From NCBI RefSeq assembly GCF_003194605.1, contig NZ_QHKY01000004.1, positions 1 to 64,000 on the forward strand: 64,000 bases of DNA, written 5' to 3'. Of the stretch, positions 1 to 64,000 are shown in pieces; the first letter of the stretch is position 1, and the number at the start of each line of letters is the position of its first letter. Both the position numbers and the translations under genes were made by a program. Under the pieces are notes generated by a model, which did not search any database, was not told the origin of the DNA, and saw only the letters and a list, made by a program, of their open reading frames with translations. This stretch comes from Nocardioides gilvus (GTDB lineage: Bacteria; Actinomycetota; Actinomycetes; Propionibacteriales; Nocardioidaceae).

Positions 1-48
1 CAGTAATGCCCAGCCGACCGGTACTAATAGGCCGAGGGCTTGTCCCAA
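1..48 (+). rRNA. rrl: 23S rRNA, 3' end (partial)
   Basis: The first bases carry the conserved 3'-terminal 23S sequence (accggtactaataggccgag), after which similarity to rRNA fades. The exact 3' end is estimated. It is followed by about 190 bp of spacer and then the 5S gene, the usual order in an rRNA operon. The rest of the gene lies outside the window. Confidence 0.85.
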
Positions 49-241
49 CACCGTACAAAACACCTCAAAACATTGAGCATGAAGTACACAACAGCGCACG
101 CGTCCACTAACCAGTTCCCAGACAACACACCCGTGTTGGATCTGGACAGATGAACTGAATACACATGGCTTGGACATTCCAAGGACCGTGACCCCACGAG
201 AGATTCGTGGTGATGTCACAGGCCCGGGAGTGTTCGCAAGA

Positions 242-359
242 GTTACGGCGGCCATAGCGAAAGGGAAACACCCGGTCCCATCCCGAACCCGGAAGTTAAG
301 CCTTTCAGCGCCGATGGTACTGCGATGGAGACGTCGTGGGAGAGTAGGACGCCGCCGGA
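242..359 (+). rRNA. rrf: 5S rRNA
   Basis: This is a complete 5S rRNA of about 117 nt. It starts gttacggcggcc and ends gacgccgccggac, so the two ends pair as helix I. The conserved central block (cccgaacccggaagttaag) lies at about 284-302. It is the last gene of the rRNA operon and is followed directly by a strong terminator hairpin. The ends are accurate to within a base or two. Confidence 0.93.
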
Positions 360-369
360 CCTACTTTGA

Positions 370-410
370 AGAAGAGGCACCACAAACAGTGTGGTGCCTC
401 TTCTGCATTT
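370..410 (+). terminator. rRNA operon terminator
   Basis: Bases 371-384 (gaagaggcaccaca) pair perfectly with 390-403 across a 5-nt loop, followed by ttctgcattt. This 14-bp stem lies directly behind the 5S gene. It also faces the 3' end of the minus-strand DUF1015 gene, so it may work in both directions. Confidence 0.9.
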
Positions 411-461
411 CAGCCTGCACCGATTGACGCCGGTAGGAGACGGAACTACTCGCCAGTGTCG

Positions 462-1631
462 TCAGAGGACGACGTCGGGAGCCAAAGGAGTCATCAGCTC
501 TGAGTCGACCGAGCGCATGAGGACCCCGAGACTGGGCTTCGGCTGGAAGGACGTGGCCTTCTCGGGCAGCAGTCGGATGGCCCCCATGATGCGGTCCGGG
601 AGACCGTGGTCCGGGGCGGGCAGCAGAATCGACACCGAGTTCAGCCCGGCAGCCTTGATGGCGTCCTCGACCGAGTGGTGGTGCTGCACGGCGGGCTCCC
701 GCTCGAGCAGCGGGACCAAGGTGTGGTGCAGGTCCTCGACGGGGCTGCTGTGCCCCGGGAGCTCGCTGGTGTCGACACTCATCCACCGGTCGCCGTCCGT
801 GGCGATCCAGGTGGTGCCACCCAGGGCCTGGAGGGCAGCCTCAGCACGCGGGAACTGCGCGGTGGCGCCGGCAGCCTGGGCTGCGGCCGCCAGGGCGTCG
901 AGGCTGGTGCCCACGAACGTACGGTGGATGGCCCCCAGGAAGAACGGGGTGTCGTCCTGGTCGACCACCATGGTCAAGCCACGGTCCCAGGCAGTGCCGG
1001 GATGGCTCTCCTGGAGACGCAGGTAGGCCGCGTATCTGTGATGGCCGTCGGCGATCATGAAGGTGCTCGTCGCCAGTCCGGCCTCGATCGTGTCGAGATG
1101 CGCCGGAGTCGTGATCCGCCACAGCCGGTGGTGCTGGTCCGCGCGGTCCGTGAACTCGTGGTCGGGCACCTGGCGCATGATCTCGGCCTGGAGAGCCCGT
1201 ACGTCGGCCGGGCCGCGGTGGACCAGCAGGATGGGGGCGGGATTGAGCCCCATCTCGTGCATCCGATCGGCCAACTCATCAGCTTGCTCGGGGTGCACCG
1301 CCTCGTGCGGGAAGACGACTCTCTCCTCCGTCGTCGCAGCGCGTGAGGAGAGATCCATTCCGCCCACGAGTCCGCGGATCGTCATCCCGTGGACGGAGTA
1401 TTCGTGCAGGTACAACGCGGGCTCGCTGTCGAGCTGCACGTATCCCTCTGCCTGCCATTCGGCGAGCCGCCGGGCGACGTGGTGGTACGGCCGGGCAAAG
1501 GCTCGAGCGGTGGCCGGGTTGGCCACCTTCTGCGGGGACAACCGGACGCCACGGAACCGGCGCAGCCTGAAAGGGCGCGCTGGTGATGCCGGAACCTCGA
1601 CTGCCGGAGGTCCTTCGCCGTTGACGTGCAT
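462..1631 (-). CDS. DUF1015 family protein (SerK-like)
   Basis: A 389-residue protein of the DUF1015 family, normal for the family at about 400 residues. The diagnostic motif ADGHHRY is at residues 194-200 and VFPHE at 106-110. An archaeal member, SerK, is a free-serine kinase, and ParB-like nucleases share the fold; the role in actinobacteria is not established. The ATG at 1631 is preferred because a -10 hexamer (TACGAT) lies exactly 6 nt upstream, which fits leaderless initiation. The gene is divergent from the HAD phosphatase, with only 48 bp between the starts. Family assignment is firm; the biochemical role is open. Confidence 0.85.
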   Translation of the reverse strand: MHVNGEGPPAVEVPASPARPFRLRRFRGVRLSPQKVANPATARAFARPYHHVARRLAEWQAEGYVQLDSEPALYLHEYSVHGMTIRGLVGGMDLSSRAATTEERVVFPHEAVHPEQADELADRMHEMGLNPAPILLVHRGPADVRALQAEIMRQVPDHEFTDRADQHHRLWRITTPAHLDTIEAGLATSTFMIADGHHRYAAYLRLQESHPGTAWDRGLTMVVDQDDTPFFLGAIHRTFVGTSLDALAAAAQAAGATAQFPRAEAALQALGGTTWIATDGDRWMSVDTSELPGHSSPVEDLHHTLVPLLEREPAVQHHHSVEDAIKAAGLNSVSILLPAPDHGLPDRIMGAIRLLPEKATSFQPKPSLGVLMRSVDSELMTPLAPDVVL

Positions 1632-1637
1632 CGAAGC

Positions 1638-1643
1638 ATCGTA
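1638..1643 (-). promoter_or_regulatory. -10 element, leaderless start of the DUF1015 gene
   Basis: On the minus strand TACGAT is followed by 6 nt and then the ATG at 1631. The spacing places the transcription start at or next to the start codon. No -35 was convincing. Confidence 0.5.
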
Positions 1644-1679
1644 GGGTGCTGGCGAAGCAACCCTGCAAGGAGGACCACC

Positions 1680-2717
1680 GTGTTGCTGGAATCTCGTCGC
1701 CCCCTCGTCGAGGAGTTCGACCTCTTCATGGTCGACCTGGACGGAGTCGTCTACATCGGCGGGCGTGCGGTGGCCGGCGCCCCCGAGGCGCTGTCCCGGG
1801 TGCGTGCGGCCGGATCGAAGGTGGCGTTCGTGACCAACAACGCGTCGCGTACAGCGCAGACGGTGGCGACCCACCTGAACGAGCTCGGGGTCGAGGCCGC
1901 GGCCACCGACGTGGTCACCTCGTCGCAGGCTGCCGCAGGCCTGCTCGTACGCGAGTGGGGCGTGGGGGCCCGTGTGCTGATGCTGGGCGCCGAAGGGCTT
2001 CGGGAGGCGTTGGTGGCGGTTGGTCTGGACCCGGTGCTGGACGTGACCCGTGACGACGTGGTGGCCGTGGTGACGGGGTTCGGTCCCGATGTGCTGTGGC
2101 GAGACGTGATGCGGGTGGCGGTGCGTATCCGCCAGGGTCTGCCGTGGGTGGCCACCAACACCGACATGTCCTTTCCCACGGACTACGGCCAGGCCCCCGG
2201 ACACGGGGTCCAGGTGGAGATGTTGAGTCAGTTCTCCGGAGTCACTCCGCAGGTGGGGGGCAAACCCTCACGGCCGCTGCTCGACGAGACGATGGCTCGC
2301 GCCGGGACCACGTCGGCAGTGATGGTGGGCGACCGCCTGGACACCGACATGGAGGGTGCCCACAACGTCGGAGTGCCCTCCCTGCTCGTGCTCACCGGTG
2401 TCACCGGTCTGGCGGAACTCGTCGCGGCGACACCGCAGGAACGTCCCTCGTACATCGCAAGCACCCTCCAGGGGATCTTCGAACCCCATCCGGTAGCCAC
2501 GACGCGCGTCACCCCCGGCCTCGTCACTGCTGCGTTGGACGGGTGGGAGGTCACGGTGACGGCCGATGGGCACCTGTCGGTCCGTGGCGGCGGAGACGGC
2601 GATGACTGGTGGCGCGCCGTGGCGAGCGCCGCCTGGCGTCACCAGGACGAGGGCAGGGGAGTGGTACTCACAGGCAGCGTCGTGCCGCCGAGCGAACCAG
2701 TCGCCCGAGACGGGTAA
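1680..2717 (+). CDS. HAD-IIA family phosphatase (NagD-like)
   Basis: A haloacid dehalogenase superfamily hydrolase, subfamily IIA (NagD/4-nitrophenylphosphatase type), 345 residues. Visible motifs are the nucleophile loop DLDG at about residues 19-22, VTNNAS near 54, and VGDRLDTDMEGA near 215-227, the Mg-binding motif IV. Such enzymes dephosphorylate small sugar phosphates or nucleotides; the substrate cannot be read here. GTG at 1680 is chosen because AAGGAGGA lies 7-8 nt upstream; an in-frame start at 1626 has no such site. The last ~60 residues extend beyond the core HAD fold and are rich in W, D and G. It heads the run leading to tlyA. Confidence 0.88.
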   Translation: MLLESRRPLVEEFDLFMVDLDGVVYIGGRAVAGAPEALSRVRAAGSKVAFVTNNASRTAQTVATHLNELGVEAAATDVVTSSQAAAGLLVREWGVGARVLMLGAEGLREALVAVGLDPVLDVTRDDVVAVVTGFGPDVLWRDVMRVAVRIRQGLPWVATNTDMSFPTDYGQAPGHGVQVEMLSQFSGVTPQVGGKPSRPLLDETMARAGTTSAVMVGDRLDTDMEGAHNVGVPSLLVLTGVTGLAELVAATPQERPSYIASTLQGIFEPHPVATTRVTPGLVTAALDGWEVTVTADGHLSVRGGGDGDDWWRAVASAAWRHQDEGRGVVLTGSVVPPSEPVARDG

Positions 2718-2720
2718 TCT
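2715..2720 (+). promoter_or_regulatory. -10 element, leaderless start at 2727
   Basis: TAATCT is followed by 6 nt (cgacgc) and then the ATG at 2727, the spacing typical of leaderless actinobacterial mRNAs. It may give the small gene, tlyA, nadK and recN a promoter independent of the HAD gene. Confidence 0.5.
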
Positions 2721-2726
2721 CGACGC

Positions 2727-2987
2727 ATGAGCGAATCGTCCCGGTCGGCAGATGAGCGCCCAGTGTCCATCGAGGTCGACGACGAGGCCTCGGCGGCCGT
2801 CGATCGTGGCGCTGCGTCCGAGCGGACTGGACTGCCCGAGGTCGACCGTGTGCTGGCGGAGATCGAGTCGGTGGGGGAGTTGCCGGTCGCCGATCGGGTC
2901 GAGGTGTTCGAGCGGGCGCACGAACGCCTGCGGCGCGCGCTCGACGCCGATCCCACGGCCGGGATCGCCGAGGCGGTGAAGGAGTAG
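2727..2987 (+). CDS. Small conserved hypothetical protein upstream of tlyA
   Basis: An 86-residue acidic protein with no cysteine, signal peptide or membrane segment. Residues 36-75 read as one or two amphipathic helices (LPEVDRVLAEIESV ... FERAHERLRRAL). It lies between the HAD phosphatase and tlyA, and its TAG overlaps the GTG of tlyA, so the two are co-translated. A short acidic gene in this place is usual in related actinobacteria; I recall no function. The start is supported by a -10 hexamer 6 nt upstream. Confidence 0.75.
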   Translation: MSESSRSADERPVSIEVDDEASAAVDRGAASERTGLPEVDRVLAEIESVGELPVADRVEVFERAHERLRRALDADPTAGIAEAVKE

Positions 2988-3826
2988 TGCCGCCACGCCG
3001 CCTCAGACTCGACCAGGAACTCGTACGTCGTGGTCTGGCCCGCTCCCGGGAGCACGCCAGCACTCTGATCGCCGAAGGTCGGGTCAAGGTGGCGGGCGCG
3101 GTGGCCACCAAGCCCGCCACGGGTGTGACCACGGACGTTGCCCTCGTCGTCTCCGAGGACCCTGACCGACCGGACTTCGCCTCCCGGGGTGGCCACAAGC
3201 TGGTGGGCGCCCTGACGGCCTTCGAGGAGCACGGCCTCACTGTCGAGGGGAAGCGTTGTCTGGACGCCGGGGCTTCGACAGGCGGATTCACCGACGTGCT
3301 GCTGCAGCGAGGTGCCAGGCAGGTGCTGGCCGTCGACGTCGGGTACGGACAGCTCGTGTGGCGGCTGCAGCAGGACGAGCGCGTGGTGGTGCACGACCGT
3401 ACGAACATCCGCGACCTCGACCTGGACCTGGTCGCAGGTCCGGTCGACCTGGTGGTCGGGGACCTCTCGTTCATCTCCCTGCGGCTGGTCCTGGACGCAC
3501 TCCTCGCGGTGACGGCTCCCGACGGAGAGCTCGCTCTGATGGTCAAGCCACAGTTCGAGGTCGGCAAGGACCGGGTGGGCAAGGGCGGGGTCGTCCGCGA
3601 CCTCGGGCTGCGTACCGAAGCAGTGGCCGCCGTGGCGACGGCGGCAGCGCAACGGGGCTGGGGAGCGGTGGCGGTGGCAACGAGTCCCCTGCCCGGCCCT
3701 TCGGGCAACGTCGAGTTCTTCCTGCTGCTGCGCCGAGGTGAGGCAGCGATCGGCGAGGAGGACATCCGCGCCGAGGTGGAACGTTCCGCATCTCTCGGGG
3801 TTCCCAGTGAGAGGGTTGCTCCGTGA
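2987..3826 (+). CDS. tlyA: TlyA family rRNA (cytidine-2'-O)-methyltransferase
   Basis: A 279-residue TlyA. In mycobacteria this enzyme 2'-O-methylates C1409 of 16S and C1920 of 23S rRNA with SAM, which affects capreomycin sensitivity. Residues 1-60 form the S4-type RNA-binding domain (LDQELVRRGLARSREHA). The Rossmann methyltransferase domain follows, with FASRGGHKL at ~65-73, the SAM loop DAGASTGGFTDVLL near 92-105, and VKPQFE near 186. The length is normal. Its GTG overlaps the stop of the small upstream gene, and its TGA overlaps the GTG of nadK. Confidence 0.95.
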   Translation: MPPRRLRLDQELVRRGLARSREHASTLIAEGRVKVAGAVATKPATGVTTDVALVVSEDPDRPDFASRGGHKLVGALTAFEEHGLTVEGKRCLDAGASTGGFTDVLLQRGARQVLAVDVGYGQLVWRLQQDERVVVHDRTNIRDLDLDLVAGPVDLVVGDLSFISLRLVLDALLAVTAPDGELALMVKPQFEVGKDRVGKGGVVRDLGLRTEAVAAVATAAAQRGWGAVAVATSPLPGPSGNVEFFLLLRRGEAAIGEEDIRAEVERSASLGVPSERVAP

Positions 3827-4839
3827 CCTCCGAACCGCTTGCCGTCCGTCGTGTCCTCCTGCTGGTGCACACCGGACGTGAGGCAGCCATCGCCGTCGGC
3901 CGCTCCTTCGTGGCGGCGCTGACCGGGCACGGCATGGTGGTTCGTCTGGTCGACAAGCAGGCTGAGGAGCTGGGGCTCGACCTCGCCGAGCTCGGGCCCG
4001 CCATCGAGGTGGTCCCCGAGGGGGAGGACGTGGGCGACGACTGCGAGGTGGCCCTGGTCCTGGGCGGCGACGGCACCATCCTCCGGGCCGCCGAGTACAC
4101 CCACCGCAGCGGGACTCCGCTGCTCGGGATGAACATGGGTCATGTCGGCTTCCTCGCCGAGGCCGAGGTCGAGGACGTCGAGACGACCATCGATGCGCTC
4201 GTGCACCGCCGCTACACGACCGAGGACCGGCTCACTCTCGATGTCGCGGTCTACCAGGGCGAGGAACTCGTCGCCCGGACCTTCGCCCTCAACGAGGCCA
4301 GCGTCGAGAAGGGGTCGCGTGAGCGGATGCTCGAGGTGGTCGTCGGAATCGACGGGCGGCCCTTGTCCCGCTGGGGCTGCGACGGAGTCGTCTGCGCCAC
4401 TCCCACGGGCTCCACGGCCTACAACTTCAGTGCCGGCGGTCCGGTGGTCTGGCCCGGCGTCGAGGCGTTGCTCATGGTCCCGATCAGCGCGCACGCCCTC
4501 TTCGCCCGTCCCCTGGTGGTGGCACCTACCTCGGTGATGGCGATCGAGGTGCTCGCCGGCAACCAGGGGGCCGGGGTGTTGTGGTGCGACGGACGACGCA
4601 CGGTCGACCTGCCTCCCGGCGCGCGCATCGTGGTGAGTCGTGGACACCGGCCGGTCAGGTTGGTGCGCCTGCACGAGGCGCCGTTCACGGACCGCCTGGT
4701 GGCCAAGTTCGGCCTGTCGGTGGTGGGCTGGCGTGGTTCGGCCGAACGACGGCTGCGCTCGGACAATGAGCTGGTCTCGCTCGATCATTCGCCCCCGAGC
4801 AGTGCGGTCGCGACGACGACGGAGGACTCCGGTGTTTGA
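3823..4839 (+). CDS. nadK: NAD kinase
   Basis: ATP- or polyphosphate-dependent NAD kinase, 338 residues, cytosolic; it makes NADP from NAD. The catalytic GGDGTILRAA motif is at about residues 86-95, NEASVEKG near 158-165, and the substrate loop TPTGSTAYNFSAGGP near 191-205. GTG at 3823 overlaps the tlyA stop (GTGA), and the stop overlaps the recN GTG. The C-terminus carries ~30 low-complexity residues beyond the usual core. Confidence 0.96.
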   Translation: MTSEPLAVRRVLLLVHTGREAAIAVGRSFVAALTGHGMVVRLVDKQAEELGLDLAELGPAIEVVPEGEDVGDDCEVALVLGGDGTILRAAEYTHRSGTPLLGMNMGHVGFLAEAEVEDVETTIDALVHRRYTTEDRLTLDVAVYQGEELVARTFALNEASVEKGSRERMLEVVVGIDGRPLSRWGCDGVVCATPTGSTAYNFSAGGPVVWPGVEALLMVPISAHALFARPLVVAPTSVMAIEVLAGNQGAGVLWCDGRRTVDLPPGARIVVSRGHRPVRLVRLHEAPFTDRLVAKFGLSVVGWRGSAERRLRSDNELVSLDHSPPSSAVATTTEDSGV

Positions 4840-6580
4840 GGAGATCAGGATCAGTTCGCTGGGCGTGATCGACTCCTCCACCCTGGAGTTGGGCCCCGGA
4901 CTCACCGTCATCACCGGTGAGACCGGCGCCGGCAAGACGATGGTGGTCACCGCACTCGGGCTCCTCCTGGGCGGGCGGGCGGACAGTGGCGCGGTGCGTC
5001 GCGGGGCGTCCTCGGCCCGGGTCGAGGGCGTCGTGGTCACCGAGGGCCTCGAGCGCTTCGTCGACGAGGTCAACGAGCACGGCGGCGAGGTCGAGGAGGG
5101 GCGAGTTGTCCTCGCCCGCAACATCTCCGCCGAAGGACGCTCCCGGGCCTGGGTCGGCGGCGCCGGCGTGCCCGCGACCAAACTGGCTCAGATCGCCGAG
5201 CCACTCGTGGCGGTGCACGGTCAGTCCGACCAGCACCGTCTGCTGAAGGCCTCGGCGCAGCGGGGAGCCCTGGACCGCTACGCGGGGACGGAGGTCGAAA
5301 CCGCACTGGCGGCCTACCGCGTTGCCTGGCGGCGTCTGACGGCGGTGGAGTCCGAGCTGCACGAGGTGGTCACGAGCGCGCGGGAGCGGGCACGCGAAGC
5401 TGATCAACTGCGGTTCGCCCTGGAGGAGATCGAGAAGGTCTCCCCGGAGCCGGGTGAGGACCTGGCGCTCGCTGCCGAGGAGACACGGCTCGGCTTCGCC
5501 GACACCCTGCGCGTGGCGGCGGAGACCGCCCGGGAGGCGCTCTCCTCGGACCAGGGCACGCCCGACGCGCTGGGAGCCGGTGCTGCGGCCCGAGCCGCCC
5601 TGGACGGCGTACGCGACCACGACCCGGAGGCGGCGGGGCTGGCTGACCGTCTGGCCGAACTGACCTACCTGCTCTCCGACCTCGCGGCCGACGTCGCGTC
5701 GTACGCCTCCTCGCTGGAGACCGACCCGGCCCGGCTCGCGTCGGTGAGCGAGCGGCGGTCCGACCTCATCGGCCTCACCCGGAAGTACGGCGAGACCATC
5801 GACGAGGTTCTCTCCTGGAGCCAGGAGGCGGCTCGTCGTCTCTTCGAGCTCGACGACACCGACGACCGGGTCAACGCGTTGCGTGAGGAGCGCGCGTCCT
5901 TGCGTGCGGAGTTGGCAGAGATCGGTGCTCAGCTCTCACGACTTCGCACCGATGCTGCGGTGCGCCTCGGTGCCGAGGTCAGCGATGAGCTGACGCTCCT
6001 GGCGATGCCGCACGCGCGGCTCGAGGCCGTCGTGTCCCAGACCGAGGCGAGTCCCGGCGAGGGGGGGACGGACACCAAGACCCTCGAGGTCGACGGCAGG
6101 CACCTTCGGTGCACGGCCACGGGGCTCGACGAGGTCGAGTTCCTTCTGGCCGCCAATGCCGGAATGAACCCGCGACCTCTGGACAAGGGTGCCTCGGGCG
6201 GTGAGCTCTCCCGAGTCATGCTGGCTGTCGAGGTCGTGCTGGCCGCCACCACGACCGTGCCGACCTTCGTCTTCGACGAGGTCGACGCGGGGGTCGGGGG
6301 CAAGGCGGCGATCGAGATCGGCCGGCGCCTCGCCAAGTTGGCCCGCACCTCGCAGGTCCTCGTGGTCACCCACCTGCCACAGGTCGCAGCGTTCGCCGAC
6401 CGACACATCGTCGTGGCCAAGGCGAGTGACGGCACCGTGACCACTTCCGGGTTGCACACCTTGGCGGAGGACGAGCGGGAGCGCGAGCTCTCCCGGATGC
6501 TCGCAGGGCTGGACGACTCGGACACGGCGTTGGCCCATGCCCGCGAATTGATCGAGACCGCGCGGACCGCGACTCGCTGA
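4832..6580 (+). CDS. recN: DNA repair protein RecN
   Basis: SMC-like ATPase that acts in double-strand break repair, 582 residues. Walker A GETGAGKT is at residues 29-36. A long helical middle with the coiled-coil arms follows (about 150-400). The ABC-type signature SGGELSR lies near 455-461 and Walker B FVFDEVDAGVGG near 479-490. GTG at 4832 starts inside the last codons of nadK (8-bp overlap) and gives the canonical FEEIRISSLGVID N-terminus. A longer reading from 4640 would only translate nadK in another frame. The tlyA-nadK-recN order is classical for actinobacteria. Confidence 0.95.
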   Translation: MFEEIRISSLGVIDSSTLELGPGLTVITGETGAGKTMVVTALGLLLGGRADSGAVRRGASSARVEGVVVTEGLERFVDEVNEHGGEVEEGRVVLARNISAEGRSRAWVGGAGVPATKLAQIAEPLVAVHGQSDQHRLLKASAQRGALDRYAGTEVETALAAYRVAWRRLTAVESELHEVVTSARERAREADQLRFALEEIEKVSPEPGEDLALAAEETRLGFADTLRVAAETAREALSSDQGTPDALGAGAAARAALDGVRDHDPEAAGLADRLAELTYLLSDLAADVASYASSLETDPARLASVSERRSDLIGLTRKYGETIDEVLSWSQEAARRLFELDDTDDRVNALREERASLRAELAEIGAQLSRLRTDAAVRLGAEVSDELTLLAMPHARLEAVVSQTEASPGEGGTDTKTLEVDGRHLRCTATGLDEVEFLLAANAGMNPRPLDKGASGGELSRVMLAVEVVLAATTTVPTFVFDEVDAGVGGKAAIEIGRRLAKLARTSQVLVVTHLPQVAAFADRHIVVAKASDGTVTTSGLHTLAEDERERELSRMLAGLDDSDTALAHARELIETARTATR

Positions 6581-6632
6581 GGCGGAGAGCCTGCGCCGTT
6601 GGGCCGTTGCGGTTTGTCACCATGGACGAGCC

Positions 6633-7822
6633 ATGAAGTTTGCCTCCAGAACCCGTCCCTCGTCCGATCTGCCCGGAGTCCTCGGGACCGCCCGGGTCGA
6701 TCGGCGCATCCGTGCCCTGCTCCCTCGCCTGCGCGAGGGGGACGTGGCGGTCATCGACCACCTCGACCTCGACCGCGCCACCGCGCAGGCATTGGTGGAC
6801 GCGGGGGTGAGAGCGGTGCTCAACGCCTCCCCGATGAGTTCAGGGCGTTTCCCCAACCTCGGTCCCCAGGTGCTGGCGGACGCCGGCGTGGTGATGGTCG
6901 ACCGTCTCGGCCCTGATCTCTTCGACGCGGTGCGCGAGGGTGAGTCCCTGCGCGTGGACGGAGGCACGATCCACGCTCCGCGGGAGCGAGTCCTGACCGG
7001 GGAGGTGCTCGACGCGGTCGGCGCCCGGCAACAGTCCGCGGACGCCCGAGTCGGTCTGGCGCACCAGCTCGACAGCTTCACCCACAACAGTTCTGAGTTC
7101 CTGCGACGTGAGCAGGATCTCCTGCTCCACGGGCAGGGAGTGCCGACCCCCGCCACCAAGATCGCTGATCGTCCAGTGGTCGTGGTGGCTCCCGGGCGTG
7201 ACCACGCGGAGGAGCTGAAGGCCATCCGCCGCTTCATCGTGGAGCAGGGCCCGGTCCTGATCGGAGTGGACCGGGGCGCGGACGCGCTCCGGGCGGCCGG
7301 CCACCGGCCTGACGTCATCGTCACCTCGGCCCGGGTCACCGATGAGGAGACACCGGACCCCAAGACCCTCAAGTCAGCCCGTGACGTGGTCCTGCGGGTG
7401 GATCGGGGTGCCTCACGCACCGTCGGCGAGCGGTTCACCACGTGGGGTGTGCAGCCCCTGCTCTTCGAGTCCAGCGCCACCACCGAGGACGCCGCCCTGC
7501 TCCTCGCGGACGCGGGGCAGGCCAGCGTCATCGTCGGAGTGGGCATGCACGCCACGCTGGACGAGTTCCTCGACCGGCAACGCTCCGGTCTCGCCAGCAC
7601 GTACCTGACCCGCCTCAAGGTCGGCCCGCGACTCGTCGACGCCACTGCCGTACGCACCGTCTACTCCGGTCGCGTACGTCCCCGGCACCTCCTCGCCGTC
7701 CTGCTGGCCGCGGGTGTCGCGCTCGCGGCGGCGATCGGCACCACCCCGGTGGGACAGGAGTGGGCCGACGCGTTGGCCACCCAGTCCTCCGACCTCATCG
7801 ACTACCTGCAGGGGATCTTCTC

Positions 7823-7826
<4 letters not shown>
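6633..7826 (+). CDS. steA: SteA-like septation protein
   Basis: A 397-residue protein matching actinobacterial SteA, a cytokinetic-ring component that works with SteB in corynebacteria. Most of it is a cytosolic region related to thiamin-pyrophosphokinase-like folds (VLIGVDRGADALRAAGHRPD near 209-228). A C-terminal membrane helix lies at about 351-370, followed by a short tail. It is followed by steB with a 4-bp GTGA overlap, as expected for partners. Start ATG 6633 gives a normal N-terminus. Confidence 0.85.
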
Positions 7827-10386
<2,560 letters not shown>

Positions 10387-10391
10387 GTCAC

Positions 10392-10982
10392 ATGCCTGAG
10401 GAGTTGGCGGACCGGCCGGAGTCCTGGCCGGTCCACAGCTCCCGGGACATCTATCGCGATGCCTGGGTGGTGGGCGTCCGCGAAGACGTGATCAGTGCGC
10501 CGGGCAAGCCTGAGCACACCTTCGCCCGGATCTCCGTGGAGCATCCCGGGGCAGTCATGGTGCTGGCGATCGACGACGACGAGAACGTCTTCCTCCTGCG
10601 CCAGTACCGGCACACCTCGGCGCACGTCTTCGTCGAGATCCCCGCTGGCATCCGCGACGCGGAGGGCGAGCCCGCCGTCGAGACCGCCAAGCGTGAGCTG
10701 CGCGAGGAGGCCGAGCTCTCCGCGAGCTCATGGACACCCCTCCTGAGCACCTTTCCCTCGGCGGGCATCACCGACGAGGTCCACGAGATCTTCCTGGCGA
10801 GGGGCCTGAGCTCGGCCCCCCGAGGGGATTTCGAGCTGGAGCACGAGGAAGCCGAGATGGAATCGCTCTGGGTGCCGTACGAAGAGCTCCTGGAGGCCGT
10901 CCTCGACGGACGCGTCAGGCAGGGCCCGCTGGTGCAGGCCGTGCTCGTCTACGACGTGCTGAAGCGGCGAGGGCGTCTGTGA
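10392..10982 (+). CDS. Nudix hydrolase, ADP-ribose pyrophosphatase-like
   Basis: A 196-residue Nudix protein of the ADP-ribose pyrophosphatase type, placed between pyrG and xerD as in many actinobacteria. The Nudix box begins at about residue 80 (GIRDAEGE) and continues to RELREEAEL near 95-103. The metal-binding REUxEE core is intact, but the usual Gly after it is Glu. Upstream, EIPAG fits the ADP-ribose branch. It likely hydrolyses ADP-ribose to AMP and ribose 5-phosphate. Its TGA overlaps the xerD GTG. Confidence 0.88.
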
Positions 10983-11908
10983 GTGCCAGCGGCCTGGTCC
11001 GCGCGGTGCGCACCTACCTCGACCACCTCGGCGTCGAGCGCGGACTGGCCGTGAACACGTTGTCGTCGTACCGCCGCGACCTGCGGCGCTACGTCGACTT
11101 CCTCGCCAGCCGTGAGGTGCACGAGCTCGACCAGATCGACGAGGCGACGGTGGCCTCCTTCCTGGTGCACCTGCGCGAGGGTTCTGAGGAACACCCCGCG
11201 CTCAGCGCGACCTCGGCGGCGCGCACCGTGGTCGCCGTACGCGGCTTCCACAAGTTCGCGGTGCGTGACGGCCTCACCCAGGTCGACCCCGCCTCCGCCG
11301 TGCGTCCTCCGACTCCGGACAAGCGGCTGCCCAAGGCCCTTCCGCTCTCCGACGTGGAGGCCATCCTCGAGGCCGCCGGGGCTCCCGACACCGTGCTGGC
11401 GCTGCGGGACCGCGCGCTGCTGGAGGTGCTCTACGGGACCGGAGCCCGGATCTCCGAGGCGGTGGGTCTCGACATCGACGACATCGACCTCGTGGACCGC
11501 ACCGTGCTGCTGCGTGGCAAGGGCGACAAGGAGCGTCTGGTCCCCGTGGGGTCGTACGCCGTGGAGGCGGTGGAGGCCTATCTCAGGCGTGCCAGGCCCG
11601 AGCTGGTGTCGCGGGGCAAGGGGACGCCCGGGGTCTTCCTGAACGCCCGCGGCGGGCGTCTGTCGCGACAGAGCGCGTGGTCGGTGTTGGTGAAGACAGC
11701 AGACCGGGCCGGGGTGACACGCGACGTCTCCCCGCACACCCTGCGACACTCCTTCGCCACGCACCTGCTCGACGGCGGCGCGGACGTGCGCGTCGTGCAG
11801 GAATTGCTGGGGCACGCGTCGGTGACCACCACCCAGGTGTACACACTGGTGACCGTGGACAACTTGCGCGAGGTCTTTGCCACCGCCCATCCGCGGGCGC
11901 GCGGCTGA
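10979..11908 (+). CDS. xerD: Tyrosine recombinase XerD
   Basis: Site-specific recombinase that resolves chromosome dimers with XerC at dif, 309 residues. The SAM-like DNA-binding domain is at 1-105 and the catalytic domain at 120-300. Catalytic residues are visible: R157 (GTGARISE), K181 (RGKGDK), H253 and R256 (HTLRH), H279 (LLGHAS), and the nucleophile Y288 (QVYT). The GTG at 10979 overlaps the Nudix stop, which fixes the start; an in-frame ATG at 10730 lies inside the Nudix gene. The position before parA/scpAB and the length indicate a housekeeping XerD, not a phage integrase. Confidence 0.93.
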
Positions 11909-14502
11909 TGACGACGAAGGCCTGGTGGGACGGAGTCAAGGACGAGGACGCGTTGTACGACGCGTTCAACGAGTGGGCCACCGGTGAGGGGATCGAGCTC
12001 TACCCCCACCAGGAGGAGGCGATCCTCGAACTCCTCTCCGGCAGCAACGTCGTGCTCGCCACCCCCACCGGTTCGGGCAAGTCACTGGTCGCCTTCGCAG
12101 CGCACGTCTCCGCCCTGGCCACCGACCGGGTCTCCTTCTACACCGCGCCGATCAAGGCTCTGGTGAGCGAGAAGTTCTTTGCGTTGTGCGAGACCCTGGG
12201 CGCCGACAACGTCGGCATGCTCACCGGCGACGCCTCGGTCAACGCCGACGCCCCGGTGATCTGTTGCACCGCTGAGGTGCTGGCCAACATCGCTCTGCGG
12301 GAGGGCAAGGGCGCCGACGTCGGGCTCGTCGTGATGGACGAGTTCCACTACTACGGCGACCCGGAGCGCGGATGGGCGTGGCAGGTCCCGCTGCTCGAGT
12401 TGCCGCAGGCACAGTTCCTCCTGATGTCAGCGACCCTGGGCGATGTCTCCGCGCTGAGCGAGGACCTGACCCGGCGCAACGGCCGCGAGACCGCGCTGGT
12501 CGACGAGGCCGAGCGGCCCGTCCCGCTGCACTTCTCCTGGTCCCTGACCCATCTCGACGAGACGCTCCAGGAGCTGGTCGAGACCCATCAGTCCCCGGTG
12601 TACGTCGTGCACTTCACCCAGGCAGCGGCCGTCGAGCACGCTGCCTCGCTGATCAAGCCGCTCGGCAAGGCAGCGCGGGCCGAGGAGATCCGCGACAAGA
12701 TCGGTGACTTCCGGTTCGGTGCCGGTTTCGGCAAGACCCTCTCCAAGTTGCTGCGGCTGGGCATCGGCGTCCACCACGCGGGGATGTTGCCCAAGTACCG
12801 GCGACTGGTCGAACAGTTGGCGCAGGCCGGGCTGCTCCGGGTCATCTGCGGGACGGACACGCTCGGAGTGGGCATCAACGTCCCGATCCGCACGGTCCTC
12901 TTCACCGGCCTGTCGAAGTTCGACGGCACCAAGCAGCGGATCCTTCGCAGTCGCGAGTTCCTGCAGATCGCCGGTCGTGCAGGTCGTGCCGGGTTCGACA
13001 CCATCGGCTACGTCGTGGTCCAGGCCCCGGAGCACGTCATCGACAACGAGCGCGCCAAGGCGAAGTCGGAGGCGAAGAACGCCGCCAACCCGAAGAAGAA
13101 GTCGAAGCCGCAGCTGAAGAAGCCCCCCGAGGGCAGTGTCGTGTGGACCGAGCAGACCTTCACCAAGCTCGTGGAGTCGAAGCCCGAGCCGCTGATGTCG
13201 CGGATGAAGGTCGACAACTCGATGCTCCTCAACGTGATCGCTCGTGAGGAGAACACCTTCGACGTGCTCCGCAAGTTGCTGCAGGACAATCACGAGGAAC
13301 GGCGCAACCAGCTCAAGCTCTCGCGGCGTGCGCTGCGCCTGGCCCGCAGCCTGCTGCACTCCGGGGTCCTGACCCGGCTCGAGGAGCCCGACGAGTTCGG
13401 TCGCCGCTACGTCCTCACCCTCGACCTGCCGGACGACTTTGCCCTGAACCAACCGTTGTCCCACTTCGCGCTGGCGGCCCTCGACGTCCTCGACCCCGAG
13501 GCCGACTCGTACACACTGGACGTCGTCTCGGTGATCGAGGCGGTGCTGGAGGGGCCGCGTCAGATCCTCTTCGCCCAGCAGCACGCTGCCCGGGGCGAGG
13601 CGATCGGTGAGATGAAGGCCGACGGCATCGAGTACGACGAGCGCATGGCGTTGCTGGAGAAGATCACCTGGCCGATGCCGCTGGCGGAGCTGCTGGGGGT
13701 GACGTACGAGATGTATCGCCGCACCCACCCGTGGCTCCCCGAGGACGCGTTGTCCCCGAAGTCGATCGTGCGTGAGATGTATGAGCAGGGGATGGGCTTC
13801 ACCGACTTCGTCGGCCGCTACCAGCTGGCCCGTTCGGAGGGGTTGGTGCTGCGCTACCTGACCGATGCCTACCGGGCCCTGCGCCACTCGGTCCCGGAGA
13901 GCAACCGCAACGACGAGCTCGAGGACCTGCTCGAGTGGCTGGGCGAGGTCGTGCGGCAGACCGACTCCTCGCTGCTCGACGAGTGGGAGGCGCTCTCCGA
14001 CCCTGACCACGTCCCCAGCGTGGTGGCCCACCATGAACCGCCGACCAACCCGCGCCCGTTGACGAAGCGCGAACGGGCCCTGGGCGTGATGCTGCGCAAC
14101 GCGATGTTCGCCCGGGTGAACGCCGTGGCTCGCGACGACCTCGATGCCCTCATGTGCCTCGAGCGTGAGGCGGCCGATCGGGTCGAGCCGCCGCGCGGAG
14201 TGCAGATGACTCGTTCCTCGTGGGACGAGGCCATCGAGGAGTACTACCAGGAGCACGAGACCCTCGGCACCGACAGCGGGGCCCGCGGTCCTTCCTACCT
14301 GCAGATCGGTCCTGAGGAGTTGGGGGAGCCGGTCGGTGCGGACGAGGAGGACGAGCCGGTGCGGATCCGTCGCGTCCTGCAGACCCTTGCCGACCCGGAG
14401 GGCCACCGTGACTGGGTGATCGAGGCGGTCCTCGACTGCGACGCCACCGACGCTGCGGGTGAACTGGTCCTGGCCACCGCGTCGATGCGTCGTACGGGCT
14501 GA
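11908..14502 (+). CDS. DEAD/DEAH-box RNA/DNA helicase with DUF3516-type C-terminus
   Basis: An SF2 helicase of 864 residues. Walker A ATPTGSGKS is at 51-59, motif II DEFH at 144-147, motif III SATLGD near 173, and motif VI QIAGRAGRAGF near 352-362. After the helicase core a Lys-rich segment (about 390-405) leads into a ~460-residue C-terminal region typical of actinobacterial DUF3516 proteins. The substrate is unknown; relatives are Ski2/Mtr4-like. ATG 11908 overlaps the xerD stop (TGATG), so translation is coupled. The core assignment is firm; the biological role is not. Confidence 0.9.
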   Translation: MTTKAWWDGVKDEDALYDAFNEWATGEGIELYPHQEEAILELLSGSNVVLATPTGSGKSLVAFAAHVSALATDRVSFYTAPIKALVSEKFFALCETLGADNVGMLTGDASVNADAPVICCTAEVLANIALREGKGADVGLVVMDEFHYYGDPERGWAWQVPLLELPQAQFLLMSATLGDVSALSEDLTRRNGRETALVDEAERPVPLHFSWSLTHLDETLQELVETHQSPVYVVHFTQAAAVEHAASLIKPLGKAARAEEIRDKIGDFRFGAGFGKTLSKLLRLGIGVHHAGMLPKYRRLVEQLAQAGLLRVICGTDTLGVGINVPIRTVLFTGLSKFDGTKQRILRSREFLQIAGRAGRAGFDTIGYVVVQAPEHVIDNERAKAKSEAKNAANPKKKSKPQLKKPPEGSVVWTEQTFTKLVESKPEPLMSRMKVDNSMLLNVIAREENTFDVLRKLLQDNHEERRNQLKLSRRALRLARSLLHSGVLTRLEEPDEFGRRYVLTLDLPDDFALNQPLSHFALAALDVLDPEADSYTLDVVSVIEAVLEGPRQILFAQQHAARGEAIGEMKADGIEYDERMALLEKITWPMPLAELLGVTYEMYRRTHPWLPEDALSPKSIVREMYEQGMGFTDFVGRYQLARSEGLVLRYLTDAYRALRHSVPESNRNDELEDLLEWLGEVVRQTDSSLLDEWEALSDPDHVPSVVAHHEPPTNPRPLTKRERALGVMLRNAMFARVNAVARDDLDALMCLEREAADRVEPPRGVQMTRSSWDEAIEEYYQEHETLGTDSGARGPSYLQIGPEELGEPVGADEEDEPVRIRRVLQTLADPEGHRDWVIEAVLDCDATDAAGELVLATASMRRTG

Positions 14503-14639
14503 GCCCTCGCCGCGGACCCTCCACAGGGTTCTGCACAGTTGACTTCGGCCTGTGCACCCAGCGGGGGCGCTCGTGCACAGATTTCCGCACGCAGGGACGG
14601 GTTTCGGGAGTCGCCTTGTGGGGGTCCGACGCCGCACCC

Positions 14640-14645
14640 TAGAGT
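14640..14645 (+). promoter_or_regulatory. Probable -10 element of the parA-scpAB operon
   Basis: TAGAGT lies in the 167-bp gap after the helicase gene, about 24 nt before the GTG at 14670. The gap holds no other gene. Confidence 0.35.
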
Positions 14646-14669
14646 CGCGACAGAAGGCGAGATGTCGCC

Positions 14670-15716
14670 GTGTCGACAATAGAGCGGGGCCAGATGAGCG
14701 TGCAGGGATCGATCCCGGGTTTTCCGGAGTCAAGTGCCAGTCCAGCGCGGTCGCACGTTCCGAGCGCAGACGGTCCCAGCGTTGGCAGTCCCACAGCAGC
14801 CACCCCCCACGAAGTCGGAGACGAGCCCCGCGTGAGCGATCCCATCGCGTTCCCCATTCCCGTGACCCGGGACATGGAGGTCGGCCCCACCGGTCGACCG
14901 ATGCCCGACTTCGGAGTCCCGGCCCCCCTGACCACGCACGGCCCGGCGCGCGTCATCGCGATGTGCAACCAGAAGGGTGGTGTGGGCAAGACGACCACGA
15001 CCATCAACCTGGGGGCGGCGTTGGCTGAGTACGGCCGCAAGGTCCTCCTGGTCGACTTCGACCCGCAGGGTTCGTTGTCGGTGGGCCTGGGCCTCAACCC
15101 GCACGAGATGGAACTGACCGTCTACAACCTGCTGCTGCAGCGCGACGTCGAGGTCGACGAGGTCGTGGTGCCCACCGCCGTGCCCGGCATGGACCTGTTG
15201 CCCTCCAACATCGACCTCTCGGCCGCCGAGGTGCAGTTGGTCCACGAGGTCGCCCGCGAGCAGACGCTGCAGCGCGTCCTGGCGCCGGCGATCGAGAAGT
15301 ACGACGTCATTCTCATCGACTGCCAGCCCTCGCTCGGCCTGCTGACCGTCAATGCGCTGACCGCTGCCGACGGTGTGCTGATCCCGCTCGAGTGCGAGTA
15401 CTTCGCGCTGCGCGGTGTCGCTCTGCTGAAGACGACGATCGACAAGGTCCGTGAACGGCTCAACCCCAAGCTGGCCATCGACGGCGTCCTCGGGACGATG
15501 TTCGACGGGCGTACGCTGCACAGTCGCGAGGTCATGGAACGCCTGGTGCAGGCGTGGGGTGACAAGGTCTTCCACACCGTCATCCGTAGGACCGTCAAGT
15601 TCTCCGACTCCACGGTCGCCGGCGAGCCGATCACCTCGTACGCTTCCGCCTCGGCCGGAGCCGACTCCTACCGCCAGCTGGCCAGGGAGGTGTCTGCCCG
15701 GTGGCTCGACGAGTGA
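14670..15716 (+). CDS. ParA/Soj family ATPase next to scpAB
   Basis: A 348-residue ParA-type ATPase. A poorly conserved, Pro/Ser-rich N-terminal extension of ~90 residues precedes the deviant Walker A KGGVGKTTTT near 101-110. LVDFDPQGS is near 127-135 and LIDCQPSLG near 212-220. It stands beside scpA and scpB and away from parB, as in many actinobacteria, so it probably is not the main chromosome-partition ParA but acts with condensin loading. GTG 14670 is used; ATG at 14694 is a plausible shorter start. Confidence 0.88.
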   Translation: MSTIERGQMSVQGSIPGFPESSASPARSHVPSADGPSVGSPTAATPHEVGDEPRVSDPIAFPIPVTRDMEVGPTGRPMPDFGVPAPLTTHGPARVIAMCNQKGGVGKTTTTINLGAALAEYGRKVLLVDFDPQGSLSVGLGLNPHEMELTVYNLLLQRDVEVDEVVVPTAVPGMDLLPSNIDLSAAEVQLVHEVAREQTLQRVLAPAIEKYDVILIDCQPSLGLLTVNALTAADGVLIPLECEYFALRGVALLKTTIDKVRERLNPKLAIDGVLGTMFDGRTLHSREVMERLVQAWGDKVFHTVIRRTVKFSDSTVAGEPITSYASASAGADSYRQLAREVSARWLDE

Positions 15717-16099
15717 GCCTGCCTGCAGCGGACGACCTCTTCCGGCCCACGCGCGACGCGTCCGGCGAGAAGGCCGTGCGGGCCGTCCCTGATGCCGACG
15801 ACACGAAGACCGGGACCGGCTCGGCCACTTCCCGTGAGCGGGTCGCGCGCGCTGCGGCCCCCAAGAAGGACGTGGCCCCCCGGTCGAGTGGCCGGGTGCG
15901 GCACGACGAGAAGATGACGGTCTACATCACCTCCGACGAGCTTCTCGAACTCGAGCACGCCCGGCTGTCGTTGCGGAGCGCCCACGGACTGGCCATCGAT
16001 CGCGGACGCATCGTTCGTGAGGCCGTCGCCATGGTGCTCGCTGACTTCGCGGAGCACGGTGAGGACAGTGCGCTGGTCCGCCGACTGAGCGAGGAATGA
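15713..16099 (+). CDS. Small protein between parA and scpA
   Basis: 128 residues. The first ~65 are disordered (Asp, Lys and Ala rich). The second half, from KMTVYITSDELLELEHARL, looks like a ribbon-helix-helix or short DNA-binding fold: a strand-like MTVYIT followed by helices (IVREAVAMVLADFAEHG). It is likely a small partner of the ParA-like ATPase or a regulator; this is inference. GTG 15713 overlaps the parA stop (GTGA); a GTG at 15701 would add four residues. It ends 7 bp before scpA. Confidence 0.75.
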   Translation: MSLPAADDLFRPTRDASGEKAVRAVPDADDTKTGTGSATSRERVARAAAPKKDVAPRSSGRVRHDEKMTVYITSDELLELEHARLSLRSAHGLAIDRGRIVREAVAMVLADFAEHGEDSALVRRLSEE

Positions 16100-16106
16100 T
16101 CGGTCG

Positions 16107-16997
16107 ATGACGGAGCTCGTCGACGCCGACTCCGCCTCGGCGGCCTTCGCCGTCACGCTCGACAACTTCGAGGGCCCCTTCGACCTCCTGCTCTCGTTGA
16201 TCGCCAAGCACAAGATGGACGTCACCGAGGTGGCGCTCTCCCAGGTGACCGACGAGTTCATTGCCCACGTCAAGGCGGGCGGACCGATCTGGGACCTGGA
16301 GCAGACGAGTTCGTTCCTCCTGGTGGCCGCCACCCTGCTCGACCTCAAGGCTGCGCGGCTGCTTCCACGGGGCGACGTCGAGGACGAGGAGGACCTGGCG
16401 CTGCTGGAGGCCAGGGACCTGCTGTTCGCCCGGCTGCTGCAGTACAAGGCGTTCAAGCTGGTGGCGGGGGTGTTCGAGAAGCGCCTCGTCGCCGAGGAGC
16501 GTCGCCATCCGCGCTCGGTCGGCCTCGATGACCGGTTCGCCATGCTGTTGCCCGAAGTGCTCATCGGGATCGGTCTCGACGAGTTCGCCCGTCTGGCGGC
16601 CAGGGCGATGGAGCCCAAGCCGGTCGTCGAGGTGTCGCTGCAGCACATCCACGCGGCCAGGGTGAGTGTGCGCGAACAGGCCGGGATCGTGGTTGACCGC
16701 TTGCGACGCACCACCACGTTGACCTTCCGTGCACTGTGCGGTGACTCGCCTGACAAACTGACCACCGTGGCGCGGTTCCTGGCGCTGCTCGAGCTGTTCC
16801 GCGAGTCGCTCGTCTCCTTCGACCAGGTCACCCCACTGGGAGAGCTGACGGTGCGGTGGACCGGCGACGACGTGAGTGAGATCGAGATCAACGACGAGTT
16901 CGACGGTGCGCCGGTCGAGCCCGACACCGCAGGCCATAGCGGCACGGCCGCCATGGACGTCATGGACGCCATGGACGGACAGGAGGAGGACCGATGA
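16107..16997 (+). CDS. scpA: Segregation and condensation protein A
   Basis: The kleisin subunit of the SMC-ScpAB complex, 296 residues. The N-terminal SMC-neck-binding motif is clear (FEGPFDLLLSLIAKHKMDV, about 22-40), followed by ATLLDLKAARLLP near 75-87. The C-terminal winged helix contains TFRALCGD and VARFLALLELFRE (about 205-237). A ~35-residue acidic tail follows. It overlaps scpB by 4 bp (ATGA), which supports co-translation of the complex. Confidence 0.95.
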   Translation: MTELVDADSASAAFAVTLDNFEGPFDLLLSLIAKHKMDVTEVALSQVTDEFIAHVKAGGPIWDLEQTSSFLLVAATLLDLKAARLLPRGDVEDEEDLALLEARDLLFARLLQYKAFKLVAGVFEKRLVAEERRHPRSVGLDDRFAMLLPEVLIGIGLDEFARLAARAMEPKPVVEVSLQHIHAARVSVREQAGIVVDRLRRTTTLTFRALCGDSPDKLTTVARFLALLELFRESLVSFDQVTPLGELTVRWTGDDVSEIEINDEFDGAPVEPDTAGHSGTAAMDVMDAMDGQEEDR

Positions 16998-17659
16998 CCG
17001 AGGAGAGCCTCGAGAGCCCCGCGGTCGAGCTCCGCCCTGCCATCGAAGCGGTGCTGATGGTGGCCGACGAGCCACTCGATGCGGTGGTGCTCGCCTCGGC
17101 GGTGCGGCATCCCGTCGAGGACGTGGAGGCTGCGTTGGCGCAGTTGGCGGCCGAGTACGCCGAGCAGGGGCGCGGGTTCGAGCTGCGCAACGTCGCCGGC
17201 GGATGGCGGTACTACAGTCGCGACGAGTACGCCGACGTCGTGGAGGGATTCGTCCTGGACGGTCGCCAGTCGCGCCTCACCCAGGCAGCTCTCGAGACCT
17301 TGGCCGTGGTGGCCTACAAGCAGCCGGTCTCGCGCGCCCGGGTCTCGGCGATCCGCGGTGTCAACGTCGACGGTGTGATGCGTACGCTTCTCGCGCGTGG
17401 GTTGGTGGAGACGGCCGGGTCGGACGAGTCATCCGGCGCGCACCTCTACCGCACCACCGGCTACTTCCTGGAGCGCATCGGCATCACCGGCATCGATGAC
17501 CTCCCTGAGCTGGCGCCCTATCTGCCGGACATGGAGGATCTCGAGGACGAGCTCACCGCCATGGCCGGCTCCGCCACTCCTTCTCCCGACGAGGATCCCT
17601 CCGCCGGGCCAGCACCTGAAACCACCGACAGCGGGACCCCACCTGATGAACACCCCTGA
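16994..17659 (+). CDS. scpB: Segregation and condensation protein B
   Basis: The winged-helix partner of ScpA in the condensin complex, 221 residues. Two winged-helix domains cover about 10-165. The typical LTQAALETLAVVAYKQPVSR motif starts near 96, followed by IRGVNVDGVMRTLLARGLVE. The C-terminal ~45 residues are Pro/Thr/Asp-rich and disordered. The gene overlaps scpA upstream by 4 bp and rluB downstream by 14 bp. Confidence 0.94.
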   Translation: MTEESLESPAVELRPAIEAVLMVADEPLDAVVLASAVRHPVEDVEAALAQLAAEYAEQGRGFELRNVAGGWRYYSRDEYADVVEGFVLDGRQSRLTQAALETLAVVAYKQPVSRARVSAIRGVNVDGVMRTLLARGLVETAGSDESSGAHLYRTTGYFLERIGITGIDDLPELAPYLPDMEDLEDELTAMAGSATPSPDEDPSAGPAPETTDSGTPPDEHP

Positions 17660-18425
17660 AGAACGCCGCCAGATCGTCACGGAGGCCGACGGCCAGATCC
17701 GGCTGCAGAAGCTGCTCGCGCAGTCCGGTGTCGCCTCGCGCCGCAAGTGCGAGGAGCTCATGCTGGGCGGGCTCGTGGAGGTCGACGGGGAGATCGTCAC
17801 CCGTCTGGGCACGAAGGTGGACCCCACGACCGCGGTGATCCGCGTCGACGGCGAACGGTTGCCCCCGATTTCGGCCCACGTCTACCTGGTCCTCAACAAG
17901 CCGCGGGGAGTGGTTTCGACCATGTCGGACCCCGAGGGACGGCGCAGCCTGGGTGACCTGGTCGCGGGACGGGCTGAGCGCCTCTTCCACGTCGGACGCC
18001 TGGACACCGACACCACCGGGTTGATCCTGCTCACCAACGACGGAGACTTCGCCCACAAGATGGCGCACCCGTCGTTCGAGGTCGAGAAGACCTACGTGGC
18101 CGAGGTGGAGGGCGAGGTCTTCCCCGCCACGCTCAAGAAGTTGCGCGCCGGGGTCGAGCTGGACGACGGCCCCGTGAAAGTCTCCAGCATCAAGGTCGTG
18201 GAGTCGGGCCGCGGCAACGCCGCGGGCCGCACCATCGTGCGACTGGTCATCCATGAGGGACGCAACCGGATCGTGCGCCGCATGCTGGCCCATGTCGGTC
18301 ACCCGGTGCTGCGCCTGACGAGGACCAGATTCGGGCCCGTCGACCTCGGGCGGTTGCCGGCAGGGGAGATGCGTGAGCTCACCACCAAGGAGCTCGGTGT
18401 GCTCCTGGACAGCGTGAAGTTGTGA
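17646..18425 (+). CDS. rluB: rRNA pseudouridine synthase (RluB/RsuA family)
   Basis: Modifies a uridine in rRNA (most likely 23S) to pseudouridine, 259 residues. The S4 RNA-binding domain is at 18-65 (IRLQKLLAQSGVASRRKCEE). The catalytic motif GRLDTDTTGLILLTNDG is at 117-133, with D120 as nucleophile. GRNRIVRRMLAHVGHPV near 210-226 is the family C-terminal signature. ATG 17646 lies inside the scpB end; the scpB-rluB order is conserved in actinobacteria. Its stop overlaps the GTG of tyrA. Confidence 0.93.
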   Translation: MNTPEERRQIVTEADGQIRLQKLLAQSGVASRRKCEELMLGGLVEVDGEIVTRLGTKVDPTTAVIRVDGERLPPISAHVYLVLNKPRGVVSTMSDPEGRRSLGDLVAGRAERLFHVGRLDTDTTGLILLTNDGDFAHKMAHPSFEVEKTYVAEVEGEVFPATLKKLRAGVELDDGPVKVSSIKVVESGRGNAAGRTIVRLVIHEGRNRIVRRMLAHVGHPVLRLTRTRFGPVDLGRLPAGEMRELTTKELGVLLDSVKL

Positions 18426-19507
18426 CCGACGAGAAGACAGCCGCCCTGGTCGGGCCGATCGGCATCATCGGGACGGGCCTCCTGGGCACCTCGATCGCCC
18501 TGGCGTGTCGCCGGGCCGGACTCGACGTGTTCCTCAGTGACACCTCGCCGGAGAACGTACGCACAGCCTCGGGTCTCGGAGCCGGGCGCGCCCAGCAGCC
18601 GGGGGAGGTCGCCCAGTTGGTCGTGGTGGCGGTGCCGCCCGATCATCTCGGTCCGGTCATCGCGGCCGTCCTCGATGCAACCGCGGGGACCGAGACGGTC
18701 GTGACCGACGTCGGCTCGGTGAAGTCGGGCCCGCTGGCGGTCGTCGCCCAGCACCCCGACGTACGCCGCTACGTGGGCAGCCACCCGATGGCGGGGAGTG
18801 AGCGGTCGGGTCCGCTGGCGAGCCATGAGGCGCTGTTCGAGGGGCGCCCGTGGGCGATCACCCCGCACCCGGAGTCGGACGTGGATGCGGTCGAGCTGGT
18901 CGAGGAGCTGGTGCGCCTCACCGGCGCCGTGCCCGTGTGGTTGACCCCTTCGGAGCACGACAAGGCGGTGGCGCGCACCTCGCACGTCCCGCACCTGATG
19001 GCGGCGTTGACCGCCGGCCGCCTGGCTGATGCCCCGCCGAACCATTTGGCGCTGTCGGGCCAGGGCGTACGCGACGTGACCCGCGTGGCTGGAGGCGAAC
19101 CGGCCCTGTACGGCCAGATCGTCGCCGCCAACGCGGAGGCTGTCCTGGACCTGCTGGGGGAGATCCGCGAGCAGTTGGACCGCGCCATCTCCGCGATCGG
19201 GTCGGGTGACCGGGACTCCCTCGAGGGGCTCCTGGCGAGGGGGACGGCCGGAGCGGCAGCGATCCCGGGCAAGCACGGTGGGCCCACGCGTCCGATGCGC
19301 TCGGTCTGGGTCTCCGTGCCTGACCACGTCGGTGAGCTGGCCCGACTCTTCGCGGACTCGGTCGCGAGTGAGGTCAGCATCGAGGACATCCGGATCGACC
19401 ACGACCCGAATCGCCCCGTGGGGCTGGTCGAGCTGGTGGTCGAGGAACCGCGCGCCGACCACCTGCTCGACGCTCTTGAGTCCCGCGGTTGGACCACGCA
19501 CCGGTAG
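18422..19507 (+). CDS. tyrA: Prephenate dehydrogenase
   Basis: Oxidative decarboxylation of prephenate to 4-hydroxyphenylpyruvate in tyrosine synthesis, NAD(P)-dependent; 361 residues. The Rossmann loop GIIGTGLLGTSIA is at 14-26, the substrate motif GSHPMAGSERSGP near 119-131, and EHDKAVARTSHVPHLMA near 178-194. The last ~70 residues (SVWVSVPDHVGELARLFAD) form an ACT-like regulatory domain, so feedback control by tyrosine is plausible. It overlaps rluB by 4 bp. Confidence 0.93.
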   Translation: MTDEKTAALVGPIGIIGTGLLGTSIALACRRAGLDVFLSDTSPENVRTASGLGAGRAQQPGEVAQLVVVAVPPDHLGPVIAAVLDATAGTETVVTDVGSVKSGPLAVVAQHPDVRRYVGSHPMAGSERSGPLASHEALFEGRPWAITPHPESDVDAVELVEELVRLTGAVPVWLTPSEHDKAVARTSHVPHLMAALTAGRLADAPPNHLALSGQGVRDVTRVAGGEPALYGQIVAANAEAVLDLLGEIREQLDRAISAIGSGDRDSLEGLLARGTAGAAAIPGKHGGPTRPMRSVWVSVPDHVGELARLFADSVASEVSIEDIRIDHDPNRPVGLVELVVEEPRADHLLDALESRGWTTHR

Positions 19508-19510
19508 GCT
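19505..19510 (+). promoter_or_regulatory. -10 element upstream of cmk
   Basis: TAGGCT sits 8 nt before the cmk GTG at 19519 and straddles the tyrA stop. It suggests a leaderless or nearly leaderless cmk transcript. Confidence 0.4.
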
Positions 19511-19518
19511 CATCGCCC

Positions 19519-20232
19519 GTGAGCACCTCAGAGAAGTCCGCAGCGAACACCTCGGCGAAGGCGGCCCACCGCCAGATCGTCATCGCCCTCGACGGCCCGT
19601 CCGGGTCGGGCAAGTCCAGCACCTCGCGAGGAGTCGCGACGAGGCTCGGCCTGCGATACCTGGACACCGGCGCGATGTTCCGTGCGATGACCTGGGCGAT
19701 GCTGGAATCCGGCGTCGACGTGCTGGACGGCGCAGCGGTGGCGGCGCACGCCGGGGTGCCCCAGATCGAGTCGGGCACAGATCCGCAGGCGCCAACCATC
19801 CACGTGGACGGCACGGACGTCGGTGAGGCGATCCGGGGGGAGGCGGTGACCGGCGCCGTGAGCCCGGTCAGCGCGGTGCCCGAGGTGCGTACGCGCCTGC
19901 TGGAGCTGCAGCGAGCCATCATCGGCGAGGGCGGCATCGTCGTGGAAGGCCGCGACATCGGCTCCGTGGTTGCCCCTGACGCCCAGGTGAAGCTCTACCT
20001 GACCGCCGATGCCGGCGCTCGCGCTGCGCGTCGGTCCTTGGAGGAGGGTGGCTCGGACGTCGCAGCGACCGAGGCATCCCTGTTGGCCCGCGACGCCATC
20101 GACTCCAGCCGCACGACCGCACCGCTGACGATGCCTGACGGTGCCACCCACATCGACACCACGCCGTACACCTTGGAGCAGGTCATCGACCAGGTGCTCT
20201 CGCTCGTCGAAGCAGCCTCTGCACAGGACTGA
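19519..20232 (+). CDS. cmk: Cytidylate kinase
   Basis: Phosphorylates CMP and dCMP with ATP, 237 residues. The P-loop GPSGSGKS is at 26-33, YLDTGAMFRAMTWAML near 51-66, and the CMP-binding GRDIGSVVAPDA near 144-155. The LID region follows (RRSLEEGG). The N-terminal ~17 residues are variable. GTG 19519 fits a -10 hexamer 8 nt upstream; an earlier in-frame ATG at 19489 lies inside tyrA. It precedes der after a 275-bp gap. Confidence 0.93.
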   Translation: MSTSEKSAANTSAKAAHRQIVIALDGPSGSGKSSTSRGVATRLGLRYLDTGAMFRAMTWAMLESGVDVLDGAAVAAHAGVPQIESGTDPQAPTIHVDGTDVGEAIRGEAVTGAVSPVSAVPEVRTRLLELQRAIIGEGGIVVEGRDIGSVVAPDAQVKLYLTADAGARAARRSLEEGGSDVAATEASLLARDAIDSSRTTAPLTMPDGATHIDTTPYTLEQVIDQVLSLVEAASAQD

Positions 20233-20507
20233 GTGCCCTGCTCCGCGGCCCACCTGGGGACACGGAGTTGGCAGGTGGTGGCGAGGAGCGGACGCCTCGT
20301 TGCCGTGGTTTGCGCCGAACGCTGGCAGACTGGGCCCACATGTGGCTTCGGCGACGGGAACAGTGAGTCCTGCAACGACGTTGCTCAAGGAGCGGTTGCG
20401 CGGTTGAAAGCCTCGCGCACGCCCCTGGGAGCGACCTGTCGGGATCCGTCCCGGCGGCCGAGTCCGACGATGAGACCCAGAGCGGGTTCGTGAAGTGAGG
20501 AACACCC
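20233..20507. other. Intergenic region between cmk and der (275 bp)
   Basis: I see no confident gene here. Two short open pieces in different frames, 20342-20407 and about 20405-20498, read like the two halves of a small acidic protein broken by a frameshift. Neither half has convincing start evidence. The region must contain the der ribosome-binding site (gtgagga, about 20494-20500). Confidence 0.5.
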
Positions 20508-21857
20508 ATGACCGAGTTCACCGACGTGGACGCCCCCGTCGGCCCCACGCCCATCCTGGCGGTGGTCGGACGTCCCAACGTGGGCAAGTCGACCCTGGTC
20601 AACCGCATCATCGGTCGGCGTGAAGCTGTGGTCGAGGACCGTCCGGGCGTGACCCGTGACCGTGTCTCCTACGACGCCAACTGGAACGGTCGCGCGTTCA
20701 CCGTGGTCGACACCGGTGGATGGAACCCGGACGCCACCGGGCTCGCCGAGCAGATCGCCGGTCAGGCCGAGATCGCCGTCAGCCTCGCGGACGCCGTGCT
20801 CTTCGTCGTCGACGCCATGGTCGGCATCACGGACGCCGACGCTGCGGTCGTGAAGATCCTGCGCAAGTCGGGCAAGCCAGTCGTGCTGGCCGCCAACAAG
20901 GTCGACGACCTGCGGACCGAGACCGAGGCGTACGCGCTGTGGAACCTCGGCCTGGGTGAGCCCTTCCCGATCTCGGCGCTGCACGGCCGGGGGAGCGGTG
21001 ACCTGCTGGACGCCTGTCTCGAGGCCCTGCCCGAGACCCCTGAGCACGACTTCGAGGCGACCGGCGGGCCGCGACGCATCGCCATCGTCGGCAAGCCGAA
21101 CGTCGGCAAGTCCTCCCTGCTCAACCAGTTGGCCGGGGAGAACAGGGTGGTCGTCGACAACGTCGCCGGCACCACGGTCGACCCGGTCGACGAGTTGATC
21201 GAGCTGGGGGGCCAGACCTGGCGCTTCATCGACACCGCTGGCATCCGTAAGCGCATCAAGGAAGCCTCCGGCCACGAGTACTACGCCTCGCTGCGTACGA
21301 CGACGGCCATCGACCGCGCCGAGGTGGCCGTCCTGGTCATCGACGGTGGTCAGTCGATCTCCGAGCAGGACCTGCGCATCATCCAGACCGTCCGTGACGC
21401 TGGTCGCGCCATGGTCATCGCCTTCAACAAGTGGGACCTGGTCGACGACGAGCGTCGCTACTACCTGGAGCGCGAGATCGAGCGCGACCTGGTGCAGGTG
21501 CAGTGGGCTCCGAGGATCAACGTGACAGCCAGGACCGGTTGGCACATTGACCGCCTGGTGCCCGCCCTCGAGAAGGCTCTGGAGGGATGGGAGACGCGCG
21601 TCGGCACGGGCGCCCTCAACAACTTCCTCGGTCGTCTGGTCGCCGAGCACCCGCACCCGGTGCGCGGCGGCAAGCAGGCGAAGATCCTCTTCGGCACCCA
21701 GCCGTCGACGTCGCCGCCCACGTTCGTGCTCTTCACCAGCGGCAAGCTGGAGGCCTCCTACGAGCGGTTCATCGAGCGTCGCCTGCGTGAGACGTTCGGC
21801 TTCGTCGGGACTCCGATCGTGCTGCAGCAGCGGGTGCGCGAGAAGCGCAAGCGCTGA
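20508..21857 (+). CDS. der: Ribosome biogenesis GTPase Der (EngA)
   Basis: A double-GTPase needed for 50S assembly, 449 residues. The first G domain has [10 protein letters not shown] at 21-30 and DTGGW near 69-73. The second has [10 protein letters not shown] near 193-202, DTAGI near 242-246 and NKWD near 306-309. The KH-like C-terminal domain begins near 360 and ends with a basic tail (REKRKR). All G motifs of both domains are intact. ATG 20508 follows gtgagga. Confidence 0.97.
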
Positions 21858-21939
21858 GGCGGACGCCCCGAGTGCGCGACTCAGCGCGGGCTGCGCTAAG
21901 GTTTCCTCGCTTGCACATGACATGTTCAGCGCAAGTGTT

Positions 21940-22013
21940 CGGGCTGTAGCGCAGCTTGGTAGCGCACCTGACTGGGGGTCAGGGGGTCGCAGGTTCAAAT
22001 CCTGTCAGCCCGA
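21940..22013 (+). tRNA. tRNA-Pro (anticodon GGG)
   Basis: A 74-nt tRNA without encoded CCA. Acceptor arms cgggctg (21940-21946) and cagcccg (22006-22012) pair fully. The D arm contains agcttggtagc, the anticodon stem cctga/tcagg encloses ctggggg (anticodon GGG), and the T arm contains ggttcaaatcc. A strong terminator follows at 22019. Confidence 0.96.
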
Positions 22014-22018
22014 CCGAA

Positions 22019-22066
22019 GAACTGCCTCTGACCAGCGGAAACGCTGGGCAGAGGCAGTTCTCATTT
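22019..22066 (+). terminator. Terminator after tRNA-Pro
   Basis: Bases from 22019 (gaactgcctctg, then ccagcg) pair with the stretch ending at 22060 around a gaaa loop, with one small asymmetry, and are followed by tcattt. It separates the tRNA from the convergent minus-strand gene that ends at 22089 and may stop transcription from both sides. Confidence 0.88.
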
Positions 22067-22088
22067 GACTCAGGGCCGCGTGGGCCGG

Positions 22089-22733
22089 TCAGGTGGGCTG
22101 GTTGATGATGAACGCGGGGCTCAGCCCGATGTTGATCCGCCCGCCGGTGTCGGTTGCACCCGAGGTGCCCACACTGAACCGGGTTTCGTGGCGGATGGTC
22201 GGGTAGACGTCGGGGGTGCCTCTCCACGTCTCATCGGCCTGAGGGGTTGGGAGCAGAGTGGCGGTGAAGGTCACGGGGAAACTCTCTCCCGCGCGCAACT
22301 CCTGGGTGAGGGTGAAGTTGTGCAGCTCCAGGTCGGCGTCCGTGGAGGTAGTCCGCAGGAGCGGCTCGAAGGTCGTGGCCTCTTCAGTGTGGCTGACCCC
22401 GATGCTGGTCACGGTGAACGCATCCCAGAAGGCACCGAGGGCGAGACCGATCGTGAAGACCCCGCCTGCGGGTAGAGCATCTGGACCGTCGTTCCCGAAG
22501 ACGGTGTCGAAGGTGTGCACCGGGCTGGGGATTCCTGCGTAGATGGGGTCGCCGTCGAACGTCATGCCGTTGTCCGGCTCTCGAGGCAACGAGATGCTCG
22601 ACCACAGATCGACCTCCGCCGCGCCTGAGCCGGCGTAGGCCGGCGCCGCGCTCGCCACGGTGACGGCAGGGATCGTCCAGGCGGCGGCGCGCAGGACGCT
22701 GCGACGGTGGGGAGAAGGGTGGATCGCGGGCAT
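22089..22733 (-). CDS. Tat-signal secreted protein of unknown function
   Basis: A 214-residue exported protein. The N-terminus has a twin-arginine signal (HRRSVLRAAAWTIPAVTVAS, then APAYAG), with cleavage expected after residue ~34. The mature part is predicted to be all beta, acidic and Thr-rich, without cysteines, resembling the surface-associated beta-sandwich proteins common in actinobacteria. No catalytic motif is visible. The start at 22733 is preferred to 22799 because it places the Tat motif close to the N-terminus. It is transcribed toward the tRNA-Pro terminator. The export signal is clear; the function is unknown. Confidence 0.75.
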   Translation of the reverse strand: MPAIHPSPHRRSVLRAAAWTIPAVTVASAAPAYAGSGAAEVDLWSSISLPREPDNGMTFDGDPIYAGIPSPVHTFDTVFGNDGPDALPAGGVFTIGLALGAFWDAFTVTSIGVSHTEEATTFEPLLRTTSTDADLELHNFTLTQELRAGESFPVTFTATLLPTPQADETWRGTPDVYPTIRHETRFSVGTSGATDTGGRINIGLSPAFIINQPT

Positions 22734-22956
22734 GAAGGAGGACCTCTCGACAGTGGCTGGTGCCACGTCCCGAGGTGGCTTGCGACGACCCGGGGGCATG
22801 GAAGGCCGACCTGATTTGAGTCGGCGTTGGTCAGGCTAGGCCGTGAGGAAGATGAAATCTCAGGTACTCATGGGTAGGGGAGTCCGACTGCACGGCCGTT
22901 CATGCGATCACGCGTGCAGCACAACGCCGTGCCGCTACCGCGTGCCGCGGTCGGAG

Positions 22957-22962
22957 TACGCT
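22957..22962 (+). promoter_or_regulatory. -10 element, leaderless start at 22970
   Basis: TACGCT is 7 nt before the ATG at 22970, in the 236-bp gap between divergent genes. Confidence 0.45.
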
Positions 22963-22969
22963 GTCTCCC

Positions 22970-23242
22970 ATGCCGGCCACGCCCCCTCGCAACGGTGCCG
23001 GTGAGTTCGCCTTGGTCATGGGCATCGTGGCGGCCGTCTTCTCGTTCTTCCCGATCATCGGGGAATTCGTGGCCGCACCTGCGTCTGCCCTGGCCATCAT
23101 TTTTGGTTCTGTTGGAATCAGCCGGGTCGAGCGCGGTCTGGCCACCAATCCGGGCCCGGCTTGGCTGGGGATCGGTCTCGGTGTGGCTGCGGGCCTCATG
23201 ACTCTGCTGGTCTTCGCGGCGACCTCCGCCGGTGCGTCATAG
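22970..23242 (+). CDS. Small two-helix membrane protein (DUF4190-like)
   Basis: 90 residues with two hydrophobic segments (about 13-48 and 66-85) joined by a short polar loop (SRVERGLATNPGPAW). The sequence ALVMGIVAAVFSFFPIIG followed by IIFGSVGISR is typical of DUF4190 and related small actinobacterial membrane proteins, usually of unknown function. The ATG is supported by a -10 hexamer 7 nt upstream. It stands alone. Confidence 0.72.
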   Translation: MPATPPRNGAGEFALVMGIVAAVFSFFPIIGEFVAAPASALAIIFGSVGISRVERGLATNPGPAWLGIGLGVAAGLMTLLVFAATSAGAS

Positions 23243-23337
23243 AGCGTCCATCAATCTTGATCACCTCCGCGCCACACCGACACCAGAGGTAGGGGTTCCC
23301 CCGACGCGGAGGCTCCAGTAGTTTCTTGGGGGTGAAC

Positions 23338-24198
23338 ATGCTCAGACGTGCCCGCATCTTCTCGTTCGCCATGGCGATCGGCGCCAGCACGGGCCTCGTG
23401 GCCCTGGGGCCAGCCGCCGCGCCCGTAGAGGGAGCCGCCGCGGCCAAGGCCCGGGTGGAACGCACGATCAAGGACAAGGCGATCACCGAATCGAGCGGTC
23501 TGGCGCGGTCGACGTACTCGCGTCCGCTGCTCTTCACGCACAACGATTCAGGCGACTCAGCACGCGTCTTCGCAGTCGACAGTGCTGGCAGGACCCGGGC
23601 GGTGCTGAGGCTGAAGGGTGCCTCCGCGATCGATTGGGAGGACATCGCTGCTGGCCCCAAGCACTCGCTGTGGGTCGGAGACATCGGCGACAACCGGCGC
23701 GCTCGCAAGCAGATCGCCGTCTACCGTTTCACCGAGCCCAAGCAACTCCCGCGCGGTGGACGCACCGTCAAGGTGGCGACGAAGAAGTACACCTTCAGAT
23801 ACCCGGACAGGGCTCGGGACGCGGAGGCGTTGCTCGTCCATCCGAACACCGGGCGACTCTTCATCGTGACCAAGTCGGCCCGTGGGAGCGCCGGGATCTA
23901 CCGCGCGCCGAAGAAGCTCTCGACCAAGTCCACGAACAAGCTGACCAGGATCGCCGCCGCGCCGGACAAGATCACTGCCGGGACGTTCTCCCCCGACGGC
24001 AGGACCCGCGTCCTGGGGAGTTACACCACGGCGTACACGTACCGGGGGCTCACCGGCCGGCCAGCCGTGATGGCCCTTCCGAAGCGCCGCCAGGGGGAGT
24101 CCCTGGAGGTCGCCCGCGACGGCACCAAGATCCTGCTGGGCAGCGAGGGCGAGAAGAGCCCCGTCCTCCAGATCGCCATGACCAAGCCCAAGAAGTAG
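23338..24198 (+). CDS. Secreted protein, beta-propeller-like
   Basis: A 286-residue protein with a Sec-type signal peptide (RRARIFSFAMAIGASTGLVAL, cleavage near A35). The mature part repeats short strand-rich modules with typical propeller phrases such as LFTHNDSGDSARVFAVD, DWEDIAAGP and LWVGDIGDN, as in esterase-like or SdiA-regulated propeller proteins. A calcium-binding or extracellular hydrolase role is possible but no active site is certain. The basic C-terminal half (many Lys/Arg) may bind the cell wall. ATG 23338 has a G-rich site 5 nt upstream; GTG 23332 and TTG 23326 are alternatives. Confidence 0.7.
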   Translation: MLRRARIFSFAMAIGASTGLVALGPAAAPVEGAAAAKARVERTIKDKAITESSGLARSTYSRPLLFTHNDSGDSARVFAVDSAGRTRAVLRLKGASAIDWEDIAAGPKHSLWVGDIGDNRRARKQIAVYRFTEPKQLPRGGRTVKVATKKYTFRYPDRARDAEALLVHPNTGRLFIVTKSARGSAGIYRAPKKLSTKSTNKLTRIAAAPDKITAGTFSPDGRTRVLGSYTTAYTYRGLTGRPAVMALPKRRQGESLEVARDGTKILLGSEGEKSPVLQIAMTKPKK

Positions 24199-24206
24199 CG
24201 GCCACA

Positions 24207-24234
24207 GACCGCCCGCTTGACCACTCAGGCGGTC
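24207..24234. terminator. Possible convergent terminator
   Basis: gaccgcc (24207-24213) pairs with ggcggtc (24228-24234) across a 14-nt loop, between two convergent genes ending at 24198 and 24245. There is no T tract, so confidence is low. Confidence 0.35.
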
Positions 24235-24244
24235 CGACGGGGTC

Positions 24245-24877
24245 TCAGACGGTGGGCACCACGACCGTGGTGACGACCTCCGTCAGCGCGGGGCGCCGCG
24301 GAGCTGAGCTGAAGCCGAACCGACAGGGTGGGTCGACCGGCGCCAGGGCACCCAGAGCCACGCCGTCGAACTGCCCGGAGACCGAGGTGATGCGGTGCGT
24401 GTCGGTGGCCCCGTAGACCTCGAGACGGCCACCACCGGCACTGCCACGGGTGCGGACGCCGCGGACCGTCAGACGAGAGACCGGATCGGTGACCCTGGAC
24501 CACGCCGGGGCAACGGCGATCCGCCTGGGCACCATCCTCAACAGCGCACCCAGAGGAGTTCGATGCCCGATGCCGATGGTCAACGTGAGGGATGGTGTCT
24601 CGACGAACCAGCGTCCCCCTGAGCCTTCGGGCCACACGTCTGCCACGTGCACCGGCTCGATCCTGACCTCGTCGAACGTGTACGTGCTTGCCACGAACTC
24701 CGCGACCTCCGACGTGGGGGCGAGCAGAACACGGTGGCCCGAGGCCGTCTCGAGCATCACGTCGGAGAACGCGCCGAAGGGCGACGAGTCCCAACGCCCG
24801 ACGACAGCCCGCAGCCCGCCGGAGCTGCCGACGCCAGCGATGTGTCCGTCGAAGCGCAGGCGCGACCCGTTCATCAT
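24245..24877 (-). CDS. Conserved hypothetical protein
   Basis: 210 residues without signal peptide, membrane helix or cysteine. It looks beta-rich (RLRFDGHIAGVGSSGGLRAVVGRW). SPFGAFSDVMLETASGHRVLLAP resembles short actinobacterial cytosolic proteins of unknown function. The C-terminus is Val-rich. The ATG pair at 24872-24877 is supported by TAGGTT 6 nt upstream (24884-24889), consistent with a leaderless mRNA. Its 3' end faces the secreted propeller gene. Confidence 0.65.
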   Translation of the reverse strand: MMNGSRLRFDGHIAGVGSSGGLRAVVGRWDSSPFGAFSDVMLETASGHRVLLAPTSEVAEFVASTYTFDEVRIEPVHVADVWPEGSGGRWFVETPSLTLTIGIGHRTPLGALLRMVPRRIAVAPAWSRVTDPVSRLTVRGVRTRGSAGGGRLEVYGATDTHRITSVSGQFDGVALGALAPVDPPCRFGFSSAPRRPALTEVVTTVVVPTV

Positions 24878-24883
24878 CCTGAC

Positions 24884-24889
24884 AACCTA
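24884..24889 (-). promoter_or_regulatory. -10 element, leaderless start at 24877
   Basis: On the minus strand TAGGTT, then 6 nt (gtcagg), then ATG at 24877. Confidence 0.45.
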
Positions 24890-24934
24890 GTCGGCGGGCC
24901 TGTGCGCGCCCGACCACTGCTGGGGTGAAACCCC

Positions 24935-25300
24935 TCAGCCCAGTGGGGTGTCGACCACACCGATGAACCGGTTGCCGACGCCCGGATACTCCGCACGCAC
25001 CTCGTCGAGAGCCGGAGCCGGCAACTCGGAGGGCTCGTGGTGGTCGCAACAGACGTAGGTGAAGGTCGGCCACCACTTCTTCGGCCTGGCCTTTTCGGTG
25101 GTCCCGCAGACGTTGCACACCAGCTCGACCCACACCGGCTTCTTGCCGGTCCGGTTGGCGCGGGACTGGAGCAGCCACGGGGGCGGGTTCTCCTCGATCT
25201 CAGCCAACTGGGCTTCGGTGAGGGTAGTGGGCAGTCCGTGCCGGGTGGCCATCTCCAAGGGGATGTCCAGACGTTGGGCGGCTTCGCGGCGGGTGATCAT
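24935..25300 (-). CDS. Small protein with a zinc-binding cysteine cluster
   Basis: 121 residues. The N-terminal half reads as a short helical, DNA-binding-like unit (ITRREAAQRLDIPLEMATRHG). A likely zinc site follows: CNVC near residues 62-65, then CCDHH near 84-88 (C-x2-C plus C-C-x-H-H). The combination suggests a small regulatory or nucleic-acid-binding protein; this is inference. The ATG at 25300 is used; a GTG immediately upstream (25303) is equally possible. It lies between two minus-strand genes. Confidence 0.6.
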   Translation of the reverse strand: MITRREAAQRLDIPLEMATRHGLPTTLTEAQLAEIEENPPPWLLQSRANRTGKKPVWVELVCNVCGTTEKARPKKWWPTFTYVCCDHHEPSELPAPALDEVRAEYPGVGNRFIGVVDTPLG

Positions 25301-25345
25301 CACGCTCAACGGTATCCAACGTCTCCGCCCCTCCACAGCGGCGGC

Positions 25346-26311
25346 TCACCCTCCTGAGTGCTCCTCCAGGGTGGGGCACCAGGAGCAAGGACTGACTTCG
25401 CCCTTGAGCCGCTTCTCGAACGGTTGGCCGTTGGCCAGGATGCCCTTCACGACCAGGTACCCATACACGGGGCTGCCGTCGCTGGCGTACGTGCCGGGCA
25501 CGAGGTCCATGCTGGTGAGGCGTGCCGTGTTGGGAGTCACACGGAGTCCGTGCAGATCGTCGGGTTGTCCCTCGTGGGCGGTGAGGGTGTATGACCTGGC
25601 GGCCGGCCCGAGGCCGCCGATCATGAGAACAGTCGTCGCGGACGGCCTGCCACGGTTGTCAACGTACGCGAGGCCTCCGACGGCGAACAGCATGTCGCCG
25701 CCCCTGAAGGTGCCCGGCGAGACGACGCCCGAGAATCCGAATGACGACAGGACGAATCCGCCGCCGTCGGCGATCAGGACGCTGTCGATGAAGAGGTCTG
25801 AGTTGACGAGCTCGACATCACGCGCGGGCCCCGGCTTCTTGGCGACGTCAGCGACGGTGAACGTGAGCCTCTCGCCGTCTCGGGTGGCGGTGAGGAGCTC
25901 GACGACGATGGTGTCGGTCAGGTTGTCGGCCGTCAGAGCGGCATTCGGGGCGTTGTCGGGCTTGCCGCCATCCAGGCTGTCGCCGTCCCGCTCCCACCCG
26001 AACGTGTCGAGCACGTCTGCAGTCGTGCTGGTGCCAGCATCATGAGCTGGTCGGTCGGAGAACCACGTCATCGTCTCGACGTCCTCCATGACGAGGGTGC
26101 CTTTGCCTGCCTTGTCGAGCGTCAAGGTCGCGTTCTTGGCCCGGGCAATGAAGAGGAGGTCGACGCCGGCCTCGGGCTTGGTGAGGATCTGCTCCACCGT
26201 GGTCGGAGCTGAGTCTTCCTGCGGCGGTGACGCTTCGGGGGTCGGAGAACACCCCGCGAGCATCAGGAGGGTCATGCACACGGCCGCAGCCGCCGCAGTT
26301 CTGGTTCGCAT
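25346..26311 (-). CDS. Lipoprotein of unknown function
   Basis: 321 residues. The N-terminus is a lipoprotein signal peptide with lipobox LAGC (Cys near residue 21) followed by a Pro/Ser-rich spacer. The mature part is beta-rich, contains FIDSVLIADGGGFVLSSFGFSG near the middle and ends with a CSWC motif, so a C-terminal disulfide or metal site is possible. It follows the class E sortase in the same direction (14-bp gap) and could be co-expressed. ATG 26311 is chosen to place the signal at the N-terminus. Confidence 0.72.
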   Translation of the reverse strand: MRTRTAAAAAVCMTLLMLAGCSPTPEASPPQEDSAPTTVEQILTKPEAGVDLLFIARAKNATLTLDKAGKGTLVMEDVETMTWFSDRPAHDAGTSTTADVLDTFGWERDGDSLDGGKPDNAPNAALTADNLTDTIVVELLTATRDGERLTFTVADVAKKPGPARDVELVNSDLFIDSVLIADGGGFVLSSFGFSGVVSPGTFRGGDMLFAVGGLAYVDNRGRPSATTVLMIGGLGPAARSYTLTAHEGQPDDLHGLRVTPNTARLTSMDLVPGTYASDGSPVYGYLVVKGILANGQPFEKRLKGEVSPCSWCPTLEEHSGG

Positions 26312-26364
26312 GGCGTCACTGTGCCCCACCAGCTCCACTGCGGTAGGCAAGTTGCGCAGATGGG

Positions 26365-27090
26365 TCAGCGCACGGCGACCAGGACGCCGATCTTGTCGAT
26401 GCGGTGCTCCGGGTTGTCGAACTCGTCGGACCAGTAGTTGCCGACGGCGCGATCCTCAGGCGTGGCGCAGGTGGACAGGGTGATCATGGCGCGGGTGGCT
26501 TCCTGGTTGGGACGCCCGGGGACGGCGGCGCGCTGGGCGCGCAGCGAGGCTGGTGACCGGAAGGACGTCTTGCGGGTGTCGGTGATGCGGTAGACGTAGG
26601 TGGCGTCCTCGGTGCGTACGAAGACCCGGTCGCCTCGTTCCAGCTCGGGTAGCTCGAGGAAGGCACGCGTGGAGGACAGCCGGTGGGCGGTCACCTGGTA
26701 GTTGCCGATCCCGCCCGGGCCGGTGCCTCCGCGCGGACCGTGGGGGCTGGCTGCGCGGCCGTCGTTCTGGATCTCGGTGCCGGGAGCGTCGTCGGTCCAT
26801 CCGCGGTAGGGGACGACTTCGAGGTCGGTGACCCCGATCGCGGGGATGGAGAGCTCACCGAGCATGGGTTCGCCGTCGGAGGAGAGCGGCGCGGCTTCGG
26901 TGGCGCTCGGTGCAGGGGTGCTCGGTGACGGGGTGCTCGGTGCTGTCGGAGTCGCCGGTGCCTTGGTGGACGCGGGGGACTCGGTGGCTCGCTCCCCGGT
27001 GTCGTCGGCCGGGGCGGCGCAGGAGCTGAGCGCGAGGGCCCCGAGTGCGGCATAGGTGGCGGCGAGGGTTCGTACGGGTGTCGGGTTCAT
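26365..27090 (-). CDS. Class E sortase with an N-terminal lipobox
   Basis: 241 residues. The C-terminal sortase domain (about 75-241) holds the catalytic triad: His in TAHRLSS near 135, Cys in ITLSTCAT near 208, and Arg in EHRIDKIGV near 231. Class E sortases attach proteins to the actinobacterial cell wall, often at LAxTG-type motifs. The N-terminus is unusual: in place of a plain signal anchor it ends in a lipobox-like LSSC (Cys24) and a Pro/Thr/Ser-rich linker of ~45 residues. No obvious LPxTG substrate is encoded beside it; the downstream lipoprotein is the only neighbour in the same direction. Confidence 0.85.
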   Translation of the reverse strand: MNPTPVRTLAATYAALGALALSSCAAPADDTGERATESPASTKAPATPTAPSTPSPSTPAPSATEAAPLSSDGEPMLGELSIPAIGVTDLEVVPYRGWTDDAPGTEIQNDGRAASPHGPRGGTGPGGIGNYQVTAHRLSSTRAFLELPELERGDRVFVRTEDATYVYRITDTRKTSFRSPASLRAQRAAVPGRPNQEATRAMITLSTCATPEDRAVGNYWSDEFDNPEHRIDKIGVLVAVR

Positions 27091-27313
27091 GGTTCCGTCT
27101 CGGGCGAGTCGAGGCCGGTGGGGCCGGCGCGGTGCTCGAAGGTCGCGACATGCAGACCACTTCCCGGGCCCGCCACACCGACGCTACAACCCAGCCCCGC
27201 ATCGCCGAGCGGCTCCAGGACCGGGAGGGAAGCGGGTCGAACGGGGCAGGCCGCGGACGCCGCAGACAGCTGCGCCTGGTTGCGGGTCGGTCCTCTCCCC
27301 AGTGCCCATCACC

Positions 27314-27319
27314 TAGGCT
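27314..27319 (+). promoter_or_regulatory. -10 element, leaderless start of the histidine kinase gene
   Basis: TAGGCT is followed by 6 nt and then GTG at 27326. An AAGGA run overlaps the start codon region but is too close to act as a ribosome site, which favours leaderless initiation. Confidence 0.45.
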
Positions 27320-27325
27320 CAAGGA

Positions 27326-28480
27326 GTGAGGGTCGGGTATCCGCAGCCGAGCGCCGCGCAATTGAGGCTGGGCCTGCATGGGCTGGTGGCGGCACTCGCT
27401 GTCGTGGTGTGGCTGCGAGCCTTCACCGGCGAGGGTGGGGCAGCGTCGACCTCGCTGCTGGTGGTCCTCTTCCTGGTCGTGTACGCCGTCCGCTCGCGCG
27501 TGACGTCGGCCGTCCTGCGGCTCACCCTCCTGCTCGGCCTGGTTGCCGTGTGGGCGGGACTCGTGTTCGTCGGGGCAGACGCGGCGTACGTGTCACTCGG
27601 CTTGTTCTTGGTCTTCCTGACTGAGTTGGCGTTGGTCCCGGCGTTGCTCGCCATCGTCACGATGACCGCGTGTGACGTGGCCGTACGGCTGGTGGATGGC
27701 GGGGGCGCGGAAGAGTTCCTCGCGCCGGCTCTGGGGGCAGGGGTCTCGGTGATGTTCGGGCTGGGCTATCGCGTGCTCTTCGACGCCACGAACTCCCAGA
27801 GGACCCTCATCGAGGAGTTGCAGCGCACCCGGGCCGAGCTCGTGGAGTCGGAGCGCGCTGCTGGGCAGGCCGGCGAGAGACAGCGGCTTGCCCGCGAGAT
27901 CCACGACACCGTCGCCCAAGGACTGAGCAGCATCCAACTCCTGTTGCACGCAGCCGAGGCCGAGGCGCAGGCGCAACCGGAGCAGGCCAGGAGGCGCGTG
28001 GTACTGGCCCGCGAGACGGCCGCGACGAGTCTGCGCGAGGCACGACGGATGGTCGCCGAGCTCTCCCCTGCAGACCTGGCGGACTCGTCCTTGGGCGCGG
28101 CGCTGGGACGGGTCTGTGATCGCGCGGTGCCCGACGTCCGGTACCTGTGCCACGGCGATCCTGCCCAGGTGCCGATGCCCGTGGAGGCGGCCTTGGTGCG
28201 GATCGCGCAGTCCGCCTTGGCCAATGTCGAGCAACACGCCGGGCCCGGAGCCCGCGCGGTCGTCACGTTGAGCTGGAGTGATGACCGCGTGAGCCTGGAC
28301 GTCGTCGACGACGGGCAGGGTTTCGACACCAGCGTGTTGGAGTCGTCCACACCGACCTTCGGGCTCGACACGATCCAGAGCCGGGTGGCTGACCTGGGCG
28401 GTGACTTCACTGTGGAGTCCGAGCCCGGGCGTACCGCCCTGGCGGTCTCCTTCAGACTTCCGCTCGAGGTGACGAAGTGA
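27326..28480 (+). CDS. NarL-type sensor histidine kinase
   Basis: A 384-residue membrane kinase of the HisKA_3 class. Several hydrophobic segments lie between residues 15 and 150 (about five helices), followed by a coiled segment (QRTLIEELQRTRAEL). The phospho-acceptor helix is LAREIHDTVAQGLSSIQ with H193. The HATPase domain follows, with DVVDDGQGFD near 326-335 and GLDTIQSRVADLGGDF near 349-364. The signal is unknown. It overlaps its response regulator by 4 bp and lies upstream of an MMPL transporter, a likely target. Confidence 0.9.
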   Translation: MRVGYPQPSAAQLRLGLHGLVAALAVVVWLRAFTGEGGAASTSLLVVLFLVVYAVRSRVTSAVLRLTLLLGLVAVWAGLVFVGADAAYVSLGLFLVFLTELALVPALLAIVTMTACDVAVRLVDGGGAEEFLAPALGAGVSVMFGLGYRVLFDATNSQRTLIEELQRTRAELVESERAAGQAGERQRLAREIHDTVAQGLSSIQLLLHAAEAEAQAQPEQARRRVVLARETAATSLREARRMVAELSPADLADSSLGAALGRVCDRAVPDVRYLCHGDPAQVPMPVEAALVRIAQSALANVEQHAGPGARAVVTLSWSDDRVSLDVVDDGQGFDTSVLESSTPTFGLDTIQSRVADLGGDFTVESEPGRTALAVSFRLPLEVTK

Positions 28481-29112
28481 TTCGCCTCCTCATCGCTGAC
28501 GACCACGCCATCGTGCGCGCTGGTCTGCGTGCGCTGTTGGAGCAGCATCGTGGCGACGTGGAGGTCGTGGGCGAGGCAGCCACGGTGGACGAGGCCGTCC
28601 AGTTGAGCCGCGCTCTGCATCCTGACGTCGTGCTCATGGACCTTCGCTTTGCCCGTGACGCTCGCACCGGGGTCGATGCCACGCGCGAGATCCGCAGTCT
28701 CCACCCGCCGTCCTATGTCCTGGTGGTGACCAACTACGACACCGACAGCGAGATCCTGCGTGCGGTGGAGGCCGGAGCCAGTGGCTACCTGCTCAAGGAC
28801 GCCCCACCCGCGGAGCTCTGGTCGGCCGTGCAGTCCGCGGCGAGTGGCGCCATCGCGCTGTCGCCGAAGATTGCATCGAGACTCCTCACCAAGGTCGCAC
28901 CGGCAGTTCCAGCACTGACGCCTCGGGAGGTCGAAGTGATCTCGGCGGTGGCGACCGGCCAGTCCAACCGTGACGTTGCCAGGTCGCTGTTCCTCAGCGA
29001 GGCGACCGTGAAGTCGCACCTGGTGCAGATCTTCACCAAACTGGATGTGAAGTCCCGGACCGCGGCTGTGGCGCGCGCCCGGGAACGAGGGCTGCTGTCT
29101 GGTGGTGGCTGA
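28477..29112 (+). CDS. NarL/FixJ family response regulator
   Basis: 211 residues: a receiver domain with phospho-acceptor D55 (VVLMDL) and switch residues including K107 (YLLKDA), then a LuxR-type helix-turn-helix at about 148-205 (LTPREVEVISAVATGQSNRD, then EATVKSHLVQIFTKL). The overlap with the kinase marks a cognate pair. An inverted repeat in the 115-bp gap before the MMPL gene could be its binding site. Confidence 0.93.
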   Translation: MIRLLIADDHAIVRAGLRALLEQHRGDVEVVGEAATVDEAVQLSRALHPDVVLMDLRFARDARTGVDATREIRSLHPPSYVLVVTNYDTDSEILRAVEAGASGYLLKDAPPAELWSAVQSAASGAIALSPKIASRLLTKVAPAVPALTPREVEVISAVATGQSNRDVARSLFLSEATVKSHLVQIFTKLDVKSRTAAVARARERGLLSGGG

Positions 29113-29151
29113 GCCGCTCGCGCGCTGGCCGTACACCCGGGACGGTCGCTC

Positions 29152-29171
29152 TCTCCATCGAAAGTTGGAGA
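29152..29171. promoter_or_regulatory. Inverted repeat between the response regulator and MMPL genes
   Basis: tctcca (29152-29157) and tggaga (29166-29171) form a perfect 6-bp inverted repeat with an 8-bp spacer, about 60 bp upstream of the MMPL start. The position suggests an operator for the adjacent regulator; this is inference. Confidence 0.4.
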
Positions 29172-29227
29172 TGGGTGTAGCGAATTGATCGATGTGGTCA
29201 CGCCACCCAGCAGGTTGACTCAAAGGT

Positions 29228-31369
29228 GTGAAATCAAGCCTGCAGGGTCCGTCCCGCATCAGCCGTCGTACGGCATGGCTCGTACTGATCGCCTGGGTGT
29301 TCGCGATCGGCGCACTGACGTCGATGGCCCCCACCTTGGACTCGGTGAAGACCAATGACAACGACGATCCACCTGCCGACTCCATGTCCATGCGGGCAGC
29401 GGCGCTGGTCAAGAAGGAGTTCGGCGCGGACTCGGCACCGCCCGCGATCATCGTGGTTCGATCGGACTCTGCCGCCACCACGAGGGACGCCACTGCCCAG
29501 ATCGTGAGCGAGATCAAGGGCGCACGCCTCCCGGCGGTCATCCGGGTCGCGGACTCCTCGACCGCGCCCAGTGACGCGGGTCTGGTGAACGAGGACCGCA
29601 CCGCCGAATCGGTGATCGTGGCGCTGACGGGCAGCCCAGGTGAGGACGACTACCGCGACACCGTCGCGGCTCTGCGTGACATCACCGCCGACGCTGCCGA
29701 GGGCACCGTCGAGGCAGCGGTGACAGGCCCGGCCGGCATCGTCGTCGACGCCGTCAAGGTCTTCGGCGGCAGCGACAAGGTCCTGTTGTTCGGCACGATC
29801 GGGCTCGTCGTGCTGCTGCTCTTCGCGATCTACCGATCACCCGTGCTGGTCGTGGTCGCGCTGGTCGGAGTGGGCTTCGCCATGCGGTTGGCCGAAGGCG
29901 CCGGCGCGCTTCTCGCCGACGCGGGACTGATGCAGATCAGTGGCCAGACCTCGTCGATCATGACGGTCCTGCTCTTCGGGGTCGGGACCGACTATGCGCT
30001 GATCGTCTTCGCCAGGTTCCGCGAAGCGATGGCCGACCATGCCGATCCGACGGTGGCTGTGGCCAGCGCCATGCGTGCAGTGGCCGGCGCCCTGGCGGCC
30101 AGCGTCTCGACCATCGTCGCCGCGGTGTTGGCGCTTCTCGCAGCGGTGACACCCACCCTGCACGACTTCGGGCCCTACCTCGCCCTGGGCGTTGCCTCCA
30201 TGGCTGCAGTCGCCTTCACCCTCACTCCGGCCCTGCTGGTCCTCAGCGGCCGCTTCGCCTTTTGGCCGCGCCAGGCCCCCAGCACCCAGGAAGCCCTCTC
30301 GAGTTCGCGGATCTGGAACCGGGTGGCCGACCTGGTGACCGGTGCCCCGCGCAGGGTGCTGGCCGGTGCCCTTGCTGCGCTGGTGGTGATGTCCGCGGGC
30401 CTCGTCGGGGTCCAACAGTCCTTCGACCTGGTCAGTGGCTTCCGCATCGACACCGAGTCCGCCGCCGGGCAGGAGATGCTCGGCCAGTCCTTCGGGCCGG
30501 GGACCATCGCACCCAGCCAAGTGCTCGTCCGTGCGGAGTCACCGCTCGATGAAGAACAGGTCGGGAGCATTGCCGGAGCCCTCGAGTCGGCCCCCGACGT
30601 CGATCGGCTCGGGTCAGTTCGGTCCTCGGCAGACGGCCGGACCGTGGCGTTCGACGTCGTTCTCGACACCAATCCGTACAGCCCTCAGGCCATGGACTCG
30701 CTCCCCGGCCTGACTGACGCCGCGAGTCAGGGGGCCCGCCGAGGAGAGGTCGACCGGCCCCAGGTGCTGGTGGGCGGAGAGACCTCTGCCGCTGCCGACA
30801 CCCGCGCAGCCCTGGACCGGGACCTCGTGGTCGTCGGACTCCTGATGCTGCTTGCCGTCTCAGTGATCCTGGGCCTCGTACTGCGGTCACTGCTCGCTCC
30901 TGTGTACCTCGCGGTTACCTTGGTGCTGTCGTACGCCGCCACCATGGGCCTGACGACCTTCCTCACCATCACGGTGGGAGGAGACCTCGGCATCGGCAAC
31001 CGCGTCGCGGTCTACGTCCTGGTCTTCCTGGTCGCACTGGGCGTGGACTACACGATCTTCATGATGACCCGGTACCGCCAGGAGCTGGCCCGCAGCGTGC
31101 CGGTGGACGCCCTGCGCACCTCCATCGTCCGAACCGGAGGCGTGATCTCGTCGGCCGGCGTGATCCTGGCCGGCACCTTCGCTGTCCTGATGACCCAGCC
31201 GATCCGAGAGCTGTACCAGTTCGGACTGGCCATGGCCATCGGCATCCTGCTCGACACCTTCCTCGTGCGACCACTCCTGGTGCCGGTCTGCATCCGTCTC
31301 CTGGGGCGACACGCCCTGTGGCCCACGCGACCAAACCCACTCCCTGACCAATCAGTCCTGACCTCCTAG
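29228..31369 (+). CDS. MMPL/RND family transporter
   Basis: A 713-residue inner-membrane exporter of the MMPL (mycobacterial membrane protein large) branch of RND. It has the expected layout: one helix at the N-terminus (~16-37), a periplasmic loop, five helices (~180-340), a helix near 375-395, a second periplasmic loop, and a final five-helix block (~540-690). Conserved proton-relay phrases GTDYALIVFARFREA (near 255) and GVDYTIFMMTRYRQE (near 608) are present, with Asp in each. It likely exports lipids, glycolipids or a drug. GTG 29228 is preceded by a short AAAGG. It is probably regulated by the upstream two-component system. Confidence 0.9.
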   Translation: MKSSLQGPSRISRRTAWLVLIAWVFAIGALTSMAPTLDSVKTNDNDDPPADSMSMRAAALVKKEFGADSAPPAIIVVRSDSAATTRDATAQIVSEIKGARLPAVIRVADSSTAPSDAGLVNEDRTAESVIVALTGSPGEDDYRDTVAALRDITADAAEGTVEAAVTGPAGIVVDAVKVFGGSDKVLLFGTIGLVVLLLFAIYRSPVLVVVALVGVGFAMRLAEGAGALLADAGLMQISGQTSSIMTVLLFGVGTDYALIVFARFREAMADHADPTVAVASAMRAVAGALAASVSTIVAAVLALLAAVTPTLHDFGPYLALGVASMAAVAFTLTPALLVLSGRFAFWPRQAPSTQEALSSSRIWNRVADLVTGAPRRVLAGALAALVVMSAGLVGVQQSFDLVSGFRIDTESAAGQEMLGQSFGPGTIAPSQVLVRAESPLDEEQVGSIAGALESAPDVDRLGSVRSSADGRTVAFDVVLDTNPYSPQAMDSLPGLTDAASQGARRGEVDRPQVLVGGETSAAADTRAALDRDLVVVGLLMLLAVSVILGLVLRSLLAPVYLAVTLVLSYAATMGLTTFLTITVGGDLGIGNRVAVYVLVFLVALGVDYTIFMMTRYRQELARSVPVDALRTSIVRTGGVISSAGVILAGTFAVLMTQPIRELYQFGLAMAIGILLDTFLVRPLLVPVCIRLLGRHALWPTRPNPLPDQSVLTS

Positions 31370-31378
31370 GAGAAACCC

Positions 31379-31837
31379 GTGCTCACCCTGCTCTACCGCT
31401 CCGCCGCCATCTGGACCGCTCTCGGCCTGGCCAGCGGTCTCTACTACCGCGAGTTCACCAAGGCCAACGGCGTCAGCGGCGGCACCCAACTCGCCGTGAC
31501 CCACACCCACGCCCTGGCGTTGGGGACCTTGACGCTCCTGGTGCTCCTGGCCCTGACCGCCGCCCTGGACATCGCTGACCGACGCTTCCGCTGGGGCGTC
31601 ATCGTCTGGCAGATCGGCCTGGGCCTCACCTTCGGTGCCATGCTCGTCAAGGGAAGCCTTCAGGTCCTCGAGCGCAACGCCGCCGACTCGCCTGCTCTGG
31701 CTGGCATCGCAGGGCTCGGCCACATCACCCTCACCGGGGCATTCATCCTGCTGTTCCTTGGGTTGGGTGCGGCAGTGTCCGAGCGGAACCGTGCCGTTGA
31801 AGACCGCCCGGTCGCTGTCCCGAGCGCATCGGCGTGA
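31379..31837 (+). CDS. DUF2871 family membrane protein
   Basis: 152 residues with four hydrophobic segments (about 5-22, 38-60, 68-88, 103-130). The opening LLYRSAAIWTALGLASGLYYREFT followed by THTHALALG is the DUF2871 signature. Function unknown; the His pair inside the membrane region suggests metal or heme chemistry but is not proof. GTG 31379 has aggaga 7 nt upstream and begins 9 bp after the MMPL stop, so the two are co-transcribed. Confidence 0.82.
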   Translation: MLTLLYRSAAIWTALGLASGLYYREFTKANGVSGGTQLAVTHTHALALGTLTLLVLLALTAALDIADRRFRWGVIVWQIGLGLTFGAMLVKGSLQVLERNAADSPALAGIAGLGHITLTGAFILLFLGLGAAVSERNRAVEDRPVAVPSASA

Positions 31838-31847
31838 GCCAGACCAG

Positions 31848-31866
31848 GCTCGGTGCGACTCCGAGC
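31848..31866. terminator. Possible convergent terminator hairpin
   Basis: gctcgg (31848-31853) pairs with ccgagc (31861-31866) over a 7-nt loop, between genes converging from 31837 and 31871. No T tract. Confidence 0.35.
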
Positions 31867-31870
31867 AGCC

Positions 31871-32674
31871 TCACAGCGCGGCACGGAAGTGAATCCGGAG
31901 GTCGTCCCCGTCGCGCTGGACGTGGGCGTCCACGCCGTACACCCGGCCGATGAGCTCCCGGGTGAGCACCTCCGCTGGCCACCCGCCTGCCACCACCCGT
32001 CCCGCGTCGAGCACGAAGACCCGATCACAGTGCGCGGCGGCGAGGTTGAGGTCGTGCAGCGCCACCACGGAGGTCACCGGCATCCGGGTGATGAGCGCCA
32101 TCAGCGACAACTGGTGTCGTACGTCGAGGTGGTTGGTGGGCTCGTCCAGCAGCAGGATCTCGGGCTCCTGCGCCAACGCCCTGGCGATCTGGGCACGCTG
32201 ACGCTCACCGCCGGAGAGGGTCAGGTACGACTGGTCGAGCCGGTCCGCGATCTCGGTGAGCTCCGCGGACCTCTGCACCACGTCGCGATCGTGGGCCGAC
32301 GTCGGCGCCCAGGGTTGGCGCCGGGGGATACGGCCCAGCTCGATGACATCGCGTACGAGCAGGTCGAGGTCGCTGCTGACCTCCTGCTCCACCACGGCGA
32401 GCCGTCGCGCTCGCTCCCGCTTCGGCATCGAGGCCAGCGGGATCGCTCCCAGCGTCACGTGTCCTTCGTCGGGCGTACGCACTCCGGCCAGCACGCGCAG
32501 GAGGGTCGACTTGCCGGAGCCGTTGGGCCCCAGCAGCCCGACGGTCTCGCCGGGCTGCACGGTCAACGACACGCGGTCGATGATCAGGCGTCTGCGCGCG
32601 GACCACACGACGCGGTCGACGGTGAGCGCCGGGGTCAGGGAGGTGACGGGAGGGCTGGTCTGCATGACGGTCAT
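31871..32674 (-). CDS. ABC transporter ATP-binding protein, BtuD/FecE type
   Basis: A 267-residue ATPase of the iron-siderophore/corrinoid importer family. Walker A GPNGSGKST is at 49-57, signature LSGGERQR at 153-160, Walker B LLLDEPT at 174-180, and the switch His in ALHDLNLA near 209. It overlaps the permease gene by 4 bp and belongs to the operon behind a minus-strand cobalamin riboswitch, which points to corrinoid import. Confidence 0.9.
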   Translation of the reverse strand: MTVMQTSPPVTSLTPALTVDRVVWSARRRLIIDRVSLTVQPGETVGLLGPNGSGKSTLLRVLAGVRTPDEGHVTLGAIPLASMPKRERARRLAVVEQEVSSDLDLLVRDVIELGRIPRRQPWAPTSAHDRDVVQRSAELTEIADRLDQSYLTLSGGERQRAQIARALAQEPEILLLDEPTNHLDVRHQLSLMALITRMPVTSVVALHDLNLAAAHCDRVFVLDAGRVVAGGWPAEVLTRELIGRVYGVDAHVQRDGDDLRIHFRAAL

Positions 32675-33699
32675 CGGTGACGGTTCCTCAACAGGATGAG
32701 AGCGAAGGCGGGGACCCCGATGAGTGCGGTGGCCACACCCACCGGGAGCTCCTGGGGGTCGAGCAGGGTGCGGGCCGCGGTGTCAACCCAGACCAGGAAG
32801 ACGGCGCCGATCAGCGCCGACGTGGGCAGGAGGAGACGGTGTCCCACCCCCACCAAAGCCCGTGCCAGATGAGGCAGCACGAGCCCGACGAAGCCGATCG
32901 CCCCCGAGACGCTGACGATCACGGCGGTCATCAGCGCGGTCAGCACGAGCAGCAGCGCGCGAGTGAGCGCGACGTTGATTCCCAGGGTGGCCGCGGCGTC
33001 GCTGCCGAACGCGAACGCGTCTAACCAGGACGCGGTCGAGAAGCAGACCACCAGACCGGCCAGCACCACGCTCCCGCAGACGGCCACGTCGCCCCACGAC
33101 GCGGCCGACAGGGAGCCCAACAACCAGAAGAGCACTCCGCGGGTCTGCTCTGCGTCCGCGGCGGTAAAGACGATGAACGAGGTCAGCGCCGAGAAGAGTT
33201 GGGTGGCCGCGATCCCGGCCAGCACCAACCGGTCCGTCGTACCTCCCGAGAGCGACGCCAACACCATCACCAGGGCGAAGGAGGCCAGTGCCCCGAGGAA
33301 GGCGCCGGTGGAGAGACCCAGCGTGCCCCCGCCGACCCCGAGCACCACGATCGAGACGGCTCCGGTGGAGGCGCCCGACGAGATCCCCAGCACGAACGGG
33401 TCTGCCAACGGGTTGCGCAACATGGACTGCAGGATCACCCCACAGATGGCCAACCCGGCGCCACAGATGCCGGCCAGCAGGGTCCGCGGCAGACGCAGGT
33501 CCCACACGATGCCCTGCTGGATCAGGGTCAGGTCGCTTGGCCCCAGACCGAGACGGTCACCCACCACACCGAAGACGTCCGCGGTGGAGAGGTCGGAAGG
33601 GCCGACCGTGATCGCCCCCGCCACCGACAGCAGCACCACGACGGGTGCTGCTGTCAGGAGGAGACCGGCCCGGGTCAGTGCGAGCCGGCGGCTCGTCAC
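32671..33699 (-). CDS. ABC transporter permease, BtuC/FecCD type
   Basis: A 342-residue polytopic permease of the FecCD family, with about ten membrane helices. Typical phrases are LRLPRTLLAGICGAGLAICG near 68-87, NPLADPFVLGISSGAS near 96-111, and GAIGFVGLVLPHLARALVG near 258-276. Such proteins dimerise and, with two ATPases and a binding protein, import vitamin B12 or siderophores. GTG 33699 overlaps the stop of the binding-protein gene (GTGA). Confidence 0.92.
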   Translation of the reverse strand: MTSRRLALTRAGLLLTAAPVVVLLSVAGAITVGPSDLSTADVFGVVGDRLGLGPSDLTLIQQGIVWDLRLPRTLLAGICGAGLAICGVILQSMLRNPLADPFVLGISSGASTGAVSIVVLGVGGGTLGLSTGAFLGALASFALVMVLASLSGGTTDRLVLAGIAATQLFSALTSFIVFTAADAEQTRGVLFWLLGSLSAASWGDVAVCGSVVLAGLVVCFSTASWLDAFAFGSDAAATLGINVALTRALLLVLTALMTAVIVSVSGAIGFVGLVLPHLARALVGVGHRLLLPTSALIGAVFLVWVDTAARTLLDPQELPVGVATALIGVPAFALILLRNRHR

Positions 33700-34754
33700 T
33701 GCGTGAGACCAAGCTCGGTGAGCTGCTCGGCGACGTTCTCCATGGCGTACACGGTGCGGAGTGAGGGGTTGAGCTCGGCGCCGGAGAGCAGCACGAAGCG
33801 CTCGTTCTTCACCGCATCCATCTGGGAGGTCACCGGGTTCTGCTGCAGGAACTCGATCTTCGCAGCACCCGTCTCCGCGGTCTGACTCTTCCGGGTCAGG
33901 TCACCGAGCACGAGGACGTCGGGGTTGCGGTCGGCGACCGTCTCCCAGTTGATCTGCGGCCATTCCTCGGTGGTGTCGTCGAAGACGTTCTTGATGCCGA
34001 GCGAGCGGCTGATGATCCCGGGGCCGCCGCAGCAGCCGGCCAGGTAGGGGGACTCTGCGTTGGCGAACCAGAAGAGCGCTGAGACGCCGGCATCGTCGGC
34101 GCTCTCCTCCGCGCGGGCCATCCGCCGCTTCAGGTCAGCCACGAGCTCGTCCCCGCGCTCGGGGACCCCGAAGATCTGGGAGAGCTCCGTGATCTCCTGG
34201 TAGATGGTCTCGATCTCGAGGGCCTCTCCACGCTCACCGTCCCCGTCACCCTCGTTGTCCTTGAGGCACTCGGCGGGGGAGAGGTACGACCCGACACCGA
34301 GGCTCGCCATGGCCTCCGGGGTGGTCACTCCACCTTCGTCGAACATGTTGGAGAACGACGCCGACACGAAGTCGGGGTTCGTGCCGAGGAGCACCTCGGT
34401 GGAGGGCGACTGGTCGGCCAGGCGGGGGACGCCCTCGTTGGCCTCGGCCAGCGGCTCCAGCACCGGGTCCGTCCAAGCGGCCGTACCGACCATGCGGTCC
34501 TCGAGGCCGAGGGAGAGCAGGATCTCGGTCGAGCCCTGGTTGAGGGAGACGGCCCGCTGTGGGGGTGCCTCCACGGTCAGCTCGCGACCGCAGTTGGTGA
34601 GGGTGAGCGGAAAGCCCTCAGCGGCCTTCGTGCTCGCGGCGGGGGCGTCGTCCGAGCCCTTGGCGGAGCACGCGGCCAGGGTGAGGACGAGGGCGAGCCC
34701 GACGCCTGCCGAGAGCATTCGGGGACGACGAGGAGGGGTGGCGAAATTCGACAC
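33696..34754 (-). CDS. ABC transporter substrate-binding lipoprotein (probable corrinoid)
   Basis: A 352-residue lipoprotein with lipobox LAAC (Cys29) and a two-lobe class III binding-protein domain. Visible phrases are LTNCGRELTVEAPPQRAVSL near 50-69, STEILLSLGL near 75-84, and DRNPDVLVLGDLT near 274-286. LTNCGRE and YLSPAEC resemble the family annotated as putative F420-0 uptake proteins, but the gene lies directly downstream of a minus-strand cobalamin riboswitch, so corrinoid uptake (a BtuF role) is the better guess. An odd GCCGGPG motif near 243-249 may line the ligand site. It heads the btuFCD-like operon. Confidence 0.83.
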   Translation of the reverse strand: MSNFATPPRRPRMLSAGVGLALVLTLAACSAKGSDDAPAASTKAAEGFPLTLTNCGRELTVEAPPQRAVSLNQGSTEILLSLGLEDRMVGTAAWTDPVLEPLAEANEGVPRLADQSPSTEVLLGTNPDFVSASFSNMFDEGGVTTPEAMASLGVGSYLSPAECLKDNEGDGDGERGEALEIETIYQEITELSQIFGVPERGDELVADLKRRMARAEESADDAGVSALFWFANAESPYLAGCCGGPGIISRSLGIKNVFDDTTEEWPQINWETVADRNPDVLVLGDLTRKSQTAETGAAKIEFLQQNPVTSQMDAVKNERFVLLSGAELNPSLRTVYAMENVAEQLTELGLTQ

Positions 34755-34802
34755 GGTGGTCCTTCGGTGGGTCCCGGGCTTCTACGCGTGGCCCGTCGTG
34801 AC

Positions 34803-34985
34803 CTGCAGCGAACACTGCGAGGGCCAGCAGGTCTTCGGACTCGGGATCAACCGGAGCGAGGCGCCTTCCCAGACCCGAAGGTCCAGTGGCGTGTGCCTCG
34901 TCCGTCACCCATACCGCTGCGCGTCAGTCCCGGATTCTCACCGGGTTCCCGTGCCGGGAGCAGGCTCCCAACGGCTGGCGCGCAA
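34803..34985 (-). promoter_or_regulatory. Cobalamin riboswitch for the ABC importer operon
   Basis: Read on the minus strand, the conserved B12-box elements are all present: gggaacccggtgagaatccg followed by ggactgacgcgcagcggta (about 34908-34950), gccactgg (about 34884-34891), ctgggaaggcgc (about 34863-34874), and gagtccgaagacctgctggc (about 34824-34843). It ends ~50 nt before the importer start. A -10 hexamer TAGTTT (34987-34992) is immediately upstream. High cobalamin should switch the importer off. Confidence 0.92.
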
Positions 34986-34986
34986 C

Positions 34987-34992
34987 AAACTA
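34987..34992 (-). promoter_or_regulatory. -10 element of the importer riboswitch transcript
   Basis: TAGTTT on the minus strand just upstream of the riboswitch aptamer. No clear -35 was seen. Confidence 0.4.
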
Positions 34993-35071
34993 GCCCACTT
35001 GGGGAGCCGGCGCGAGTGGGGGTGACGCCCTGCGGGCCCCCACGCGAAGTTGCCCGAGGGCGCGGTACGCT

Positions 35072-35255
35072 CCCCGCAGCCAGTCGTACTCCGCCATCAC
35101 GGAGTCAGGGAATCCGGTGCAATCCCGGAACTGACGCGCAGCGGTAAGGGGACGGGAAGAACACGCCGGCAACGGCAGCCACTGGGCCCACGGGCCTGGG
35201 AAGGCGTTCTCTCCCGGTTGATCCGAGTCCGAAGACCTGCTGGCCCTGACGACAC
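35072..35255 (+). promoter_or_regulatory. Cobalamin riboswitch for cobG-cobH-cobIJ-cobM
   Basis: On the plus strand: agggaatccggtgcaatccc followed by ggaactgacgcgcagcggta (about 35106-35145), gccactggg (about 35178-35186), cctgggaaggcg (about 35195-35206), and gagtccgaagacctgctggc (about 35225-35244). A TACGCT (-10) is at 35066-35071. It is back to back with the importer riboswitch, with about 85 bp between the aptamers, and ends 50 bp before cobG. Cobalamin should repress the biosynthetic operon. Confidence 0.92.
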
Positions 35256-35305
35256 CCGTCGTCGGGTCACGAGGGTCCCGCGTACGGGCCCGGACTCCGA
35301 ACAAG

Positions 35306-36163
35306 GTGATGATTCCGGTGAACCGGATCCGACCAGACCGCTGCCCCGGCGCGCTGCGCCCCTGGCCAGCTGACGACGGCCTCCTCGTACGTCTGCGCCT
35401 GCCCGGCGGCAGACTGCGCGGCGAGCAACTCTCGGCCCTGCTGCACGTGGCCGAGCAGTACGGCGACGGCCGCGTGCACGTGACCAGCCGCACCAACCTG
35501 CAGGTCCGTGGGATGCCTGCCGACCCGGGCACCGAGCAACTCACCGACGAGGTCCTCCTGGCCATCGAAGGCACTGGGCTGCTGCCCAGTCGCGCCCACG
35601 ACCTGGCCCGCAACATCATGGCCTCGCCTCAGACCGGACTGGCCGGTGGTCGCGCCGACCTGAGGCCGGTGATCCGGGCGCTGGACGTTGGCCTGTGCAG
35701 CGACGCTGACCTCGCACACCTGCCGGGGCGCTTCCTCCTCGTGCTCGACGACGGACGAGGTGACCTGGTCGAGCGCAGCTGCGACCTGGGACTGGTGGCC
35801 CTCTGCGCGGAGTCGGTCCAGTTGCGGATCGGGAAGGGATGGGGCCCGGTGGTGCTACTCGAGGGGGTGCATCACCACCTGTTGGAGCTCGCTCGTCGTT
35901 TCCTCACCCTGCGACCGGCAGGCCCGGAGGCCCCGTGGCACGTGAGTGAGCTGACGACGACGCTCCTTCCGCCGCATCAAGCCGCCGCGGGGCTACCCGC
36001 CCCGGTGCCCGCGCTGCCGTACGGGCGCGTGCCGGGCGGGCACCACGTGCCGGTGCCTCCGGAAGGGCTCGACCGTCCCGCGGTGGAGCGTCTGCGCACC
36101 GCTGCCCCCGAACTTGTCGTCACGCCGTGGCGTGGCGTGCTCATCCCCGAGGAGACCCGATGA
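35306..36163 (+). CDS. cobG: CobG-like precorrin-3B synthase, lacking the Fe-S C-terminus
   Basis: A 285-residue protein clearly of the CobG family, the enzyme that oxidises precorrin-3A to precorrin-3B in the aerobic cobalamin route. The ferredoxin-like half domain (RCPGALRPW, LLVRLRLPGG, VTSRTNLQVRG at ~60-70) and following DLARNIMASPQTGLAGG (~100-116) are typical. Full-length actinobacterial CobG is about 360-400 residues and, from my knowledge of the family, carries C-x5-C and C-x3-C cluster ligands after TPWRG. Here the reading frame ends 13 residues after TPWRG and cobH begins at once, so the ligands are missing. Activity is doubtful. GTG 35306 is tentative; ATG 35309 and GTG 35318 are possible. 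Confidence 0.8.
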   Translation: MMIPVNRIRPDRCPGALRPWPADDGLLVRLRLPGGRLRGEQLSALLHVAEQYGDGRVHVTSRTNLQVRGMPADPGTEQLTDEVLLAIEGTGLLPSRAHDLARNIMASPQTGLAGGRADLRPVIRALDVGLCSDADLAHLPGRFLLVLDDGRGDLVERSCDLGLVALCAESVQLRIGKGWGPVVLLEGVHHHLLELARRFLTLRPAGPEAPWHVSELTTTLLPPHQAAAGLPAPVPALPYGRVPGGHHVPVPPEGLDRPAVERLRTAAPELVVTPWRGVLIPEETR

Positions 36164-36837
36164 AGACCACGTCCGTCCAGCCGCGGCGCCCGCAGCGTCA
36201 CTACGCGTACGTGGACCGAGGCCCGGCGATCTACCTCGACTCCTTCGCCATGATCCGGCGCGAGGCGGACCTGTCCCGGGTGCCCGCCACCGCCGAGAAG
36301 TTGGCGGTCCGGATGATCCACGGCAGCGGCCAGGTCGACCTGGCCCGCGATCTCGTCATCGATCCGCGCCTCGTGCCGGCCGCACGCGCGGCGCTCGATG
36401 CCGGCGCCCCGATCCTCTGCGACGCCACCATGGTGGTGAAGGGCGTGACCCGCAGCAGGTTGCCCCGGGACAACGAGGTGCTGTGCACCCTCAACGACCC
36501 CCGGGTCCCCGGCCTGGCCCAGGAGTGGGGGACCACACGTACGGCAGCGGCTGTCTCGTTGTGGGAGCCGCACCTCGAAGGTGCGGTGGTCGCGATCGGC
36601 AACGCGCCGACCGCACTTTTCCACCTCCTCGAGATGCTCGTCGACGGCGCTCCCCGCCCCGCCGCCATCGTCGGGTGTCCCGTCGGCTTCATCGGCGCCG
36701 CCGAGTCCAAGCTGGCGCTGGAGGAGTTCGCCGCCTCCTACGGGATCGACGTCCCGTTCGTCACCGTCCGCGGTCGCCGGGGTGGGTCCGCGATGACCTC
36801 CTCGGCTCTCAACGCACTGGCCCAGGAGCAGGAATGA
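36160..36837 (+). CDS. cobH: Precorrin-8X methylmutase
   Basis: Moves the C11 methyl to C12 to give hydrogenobyrinate, 225 residues. The catalytic His is in VRMIHGSGQVD near residues 48-58. ILCDATMVVKGVTRSRLP (about 87-104) and VGCPVGFIGAAESK near 178-191 are family signatures. ATG 36160 overlaps the cobG stop (ATGA), and its stop overlaps cobIJ. The length is normal. Confidence 0.95.
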   Translation: MKTTSVQPRRPQRHYAYVDRGPAIYLDSFAMIRREADLSRVPATAEKLAVRMIHGSGQVDLARDLVIDPRLVPAARAALDAGAPILCDATMVVKGVTRSRLPRDNEVLCTLNDPRVPGLAQEWGTTRTAAAVSLWEPHLEGAVVAIGNAPTALFHLLEMLVDGAPRPAAIVGCPVGFIGAAESKLALEEFAASYGIDVPFVTVRGRRGGSAMTSSALNALAQEQE

Positions 36838-38360
36838 GCACCGTCACGACGACCACCACCGGCCACTTCGCGGGAGTGGGAGTCGGGCCCGGCGACCCGG
36901 AGCTCATCACCCTCAAGGCAGCACGCCTCATCGAGCAGGCCCACGTGGTCGCCTATCACTGCGCACGAGGCAAGGAGTCCAACGCGCGCCGCATCGCCGC
37001 CGGGCTCTTCCCCGCAGGGGTCGTCGAGGAACGCCTCATCTACCCCGTGACCACGGGCAGCACCGACCACCCCGGGGGTTACACCGGCGTGCTCGCCGAG
37101 TTCTACGCGGAGTCGGCGGCGCGCCTCGCCGTCCACCTCGATGCCGGGCGCAACGTCGTGCTGCTCTCCGAGGGTGACCCGCTCTTCTACGGCTCGTACA
37201 TGTACATGCACGACCGATTGGCCGAGCGCTATCCCACCCAGATCGTCCCGGGGGTCCCGGCGTTCCTGGCGGCCACCGCGGCCACCGCCACCCCGCTGGT
37301 GCGCCAGACCGACGTGCTCACCGTCCTGCCCGGCACCCTGCCGGAGCCGGAGCTCGCGCGGCGCCTTGCCGACACCGACGGCGCCATCATCATGAAGCTG
37401 GGGCGTACGTTCCCCGCGGTGCGCCGTGCGCTCGCAGCCGCGGGGCGCCTCGACCACGCTTTGTACGTGGAGCGGGCCTCCATGCCGGAGGAGCGCTGGT
37501 TGCCGGTCGCCGACGTCGACGAGACGTCGGTGCCGTACTTCTCCCTCATCGTCGTCACCGGGGACAGCCTCAACGGTCGGCGCTCCCGCGACACCGAGGA
37601 AGCCGTCGGAGCACCTGTTGCCGCCGTGGCGTCGGCGGAGCTCCTGGTGGTGGGTCTCGGGCCGGGACCGGATGCCTGGCTCACCCCCGAGGTCAGCGCG
37701 GCGCTCGCAGACGTCGACCACGTCGTCGGGTACGCCCCGTACGTCAACCGGGTCCCGCAGCGTCGGGGGCTGACCAGGCACGCGTCGGGCAACACCGTCG
37801 AGATCGACCGCGCCGCCTTCGCGCTCGACCTGGCCGGGCGCGGCGAGAAGGTCGCCGTCGTGTCCGGAGGTGACGCGGGGGTGTTCGGGATGGCGGCCGC
37901 CGTCTTCGAGGCAGCCGAAGACCCGGCGTACGCCGATGTCGCGATCCGGGTGCTGCCCGGCGTGAGCGCGGTGCAGGCCGTGTCCGCCCGCGCGGGCGCC
38001 CCGGTGGGTGCGGACTTCGCGGTGATGAGTCTTTCGGACCGACTCAAGCCGTGGGAGGTGGTGGAGCAGCGGCTGCGGGCCGTCGCCCAGGCGGACCTCG
38101 TGCTGGCGATCTACAACCCCGCCTCCCGCAGCCGGACCGAGCAGGTCGCGACTGCCCGGCAGGTGCTTCTGGAGCACAAGTGCCCGGAGACGGTGGTGGT
38201 CGTGGGACGGGATGTTGGACGGGCCGAGGAGTCGTTGACGGTGACGACGCTGGGCGAGCTGGACCCGGCCACGATCGACATGAAGTGCCTGCTCATCGTG
38301 GGTGCCTCGTCGACCCGGGCGACACCGGCCGGTGTCTGGACCCCGCGGTACGTCCGATGA
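36834..38360 (+). CDS. cobIJ: CobI-CobJ fusion: precorrin-2 C20- and precorrin-3B C17-methyltransferase
   Basis: A bifunctional SAM methyltransferase of 508 residues, common in actinobacteria. The CobI half (1 to ~245) starts GVGVGPGDPELITLKAARLI and contains LSEGDPLFYGS near 104-114; it methylates C20 of precorrin-2. The CobJ half (~257-508) starts LLVVGLGPGPDAWLTPE and contains VVSGGDAGVFGMA near 342-354; it methylates C17 with ring contraction. Both halves keep the SAM-binding loops. ATG 36834 overlaps cobH by 4 bp and the stop overlaps cobM. Confidence 0.95.
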   Translation: MSTVTTTTTGHFAGVGVGPGDPELITLKAARLIEQAHVVAYHCARGKESNARRIAAGLFPAGVVEERLIYPVTTGSTDHPGGYTGVLAEFYAESAARLAVHLDAGRNVVLLSEGDPLFYGSYMYMHDRLAERYPTQIVPGVPAFLAATAATATPLVRQTDVLTVLPGTLPEPELARRLADTDGAIIMKLGRTFPAVRRALAAAGRLDHALYVERASMPEERWLPVADVDETSVPYFSLIVVTGDSLNGRRSRDTEEAVGAPVAAVASAELLVVGLGPGPDAWLTPEVSAALADVDHVVGYAPYVNRVPQRRGLTRHASGNTVEIDRAAFALDLAGRGEKVAVVSGGDAGVFGMAAAVFEAAEDPAYADVAIRVLPGVSAVQAVSARAGAPVGADFAVMSLSDRLKPWEVVEQRLRAVAQADLVLAIYNPASRSRTEQVATARQVLLEHKCPETVVVVGRDVGRAEESLTVTTLGELDPATIDMKCLLIVGASSTRATPAGVWTPRYVR

Positions 38361-39172
38361 CCGTGCACTTCGTGGGGGCCGGGCCGGGGGCGGCTGACCT
38401 GCTGACGGTCCGGGCGATACGGCTGTTGGCGTCTGCTGACGTGGTCCTCTACCCGGGCACCTACCTGGACCCCGACGTGCTGGCCCACTGTGGCCCGCAG
38501 GCGACGCTGGTCGACACCCAAGCTCTGGACCTCGACCAGATCACCGCGCACCTGGTCGACGGGTCCCGTGCCGGCCAGGAGGTCGTACGGCTCACCTCCG
38601 GCGACCCTTCTCTCTACTCGGCGTTGCACGAACAGACGAAGCGCCTGGATGCAGCGGGTGTCAGCTGGCAGGTGACGCCCGGGGTGCCGGCGTACGCAGC
38701 TGCAGCGGCACGCATCGGCAACGAGCTGACCGTGCCGCTGGTCGCGCAGTCGGTGGTGCTCACGCGTACGCAGGCCCGTTCGACACCGATGGGGGCGGGG
38801 GAGTCGTTGACCGACTTCGCCGCCACCGGAGCCACGCTGGTCCTACACCTGGCGATCACCCGGACTCGGGCGCTCATGGAGGAGCTGGAGCCGGTCGTCG
38901 GAGGCGACTGTCCGGTGGTGGTCGTGTACCGCGCCAGTCAGCCTGGAGAATTGGTCCTGCGAGGGACAGTCGACACGATCGCGGCCCGGGTGGAGGAGGC
39001 TGGGCTGCGTCAGGCCGCGGTGGTGTTGGTCGGGCGGGCGCTCGCTGAGTCGGGGGAGCGTGCGGGCGGTGAGTCCTACCTGTACAGCTCGGAGCGGGAT
39101 CGGCGGGTCAAGGGGTTGGGGGAGCAGGCGGCGGGTGCTGTGCAAGCGGGTCATACCCGCATGGACGAGTGA
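38357..39172 (+). CDS. cobM: Precorrin-4 C11-methyltransferase
   Basis: A 271-residue SAM methyltransferase of the cobalamin C-methyltransferase family; it methylates C11 of precorrin-4. HFVGAGPGAADLLTVRA (4-20), the LYPGTYL turn (~36) and RLTSGDPSLYSA near 78-89 identify CobM. The last ~25 residues are variable. It is the last gene of the riboswitch-controlled operon; an insertion of different composition starts right behind its stop. Confidence 0.93.
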   Translation: MTVHFVGAGPGAADLLTVRAIRLLASADVVLYPGTYLDPDVLAHCGPQATLVDTQALDLDQITAHLVDGSRAGQEVVRLTSGDPSLYSALHEQTKRLDAAGVSWQVTPGVPAYAAAAARIGNELTVPLVAQSVVLTRTQARSTPMGAGESLTDFAATGATLVLHLAITRTRALMEELEPVVGGDCPVVVVYRASQPGELVLRGTVDTIAARVEEAGLRQAAVVLVGRALAESGERAGGESYLYSSERDRRVKGLGEQAAGAVQAGHTRMDE

Positions 39173-39352
39173 CTAGTCCTTAATCCGCTGAACGAGCGCG
39201 ATGATCAAGACTGTGGAGGACGGACCCACGAGTCCCGTGAACCAGTCCAGACGGGTCATTGAGGTGTCACTTGAAAGACTGATACTGAGGCCGACGAGTT
39301 GGGTTACAAGACCGATCAGCAGAATGACGGTCAGAATCCTCCTGGTAGTCAT
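39173..39352 (-). CDS. Small membrane protein
   Basis: 59 residues with two hydrophobic segments (about 7-24 and 38-52) and basic ends (MTTRRI ... QRIKD). The ATG at 39352 has gagaggtgag about 6 nt upstream, a good ribosome site, which is why it is preferred over the longer frame to 39424. The stop codon directly abuts the cobM stop. This starts the lower-GC insert. It may be the membrane component of a small toxin or effector system, but that is guesswork; the gene itself is moderately supported. Confidence 0.5.
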   Translation of the reverse strand: MTTRRILTVILLIGLVTQLVGLSISLSSDTSMTRLDWFTGLVGPSSTVLIIALVQRIKD

Positions 39353-39771
39353 CAACTCACCTCTCTCCAGTTGTGTGTGCGCGCAGTGAGGTGGTCCCTC
39401 CCGTGGGCGCAACGACTTCGCCACCTAAGCCATGCTGACATGCCCGATCGGTGGCAGATCCGTGTGTCCGACATGCGGGGAGCGAGGCGGAGGTTCGGGA
39501 CTGCTGCACGGATAGGAGCATCACTGTCACATGATCGTGCGGAGACGGGCTTGCCCCAGCCTCCCAACGCCAACGCGCCGAGTTCCTGGGCCCGCTGCTC
39601 TAGTCCAGCGCCGGACTTAACGCCTTCGCTGTCGACAACGCTGGCAGGCGGTGAAGTGACGCATCTGGATTGGAATGCGTAGCGATTGGTCACTTCTTTC
39701 TGTACACGCCCGCTCCCGCAAGGTGGGCTAAAACTGACGCCATCTCTGCGTGGCCCTGAGGAGAGAGCAAA
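39353..39771. other. 419-bp gap in the insert, no gene recognised
   Basis: The stretch has only short or shadow reading frames. It is less GC-rich than the flanks and probably holds the promoter of the gene at 39772 (aggagag at 39759-39765 is its ribosome site). No transposase remnant or tRNA could be identified. Confidence 0.5.
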
Positions 39772-40560
39772 TTGAGCTGGGACAATCCAACGATGAATGC
39801 GAACATCCCCTCGGAGGCGCTTGGGCGACACCGCGAGCGTCTGGCAGCGTTCACCCTTCGCGCCCGCCGCGTCGAAGCACACTCGTTGCTGGCCGATGTT
39901 TCCCGCTTTAACGAGTGGGCACAGGGAACGACCCATATCGGCCCGGTGGACGGCACCATGCACATGACCCAAGACGTACCGCCCGAGGAGGCCTTCGAGT
40001 CGCTCGCATCGCGCTGCCGCCCTTTTCTGCTCACTGGTGAACCCATCCACTGGCAGGCCGTTCTGGGCTCGCTTCGTGCCTTTCTCAAAGAAGATCCACT
40101 GTTCGGGCCAGCAATAGACAGCCTCCGCGATTCCTGGGCAACAGCTGTGGCACCGGCCGCCGAGACGGGCTTCGCCCTCATACGACCCGACGAGGTGGAG
40201 AGGCAAGCAGTCTGGTTCGCCACCCTCGCCGACTCCTGGCTCTACGGCGATCTCGTCCATGCAGACCCTGTCGCACGGGAAAAGGCCGCCGGACACACAC
40301 TTAACAGTCGCTATAGCGCCGCGGTGCTCCTATACGGACAAGTGGCGCTGCACGTCGTGGCGACGTTGAATCTGATCCGCCAGGCGCGCACGCGAGGATT
40401 GATTGACCTTGCGCCCGAGGCGCTCTCGGAACCCGTCACGGCGAAGGTCCCGATGCAGTTTCCTCTGGTTGGCTTCGTCCAGGCCGACGCCGGCACACCG
40501 ATGCAGGACATGCTGGACGCCATCGACCGGGCAGCGGGCCCGCTGAGCGACGGGACATAG
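39772..40560 (+). CDS. Hypothetical protein of the insert, helical
   Basis: A 262-residue soluble protein. It looks mostly helical (LGRHRERLAAFTLRARRVEA ... FESLASRCRPFLL) with no recognisable catalytic motif. Two Cys are far apart and there is no signal. The TTG at 39772 is supported by a strong aggagag site 6 nt upstream; an ATG at 39793 is an alternative. Codon use is visibly less GC-biased than in the cob genes, a sign of transfer. It converges with the HEPN-like gene at 40762. Function unknown; it might be a helper or antitoxin of the neighbouring HEPN proteins. Confidence 0.6.
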   Translation: MSWDNPTMNANIPSEALGRHRERLAAFTLRARRVEAHSLLADVSRFNEWAQGTTHIGPVDGTMHMTQDVPPEEAFESLASRCRPFLLTGEPIHWQAVLGSLRAFLKEDPLFGPAIDSLRDSWATAVAPAAETGFALIRPDEVERQAVWFATLADSWLYGDLVHADPVAREKAAGHTLNSRYSAAVLLYGQVALHVVATLNLIRQARTRGLIDLAPEALSEPVTAKVPMQFPLVGFVQADAGTPMQDMLDAIDRAAGPLSDGT

Positions 40561-40761
40561 CACTGAATTAGGTCGGTGGACGATGCACGCTTGTTCGGTG
40601 ACGTGTCCTGATCGCGGCGACTAGACGATTCCCGTAGGACCGACGTTCGGCCAGATTCGGTCCAGGTGATCGGCGGGCGGCTCTCTATACGGCTGCCACC
40701 GGTGCTTCTGGTGTGGCTCGGCCCCGGACCGCGGCCGTACTTCCGGCACACCCCGTCCTGC

Positions 40762-41433
40762 TTAGTCCAGCGCGCCGAGCCATGCGCGCGCCTGCTGCCC
40801 GAACTTGTGGAGTCGCCAGTATGCCTTCTTCGCGAAATCGATCTCCCAAGACCAATCCGCCCCACGCTTCAACTCAGCGTGGATGTGGATCATGTTTCGA
40901 GCCGTGTAGAACTCGACCAACTCAAGGGCAAGCGCCTCATCCACGATGCCGATGGCCGCTGCAGCGCGGGCCTTGGAATCAAATCGAACCTTGGTCTCGT
41001 CGAGCTTGATCGTGCTATCGATAGCAGCAACTACGCGCCGTCCGTCCGGCGCCGAGATTGCTCCCAGTCGGTCGCGGAGATCCCCGCTGACGCTCCAAGG
41101 CTTCAGGGTTTTGATGCTGAGCAGCCCTTGGACCTCCGGCCTGTCGGCTGCGCGCGCGAAGAGGAGGTGGTGGACGCAGGCCTCATAGATGGATGCGTAC
41201 TGCTGCACTTGCAGTTGTACTTGTGCTCGACGAGCCCACTCGTCCTCGATCCGCATTCCCTCGAAGAACTTGTAGAGGTAGCGTGCCGTGAAATACTCCT
41301 CCCCGACCCGGCGCTGCAACTCGCCGTCATCTGCAAGGAAGTCGAAGAACCCGAGGTGATCCTCTAAGTCGCCGTCGAGGTCATCTCGGGCATAGGCGTC
41401 CAAGGTGTCACGGATCTCAAGTGGAAGCGGCAT
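40762..41433 (-). CDS. HEPN-like domain protein
   Basis: A 223-residue, mostly helical protein. The C-terminal half contains FYTARNMIHIHAELKRG with R179, N180, H183 and H185, a good match to the RN-x-H signature of HEPN nucleases (Rx4-6H: R179 to H185). HEPN proteins are usually RNases in toxin-antitoxin or phage-defence systems. No membrane segment. A -10 hexamer TAGTCT 6 nt before the ATG (41433) suggests leaderless initiation. It is divergent from the alarmone synthetase-HEPN gene, which argues for a functional link. The HEPN call is by motif only. Confidence 0.6.
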   Translation of the reverse strand: MPLPLEIRDTLDAYARDDLDGDLEDHLGFFDFLADDGELQRRVGEEYFTARYLYKFFEGMRIEDEWARRAQVQLQVQQYASIYEACVHHLLFARAADRPEVQGLLSIKTLKPWSVSGDLRDRLGAISAPDGRRVVAAIDSTIKLDETKVRFDSKARAAAAIGIVDEALALELVEFYTARNMIHIHAELKRGADWSWEIDFAKKAYWRLHKFGQQARAWLGALD

Positions 41434-41439
41434 TGGGCG

Positions 41440-41445
41440 AGACTA
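41440..41445 (-). promoter_or_regulatory. -10 element of the HEPN-like gene
   Basis: TAGTCT on the minus strand, 6 nt before the ATG at 41433; leaderless spacing. Confidence 0.45.
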
Positions 41446-41611
41446 GTTGAGGTTCGGCGCTGGCGACTGGGCGCGGCGGATGCTCGCCTCTGGCTGCCCC
41501 TACGCGGCGGATGGACGCATGAGTGATCCGACGACGCTGCTTCGGGACTGTCGGCAGCGCAATCCCAAGACCCAGAGCGGCTCGAATGCGCCGTGGGAGA
41601 TTCCATATACG

Positions 41612-41617
41612 TACACT
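41612..41617 (+). promoter_or_regulatory. -10 element of the RelA/SpoT-HEPN gene
   Basis: TACACT inside an unusually AT-rich stretch (ccatatacgtacact). It would start a transcript near 41624, about 30 nt before a GTG with a gaggaa ribosome site (41647-41652). Confidence 0.4.
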
Positions 41618-41655
41618 TCGAGCGGACCTGTCCGCATGATCGAGTCGAGGAAACC

Positions 41656-42960
41656 GTGGGCGTTATCGAGGACTTTGTCGCCGAGTACGAACGCCAGTAT
41701 GACTACTGGGAAGCAGCTGCTGGGGCTGCGCGCAGACTCCTTGAGGGCGAGCTCAACAGCGCAGGGCTCCGCGCATACGTGACGAGTCGCGCCAAGTCAG
41801 TCAATCGGTTGGCCGACAAGCTCAAACAGCGGAATCACGAGCGCGAACTACCGTATGCGACTCTCGAAGAGATCGAAGGCGACATCGCCGACCGAGCCGG
41901 CGTCCGCATCGCCCTCTACTTCCCCGGCCAGATGGACGAAACGGAGCAGCTCGTTCGTGACATCCTCGACGTCCGGCACGCGCGCCGCTTCCCCGCGGAG
42001 GCGCGGTCCGGACCCGCAGAGCCAGCCACCGAGAGGCCATCGGACCCGCCCCTGCGAAAGCGGTTCTCCGGGTATGGCGCCCGGCACTTCCGCGTCCAAA
42101 TGCCGGAGGCATCCCTATCGGCCGATCAGGCCCGCTACGTGAAGGCCATCATCGAAGTCCAAGTAGCGTCCGTGCTGATGCACGCCTGGTCCGAGGTCGA
42201 ACACGACCTTGTCTACAAGCCGCTTGAAGGACGCCTCTCGGACTCCGAGTACGCACTCTTGGACCAACTCAACGGGCTTGTCCTCGCTGGTGAGATCGCC
42301 CTTGAGCAATTGCAGAAGGCGCATGACGCGCGAGTCAACGCCGCGAGTACACCGTTCAGGGACCATTACGAACTCGGGGAGTTCCTCCGTTCTCGCCTCG
42401 CGGACTTGGGCCAAGTGCCTACGGATGCCACTGTCGGTCGCGTCGACATCCTGTTCCGCTACCTCACGGAAGAAGGGGTCGCGACTGCTGACGCTGTTGC
42501 GCCATACCTCGATAGCCTCGAGCAAGACTTCGAGCGGCGCCCCGTCGCGGAACAGTTGGCGGACTTCATGTTGTCCGGCAACGAGGAGCGGTACGAGGCC
42601 TATCGGAAGGCTATGTCGGCGACGCGACACCCCTCGTCTCGTGCGCGGCTTGACCAGCACGTCACTGAAGCCAATGGCGACGTCGCCGGCCTCTACTTCA
42701 AGATGTTCGTGCATGCTTGGGCCGGTCTGGAGAAGACCCTGTCGGAGCGCCTTCCCGATACTCGCCGTAGTCTGGCGCATCAAGTCCAAGCAGCGTTCGA
42801 CGCTGGCCTGATCGACTCAGAGCAGTTCATGGAGCTCAACGTCCTCCGCGGTCTGCGGAATGAGGTTGTCCACTCGCCATCTCTCGTCGTGTCGATCGAC
42901 CGGCTCCGCACGGCGACCGACACTCTGCTCGGCATCATCAACCACATCGAAAAGCAGTAG
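41656..42960 (+). CDS. RelA/SpoT-type (p)ppGpp synthetase with a C-terminal HEPN motif
   Basis: A 434-residue protein (numbering from GTG 41656; a GTG at 41593 would add 21 residues). The alarmone synthetase core spans ~40-190: TSRAKSVNRLADKL (R45, K47), DIADRAGVRIALYF (D79, metal-binding), SGYGARHF (Y140, H144), IIEVQVASVLMHAW (E167, catalytic glutamate) and EVEHDLVYK (182-188). No HD hydrolase domain precedes it, so it can only make the alarmone. The C-terminal ~220 residues are helical and end in LRNEVVH (R401-H406), a HEPN signature. Stand-alone synthetases include phage-defence toxins (toxSAS, CapRel). Both active-site acids are intact. The synthetase call is firm; the HEPN call is by motif. 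Confidence 0.85.
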   Translation: MGVIEDFVAEYERQYDYWEAAAGAARRLLEGELNSAGLRAYVTSRAKSVNRLADKLKQRNHERELPYATLEEIEGDIADRAGVRIALYFPGQMDETEQLVRDILDVRHARRFPAEARSGPAEPATERPSDPPLRKRFSGYGARHFRVQMPEASLSADQARYVKAIIEVQVASVLMHAWSEVEHDLVYKPLEGRLSDSEYALLDQLNGLVLAGEIALEQLQKAHDARVNAASTPFRDHYELGEFLRSRLADLGQVPTDATVGRVDILFRYLTEEGVATADAVAPYLDSLEQDFERRPVAEQLADFMLSGNEERYEAYRKAMSATRHPSSRARLDQHVTEANGDVAGLYFKMFVHAWAGLEKTLSERLPDTRRSLAHQVQAAFDAGLIDSEQFMELNVLRGLRNEVVHSPSLVVSIDRLRTATDTLLGIINHIEKQ

Positions 42961-43162
42961 GACGCTCCTCCGCTGGAGGAGGCCAACGCACGGGTCGGTC
43001 AGTTCACGTCGCATCCGCAGGGGATGTTTATCGTGGCCGAGTGCCTTTCCAACCTCAGGCCAATGCGGCGGCAGGTCGCGCCTCGTATGGCGCATGGCAA
43101 ACCCCTCTGAACTGCGCCAGCTGGCCGGCGGCGCATCGCGTCGGGCCCGCTGAATGTGCGGG
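42961..43162. other. 202-bp gap after the RelA/SpoT-HEPN gene
   Basis: No gene or RNA could be recognised; it separates two convergent genes. No clear hairpin terminator was seen. Confidence 0.4.
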
Positions 43163-44010
43163 CTAGGCATTCGGGTCGAGATCCACCGCGTAGCCGTGCT
43201 TTCTCAGGGCCATTCGCGCGGTGAGCATCGGCATCGCTCCTGTTGCCTCGTCGTCGTTGATGGCGTTCTTGAGGGCCTGCCCCAGAGGCGTTCCCTCGTC
43301 CATTGCGCGCCAGACCTTCCACGCGAGGTACTCCGGCGAATAGCCGACTTTCTCCGCCGGTGAGTCGTCAGCGCGCCTGTCGCGATCGAGGGCGGCGTAG
43401 ATGACGCGCCGTATCGAGGGCTTCTCCTCGGAGAGGTGGACTCGTCCGTCCGGGACGCTCATCGACTCCTTTGAGATCGCGGCCTTATGCCGACCGGCGA
43501 CCAGGGCGTACCCACGAAGGACGCGGACCGGCTGCTTGTTGCCCAGCTCGGTGCTTAGCGCCGGCTCGGCGTCGTAGATGAAGAGACACGAGTCGAACGG
43601 CTCCAGGCGGACTGGGGTCCTGGTTTGCTCGCCCTCGAAGGCGAAGTTGGTCGGTGTCACCCGGTGTCGGTTCCGCGCGCGCTTACGCGGTTTCCATCGG
43701 TACGCCGCGGTGGGCCCGAGGTCGATGCCTGCCTCGGAGACCGTCAACGCGGTCCGGCCCCAATTAGCCACGGTCACGAACAGCACCTCGAGGTAGTCGT
43801 CGTCACGGCTGTGGCGGAAGAACGGGTTGTTGGACCCGTGCGATGCGGTGCTCTGCTTCGAGAACATGTCCGCGTGGGACGGCCGAATTCCAACGTCACC
43901 GTGGCGCGGCCGCCCTCGAGGAAGTAGCGCCAAACCTGCCAGATGCCAAGCACCGACGACACTCCGAGCGAGAGCGCAGACATGGTCAGCGCCCATTCCC
44001 CCTGGGTCAT
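43163..44010 (-). pseudogene. Membrane-anchored hypothetical protein with an apparent frameshift
   Basis: Two frames together look like one gene. The first, from ATG 44010, has a membrane helix (ALTMSALSLGVSSVLGIWQV, near residues 7-26) and then GGRATVTLEFGRP. After about 43885 the sense continues in the other frame as HADMFSKQSTASHG, then LEVLFVTVANWGRTALTVSEAG and on to the stop at 43163. Restoring one base in the ccc run near 43887 would fuse them into about 283 residues. The second frame alone has no good start. A -10 hexamer TACGTT is exactly 6 nt before ATG 44010. It may be a real mutation, a sequencing error, or a -1 recoding site. Function unknown. Confidence 0.55.
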
Positions 44011-44016
44011 GACAGC

Positions 44017-44022
44017 AACGTA
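44017..44022 (-). promoter_or_regulatory. -10 element, leaderless start at 44010
   Basis: TACGTT on the minus strand followed by 6 nt and ATG 44010. It supports the upstream frame of the frameshifted gene. Confidence 0.45.
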
Positions 44023-44167
44023 GCGGGCGTGGGAGGTCGTGAACACCAAGAACTCGCCAGCACCACCGTAGACCGGGCCAGGATGGGATTGGCCTGCCCG
44101 CGATCGTGAGCACGGCGTGCCACCTGCGTCCTTCTGGGCGCTAGGACCGACTTGTGCGCACCCGCCC

Positions 44168-45394
44168 TCAACCCCTGAAACTCCACTGAGTCACGGTCCG
44201 CAGGGGCGTCCACCCGGTGAACGTCCCCACCGGCTGCGTCGTCTCCACAGCCAACCGCGTGAGCTCCCCGCCGTGGCGGTGGTAGGCGTCCCCGAGCAAC
44301 GACTCGGTCTCCAAGGTCACCCCGTGCACGACTAGGCGACCGCCCGGGCGCAGCGCGGCCAGACAGGCGTCCAGCACCCCGGGCCGCGTGGCGCCGCCGC
44401 CGATGAAGATCGCGTCCGGGACGTCGAGGCCCGTCAGCGCATCGGGGGCGCGACCCTCCACCACGCGTAGGTCGGGCACGCCGAGGCGTACGGCGTTGCG
44501 TCCGATTCGTGCCGCGCGCTCCGGGTCGGACTCCACAGCGGTCGTACGGCACGTCGGGTGAGCACGCATCCACTCGATGCCGACCGAACCGGCGCCGGCC
44601 CCGACGTCCCAGAGGTGCTGTCCGGGAGCAGGGGAGAGACGGGCCAGGGCCGAGGCACGCAGGTCGCGCTTGGTGAGTTGGCCGTCGTTCTCGAAGCTGT
44701 CGTCCGGGAGTCCGGCCACCCAGGAAGAGCGCCAAGCACCGGAGCCCGCAGGGATCTCGATGGCCAGCACGTGCAGCGCTGGTACGTCGTCGACAGGGGT
44801 CGTCGACCACTCCCGCGCACTCCTCTCGACCCGCGACTCGGCCTCGCTGCCGAGGTCGCCCAACACGGTCATCACAGCGTCTGGGTGACCGGTCTCGGTC
44901 AACAGTTCGCCGATGATCGACGGCGTCTCGGGACCCGACGTCAGGACCAGGATTCGGCGTCCCGGAGCGACTTCGCGCAGCACCCGCGCCTCGTGCCGTC
45001 CGACCAGCGTCACGACCACCGAATCCACGGCTGACCAGCGCATACGTGCTCGCGCCAGGGCCACCGACGAGACCGCCGGGACGATGCGTACGGCGTCCGC
45101 CCCGAGGGCCCGCACCAGTGTCGTGCCGATGCCCGAGACCAGGGGATCACCCGATGCCAGCACCACCACCCGACGTCCCCGCAACTCCTCCATCACCGAC
45201 GGCAGCGCGGGCGTCAGGGGGGAGGGCCAGGGGCGTCGATCCTGCCCCGCGACCGGCGCCACCAGGTCGAGGTGTCGACGTCCGCCGAGCACCACGTCGG
45301 CTCGGCGCACCAAGGCCTCGGCCGCAGCGTCGAGTGCCCCGTCGGCACTGATCCCGACCACGGTCACGAGGTGTCCACCGGGAGGGCCTGTCAT
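44168..45394 (-). CDS. cobL: Precorrin-6Y C5,15-methyltransferase (decarboxylating)
   Basis: A 408-residue bifunctional enzyme that methylates C5 and C15 of the corrin ring and decarboxylates the C12 acetate. The N-terminal methyltransferase domain (~8-200) contains LASGDPLVSGIG near 75-86. The C-terminal Rossmann domain (CbiT-like, ~215-400) has LWDVGAGAGSVGIEWM near 243-258 and DAIFIGGGATRPG near 311-323. Not in an operon: it faces the insert at its 3' end and diverges from the chlID riboswitch. ATG 45394 is used; an in-frame GTG at 45403 lies 9 nt after a TAGCCT hexamer and could be the true leaderless start. Confidence 0.93.
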   Translation of the reverse strand: MTGPPGGHLVTVVGISADGALDAAAEALVRRADVVLGGRRHLDLVAPVAGQDRRPWPSPLTPALPSVMEELRGRRVVVLASGDPLVSGIGTTLVRALGADAVRIVPAVSSVALARARMRWSAVDSVVVTLVGRHEARVLREVAPGRRILVLTSGPETPSIIGELLTETGHPDAVMTVLGDLGSEAESRVERSAREWSTTPVDDVPALHVLAIEIPAGSGAWRSSWVAGLPDDSFENDGQLTKRDLRASALARLSPAPGQHLWDVGAGAGSVGIEWMRAHPTCRTTAVESDPERAARIGRNAVRLGVPDLRVVEGRAPDALTGLDVPDAIFIGGGATRPGVLDACLAALRPGGRLVVHGVTLETESLLGDAYHRHGGELTRLAVETTQPVGTFTGWTPLRTVTQWSFRG

Positions 45395-45439
45395 GTCATC
45401 CACGAGTCGGGAGGCTATCGTCACGCCCAACACGTGAGG

Positions 45440-45597
45440 TGCCCCTGCGCCCCAGCCATCGGAAACGGTGGGGACGGACAACGGGGAGAATCTGGGAAGC
45501 CGGTGAAAATCCGGCACAGGCCCGCTGCGGTGAGCCGAGCACTCCGACAGGAGTGACTTGGTCAGTCCGAAGACCGGCCTCGCGACCAAGCCATCCA
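45440..45597 (+). promoter_or_regulatory. Cobalamin riboswitch for the chlID-cobA-cobO-cobBC-cobD operon
   Basis: Conserved elements on the plus strand: gggaagccggtgaaaatccg (about 45494-45513), then gcacaggcccgctgcggtgag (to about 45533), a short stem with actccgacaggagt (45541-45554), and gtcagtccgaagaccggc (about 45561-45578). It is the shorter type, lacking parts of the peripheral arms of the two upstream copies. A possible -10 (TATCGT) is at 45416-45421. It ends ~25 nt before the GTG of chlID and so probably hides the ribosome site when cobalamin is bound. Confidence 0.9.
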
Positions 45598-45621
45598 TGG
45601 CCTACGAGCGGGAGCCTCAAC

Positions 45622-47772
45622 GTGCCACTGAAGTACCCATTTTCTGCCGTCGTCGGCTGCGAGTACGACCCGACGACCGCCTCCGGTCTCGACGACATGG
45701 GCCTCGCCCTCGTCCTCACCTCGATCAGCCCCGCCATCGGCGGCGTCCTCGTGCGGGGCGAGAAGGGCACCGCGAAGTCGACCACTGTCCGCGGCCTGGC
45801 CGAGGTGCTGCCGTGGATCGACGTGCACGAGACCGACCGGTTCTCCGCCGATCCGCACGACCCGACGGCGACCTCGCCCGACGCAGCGTCGGGCACCACC
45901 GCAGTGGTCAGCCGTCCGGTGCGCCTGGTCGAGCTGCCCGTCGGCGCGACCGAGGACCGGGTGCTGGGTTCGCTCAACCTGGAGAAGGCGCTCACCGCCG
46001 GGGCCGTCGAGTTCGAGCCAGGACTGCTCGCCCGTGCCCACCGCGGCCTCCTCTACGTCGACGAGGTCAACCTGCTGCACGACCACCTGGTCGACCTGCT
46101 GCTCGACGCGGCCGCGACCGGACAGGTCACCGTCGAACGCGACGGGGTCTCGCTCGGCCACAGCGCCCGTTTCGTGCTGATCGGCACCATGAACCCCGAG
46201 GAGGGCGAGCTGCGCCCACAGCTCCTCGACCGGTTCGGCCTCACCGTCGAGGTCGCGGCACCGCGTGAGCCGGCGCTGCGCGTCGAGGTGGTGCGACGCC
46301 GCCTGGCCTTCGACCGCGACCCCGCCGAGTTCGCTGCGGCGTACGCGTCCAGCCAGGCCGAGCTGACTCGCCGCGTCGCCGAAGCCCGCGAGTGCCTCGA
46401 CGCGGTCACCCTCGGCGACGCCGCACTGCTCAAGATCGCCGAGGTGTGCGCCGCCTTCGAGGTGGACGGCCTGCGCGCCGACATCGTCACCGCGCGTACG
46501 GCGGTCGCCCACGCCGCGTGGGCCGGGCGTCGGTTCGTCACCCGCGGGGACATCCGGGCCGCGGCGCTGCTCGCGCTGCCGCACCGCCGGCGCCGCAATC
46601 CGTTCGATGCCCCCGGGTTGGACGAGGACCTGCTCGACCGGATCCTCGGCGACGACGAGCTGCCCGAACCGCCCGACCCCACCGACCCAGCTGACACCGA
46701 CCCCACGGGGACCGACGAGGGACCGTCCGACGACCCCGCGTCCCCTCCCGAAGACAGCCTGGACAACACCCCCGAGTCCGCCGACGAGCCCCACGACGCG
46801 CCCGCCGCCGTCGAGGACGCCCCTGACCTGGACACCCCGGGCCCCGCGACAGATCCCTCCGTAGCGGACCCCGAGCCACCCCTCGAGACGCCCGCACCCC
46901 CGCGAGCGCCCCAGCCGGACGGCCCCGGTGGCTGCACCACCGTCCAGGCCGAGCACGCCTACCGGCCACGTCTCTTCACCGTCGACGGCGTCGGCGAGGG
47001 CACTCCGGGGCGCCGCAGCCGGGCGCTCGGTGCCAGCGGTCGGCGCGTCGGCGCGTCTCCCGGCCACGGCTCCGCATCCGGCTCGGTGCACCTGGTCGAG
47101 ACCCTGCGGGCCGCCGCCGAACGGCACGCCGGCGGGCCCGCCGCGAGCGATCTGGCTGGGTCCCGAGGCCGCTTCACCCTGCATCCCGCCGACCTGCGCA
47201 CCGCCGTGCGCGAGGGGCGCGAGGCCAACCTGCTGCTCTTCTGCGTCGACGCGTCCGGCTCCATGGCGGCGCGGCGCCGGATGACCCAGGTGAAGACCGC
47301 GATCCTCTCGCTGCTCACCGATGCCTACCGGCGACGCGACAAGGTCGCCATGATCAGCTTCCGCGGAGCCGACGCCCACCTGACCCTGCCGCCCACCGGC
47401 TCGGTCGAGATCGCCGCCGCGCTGCTGGGCGACCTCCCGGCCGGGGGACGTACGCCGCTCGCGGAAGGGCTGCTGATGGCCGGCGCCGTCCTGCGTCGCG
47501 AACGCCTCCGCGATCCTCGACTGCGCCCGCTGCTGGTGCTCGTCACCGACGGCCGCGCCACCGCAGGCGCCGACCCGGTCGTACGTTCGCGCCAGGCCGC
47601 CGCGCACGTCGCAGCCCTGGGCGTGCCGAGCGTGGTCGTCGACTGTGAGGACGGGCCGCTGCGCTTCGGGTTGGCCCGCACGCTCGCGACCCACCTGCGC
47701 GCCGAGCACGTCCCGATGGCGCAGGTGAGCGCCACCGGACTGGTCGACGTCGTCTCCGGGCGGGTGGCGTGA
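45622..47772 (+). CDS. ChlI-ChlD fusion chelatase subunit (cobaltochelatase partner of CobN)
   Basis: A 716-residue AAA+/VWA fusion. The N-terminal ChlI/BchI-type AAA+ domain (1 to ~330) holds Walker A GEKGTAKST near 50-58 and Walker B GLLYVDEVNLL near 142-152. A highly acidic, Pro-rich linker covers ~350-440. The C-terminal VWA domain has MIDAS DASGSM near 545-550. In actinobacteria such fusions replace CobS and CobT and drive cobalt insertion with CobN into hydrogenobyrinate a,c-diamide. Location in the cobalamin region and control by a cobalamin riboswitch fit this role; no chlorophyll genes are present. GTG 45622 is preferred over ATG 45439, which would read through the riboswitch. Confidence 0.9.
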   Translation: MPLKYPFSAVVGCEYDPTTASGLDDMGLALVLTSISPAIGGVLVRGEKGTAKSTTVRGLAEVLPWIDVHETDRFSADPHDPTATSPDAASGTTAVVSRPVRLVELPVGATEDRVLGSLNLEKALTAGAVEFEPGLLARAHRGLLYVDEVNLLHDHLVDLLLDAAATGQVTVERDGVSLGHSARFVLIGTMNPEEGELRPQLLDRFGLTVEVAAPREPALRVEVVRRRLAFDRDPAEFAAAYASSQAELTRRVAEARECLDAVTLGDAALLKIAEVCAAFEVDGLRADIVTARTAVAHAAWAGRRFVTRGDIRAAALLALPHRRRRNPFDAPGLDEDLLDRILGDDELPEPPDPTDPADTDPTGTDEGPSDDPASPPEDSLDNTPESADEPHDAPAAVEDAPDLDTPGPATDPSVADPEPPLETPAPPRAPQPDGPGGCTTVQAEHAYRPRLFTVDGVGEGTPGRRSRALGASGRRVGASPGHGSASGSVHLVETLRAAAERHAGGPAASDLAGSRGRFTLHPADLRTAVREGREANLLLFCVDASGSMAARRRMTQVKTAILSLLTDAYRRRDKVAMISFRGADAHLTLPPTGSVEIAAALLGDLPAGGRTPLAEGLLMAGAVLRRERLRDPRLRPLLVLVTDGRATAGADPVVRSRQAAAHVAALGVPSVVVDCEDGPLRFGLARTLATHLRAEHVPMAQVSATGLVDVVSGRVA

Positions 47773-48557
47773 TGAGCTCGCTCGCACCCCTGCTGCCCGG
47801 CTCCGTGGCGCTGGTCGGCGGAGGTCCGGGCGACCCGGGCCTGATGACCGTCGCCGGACGCGCAGCCGTCGAGCAGGCCGACGTACTGCTCGTCGACCAC
47901 CTGGCCCCCGAAGGCGCACTGGCCTGGGCCCGGGAGGAGGCACTGGTCGTGGACGTGTCCAAACTGCCCCGCGGAGCCTTCACCCCGCAGGCGCGGATCA
48001 ATGAGCTCCTGGTCGAGCACGCCCGCGCGGGACGGCGCGTCGTCCGGCTCAAGGGCGGGGACGGCTTCGTCTTCGGCCGCGGGATGGAGGAGCTCCTTGC
48101 CTGCACCGAGGCGCAGGTGGAGGTCCGGGTGATCCCCGGCGTCACCTCATCGGTCGCCGTCCCCGCCCTGGGCGGCATCCCGGTCACGCACCGCGGGTTG
48201 GTGCAGGGGTTCAGCGTCATCTCCGGGCACGTACCCCCCGACCATCCCGACTCCACCCTCGACTACGCCGCCCTGACGCGCTCCGGCACGACGCTGGTCG
48301 TCCTGATGGGGGTCGCGACGCTGCCGGCCATCACCGCCGCCCTGCTCGACGCCGGCCTCGATCCGGACACCCCGGCAGCGGTCGTGGCCCGCGGTGGTCA
48401 CCCGGACCAACAGGTCGTACGCGCGTCCGTCACCGAGATCGCCACAGCGGCGGCTCACGTGGACCCGCCCGCCGTCACCGTCATCGGCGCGGTGGCGGCC
48501 TTCGCCACCTCGACCGACACCGCCACCGACACCCGCACTCTCGAAGAGGTCTTCTGA
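47769..48557 (+). CDS. cobA: Uroporphyrinogen-III C-methyltransferase
   Basis: A 262-residue SUMT that makes precorrin-2 with two SAM, the entry to the cobalamin path. VALVGGGPGDPGLMTVAG (13-30), RLKGGDGFVFGRG near 93-105, and PGVTSSVAVPALGGIPVTHRG near 121-141 are the family signatures. There is no attached CysG oxidase/chelatase domain. GTG 47769 or ATG 47772 starts it, both overlapping the chlID stop. Stop and start with cobO overlap as TGATG. Confidence 0.94.
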   Translation: MMSSLAPLLPGSVALVGGGPGDPGLMTVAGRAAVEQADVLLVDHLAPEGALAWAREEALVVDVSKLPRGAFTPQARINELLVEHARAGRRVVRLKGGDGFVFGRGMEELLACTEAQVEVRVIPGVTSSVAVPALGGIPVTHRGLVQGFSVISGHVPPDHPDSTLDYAALTRSGTTLVVLMGVATLPAITAALLDAGLDPDTPAAVVARGGHPDQQVVRASVTEIATAAAHVDPPAVTVIGAVAAFATSTDTATDTRTLEEVF

Positions 48558-49171
48558 TGCCCCAGGGTCAGCCGCTCACCGTCCCCGACGACGGCCTCAC
48601 CACCCGCCAACGCCGCAACCGACCCCTGCTGATGGTCCACACCGGGGATGGCAAGGGGAAGTCCACCGCCGCCTTCGGTCTCGCAATCCGGGGTTGGAAC
48701 CAGGGCTGGTCCATCGGGGTCTTCCAGTTCGTGAAGTCGGCCAAGTGGCGCATCGGGGAGCAGACCGTGCTCGAACGCCTCGGCCGTCTGCACGAGGAGA
48801 CCGGCGAGGGCGGCCCGGTGGAGTGGCACAAGATGGGCGCGGGCTGGTCCTGGACCAAGAAGCAGGGAGACACCGAAGACCACGCGCGTACCGCCGCCGA
48901 AGGCTGGCAGGAGATCAAGCGGCGTCTGGCCGCCGAAGCCCACGACCTCTATGTGTTGGACGAATTCGTCTACCCGATCGCCTGGGGGTGGGTCGACCTC
49001 GACGACGTGGTCACCACGCTGCGCGACCGCCCCGGTCGCCAACACGTGGTCGTCACCGGACGACGCGCCGCGCCCGAGCTCGTCGAGGTGGCTGACCTCG
49101 TCACCGAGATGACCAAGGTCAAGCACCCCATGGACGTCGGCCAGAAGGGCCAACGGGGGATCGAGTGGTGA
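48557..49171 (+). CDS. cobO: Cob(I)alamin adenosyltransferase, CobO/BtuR type
   Basis: Adenosylates the reduced corrinoid with ATP; 204 residues, cytosolic. The P-loop GDGKGKST is at 30-37, and VLDEFVYPIAWGWVD near 133-147 matches the family. The C-terminus has KHPMDVGQKGQRGIEW. The length is typical of the CobA/CobO (not PduO) type. It is coupled to cobA upstream and to cobBC downstream by overlaps. Confidence 0.95.
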   Translation: MPQGQPLTVPDDGLTTRQRRNRPLLMVHTGDGKGKSTAAFGLAIRGWNQGWSIGVFQFVKSAKWRIGEQTVLERLGRLHEETGEGGPVEWHKMGAGWSWTKKQGDTEDHARTAAEGWQEIKRRLAAEAHDLYVLDEFVYPIAWGWVDLDDVVTTLRDRPGRQHVVVTGRRAAPELVEVADLVTEMTKVKHPMDVGQKGQRGIEW

Positions 49172-51675
49172 GTCCGGCCGGCTCCGACGTCGCGGCGGCG
49201 ACCAGCCTGCCGCGCCTGGTCATCGCGGCGCCCTCGACCGGGCAGGGCAAGACCACGATCTCGACCGGTCTGATGGCGGCGCTGCGCGGTCGCGGGCTGG
49301 AGGTCTCGGGCCACAAGGTCGGCCCCGACTACATCGACCCCGGCTACCACGCCCTGGCCACCGGACGCCCCGGACGCAACCTCGACCCTCACCTGGTCGG
49401 TGAGGAGCGCATTGCCCCGTTGCTCCTGCACGGCGCGCGGGGTGCCGACGTGGCGGTGATCGAGGGCGCGATGGGGCTGCACGACGGCCGCCTCGGCACC
49501 GACGGCTTCTCCTCCACGGCGCACGTGGCCAAGCTGACGCGTACGCCGGTCGTGCTGGTCGTGGACATCTCTCGGATGTCGCGCTCCGTCGGCGCTGTCG
49601 TGGCTGGCATGGCTTCCTATGACCCGGACGTCGACGTCGTGGGCGTGATCCTGAACCGTGCCGGATCGGCGCGCAACATCGCGGAGGTCGAGCGCAGCCT
49701 GCGCCTCCCTGTCCTGGGGGTCGTGCCGGGCAGGGACGACATCTCGTCGCCCTCGCGCCACCTCGGCCTGGTCCCGGCGGGGGAGCGCCACGAGTCGGCG
49801 GAGACGGTCGAACGCCTGGGTGAGCAGGTCGGGCGTCACGTCGACCTCGACGCGCTGCTCGACGTTGCCCGGGGAGCGCCTGGCCTGACCGCCGTCGCTT
49901 GGGACCCGCACCGTGAGGTGCGCGTTGTCACCGCAGACGCGCCCGTGGTGGCCGTGGCCGGCGGACGGGCCTTCACCTTCGCGTACGCCGAGACCGAAGA
50001 GTTGTTGCGTGCGGCGGGCTGTCGCGTCGTCCACTTCGACCCGTTGCGCGACCCGGCGCTGCCCGAGGGCACCCGTGCTCTTCTGCTGGGTGGCGGGTTC
50101 CCCGAGGTCCATGTCCAGCAACTGTCCCGCAACCGCGTCCTGCTCGAGCAGGTCAGGGATGCGGTGAAGGCCGGGCTGCCCACCGTCGCCGAGTGCGCCG
50201 GACTCCTCTACCTCATCGACTCCTTGGACGGCTCCGCGATGGCGGGTGTGATCGGCACCAGTGCGGCGATGGGGGAGCGTCTGGTGCTGCGCTATCCGGA
50301 GGCGATCGCGGCGAGCGACAACCTGCTGACCCGCGCCGGGGAGCGGGTGCACGGCCATGAGTTCCATCGCACTGCGCTGACTGCACCTGCGCGCGGGTGG
50401 ACGCCCGCCTGGGAGATCGACGGCGAACTGATCGGGGCGGGCACCCCCACCCTGCACGCCTCCTACCTGCACACCCATTGGGCCGGACACCCGGTGATGG
50501 CGCGGCGACTGGCCGAGGCCGCGGCCCGCGCCACCCCGGTCACGGTGCGGGCGCCGTCGGCCACGGTCGTACGCATGCCGGCAGCCGATCCTGAAGTGAC
50601 CGGCGCTGCAGTTACCGATGTGACGGTGACCGACGTGGCCGTGACAGATCCACTGCTGCACCACGGTGACGTGGAGACCGGACATGGACTCGTCGACTTC
50701 GCGGTCAACGTGCACCCCGAGCCGCGTCCCGCCTGGCTGGAGAGCGCACTGCGCGACGGCGTCCAACGCTCGCTCACCTACCCGGACCCGACCCCGGCAC
50801 GCGCCGCCATCGCCGAGCTGCACCACCGTCGTCCCGACGAGGTCCTGGTGACCGCCGGAGCGGCGGAGGCGTTCGAACTGGTCGCCCGGTGGAAACCGTG
50901 GCGTCACGCGGTGGTCGTGCACCCCCAGTTCACCGAACCCCATGCGGCCCTGGAGCGGGCCGGCCACCACGTCACCGCGGTGCACTGCCGCCCCGAGGAC
51001 GGCTACCGACTCGACGCCTCTGCGGTGCCCGAGGACGCCGACCTGGTCATCCTCGGCAACCCGACCAACCCGACCGGCGTGCTGCACCCGGCCGAGGAGA
51101 TCCTCAAGCTGCGTCGTCCCAAACGGGTCGTGGTGGTCGACGAGGCCTTCATGGACGCGGTCGTCGACCCGAGCCAGTCACTGGCGGGGGACCGGCGCCG
51201 CGGCCTGCTCGTCGTACGCAGCCTGACGAAGCACTGGTCGATCCCGGGCATCCGCGCCGGCTACGTGCTCGGCAACGACCGGGTCATCACCGGCCTGGCC
51301 GCCAGACAGGTGCCCTGGTCGGTCTCCACACCGGCCATCGCAGCCGCGCTCGCCTGCACCGGCTCCGAGGCCGCGATCGAGGGCGCGCGTCGGGCCAGAC
51401 GGATCGCGCAGTGGCGCACCGCGCTGGTGGACGCCCTGCACCAGCGCGGCATCGAGGTCATCGGCTCCGAGACCTCTTTCGTGCTGGCCCGGCTGGGGCG
51501 CGGGACCCGGGAGAGGTTGCGTGACCACGGCGTGGCCGTGCGCCGGGCCGACACCTTCCCGGGTCTGGACGCGGAGTGGGCCAGGATCGCCGTCCGGCCA
51601 CCGGAGACGACTGCCCAGCTGCTGCGTGCGCTGGACGACGTACGCGCCGGCGCCTCGGCCGCGCTCGGCGCATGA
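49165..51675 (+). CDS. cobBC: CobB-CobC fusion: cobyrinate a,c-diamide synthase and CobC-like aminotransferase
   Basis: 836 residues. The CobB half (1 to ~460) amidates the a and c side chains with glutamine and ATP: P-loop APSTGQGKTT at ~22-31, GATase nucleophile C344 (VAECAGLLYL), and catalytic His near 435 (LHTHW). After a Val/Thr-rich linker (~470-500) comes a PLP-dependent CobC/HisC-like half (~500-836): NPTNPTG near 631-637 and Lys689 in SLTKHWSIPG as Schiff-base lysine. CobC makes or attaches aminopropanol phosphate. Such fusions put two distant steps of the path in one chain. GTG 49165 and GTG 49168 both overlap the cobO stop. Confidence 0.93.
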   Translation: MVSPAGSDVAAATSLPRLVIAAPSTGQGKTTISTGLMAALRGRGLEVSGHKVGPDYIDPGYHALATGRPGRNLDPHLVGEERIAPLLLHGARGADVAVIEGAMGLHDGRLGTDGFSSTAHVAKLTRTPVVLVVDISRMSRSVGAVVAGMASYDPDVDVVGVILNRAGSARNIAEVERSLRLPVLGVVPGRDDISSPSRHLGLVPAGERHESAETVERLGEQVGRHVDLDALLDVARGAPGLTAVAWDPHREVRVVTADAPVVAVAGGRAFTFAYAETEELLRAAGCRVVHFDPLRDPALPEGTRALLLGGGFPEVHVQQLSRNRVLLEQVRDAVKAGLPTVAECAGLLYLIDSLDGSAMAGVIGTSAAMGERLVLRYPEAIAASDNLLTRAGERVHGHEFHRTALTAPARGWTPAWEIDGELIGAGTPTLHASYLHTHWAGHPVMARRLAEAAARATPVTVRAPSATVVRMPAADPEVTGAAVTDVTVTDVAVTDPLLHHGDVETGHGLVDFAVNVHPEPRPAWLESALRDGVQRSLTYPDPTPARAAIAELHHRRPDEVLVTAGAAEAFELVARWKPWRHAVVVHPQFTEPHAALERAGHHVTAVHCRPEDGYRLDASAVPEDADLVILGNPTNPTGVLHPAEEILKLRRPKRVVVVDEAFMDAVVDPSQSLAGDRRRGLLVVRSLTKHWSIPGIRAGYVLGNDRVITGLAARQVPWSVSTPAIAAALACTGSEAAIEGARRARRIAQWRTALVDALHQRGIEVIGSETSFVLARLGRGTRERLRDHGVAVRRADTFPGLDAEWARIAVRPPETTAQLLRALDDVRAGASAALGA

Positions 51676-52601
51676 ACGCGTCACGGGCCCTGGGGCTGGT
51701 GCTGGGGTTCGTCGCGGACAGGCTTCTCGGCGACCCGCGCCGCGGCCATCCGGTCGCCGGGTTCGGCACTCTTGCTGCTCGACTCGAAGGCCGCCTGTAC
51801 GACGACTCGCGCGCCTGGGGGACGGCGTACACAGCCCTGCTCGTGGGTGGCTCCGCCGGGCTGGGGGTCGGCCTTGAGCGGCTCTGCCGTCACCGGCCGG
51901 GGTTGCATGTCGTGGTCACGGCCCTCGCCACGTGGACGGTGCTGGGCGGCCGGAGTCTCGAGCGCGAGGCGCTGGCGGTCCACCGGTTCCTGGCCGACGA
52001 CGACCTGGCCGGCGCACGTCACCGCCTCACCTACCTGGTCGGTCGCGACACGAGCAGCCTGTCGCCCGACGAGGTGGCGCGAGCGGTGGTCGAGTCCGTC
52101 GCGGAGAACACCTCCGACGCCGTCACGGCACCACTGGTGTGGGGCGCGGCGGCGGGAGTTCCCGGTCTCCTGGCCCACCGGGCGGCCAACACGCTGGACG
52201 CGATGGTGGGACACCGCAACCCGCGCTACGAACGTTTTGGGTGGGCCTCCGCGCGTCTCGACGATCTGCTCAACCTGCCGGGCTCGCGGCTGGCCGGACT
52301 GTCGGTGCTCGTGGCCGCACCTGGTCGAGCCGGTGCAGCGTGGCAGACCTGGCGGCGTGATGCCGCAAAGCACCCCAGCCCGAACGGCGGCGTGGTGGAG
52401 TCAGCGTTCGCCGGGGCTCTCGGGGTCACGCTGGGGGGCACCAACCAGTACGGAGACCGGCTCGAGCGCCGTCCCACCATGGGGGACGGGCCCGCTCCCA
52501 CGCGCGATGACATCCCCCGATCCACCGGCCTTGCAGGACGCGCGGGTGTGGTCGCCCTCGCCGCGGCCGTTGGAGTGGCCGCTCGGGGTCAGCGACCCTG
52601 A
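51672..52601 (+). CDS. cobD: Adenosylcobinamide-phosphate synthase (CobD/CbiB)
   Basis: A 309-residue membrane protein that joins adenosylcobyric acid to aminopropanol or its phosphate. Several hydrophobic segments, plus DRLLGDPRRGHPVAGFG near 14-30 and the conserved RDTSSLSPDEVARAVVESVAENTSD near 116-140. ATG 51672 overlaps the cobBC stop (ATGA). It is the last gene of the operon started by the third riboswitch and converges with cobK. Confidence 0.92.
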   Translation: MNASRALGLVLGFVADRLLGDPRRGHPVAGFGTLAARLEGRLYDDSRAWGTAYTALLVGGSAGLGVGLERLCRHRPGLHVVVTALATWTVLGGRSLEREALAVHRFLADDDLAGARHRLTYLVGRDTSSLSPDEVARAVVESVAENTSDAVTAPLVWGAAAGVPGLLAHRAANTLDAMVGHRNPRYERFGWASARLDDLLNLPGSRLAGLSVLVAAPGRAGAAWQTWRRDAAKHPSPNGGVVESAFAGALGVTLGGTNQYGDRLERRPTMGDGPAPTRDDIPRSTGLAGRAGVVALAAAVGVAARGQRP

Positions 52602-52612
52602 GCGAGCCCCAC

Positions 52613-53338
52613 TCAACGGTGCGACAGCACCCACTCCAGAGCCGGACCCACCGTGTCGACGACGAGCGCACGGGGGTCAGGCCTAGGCCGTTCGACGACC
52701 ACGACGGGGATGTCGAGCTCAGCGGCCGCCTGCATCTTGGGCCAGGTGTAGGTGCCGCCGGAGTCCTTGGTGACCAGCACGTCGCAGCGGTGCTCACCCA
52801 TCACCTCCAGGTCGCCCGCGAGCGTGTACGGACCACGGCTGGTCAGCAACCGCCATGACGGTGGCAGCGAGATGTCCGGCGCGTCGACCACCCGGGCCAG
52901 CACGTGCGCGTCGGTGAGGGCCGGGAGGAACCGGGCCAGCTCCTGGCGCCCGACGGTGAGGAAGGGGCGCTCGCCCAGCGAAGCCGCCAGCACGGCTGCC
53001 TCGTCGTGGGTGGTCACGTAGCGCCAGGCTGGGTCAGGCTCCCAGCCCGGCCGCTCGAACCGGAGCAGGGGGACCTGCTCGCCCGCGCAGGCCTCGACCG
53101 CGTTGGCGCTCATCCCACGCGCGAACGGATGGGTGGCGTCCACGACCAGGTCGTAGTCGACGAGTGCGCTCCGCAGCCCGGCCACGCCGCCGAATCCACC
53201 GATCCGCACCGGTCCCACCGGCAGTCGCGGCCGGTCGACCCGTCCCGCCAGCGACGAAGTGACGTCGACGTCGGCCTGCACGAGCAGACTCGCGAGGTCA
53301 CGCGCCTCCGCAGTGCCGCCGAGCAGCAGGACCTTCAT
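52613..53338 (-). CDS. cobK: Precorrin-6A reductase
   Basis: NADPH-dependent reduction of precorrin-6A to 6B, 241 residues. N-terminal [16 protein letters not shown] (4-19), [14 protein letters not shown] near 68-81, and [16 protein letters not shown] near 190-205 identify CobK/CbiJ. Cytosolic. It overlaps cobQ by 4 bp and ends the operon driven by the fourth riboswitch. Confidence 0.94.
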
Positions 53339-54846
53339 CGCTGACCTTCCCTGGCGAGCGCGGGCCTGGCGAGCGCGGGCACGGCCAGGATCGGGAGGGA
53401 GTCAGGTGCGCCATCCCGGGCCAGGGCGAGCAGGGCATCGACGTCGAGGTGTGCTTCGACGAGGTCGGCGAGGAGCTCCATGCGACGCTCGCGGGCGGCC
53501 GGAAAACTGACGCCCGACGGAGCGAGTCCCGCCACCTCGGCGAGGAAGGCGGCCCGGAACGCGTCGCCCTCGAGGCTGCCGTGCCACATGGTGCCGAAGA
53601 CCTGAGCCGTGCGTGCCCCGCCGAGGAACTCCTCGGCACCGTCGTCGCGGGTGATCCGTCCGTGATGGATCTCGTAGCCCTCGGCGGGTGCGCCGAGAGC
53701 TGCGCCGGACGGCAGACGCAGCGCCTTCTCGGCGGCGAAGGCGGTGGCCACGGGCAGCAGGCCGAGTCCCTCGGCGTACGCACCGACCGCGCCCTCGACG
53801 CCGTCGGGGTCACGGATCTCGCGCCCTAACATCTGGAAGCCGCCGCAGATGCCGAGCACCGGCCGCCCCGCCGCGGCGTGGGCGGTGATCGCGGCGTCGA
53901 GCCCGCGCGTACGCAACCAGGCCAGGTCGGCGAGCGTGGCCCGGGTGCCCGGTAGCACCACGAGGTGGGCATCAGCCAGGTCACGCGGGTCGGAGACGAA
54001 GACGACGTCGAGGTCGGGCTCCAACCCGAGCGCGTCGACGTCGGTGAAGTTGCTGATCCGGGGGAGTCGTACGACCGCCACCCGCACCCGCGCCGCCGTG
54101 CGGGTGCGCCGCCCCTCCAGGTCGAGAGCGTCCTCGGAGTCGAGCCACAGATCCGGGTGCCACGGCAGCACGCCGTGGACCGGCCGGCCGGTGAGCGCTT
54201 CCAACCGCACCAGCCCCGGACGCAGCAACCCCAGGTCTCCACGGAACTTGTTGACCACGAAGCCCGCCACCAACGCCTGGTCGGCGGGCTGGAGCAGCGC
54301 GAGCGTGCCGAACATCGCCGCGAAGAGCCCGCCACGATCGATGTCACCCACCACCACCACCGGGAGGTCGGCGTGCCGTGCCAGCCCCATGTTCACGTAG
54401 TCGCTGGCGCGCAGGTTGATCTCGGCCGGGCTCCCTGCCCCCTCGGCCACCACCACGTCGAAGCGGGCGGCGAGATCGTCGTACGCCGCGTGGGCGGCCC
54501 GCGCCAGGTGCCGGCGTCCGGTGGCGAAGTCGCCCGCCGACACCTCGCCGGCGGGTTGACCCATCACCACGACGTGGCTGCGGTGGTCCGACCCCGGCTT
54601 GAGGAGCACGGGATTCATGGCCGGCTCAGGGGTCACCCGGGCGGCGAGCGCCTGCACCCACTGGGCCCGGCCGATCTCTGCGGGGCTCCCGTCGCGGTCG
54701 AAGCAGACCATCGAGTTGTTCGACATGTTCTGTGCCTTGAAGGGCGCCACCGAGACCCCGCGGCGGGCAAACGCGCGGCACAGACCCGTGGTGACGACCG
54801 ACTTCCCGGCGTCCGACGTGGTGCCGGCGACCAGCAGTCCACTCAT
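53335..54846 (-). CDS. cobQ: Cobyric acid synthase
   Basis: Amidates side chains b, d, e and g of adenosylcobyrinate diamide with four glutamines; 503 residues. P-loop GTTSDAGKS at 8-16, [11 protein letters not shown] near 35-45, and [12 protein letters not shown] near 125-136. GATase nucleophile C334 in [11 protein letters not shown] and catalytic His in TMWHGSLE near 417. ATG 54846 gives the canonical N-terminus; upstream frame is shadow of cobF. It overlaps cobF upstream and cobK downstream. Confidence 0.95.
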
Positions 54847-55595
54847 GCCGGGGCTCCGGTCGGGGCCCGCAGCAGGTAGGTGTCCATCACCCAGCCGGCC
54901 TCGGCGCGCGCATCCTCCCGTGCGGTGAGCAGCTCCGGGAGGACCTCGCCGACCCGTCCGGCGACCAGGCGTTCTCCGGTGGCACCCAGGTTGGCGCCCC
55001 ACCAGATCTGCCAGTCATCCAGGTCGTGCAGCTGCCCCAGGCTGGGCGCGGAGCCGAGCATCACCATCACGTTGCGCTGGCCGGAGTCCACCGCTTCGCG
55101 CAGCCGCCGAGAAGTGGTCAGGTGCATCGGCTGACCCACCTCGTGCAACACGATCCGGTGCCGCGCCGCGAGCACCTGCGGGGCGCTGATGCCCGGGATC
55201 ACGTCCCACGTCAACCCCGCCAACTCCTCCCGCTCGGCCAGCTGGTCGAGGATCCGCAAGGTCGAGTCGTAGAGCGCGGGGTCACCCCAGACGAGGAAGG
55301 CCGCGGTCCCGGGCCGGGCGGTGAGCTCCGCGGCGTACGCGTCGACGCGCGCAGCGTGCCAGGCCGTCACCGCAGCGGGGTAGTCGGCCGGGTCGTCGCG
55401 GTCCCGCTCGGGGTCAGGCACCTCCACCAGGGTGAGGTCGTGCTCGGCGCAGATCCGCCGGCGGACCTCGAGCAGCTCGTCGTCACTGCCCTTGCGCACC
55501 GCGAGCACGTAGTCGGCCGCGGCCAGAGCCGTCACGGCCTCCGAGGTCAGGTGCTGAGGGCCCATGCCGAAGCCGACCACGTGCACGTGCCTCAC
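54843..55595 (-). CDS. cobF: CobF-like precorrin-6A synthase (deacetylating)
   Basis: A 250-residue SAM methyltransferase that methylates C1 with loss of acetate to form precorrin-6A. VHVVGFGMGPQHLTSEAVTAL (4-24), AAFLVWGDPALYDSTLRIL near 95-113, and WDVIPGISAPQVLAARH near 127-143 match CobF, which differs from other cobalamin C-methyltransferases in the FGMGPQHLT start. CobF is specific to the aerobic pathway, which fits CobG and CobN here. GTG 55595 overlaps the cobN stop (GTGA). Confidence 0.92.
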   Translation of the reverse strand: MRHVHVVGFGMGPQHLTSEAVTALAAADYVLAVRKGSDDELLEVRRRICAEHDLTLVEVPDPERDRDDPADYPAAVTAWHAARVDAYAAELTARPGTAAFLVWGDPALYDSTLRILDQLAEREELAGLTWDVIPGISAPQVLAARHRIVLHEVGQPMHLTTSRRLREAVDSGQRNVMVMLGSAPSLGQLHDLDDWQIWWGANLGATGERLVAGRVGEVLPELLTAREDARAEAGWVMDTYLLRAPTGAPA

Positions 55596-58500
55596 TGCTG
55601 GTCGTCCTCCAGATCGCCCTCGACCTCGAGGTAGACCTTCTGCAGCGAAGCCAGGGTCTCGCTGTCCGGCTCGGCCCACAGCCCACGCTCGGCTGCCTCG
55701 TGCAGGCGCTCGACGATGCCGCGCAGCGCCCACGGGTTCGACGTGCGCAGGAAGGCCTGGTTGGTCTCGTCGAGCACGTACGAGCTCGCCAACGACTCGT
55801 ACATCCAGTCGTGCACCACCCCGGCGGTGGCGTCGAAACCGAAGAGGTAGTCGACGGTCGCGGCCAGCTCGAACGCGCCCTTGTAGCCGTGGCGTTGCAT
55901 CGCGGAGATCCAACGCGGGTTCACCACCCGGGCCCGGAAGACCCGGTTGGTCTCCTCCTGGAGCGTGCGGGTGCGGATCGCGTCGGGCGAGGTGGAGTCA
56001 CCGACGTACGCCTTGGGGTCCGAGCCCGTCAGCGCGCGCACGGTGGCGATCATCCCGCCGTGGTACTGGAAGTAGTCGTCGGAGTCGGCGATGTCGTGCT
56101 CGGTGCTGTCGACGTTCTTCGCCGCGACCTTGATCCGCCGGTACGCCGTACGCATGTCGTCGGCGGCCGGGGCCCCGTCCAGACCGCGGCCGTAGGCGAA
56201 ACCACCCCACGCGGTGTAGACCTCGGCCAGGTCGTTGTCGTCGCGCCACCCGCCCGACTCCACGACCTGGAGGATGCCGGCACCGTACGACCCCGGCTTG
56301 GAGCCGAAGATCCGGGTGGTGGCACGACGTGCGTCACCGTGCTCCTCGAGGTCGGCCCGGGCATGGGCACGTACGAAGTTCATCTCGTCCGGCTCGTCGA
56401 GGTCGGCGACCAACTGGACCGCGTCGTCCAGCATCGAGACCACGTGGGGGAAGGCGTCGCGGAAGAAGCCCGAGATCCGCACGGTGACGTCGATGCGGGG
56501 CCGGCCCAACTCCGCCAGGCCGATGACGGTGAGGTTGTTGACCCGACGCGACATGTCGTCCCACTGCGGTCGGACCCCCAGCAGGGCGAGGACCTCGGCC
56601 ACGTCGTCGCCGGAGGTACGCATTGCGCTCGTTCCCCACACCGAGAGGCCCACCGAGGTCGGGTGCTCACCGGTCTCGTCCAGGTAGCGCTGCACCAGCG
56701 ACTCGGCCATCGCCTGACCTGTCTGCCAGGCCAACAGGGACGGGATCGCACGCGGGTCGACGGTGTAGAAGTTGCGCCCCGTCGGGAGAACGTTGACCAG
56801 GCCCCGCAGCGGAGAGCCCGACGGGCCGGCCGCCACGAAGCCACCTTCCAGCGCACGGAGCAGGACGTCGAGCTCGTCGGTCGTCTGCGTGAGGCGGGGG
56901 ACCACCTGGGTGGCTGCGAAAGTCAGTGCGGTCCGCACGTCGGGGTCGGGGTGCAGGGCGTCGACGGCGGCCGGGTCCCAGTCGGCGTCGGCCAACGCCG
57001 TCACCAGTGACCTGGCCTCCGCCTCGAAGGCATCGACCTGCACGGTCGAAGCGCCGTCGGAGAGTCCGAGCGCTGCCCGCAGCCCGGGGACCGCGTTGCC
57101 GACGCCGCCCCAGACCTGTGAGGCGCGCAGGACAGCCAGGACCAGATTCACCAGAGCGTCGCCGACGGGTGCCTGACCGAGCACGTGCAGACCGTCGCGG
57201 ATCTGGACGTCCTTGATCTCGCAGAGCCACCCGTCGACGTGCAGGAGGAAGCTGTCGAAGTCCTCGTCGCCGGGGCGCTCCTCCAACCCCAGGTCGCGGT
57301 GGAGCTCAGCGGCCTTCATCAACTGCCAGATCTCGCCACGGATCGCCGGCAGCTTGGCGGGGTCCATCGCGGCGATGTTGCCGTACTCGTCGAGCAGTTG
57401 CTCCAGACGAGCGATGTCTCCGTAGGTCTCTGCCCGGGCCATCGGCGGGATCAGGTGGTCGATGATGGTGGCGTGGGCGCGGCGCTTGGCCTGGGCGCCC
57501 TCCCCGGGGTCGTTGACCAGGAACGGGTAGAAGAGCGGGAGGCTGCCCAGCACTGCGTCGGTGCCGCACTCGGCCGAGAGCGCCGCGTTCTTGCCGGGCA
57601 ACCACTCCAGCGAGCCGTGCTTGCCGATGTGCACGACCGCGTGGGCGCCGAACCCGCCGTCACTCGCAGGGGCTTCGAGCCAGCGGTAGGCGGCCATGTA
57701 GTGGTGGGTGGGCGCCAGGTCGGGGTCGTGGTAGATCGCGACAGGGTTCTCGCCGAACCCGCGAGGCGGCTGGATCAGCAGCACCACGTTGCCGGCGACC
57801 AGGGTGGCCAGGACGATCTCGTTCGCGTCGTTGACGAAGAGGCTGCCGGGCGCCTCGCCCCACGCCTTCGTCATCTCGTCGCGCAGAGCCTGCGGGACGT
57901 CAGTGGTCCAGCGGGCGTACTGCTCGGCGGTGACCCGCACGTGGGCGTCGGTGAGCTGACCCGAGGTCAACCACTCCTGGTCCTGCCCGCCAGCTGCGAT
58001 CATCGAGTGGATGAGGGCGTCGCCTGCCTCCGTGTCGTCGTCCAGGTCGAGGCCCGGAATGGCGCCCGGAGCGCCGACGTCGTAGCCGGTGTCCCGCAGG
58101 CGCCGCAGCAGGTGGATGGTGGAGACCGGGGTGTCGAGCCCGACGGCGTTGCCGATCCGGGAGTGCTTGGTCGGGTACGCGGAGAGCACCAGCGCGACCT
58201 TCTTCTCGCTGTTGGCGACGTGGCCGAGACGGGCGTGGTTCACCGCGATCTGGGCGACGCGCCGGCACCGCTCGGGGTCGGCGACGTAACGGGGGAGCCC
58301 GTCCACGTCGATCTCCTTGAAGGAGAACGGGGCGGTGATGATGCGCCCGTCGAACTCCGGGATCGCGATCTGGTTGGCGGAGTCGAGGGGGGTGACACCG
58401 TCGTCGTTGGCCTCCCACTCCTCCCGACTGCTGGTCAGGCACAGTCCTTGCAGCACCGGGATGTCGAGGGCCGCGATGCGTTCCACGTCCCAGGTCTCGT

Positions 58501-59203
58501 CGTCGCCACCGGCGGAGACCGAGGCAGGCACGCTGCCGCCGGCCGCGAGCACCGTGACCACCAGCGCATCGAGCCCGTCGAGCGCCTCGAAGAGGTCGTC
58601 GGGCGCGCTGCGCAGGGAGCCGGCGAAGATCGGGACGCCGACGGCCTGTCCCGTGGCGTCCACGGCATCGGCCAACGCGTGGGCGAAGGCGGTGTTGCCG
58701 CTGGCCTGGTGGGCCCGGTAGTAGAGGATGCCGACCTTCGGGAGGTCCGGGTCGGTCGGTGCAGCCCGCTCCGCGAGACCCCACGACGGGATGGCTGCCG
58801 GGGGCTCGAAGCCCTCGCCGGTGAGCAGCACCGTGTCGGAGAGGAAGGCGTGCATCTGCGCCAGGTTGGCCGGGCCGCCCTCGGCGAGGTAGCGATGCGC
58901 CTCGGCCGCGACCCCGATCGGGACGCTGGAGAGCTCCATCAGTTCAGCGCTCGGCTGCTGCTCGCCGCCCAGGACCACGACCGGTATCCCGGCGGCCCGG
59001 AGGTTGAGGACACCCGACCAGAGGTCGTGCGGGGAGCCCAGGAGACGGACCACCACGAGATCGGCACCCTCGACGACGGTGTCGAGCTCGACACCGGTGC
59101 TGCGGCTGGGGTTCGCCAGGCCGTAGTCGGCGCCGCTGGCGCGGGCGGAGAGCAGGTCCGTGTCGGACGTCGAGAGCAGGCAGATGTGTGCGGACGCGGC
59201 CAT
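55592..59203 (-). CDS. cobN: Cobaltochelatase subunit CobN
   Basis: The large, 1203-residue subunit that binds hydrogenobyrinate a,c-diamide and inserts Co2+ with energy from the AAA+ partner. The conserved core includes HIGKHGSLEWLPGKN near 530-544, KHSRIGNAVGLDTPVS near 350-365, and the C-terminal block VRISGFFRDAFPHVVSM near 909-925. Length agrees with CobN/ChlH. The adjacent riboswitch and the chlID fusion across the region supply its partner. It starts at ATG 59203 with aggaggaa 6 nt upstream and heads the cobN-cobF-cobQ-cobK operon. Confidence 0.95.
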   Translation of the reverse strand: MAASAHICLLSTSDTDLLSARASGADYGLANPSRSTGVELDTVVEGADLVVVRLLGSPHDLWSGVLNLRAAGIPVVVLGGEQQPSAELMELSSVPIGVAAEAHRYLAEGGPANLAQMHAFLSDTVLLTGEGFEPPAAIPSWGLAERAAPTDPDLPKVGILYYRAHQASGNTAFAHALADAVDATGQAVGVPIFAGSLRSAPDDLFEALDGLDALVVTVLAAGGSVPASVSAGGDDETWDVERIAALDIPVLQGLCLTSSREEWEANDDGVTPLDSANQIAIPEFDGRIITAPFSFKEIDVDGLPRYVADPERCRRVAQIAVNHARLGHVANSEKKVALVLSAYPTKHSRIGNAVGLDTPVSTIHLLRRLRDTGYDVGAPGAIPGLDLDDDTEAGDALIHSMIAAGGQDQEWLTSGQLTDAHVRVTAEQYARWTTDVPQALRDEMTKAWGEAPGSLFVNDANEIVLATLVAGNVVLLIQPPRGFGENPVAIYHDPDLAPTHHYMAAYRWLEAPASDGGFGAHAVVHIGKHGSLEWLPGKNAALSAECGTDAVLGSLPLFYPFLVNDPGEGAQAKRRAHATIIDHLIPPMARAETYGDIARLEQLLDEYGNIAAMDPAKLPAIRGEIWQLMKAAELHRDLGLEERPGDEDFDSFLLHVDGWLCEIKDVQIRDGLHVLGQAPVGDALVNLVLAVLRASQVWGGVGNAVPGLRAALGLSDGASTVQVDAFEAEARSLVTALADADWDPAAVDALHPDPDVRTALTFAATQVVPRLTQTTDELDVLLRALEGGFVAAGPSGSPLRGLVNVLPTGRNFYTVDPRAIPSLLAWQTGQAMAESLVQRYLDETGEHPTSVGLSVWGTSAMRTSGDDVAEVLALLGVRPQWDDMSRRVNNLTVIGLAELGRPRIDVTVRISGFFRDAFPHVVSMLDDAVQLVADLDEPDEMNFVRAHARADLEEHGDARRATTRIFGSKPGSYGAGILQVVESGGWRDDNDLAEVYTAWGGFAYGRGLDGAPAADDMRTAYRRIKVAAKNVDSTEHDIADSDDYFQYHGGMIATVRALTGSDPKAYVGDSTSPDAIRTRTLQEETNRVFRARVVNPRWISAMQRHGYKGAFELAATVDYLFGFDATAGVVHDWMYESLASSYVLDETNQAFLRTSNPWALRGIVERLHEAAERGLWAEPDSETLASLQKVYLEVEGDLEDDQQ

Positions 59204-59227
59204 GGCCGGGTTCCTCCTCCGGGGTTC

Positions 59228-59342
59228 TCGCCCCGTGTAGCGGTCGGATCAGCCCGTGGCCAGTGTCTGGCTGCCCTCGTCGAGGGTCACAGTGGCGGAA
59301 CCGCCCCGGACTTTCACCGGGTTCCTGGCGCCACGAGCCCGG
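59228..59342 (-). promoter_or_regulatory. Cobalamin riboswitch for cobN-cobF-cobQ-cobK
   Basis: On the minus strand: aggaacccggtgaaagtccg (about 59313-59332), then ggcggttccgccactgtgacc (about 59289-59311), and agccagacactggccacgg. This is the compact subtype with a shorter peripheral region (cagacact in place of gaagacctgctgg). The aptamer ends ~25 nt before cobN, so control at the ribosome site is likely. -10 TAGGCT at 59345-59350. Confidence 0.88.
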
Positions 59343-59344
59343 TC

Positions 59345-59368
59345 AGCCTACGGCACCGACAGTGTCGG
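59345..59368 (-). promoter_or_regulatory. cobN promoter with a perfect palindrome
   Basis: A TAGGCT -10 on the minus strand (59345-59350). Immediately upstream, ccgaca (59356-59361) and tgtcgg (59363-59368) form a 13-bp palindrome between the -10 and the expected -35, a typical place for a repressor operator. Regulator unknown. Confidence 0.4.
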
Positions 59369-59447
59369 ACACGCTCGGCCAGTCCACGTCTGAGCGGCTG
59401 TAGGGTCGATCGCCTGCAGCCCACCGCAAGAGGGAGCGTCCAGCCCG

Positions 59448-60575
59448 ATGACCGACAGCCACGACGCCTCGCCCGTCAGGAGTTCCTCGGCCGTGGAGAC
59501 GGACGTCGTCGTGATCGGGGCGGGTCAGTCGGGGTTGGCCACCGCCTTCTACCTGCGCCGCGCCGGGTTGACCCCGGGGCAGGACTTCGTGGTGCTGGAT
59601 GCAGCCGAACAGCCGGGAGGGGCCTGGCCGCGTACGTGGGACGGCCTGCGCCTGTTCTCGCCGGCCAGCTTCTCCTCGCTCCCGGGCTGGATGATGCCGC
59701 CCTGGGACGACGCCGCCCACGGGTTTCCTCCCCGCGACCACGTCGTGGCCTACCTCGCTCGGTACGAGGACCGGTACGACCTTCGGGTGCTGCGTCCGGA
59801 CCGGGTCGAGGCAGTTTCACGGGCCGACGACGCCCCGGACGGTCGTCTGCTGGTCACGGCGGGGCAGCGCGTCTTCTCTGCTCGCCGTGTGGTCTCCGCC
59901 ACCGGCACGTGGGACCGACCCTTCTGGCCGACGTACCCGGGGATGCGTGACTTCGCCGGTCAACAACTCCACACGGTCGACTACCGGACTCCCGAGGCCT
60001 TCGCCGGGCAACGGGTCGTGGTCGTGGGCGGCGGCAACTCCGCAGCGCAGATCCTGGCTGAGATCTCGACGGTGGCGGACACCACCTGGGTCACCGCCCG
60101 CCCACCTCGCTTTCTGCCCGACGACGTGGACGGTCGTGCCCTCTTCGCCACGGCCCGAGCCCGGATCCAGGCGCTCAGGGAAGGGCGTGAGCACAGCGGC
60201 GTCGCGGGGTTGGGCGACATCGTGATGGTCCCCAGTGTCAAGGACGCCCGTGACAGAGGAGTGCTGCACCCGCATTCCATGTTCACCCGACTGGTCCCGG
60301 GAGGAGTGGTGTGGGCCGACGGCACCGCACGGGAGTGCGACGTGATCATCTGGTGCACCGGTTTCCGCCCCGCGCTGCGACACCTGCGCCCGTTGGGGCT
60401 GCGGACCGAGCACGGCCGGGTGCCGGTCGGCGGACCATCCGGCACCCAGGCGCTCCACGAACCACGACTGCACCTGGTGGGATACGGCGACTGGACGGGA
60501 CCGGCCTCCGCGACGCTTGCCGGGATCGGGCCCTCGGCGCGGGCGACTGCGGAGGCCGTCGTCGAGATGAAGTGA
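59448..60575 (+). CDS. FAD-dependent monooxygenase/oxidoreductase
   Basis: A 375-residue flavoprotein of the flavin-containing monooxygenase-like branch (ArsO/CzcO type). FAD site GAGQSGLATAFYLRRAG at 24-40, GGAWPRTWDGLRLFSPA near 57-73, second dinucleotide site VVVGGGNSAAQI near 190-201, and CTGFRPAL near 304-311. Probable NADPH-dependent oxygenation or disulfide-type reduction of an unknown substrate. It starts 104 bp from the cobN riboswitch promoter, divergent. SD aagaggg ~11 nt upstream of ATG 59448. Confidence 0.85.
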   Translation: MTDSHDASPVRSSSAVETDVVVIGAGQSGLATAFYLRRAGLTPGQDFVVLDAAEQPGGAWPRTWDGLRLFSPASFSSLPGWMMPPWDDAAHGFPPRDHVVAYLARYEDRYDLRVLRPDRVEAVSRADDAPDGRLLVTAGQRVFSARRVVSATGTWDRPFWPTYPGMRDFAGQQLHTVDYRTPEAFAGQRVVVVGGGNSAAQILAEISTVADTTWVTARPPRFLPDDVDGRALFATARARIQALREGREHSGVAGLGDIVMVPSVKDARDRGVLHPHSMFTRLVPGGVVWADGTARECDVIIWCTGFRPALRHLRPLGLRTEHGRVPVGGPSGTQALHEPRLHLVGYGDWTGPASATLAGIGPSARATAEAVVEMK

Positions 60576-60606
60576 CCCCTCTCCGACTCTTGAAAAGCAG
60601 CGCGGC

Positions 60607-61065
60607 GTGGCGAAAATGGGAGATGGAACAAGCCTGACGTGTGATTCCGGAGTGTGTGAGGTGTACCCAACAGCAGCTGCTCGAGAGCTCATGGTCCTGT
60701 TGCGCATCAGCCCCGAGATCGACGTCGTGGGAGACGTCACGGCCACGGTCGAGGACCCCTCAGGTCTCCTGGCCTGGGCGGTGGTGCTGAAGGAGTGCAA
60801 GGCGCTGGCCTGGAGATCCGACGACTCGGGTCGCGGCTATGTCCAGGTCGCGGCACACCACGCCAGAGCACCCATCCGCGGGCAGGTGACCGCCGTACTG
60901 GCCGGCGACCGGCATCCTGCGTACTGGTCGGCCCTGGGGCTGGACGACCTGTTGCCCGGCGAAAGCCGACATCTCGAGGTCGAAGCACTGTCGGCGGCGT
61001 GGGACGTCATGCCCACCACCACGGAATCCGTCACCGAGCTCCCGCCGGAGTCAGACGGCCAGTGA
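60607..61065 (+). CDS. Hypothetical protein
   Basis: 152 residues, acidic, no signal peptide. Mixed alpha/beta appearance (VQVAAHHARAPIRGQVTAVLAGDRHPAYW). No motif recognised. The start is uncertain: GTG 60607 is used; ATG 60616, 60624-region and 60691 are possible. It follows the flavoprotein by 31 bp in the same direction and converges with the GH81 gene. Confidence 0.5.
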   Translation: MAKMGDGTSLTCDSGVCEVYPTAAARELMVLLRISPEIDVVGDVTATVEDPSGLLAWAVVLKECKALAWRSDDSGRGYVQVAAHHARAPIRGQVTAVLAGDRHPAYWSALGLDDLLPGESRHLEVEALSAAWDVMPTTTESVTELPPESDGQ

Positions 61066-61113
61066 CCGGAGCCCGCCTGCGTCTCCTTGGAGCCCTGCCT
61101 CAGTCGCCTTGCC

Positions 61114-63135
61114 TCAGTCGCCCCGCGTCAGCGCCATCAGGAACGCCAGGAGGTAACTGCGGCTGTTGCCCTGGTCGATGGCGTCCGCAGGAAGGGTGCG
61201 GGCCTGTTCCAGGGCCTCGCGCGCATCCGTGGGCCCAGCCAGGCCGGCGTACATGGTCACGTAGTCGGCGAGCGGGCCGTCGCCGCTCCCACGGGCATTC
61301 ATGCGGATGCGATCCGGGTCGCCCGCGAGGTGGTCGATGGAGGGGCTCATCGGAATCAACTGGATCCCCAGGACGGCCGAGCTCGCGGCGGAGAACCACG
61401 TGCCGTGGTCGCGCTTCGCTCCCCAGTTGATGCCCATCACGGAGTGTCCGAAGCCGTCGTAGACCGGGTCGTCCAGGTCGAAACCGGTCCAGTAGTGCGC
61501 GCCTGCGTGCGCTTCGGAGGCATGCATCCAGGCGGCCTGTCGTTCCAGAGCGGGGTCCTGCACGGTCCGGGCCCAGAGCTCCAGACCAGCCCACGCAGTG
61601 ACCGCCTCGGAGGACGACTCCTGGTTGTTGCCGTCGGCGAAGTCGCTGGTGCCGGACGCCCAGGAATGCGATGCGTACACGTCGAAGGGGCGCCACTGCG
61701 GGGTGAGCCCCGTGTCCTCACCGCCCGCGATGTCAGCGGCCAGCAGGGTCATCACCGGTCTCAAGGTCTCGATGACCTGAGGGTCGTGGGCCGCGAGAAC
61801 GGCTGCAGCGTAGAGGAAGTAGCCGTAGTGGAAGTGGTGGTCGTTGAAGAGCTCGGAGCCGAAGGAGGGGGTGCGACCCACGACTCCCTTCCACTCGGGC
61901 GCATAGCCGAAGCAGAACTCCTGCCGGGTGTCACACCCTTGGACCTCGGTCCACTTCGTGAGCAGGGCGGAGAGATGTTCCAGGGCGGAGCTCTCGGCGC
62001 CCTCGGCGCCCACCTGGCTCGCGATCGAGAGCAGTTGGGCCGTCCGATAGGCGTGCTTGCCCCCGAAGTAGGTGTCGGCCGGGGGGTCCGGGAGGGCTCT
62101 CACGTCTGCCCGGACCTGGCTCGCCAGCTCCTCACGTTGCTTCGCGGAGATCTCTGACAGGTCAAGCTCGGCGCGCGGACGCAGTCGAGGCGCCGACCAC
62201 TGCAGGGTCCGTCCCCCGCACATCTCCAACGCGCCGTAGACCGTGGGCCATGAGCCCAGGTCGCAGCGCCCGCGATCAGTGACCGTGTGGTGGGGGAGCA
62301 GTCCGTGAGCTGTGGGGCCGTCGTCAACCGTTTCGTAGGTGAGCGACGTCGTGACCTCACGGGCCCCGACCTCGAAGGAGACGCTCGTGCCGGTGAGCGG
62401 TGAGGCGTGGCGCCCCATCTCCTCCACTGCGCCGTCGGCAGGCACCGGGAAGAAGACCGCGCTGCCACCCCGGGAGACGGTGAGCTTCTTGCCCTGCAAC
62501 CGGGCGTCACGAAGACGTACGCCCCACGTGCCGGTCGGCGTGCGCGCCGTGGCGAGCTCTCCCTCCCCGGTGAACGCCACGGACAGACCCAGGACCGTCT
62601 CCTCGAGGGCCAGGTGGGTGACGTAGGGAGAACCCTGCGCCACGGTGGTGCTGACGAGGCGGGCCCCTGCGTCGTCGACCGTCTCGAGAGTCACCGAAGC
62701 CACGTCGTACGCACTCATGCGCGTGCTTGCTGCGCCTTCGACCTCGACGACCAGGTCACTCGGGCTGCTGCTGACGATGTGGTCGGTGCTGGTCACCACT
62801 TGAGGCAACCCGTAGTCGAACGTGCGGTCATCGGCGCGGAACGAGAGAGGAAGCGGGAACACCGGCTGGGGGGCCGGCGCGAAGACCAGACCGGAGAACC
62901 ATCGGTTGGTGGGTGGGGTCAGCCCTGAGGCCAGCCGCATCGCGGGAAGGTCAGCCAGCTCGAGCTCGGGCAGCTGCTCGACGAGTGGTGCGAGGGTGGC
63001 GGCGGGCAACGCCGGCTCTGCGGCGGGCAGCGGCACCATGGCCTCCGGGTCCCGGGTGGCGTCCGGCCGGCCCACCACCGCGTACGCGGTCAGCGCCACC
63101 GCGGCCAGGCCGATGCCCACCACCCCCCACCGCAT
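61114..63135 (-). CDS. GH81 family endo-1,3-beta-glucanase, membrane-anchored
   Basis: A 673-residue protein. The N-terminus has a hydrophobic segment (WGVVGIGLAAVALTAYAVVG, 3-22), an anchor or uncleaved signal. The catalytic GH81 domain follows: NRWFSGLVFAP near 78-88, FNDHHFHYGYFLYAA near 428-442 (catalytic Asp), and GNNQESSSEAVTAWAGLELW near 494-513 (catalytic Glu pair). It hydrolyses internal beta-1,3-glucosidic bonds. ATG 63135 overlaps the stop of the adaptor gene (TGATG), so it is in operon with a glycosyltransferase and a HlyD-like protein: a role in trimming or releasing a self-made glucan is likely. Confidence 0.88.
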   Translation of the reverse strand: MRWGVVGIGLAAVALTAYAVVGRPDATRDPEAMVPLPAAEPALPAATLAPLVEQLPELELADLPAMRLASGLTPPTNRWFSGLVFAPAPQPVFPLPLSFRADDRTFDYGLPQVVTSTDHIVSSSPSDLVVEVEGAASTRMSAYDVASVTLETVDDAGARLVSTTVAQGSPYVTHLALEETVLGLSVAFTGEGELATARTPTGTWGVRLRDARLQGKKLTVSRGGSAVFFPVPADGAVEEMGRHASPLTGTSVSFEVGAREVTTSLTYETVDDGPTAHGLLPHHTVTDRGRCDLGSWPTVYGALEMCGGRTLQWSAPRLRPRAELDLSEISAKQREELASQVRADVRALPDPPADTYFGGKHAYRTAQLLSIASQVGAEGAESSALEHLSALLTKWTEVQGCDTRQEFCFGYAPEWKGVVGRTPSFGSELFNDHHFHYGYFLYAAAVLAAHDPQVIETLRPVMTLLAADIAGGEDTGLTPQWRPFDVYASHSWASGTSDFADGNNQESSSEAVTAWAGLELWARTVQDPALERQAAWMHASEAHAGAHYWTGFDLDDPVYDGFGHSVMGINWGAKRDHGTWFSAASSAVLGIQLIPMSPSIDHLAGDPDRIRMNARGSGDGPLADYVTMYAGLAGPTDAREALEQARTLPADAIDQGNSRSYLLAFLMALTRGD

Positions 63136-63872
63136 CAACGCACTCCGACGCGGTGCAACCACTGGAGGAAGGCGTCGGTGGGTCCGGCGAGGATGCCGTC
63201 GTCGTGCAGGGTGAGCGCCACCGTGACCGGAGCACCGGGTTGGGCAAACGCCGCGACCGCGTCGTCACGCAGCTCGGGCGCCTGGACGGAGACGGTGGCA
63301 TAGGCCAGTCCGTCGACGGTCTCGACGCTGACCGAACTGACCTCTCCTCGCAGGATCCGCCGGTTGGGGAGCTCCACGTCGGCGCGCCCACCGACGCGGA
63401 TGCGGACGTAGTCCACCGGATCGAGGCGGAACTGGGCCTTGACGAATTCGGTGTTCTCCTGGGCGATCACCGCCATCGTCACGCCGCCGGGGACGTAACC
63501 CCCCTGGCGGACCTCGAACTCCTGCAGCTTTCCGTCGGCGGAGGCGAGGTAGGTGACCAGACCGGTGTCCGTGTCGAGGTCGTAGGCCGGGGTCGACTGG
63601 GCCTCGAGACCGTTGTCCAGGTCCTTCTGGAGGGCGAAGGAGGAGATGGTGAAGAGTCTCTCGCCCCGTCGCACCTCGGTGTCCGGCTCCACGAACTGGT
63701 CGACCATGATGCCGCCGTAGTCGGAGCCCACCTGGTGCTCGGTGACCTGGACGGCGGCGTTCGTGCTGAAGACCTGGCGCTCCCGCTGGTTGAGGAGGAG
63801 GGTGAGCCCCGCCGTCACGACCAACACCAGGAGGAGGGCGGTCCACAACCGCAACCTGTTGCGCCACGTCAT
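63135..63872 (-). CDS. HlyD-like periplasmic adaptor
   Basis: 245 residues: membrane helix at 7-27 (LRLWTALLLVLVVTAGLTLLL), then a beta-barrel/lipoyl-like region of HlyD/membrane-fusion type (QVGSDYGGIMVDQFVEPDTE near 47-66, DYVRIRVGGRADVELPNRR near 154-172). In actinobacterial polysaccharide loci such adaptors sit beside GT2 synthases and may help glycan export, as BcsB/Alg44-like parts do. ATG 63872 overlaps the stop of the upstream gene (ATGA) and the end overlaps GH81. Confidence 0.78.
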   Translation of the reverse strand: MTWRNRLRLWTALLLVLVVTAGLTLLLNQRERQVFSTNAAVQVTEHQVGSDYGGIMVDQFVEPDTEVRRGERLFTISSFALQKDLDNGLEAQSTPAYDLDTDTGLVTYLASADGKLQEFEVRQGGYVPGGVTMAVIAQENTEFVKAQFRLDPVDYVRIRVGGRADVELPNRRILRGEVSSVSVETVDGLAYATVSVQAPELRDDAVAAFAQPGAPVTVALTLHDDGILAGPTDAFLQWLHRVGVR

Positions 63873-64000
63873 GCTGCGGCCTCGACGACAGAGGCGACCG
63901 CAACGGGCTGGACCGACCGCACACGCCTGCCCCGGCGGATGGTGCGCGCCTCACGCCAGGCCACGACGACGAAGGTGGTCAGGATGACGGTGTTGGTGAT
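63869..64000 (-). CDS. C-terminal end of a membrane protein, probably a glycosyltransferase (partial)
   Basis: Only the last ~43 residues are in the window: a membrane helix (TNTVILTTFVVVAWREA) and a basic tail that ends in VEAAA. The end overlaps the adaptor ATG. Position in front of an HlyD-like adaptor and a GH81 glucanase suggests a family 2 glycan synthase with C-terminal membrane helices, but the catalytic part is off the window, so this is inference. Confidence 0.5.
   Translation of the reverse strand: MTNTVILTTFVVVAWREARTIRRGRRVRSVQPVAVASVVEAAA

What the first reader, a model, noticed from the sequence alone, without database searches (positions are those of the whole stretch)
35306..36163. 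CobG without its Fe-S ligands
The protein stops 13 residues after the conserved TPWRG, exactly where other CobG proteins continue with the C-x5-C and C-x3-C ligands of the 4Fe-4S cluster. The next gene starts at once, so the loss is a clean deletion, not an assembly artefact of the end. The rest of the aerobic path is present, so either the pathway is broken here, the step uses another enzyme (for example CobZ-like), or this protein has a different job.
Basis: partly seen in the sequence, partly recalled or inferred. Interest (0 to 1): 0.62.

Follow-up and report, generated by a model that had tools for sequence, protein, structure and literature searches.

The report
Vitamin B12 oxygenase without iron-sulfur domain
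In this bacterium and many of its relatives, the enzyme thought to add oxygen during vitamin B12 synthesis has lost its whole iron-sulfur part yet is still kept by selection, so these bacteria may carry out a textbook B12 step in an unknown way.

Summary
In detail: the only CobG of this genome (35309-36163, 284 aa) ends 8 residues after TPWRG, before the C-x5-C/C-x3-C ligands, and overlaps cobH. It is not local damage. Short CobG forms one supported clade: the Cys motif is in 0 of 98 short sequences (90 distinct), the four Cys in 39 of 39 full-length ones. The 80 named loci span ten actinobacterial families. Its dN/dS equals that of the matching part of full CobG (0.289 and 0.284); some copies are fused to CobH; cobF is kept in 39 of 39 genomes (four duplicated). 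A full-length CobG coexists in 1 of 24 named genomes; CobZ passes cut-off in 0 of 24; no clear separate CobG-type Fe-S domain was found in 24. The protein models confidently as a siroheme-reductase fold minus its cluster domain, keeps the tetrapyrrole-site residues and swaps others (W19, H211, H246). Best reading: a distinct Fe-S-independent CobG that performs, or is the substrate-binding part of, precorrin-3A oxygenation. Activity and electron source are untested.

The parts
35064..35258 (+). cobalamin riboswitch upstream of the short cobG
   Evidence: Rfam RF00174, 88.1 bits, gathering 31.5
35306..36163 (+). short cobG: siroheme-reductase-type protein lacking the Fe-S domain
   Evidence: Pfam NIR_SIR_ferr 1.2e-15; TIGR02435 positions 2-162 only; AlphaFold2 pLDDT 94.1, pTM 0.90; aligns to nitrite reductase NirA residues 21-388, Z 21.7
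36160..36837 (+). cobH (precorrin-8X methylmutase), overlapping the cobG stop; fused to cobG in some relatives
   Evidence: NF006136 321 bits, cut-off 276; fusions
36834..38360 (+). cobIJ fusion: by family makes precorrin-3A (CobI) and uses precorrin-3B (CobJ)
   Evidence: NF004647 336 bits and TIGR01466 306 bits, both over cut-off
38357..39172 (+). cobM
   Evidence: TIGR01465 255 bits, just under cut-off 259.65
44168..45598 (-). cobL (CbiE+CbiT), start codon uncertain
   Evidence: TIGR02467 and TIGR02469 over cut-off, searched as 44168-45400
45439..47772 (+). ChlI/ChlD-type chelatase subunit, start codon uncertain
   Evidence: TIGR02442 693 bits over positions 23-640, under cut-off 779 with a query that began at 45730
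47769..48557 (+). cobA
   Evidence: TIGR01469 252 bits, cut-off 185
49165..51675 (+). cobB-cobC fusion
   Evidence: CbiA, GATase_3 and aminotransferase domains in one ORF
51672..52601 (+). cobD
   Evidence: PF03186 317 bits
52613..53338 (-). cobK
   Evidence: NF005968 272.7 bits, cut-off 231
53335..54846 (-). cobQ
   Evidence: CbiA and GATase_3 domains; name by domain order, start codon uncertain
54843..55595 (-). cobF, specific to the aerobic route
   Evidence: TIGR02434 244.6 bits, cut-off 195.8
55592..59203 (-). cobN, cobaltochelatase large subunit
   Evidence: TIGR02257 1103.9 bits, cut-off 822

Best explanation
The gene encodes a member of a distinct, Fe-S-free subfamily of CobG. It is the siroheme-reductase fold cut at the border of the Fe-S domain: both ferredoxin-like half domains and the domain between them remain, and the whole cluster-bearing domain is gone. 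Shown: domain loss in a single clade, retained tetrapyrrole-site residues (numbered from ATG 35309: R28, R30, T59, R61, N63, Q65, R67, R101, R141), purifying selection, linkage and fusion to cobH, near mutual exclusion with full-length CobG, no CobZ over cut-off and no clear detached CobG-type Fe-S domain in the genomes searched. Inferred: it binds precorrin-3A between CobI and CobJ where siroheme sits in sulfite and nitrite reductases, and carries out, or is the substrate-binding part of, the O2-dependent C20 hydroxylation/lactone formation that gives precorrin-3B, without a built-in 4Fe-4S cluster. The two electrons and the O2-activating centre would come from a mononuclear iron held by residues peculiar to this clade, from a diffusible reductant, or from a general redox protein not encoded in the cluster.
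For: One clade, SH-aLRT 99, stem 0.67 (72-row quick tree). Cys motif in 0 of 98 short sequences (90 distinct); all four Cys in 39 of 39 full. Tetrapyrrole-site residues conserved in both types; clade-specific W19, H211, H246, R173 in 90 of 90 distinct shorts; in 9 further shorts outside that set W19 and H211 9 of 9, H246 and R173 7 of 9. dN/dS 0.289 (113 pairs) versus 0.284 for the same part of full CobG (30 pairs). CobG-profile and CobH presence across the 341 genomes of the window's family: 213 both, 4 and 2 alone, 122 neither (my comparison by eye of the lists). CobF over cut-off in 39 of 39 short-CobG genomes and 0 of 10 genomes lacking CobG/CobH. Only 1 of 24 named short-CobG genomes has a full CobG too; in a Mycobacterium-type genus 12 of 14 genomes with a short-type match have no full-type match. 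CobZ over cut-off in 0 of 24. Fe-S domain profile: no clear CobG-type domain in 24 short-CobG genomes; 4 of 4 full-length controls found. No new Cys motif in partner CobH (80 short-type versus 21 full-type) or CobIJ (78 versus 21). Confident AlphaFold2 model with siroheme-reductase fold.
Against: No enzyme activity is shown, and no B12 measurement was found for a named strain whose short cobG was read. CobG of P. denitrificans is reported to contain an Fe-S centre and a mononuclear non-haem iron (title of a JBC 2009 paper, seen only as a reference inside PMC7242693), so losing the cluster domain removes a component thought to matter. A net monooxygenation needs two electrons (my reading of the chemistry), and no donor was identified. 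Three genomes carry both short and full CobG, so a second role is conceivable. Two of nine further shorts lack H246. Some copies look broken: L147, L148 and L153 are split over two frames (L147 and L148 were fetched because they looked split) and G238 and G258 have a TGA inside the match. Short cobG evolves faster than its cobH neighbour (60 of 84 pairs computed). A CobZ-like protein below cut-off (274.8 of 372.55 bits) occurs in Nocardiopsis alba.
Confidence: 0.6

Rival explanations
1. Two-component oxygenase: short CobG only binds and orients precorrin-3A, and a separate protein encoded elsewhere (flavin reductase, ferredoxin, flavin monooxygenase or a siroheme-type reductase) supplies the redox centre.
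For: The fold lacks the face that carries the cluster in sulfite and nitrite reductases, leaving room for a partner; sulfite-reductase-sized matches are in all 24 named genomes.
Against: Besides cob genes, the only recurrent neighbour I recognised is a BluB-like gene in 15 of 80 loci (my reading of the sequence), so no partner is seen linked in all (several other recurrent clusters there look like antisense or off-frame ORFs and were not resolved). In loci such as L031 and L033 cobG, H, IJ, M and L lie end to end with little room between them. The flavin monooxygenase beside cobN in the window is ArsO type and is found in only 1 of 80 loci, of which only 6 reach cobN.
Confidence: 0.2
2. The step is done by an unrelated, unrecognised oxygenase, and short CobG has a different job (chaperone for the unstable precorrin-3A or 3B, or CobIJ/CobH assembly).
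For: Fusion to CobH, a later enzyme; CobIJ of short-type clusters has its own invariant residues; three genomes carry both types.
Against: Nearly mutually exclusive with full CobG and same slot in front of cobH, as expected of a replacement; no CobZ over cut-off in 24.
Confidence: 0.1
3. The pathway is broken, or the gene is a decaying remnant.
For: A component reported for CobG is missing; three fetched copies (L147, L148, L153) are split over two frames and two (G238, G258) have a TGA inside the match.
Against: dN/dS equal to full CobG, cobF kept in 39 of 39, riboswitch in front, spread of the cluster between genera.
Confidence: 0.08
4. Assembly or frameshift artefact at 36150-36165.
For: None found.
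Against: The same end in 90 unfused short rows (eight genomes of the whole set counted twice) from separate assemblies; no match to the Fe-S domain in the genome.
Confidence: 0.01

Closest known systems
CobG, precorrin-3B synthase (NCBIfam TIGR02435)
   Same: Same slot in the cob operon; N-terminal part up to TPW homologous with conserved C12, R28, R30, T59, R61, N63, Q65, R67, H97, R101, R141, W210, E214, T272, W274
   Different: No C-x5-C / C-x3-C cluster domain; H19 to W, R211 to H, new H246 and R173; below the family cut-off
Ferredoxin nitrite reductases and sulfite reductase haemoprotein (for example 1zj8, 2akj, 1aop)
   Same: Fold: residues 3-284 align with NirA 21-388, Z 21.7, rmsd 3.9
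   Different: Ends before the cluster domain; about half the length; 12-21% identity over the 25 best entries
CobZ of Rhodobacter capsulatus
   Same: An alternative to CobG for the same step (PMC7242693, passages read)
   Different: Described as quite distinct, with flavin, haem and Fe-S (title seen in the reference list); CobZ is not found over cut-off in 24 short-CobG genomes

Membership tests
CobG / TIGR02435 equivalog | score over the curated cut-off across the full model | tested here: not met
   115.1 bits against 234.8, positions 2-162 of 388
CobG / TIGR02435 equivalog | 4Fe-4S ligands C-x5-C and C-x3-C | tested here: not met
   motif in 0 of 98 short sequences, 90 of them distinct; all four Cys columns filled in 39 of 39 full
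CobG / TIGR02435 equivalog | N-terminal siroheme-fold part with the conserved T-x-R-x-N-x-Q-x-R motif and active-site arginines | tested here: met
   T59, R61, N63, Q65, R67, R28, R101 in 90 of 90, R141 in 89 of 90; that these sit at the siroheme site of sulfite reductase is recalled, with sequence alignment to nitrite reductases
CobG / TIGR02435 equivalog | place in the aerobic cob operon beside cobH and cobIJ with cobF and cobN in the genome | tested here: met
CobG / TIGR02435 equivalog | O2-dependent conversion of precorrin-3A to precorrin-3B | not testable with these tools
   needs biochemistry
CobZ (TIGR02485) | presence of a CobZ over the curated cut-off in the short-CobG genomes | tested here: not met
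   0 of 24 genomes (the window's and 23 named) over 372.55 bits; best 274.8 in Nocardiopsis alba
Siroheme sulfite/nitrite reductases | overall fold of the part present | tested here: met
   Z 17-22 to the 25 best entries, all nitrite or sulfite reductases
Siroheme sulfite/nitrite reductases | cluster and siroheme-ligating Cys domain | tested here: not met
   domain absent

The most novel reading that the evidence does not exclude
Short CobG is an iron-sulfur-independent precorrin-3B synthase in its own right: an oxygenase on half a siroheme-reductase fold, in which clade-invariant H211 and H246 with E214 (shared with full CobG) form a new mononuclear metal site, or in which the reduced tetrapyrrole itself activates O2. 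The module cobG(short)-H-IJ-M would then be a third, horizontally mobile solution to the aerobic B12 ring-contraction step beside CobG and CobZ.
Probability: 0.35. Interest if true: 0.82.

Novelty: new variant of a known kind. Interest (0 to 1): 0.63.

Why it matters
The oxygenation before ring contraction is the step that needs O2 in aerobic B12 synthesis, and how CobG does it is, to my knowledge (recalled), unresolved; its Fe-S centre and mononuclear iron are the known clues. A natural, widespread, selected CobG that lacks the cluster domain separates substrate binding, and perhaps oxygenation, from the cluster and gives a smaller protein for structural work. Genome-based B12 predictions that require a full-length CobG would miss these bacteria (inference: the window protein scores half the NCBIfam cut-off).

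Tried and rejected
Searched for a replacement or a partner: CobZ (below cut-off only), a detached CobG-type Fe-S domain (in short-CobG genomes the hits, E 2e-6 or weaker, fall in frames of about 560-920 aa, sizes I read as sulfite reductase and NirB, except one in a 365-aa frame of Dietzia G732 and two at 0.005-0.006 in 184- and 347-aa frames of Aestuariimicrobium G723), new Cys motifs in CobH and CobIJ (single Cys C173 in CobH, C485 in CobIJ shared with 9 of 21 full-type, no motif), recurrent neighbours. The flavin monooxygenase at 59448-60575 was considered as a replacement oxygenase and set aside: it is ArsO.

A 2-His-1-carboxylate site (H211, E214, H246) was considered; it could not be tested because no model coordinates were laid in the Python box. 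It stays in the section on the most novel reading only.

I first took 'cobN diverging upstream' as a mark of the full-length clusters of the genus; on rechecking, several short clusters (L046, L060, L082, L153, L154) have the same arrangement, so I dropped it.

Literature: the listings show no paper that describes a CobG without the Fe-S domain, and no B12 measurement for Nocardioides, Nocardiopsis or Dietzia; most subscription papers are not in that library. Of PMC8192938 I read section 6, the outline and passages; of PMC7242693, PMC8123684 and PMC2667541 passages only; the CobG JBC 2009 paper was not held.

Rows dropped before counts: fused CobH parts were cut off; ten full-length rows and 55 of 98 short rows were left out; pairs outside nucleotide identity 0.74-0.985 (short) or under 0.74 (full), with dS of 0.7 or more, or (short) sharing few 9-mers were left out; one search computed 60 of 84 pairs; L147, L148, L153, L156 and L158 (split or cut by a contig end) were left out. 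Of the 324 relatives reported only the 80 kept were read. Match lists were cut by the tool.

Eight of the 98 short rows repeat a genome (90 distinct). In one search at least four of the 39 genomes are the same genome under two handles (G551/G736, G654/G735, G895/G740, G871/G734, same coordinates).

Full report
What is there. The ORF at 35306-36163 (GTG; ATG at 35309; numbering below counts that ATG as residue 1) encodes 284 residues from the ATG and ends VVTPWRGVLIPEETR, eight residues after TPWRG; its stop overlaps the start of cobH. Pfam finds one NIR_SIR_ferr half domain and NCBIfam CobG matches positions 2-162 of 388 only, half the cut-off score. A cobalamin riboswitch lies directly upstream at 35064-35258, one of four in the window. 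The window also holds cobH, cobIJ, cobM, cobL, a ChlID-type chelatase subunit, cobA, a cobB-cobC fusion, cobD, cobK, cobQ, cobF and cobN, i.e. the late-cobalt aerobic route.

Not a local loss. The same-genus copies L001-L018 first read are short in 18 of 18, three of them (L005, L008, L009) fused to CobH; of three further same-genus loci, L025 is short too, and L019 and L021 are split over two frames. One scan of named genomes reported 324 relatives and kept 80; all 80 kept, read to their stop, are short or run in frame into CobH; the other 244 were not read. The 80 fall in Nocardioidaceae 41, Nocardiopsidaceae 13, Mycobacteriaceae (Mycolicibacter) 12, Pseudonocardiaceae 2, Streptomycetaceae 2, Dietziaceae 2, and one each in Streptosporangiaceae, Intrasporangiaceae, Propionibacteriaceae and Gordoniaceae, with 4 unplaced.

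Two clean types. I aligned 98 short (90 distinct) and 39 full-length actinobacterial CobGs. All four Cys are present in 39 of 39 full-length rows. The full Cys motif is found in 0 of 98 short ones; the 90 unfused ones have a tail of 9-27 residues from the T of TPW, against 99-164 in the full-length ones. In these rows both types share C12, R28, R30, T59, R61, Q65, R67, R101, W210, E214 and T272 without exception, and N63, H97, R141 and W274 with one or two exceptions. The short type alone has W19 (H in 38 of 39 full), H211 (R in 36 of 39), H246 (mostly G or V) and R173 (mostly L), each in 90 of 90. In nine further short proteins from the same family that were not in this set, W19 and H211 held in 9, H246 and R173 in 7; in six further full-length ones H19 held in 6 and R211 in 6, and two have D at 214; position 272 or 274 departs in three of the nine shorts, one of them fused and perhaps misaligned there. 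A 72-row quick tree of the shared part puts all 43 short rows on one side of a branch with support 99 and length 0.67.

Horizontal movement. The tree does not follow taxonomy. Locus L033 (Thermocrispum municipale) is 98.4% identical to Nocardioides sp. J54 over 11.4 kb starting about 540 bases upstream of cobG, with no match upstream of that point at the threshold used; a second copy in the same contig (L046) is 92-94% identical to other Nocardioides over 11.1 kb. In the window's family, six genomes have a full-length CobG by match span (G182, G209, G211, G218, G234, G331, list cut), and a seventh (G360) shows part of the Fe-S domain at a contig end. CobH of the six is only 59-66% identical to the window's, against 69-85% in the twelve short-type stretches L147-L155, L157, L159 and L160 fetched with them, so the module seems to be replaced as a block.

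It is maintained. Over 113 pairs of short cobG, median dN/dS is 0.289; over 30 pairs of the matching part of full-length cobG it is 0.284. Short cobG evolves faster than the neighbouring cobH. In 341 genomes of the family, comparison by eye of the lists gives 213 with both a CobG-profile match and CobH, 4 and 2 with only one, and 122 with neither. The CobG-profile matches include the six full-length and some weak or fragmentary ones; of the rest I read only sequences. CobF is over cut-off in 39 of 39 short-CobG genomes (at least four repeated) and in 0 of 10 genomes without CobG/CobH, one of which has a sub-threshold match. Full-length CobG coexists in 1 of 24 named short-CobG genomes (Gordonia sp. 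ABSL11-1). In 198 genomes of a Mycobacterium-type genus the scores are bimodal: 14 genomes have a short-type match (E of 4e-113 or better), 12 of them with no second match and 2 with a second, full-type match; all other matches are at 1e-63 or weaker. Against this, L147, L148 and L153 are split over two frames and G238 and G258 have a TGA inside the match.

No obvious substitute. CobZ reaches its cut-off in 0 of 24 genomes (the window's and 23 named; best 274.8 of 372.55 bits in Nocardiopsis alba). A profile of the missing domain finds nothing in the window's genome and, in the other 23 short-CobG genomes, only matches of E 2e-6 or weaker, nearly all in long frames whose sizes fit sulfite reductase or NirB; the four full-length controls are found strongly. 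CobH and CobIJ of short-type clusters have normal length and no new Cys motif. Clustering of neighbours showed no further gene that I could recognise as common to the loci (the ORF caller kept antisense ORFs on this GC-rich DNA), and in compact loci such as L031 and L033 cobG, H, IJ, M and L lie end to end.

Structure. AlphaFold2 gives a confident model of the window protein (pLDDT 94.1, pTM 0.90) and of a full-length relative (90.3, 0.91). The short model aligns over residues 3-284 with residues 21-388 of M. tuberculosis NirA (Z 21.7, rmsd 3.9) and over most of its length with residues 81-405 of the sulfite reductase haemoprotein. The cluster Cys of the latter are at 434-483 (recalled), so the protein stops at the border of the cluster domain. 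By the pattern of conserved residues it keeps the cationic face that in sulfite reductase binds siroheme and substrate (recalled), and loses the opposite, cluster-bearing side.

How it probably works. The most likely reading is that short CobG still takes precorrin-3A from CobI and gives precorrin-3B to CobJ, without a built-in cluster. Fold, selection, context and mutual exclusion are shown; substrate, reaction and electron source are inferred. The chief rival is a two-component system with an unlinked redox partner. In either case the protein fails two defining features of the CobG family and should not be filed as a TIGR02435 member; it is a sister subfamily that may work like it.

Bearing on B12 production. 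The NTM study PMC8192938 (section 6 read) reports B12 in cells of non-tuberculous mycobacteria, lowest value 3.7 ng per mg protein in M. innocens; M. terrae JCM 12143 is on its strain list. Its gene table has a dash for cobG in M. terrae, but also for the other cob genes whose rows I saw, so the dash says little. M. terrae's individual value is in a figure I could not see, and its own cobG was not read here; 12 of 12 Mycolicibacter loci that I read are short.

Noticed in passing
L033 and L046 (Thermocrispum municipale DSM 44069, one contig): Two copies of the short-CobG B12 cluster about 25 kb apart, 98% and 92-94% identical to different Nocardioides over 11 kb starting near cobG: recent horizontal transfer of the whole module, or an assembly mix-up.
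   Followed up: partly
L005, L008, L009, L053, L055, L056, L061, L068, L154: Short cobG fused in frame to cobH (L005/L055 and L009/L053 are the same genome twice).
   Followed up: partly
window 49165-51675: cobB and the cobC-type aminotransferase are one fused ORF of 836 aa.
   Followed up: no
window 39772-44113: ORFs between cobM and cobL with no match in any of the 80 related loci: probably an insertion into the B12 cluster.
   Followed up: no
window 59448-60575: ArsO-family flavin monooxygenase divergent from cobN and its riboswitch; found in 1 of 80 loci.
   Followed up: partly
G790, G889, G730: Genomes with both short-type and full-type CobG matches: natural test cases for whether the two are redundant.
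   Followed up: no
G732 (Dietzia massiliensis), contig C389: A partial CobG-like match with a stop and a small part of the Fe-S domain, possibly the remnant of a former full-length CobG beside the short one.
   Followed up: no
L151 and L152 (G158, G128): Divergent short CobGs with TPAR or TPDR in place of TPWR and without H246; possibly an early branch of the short clade.
   Followed up: partly
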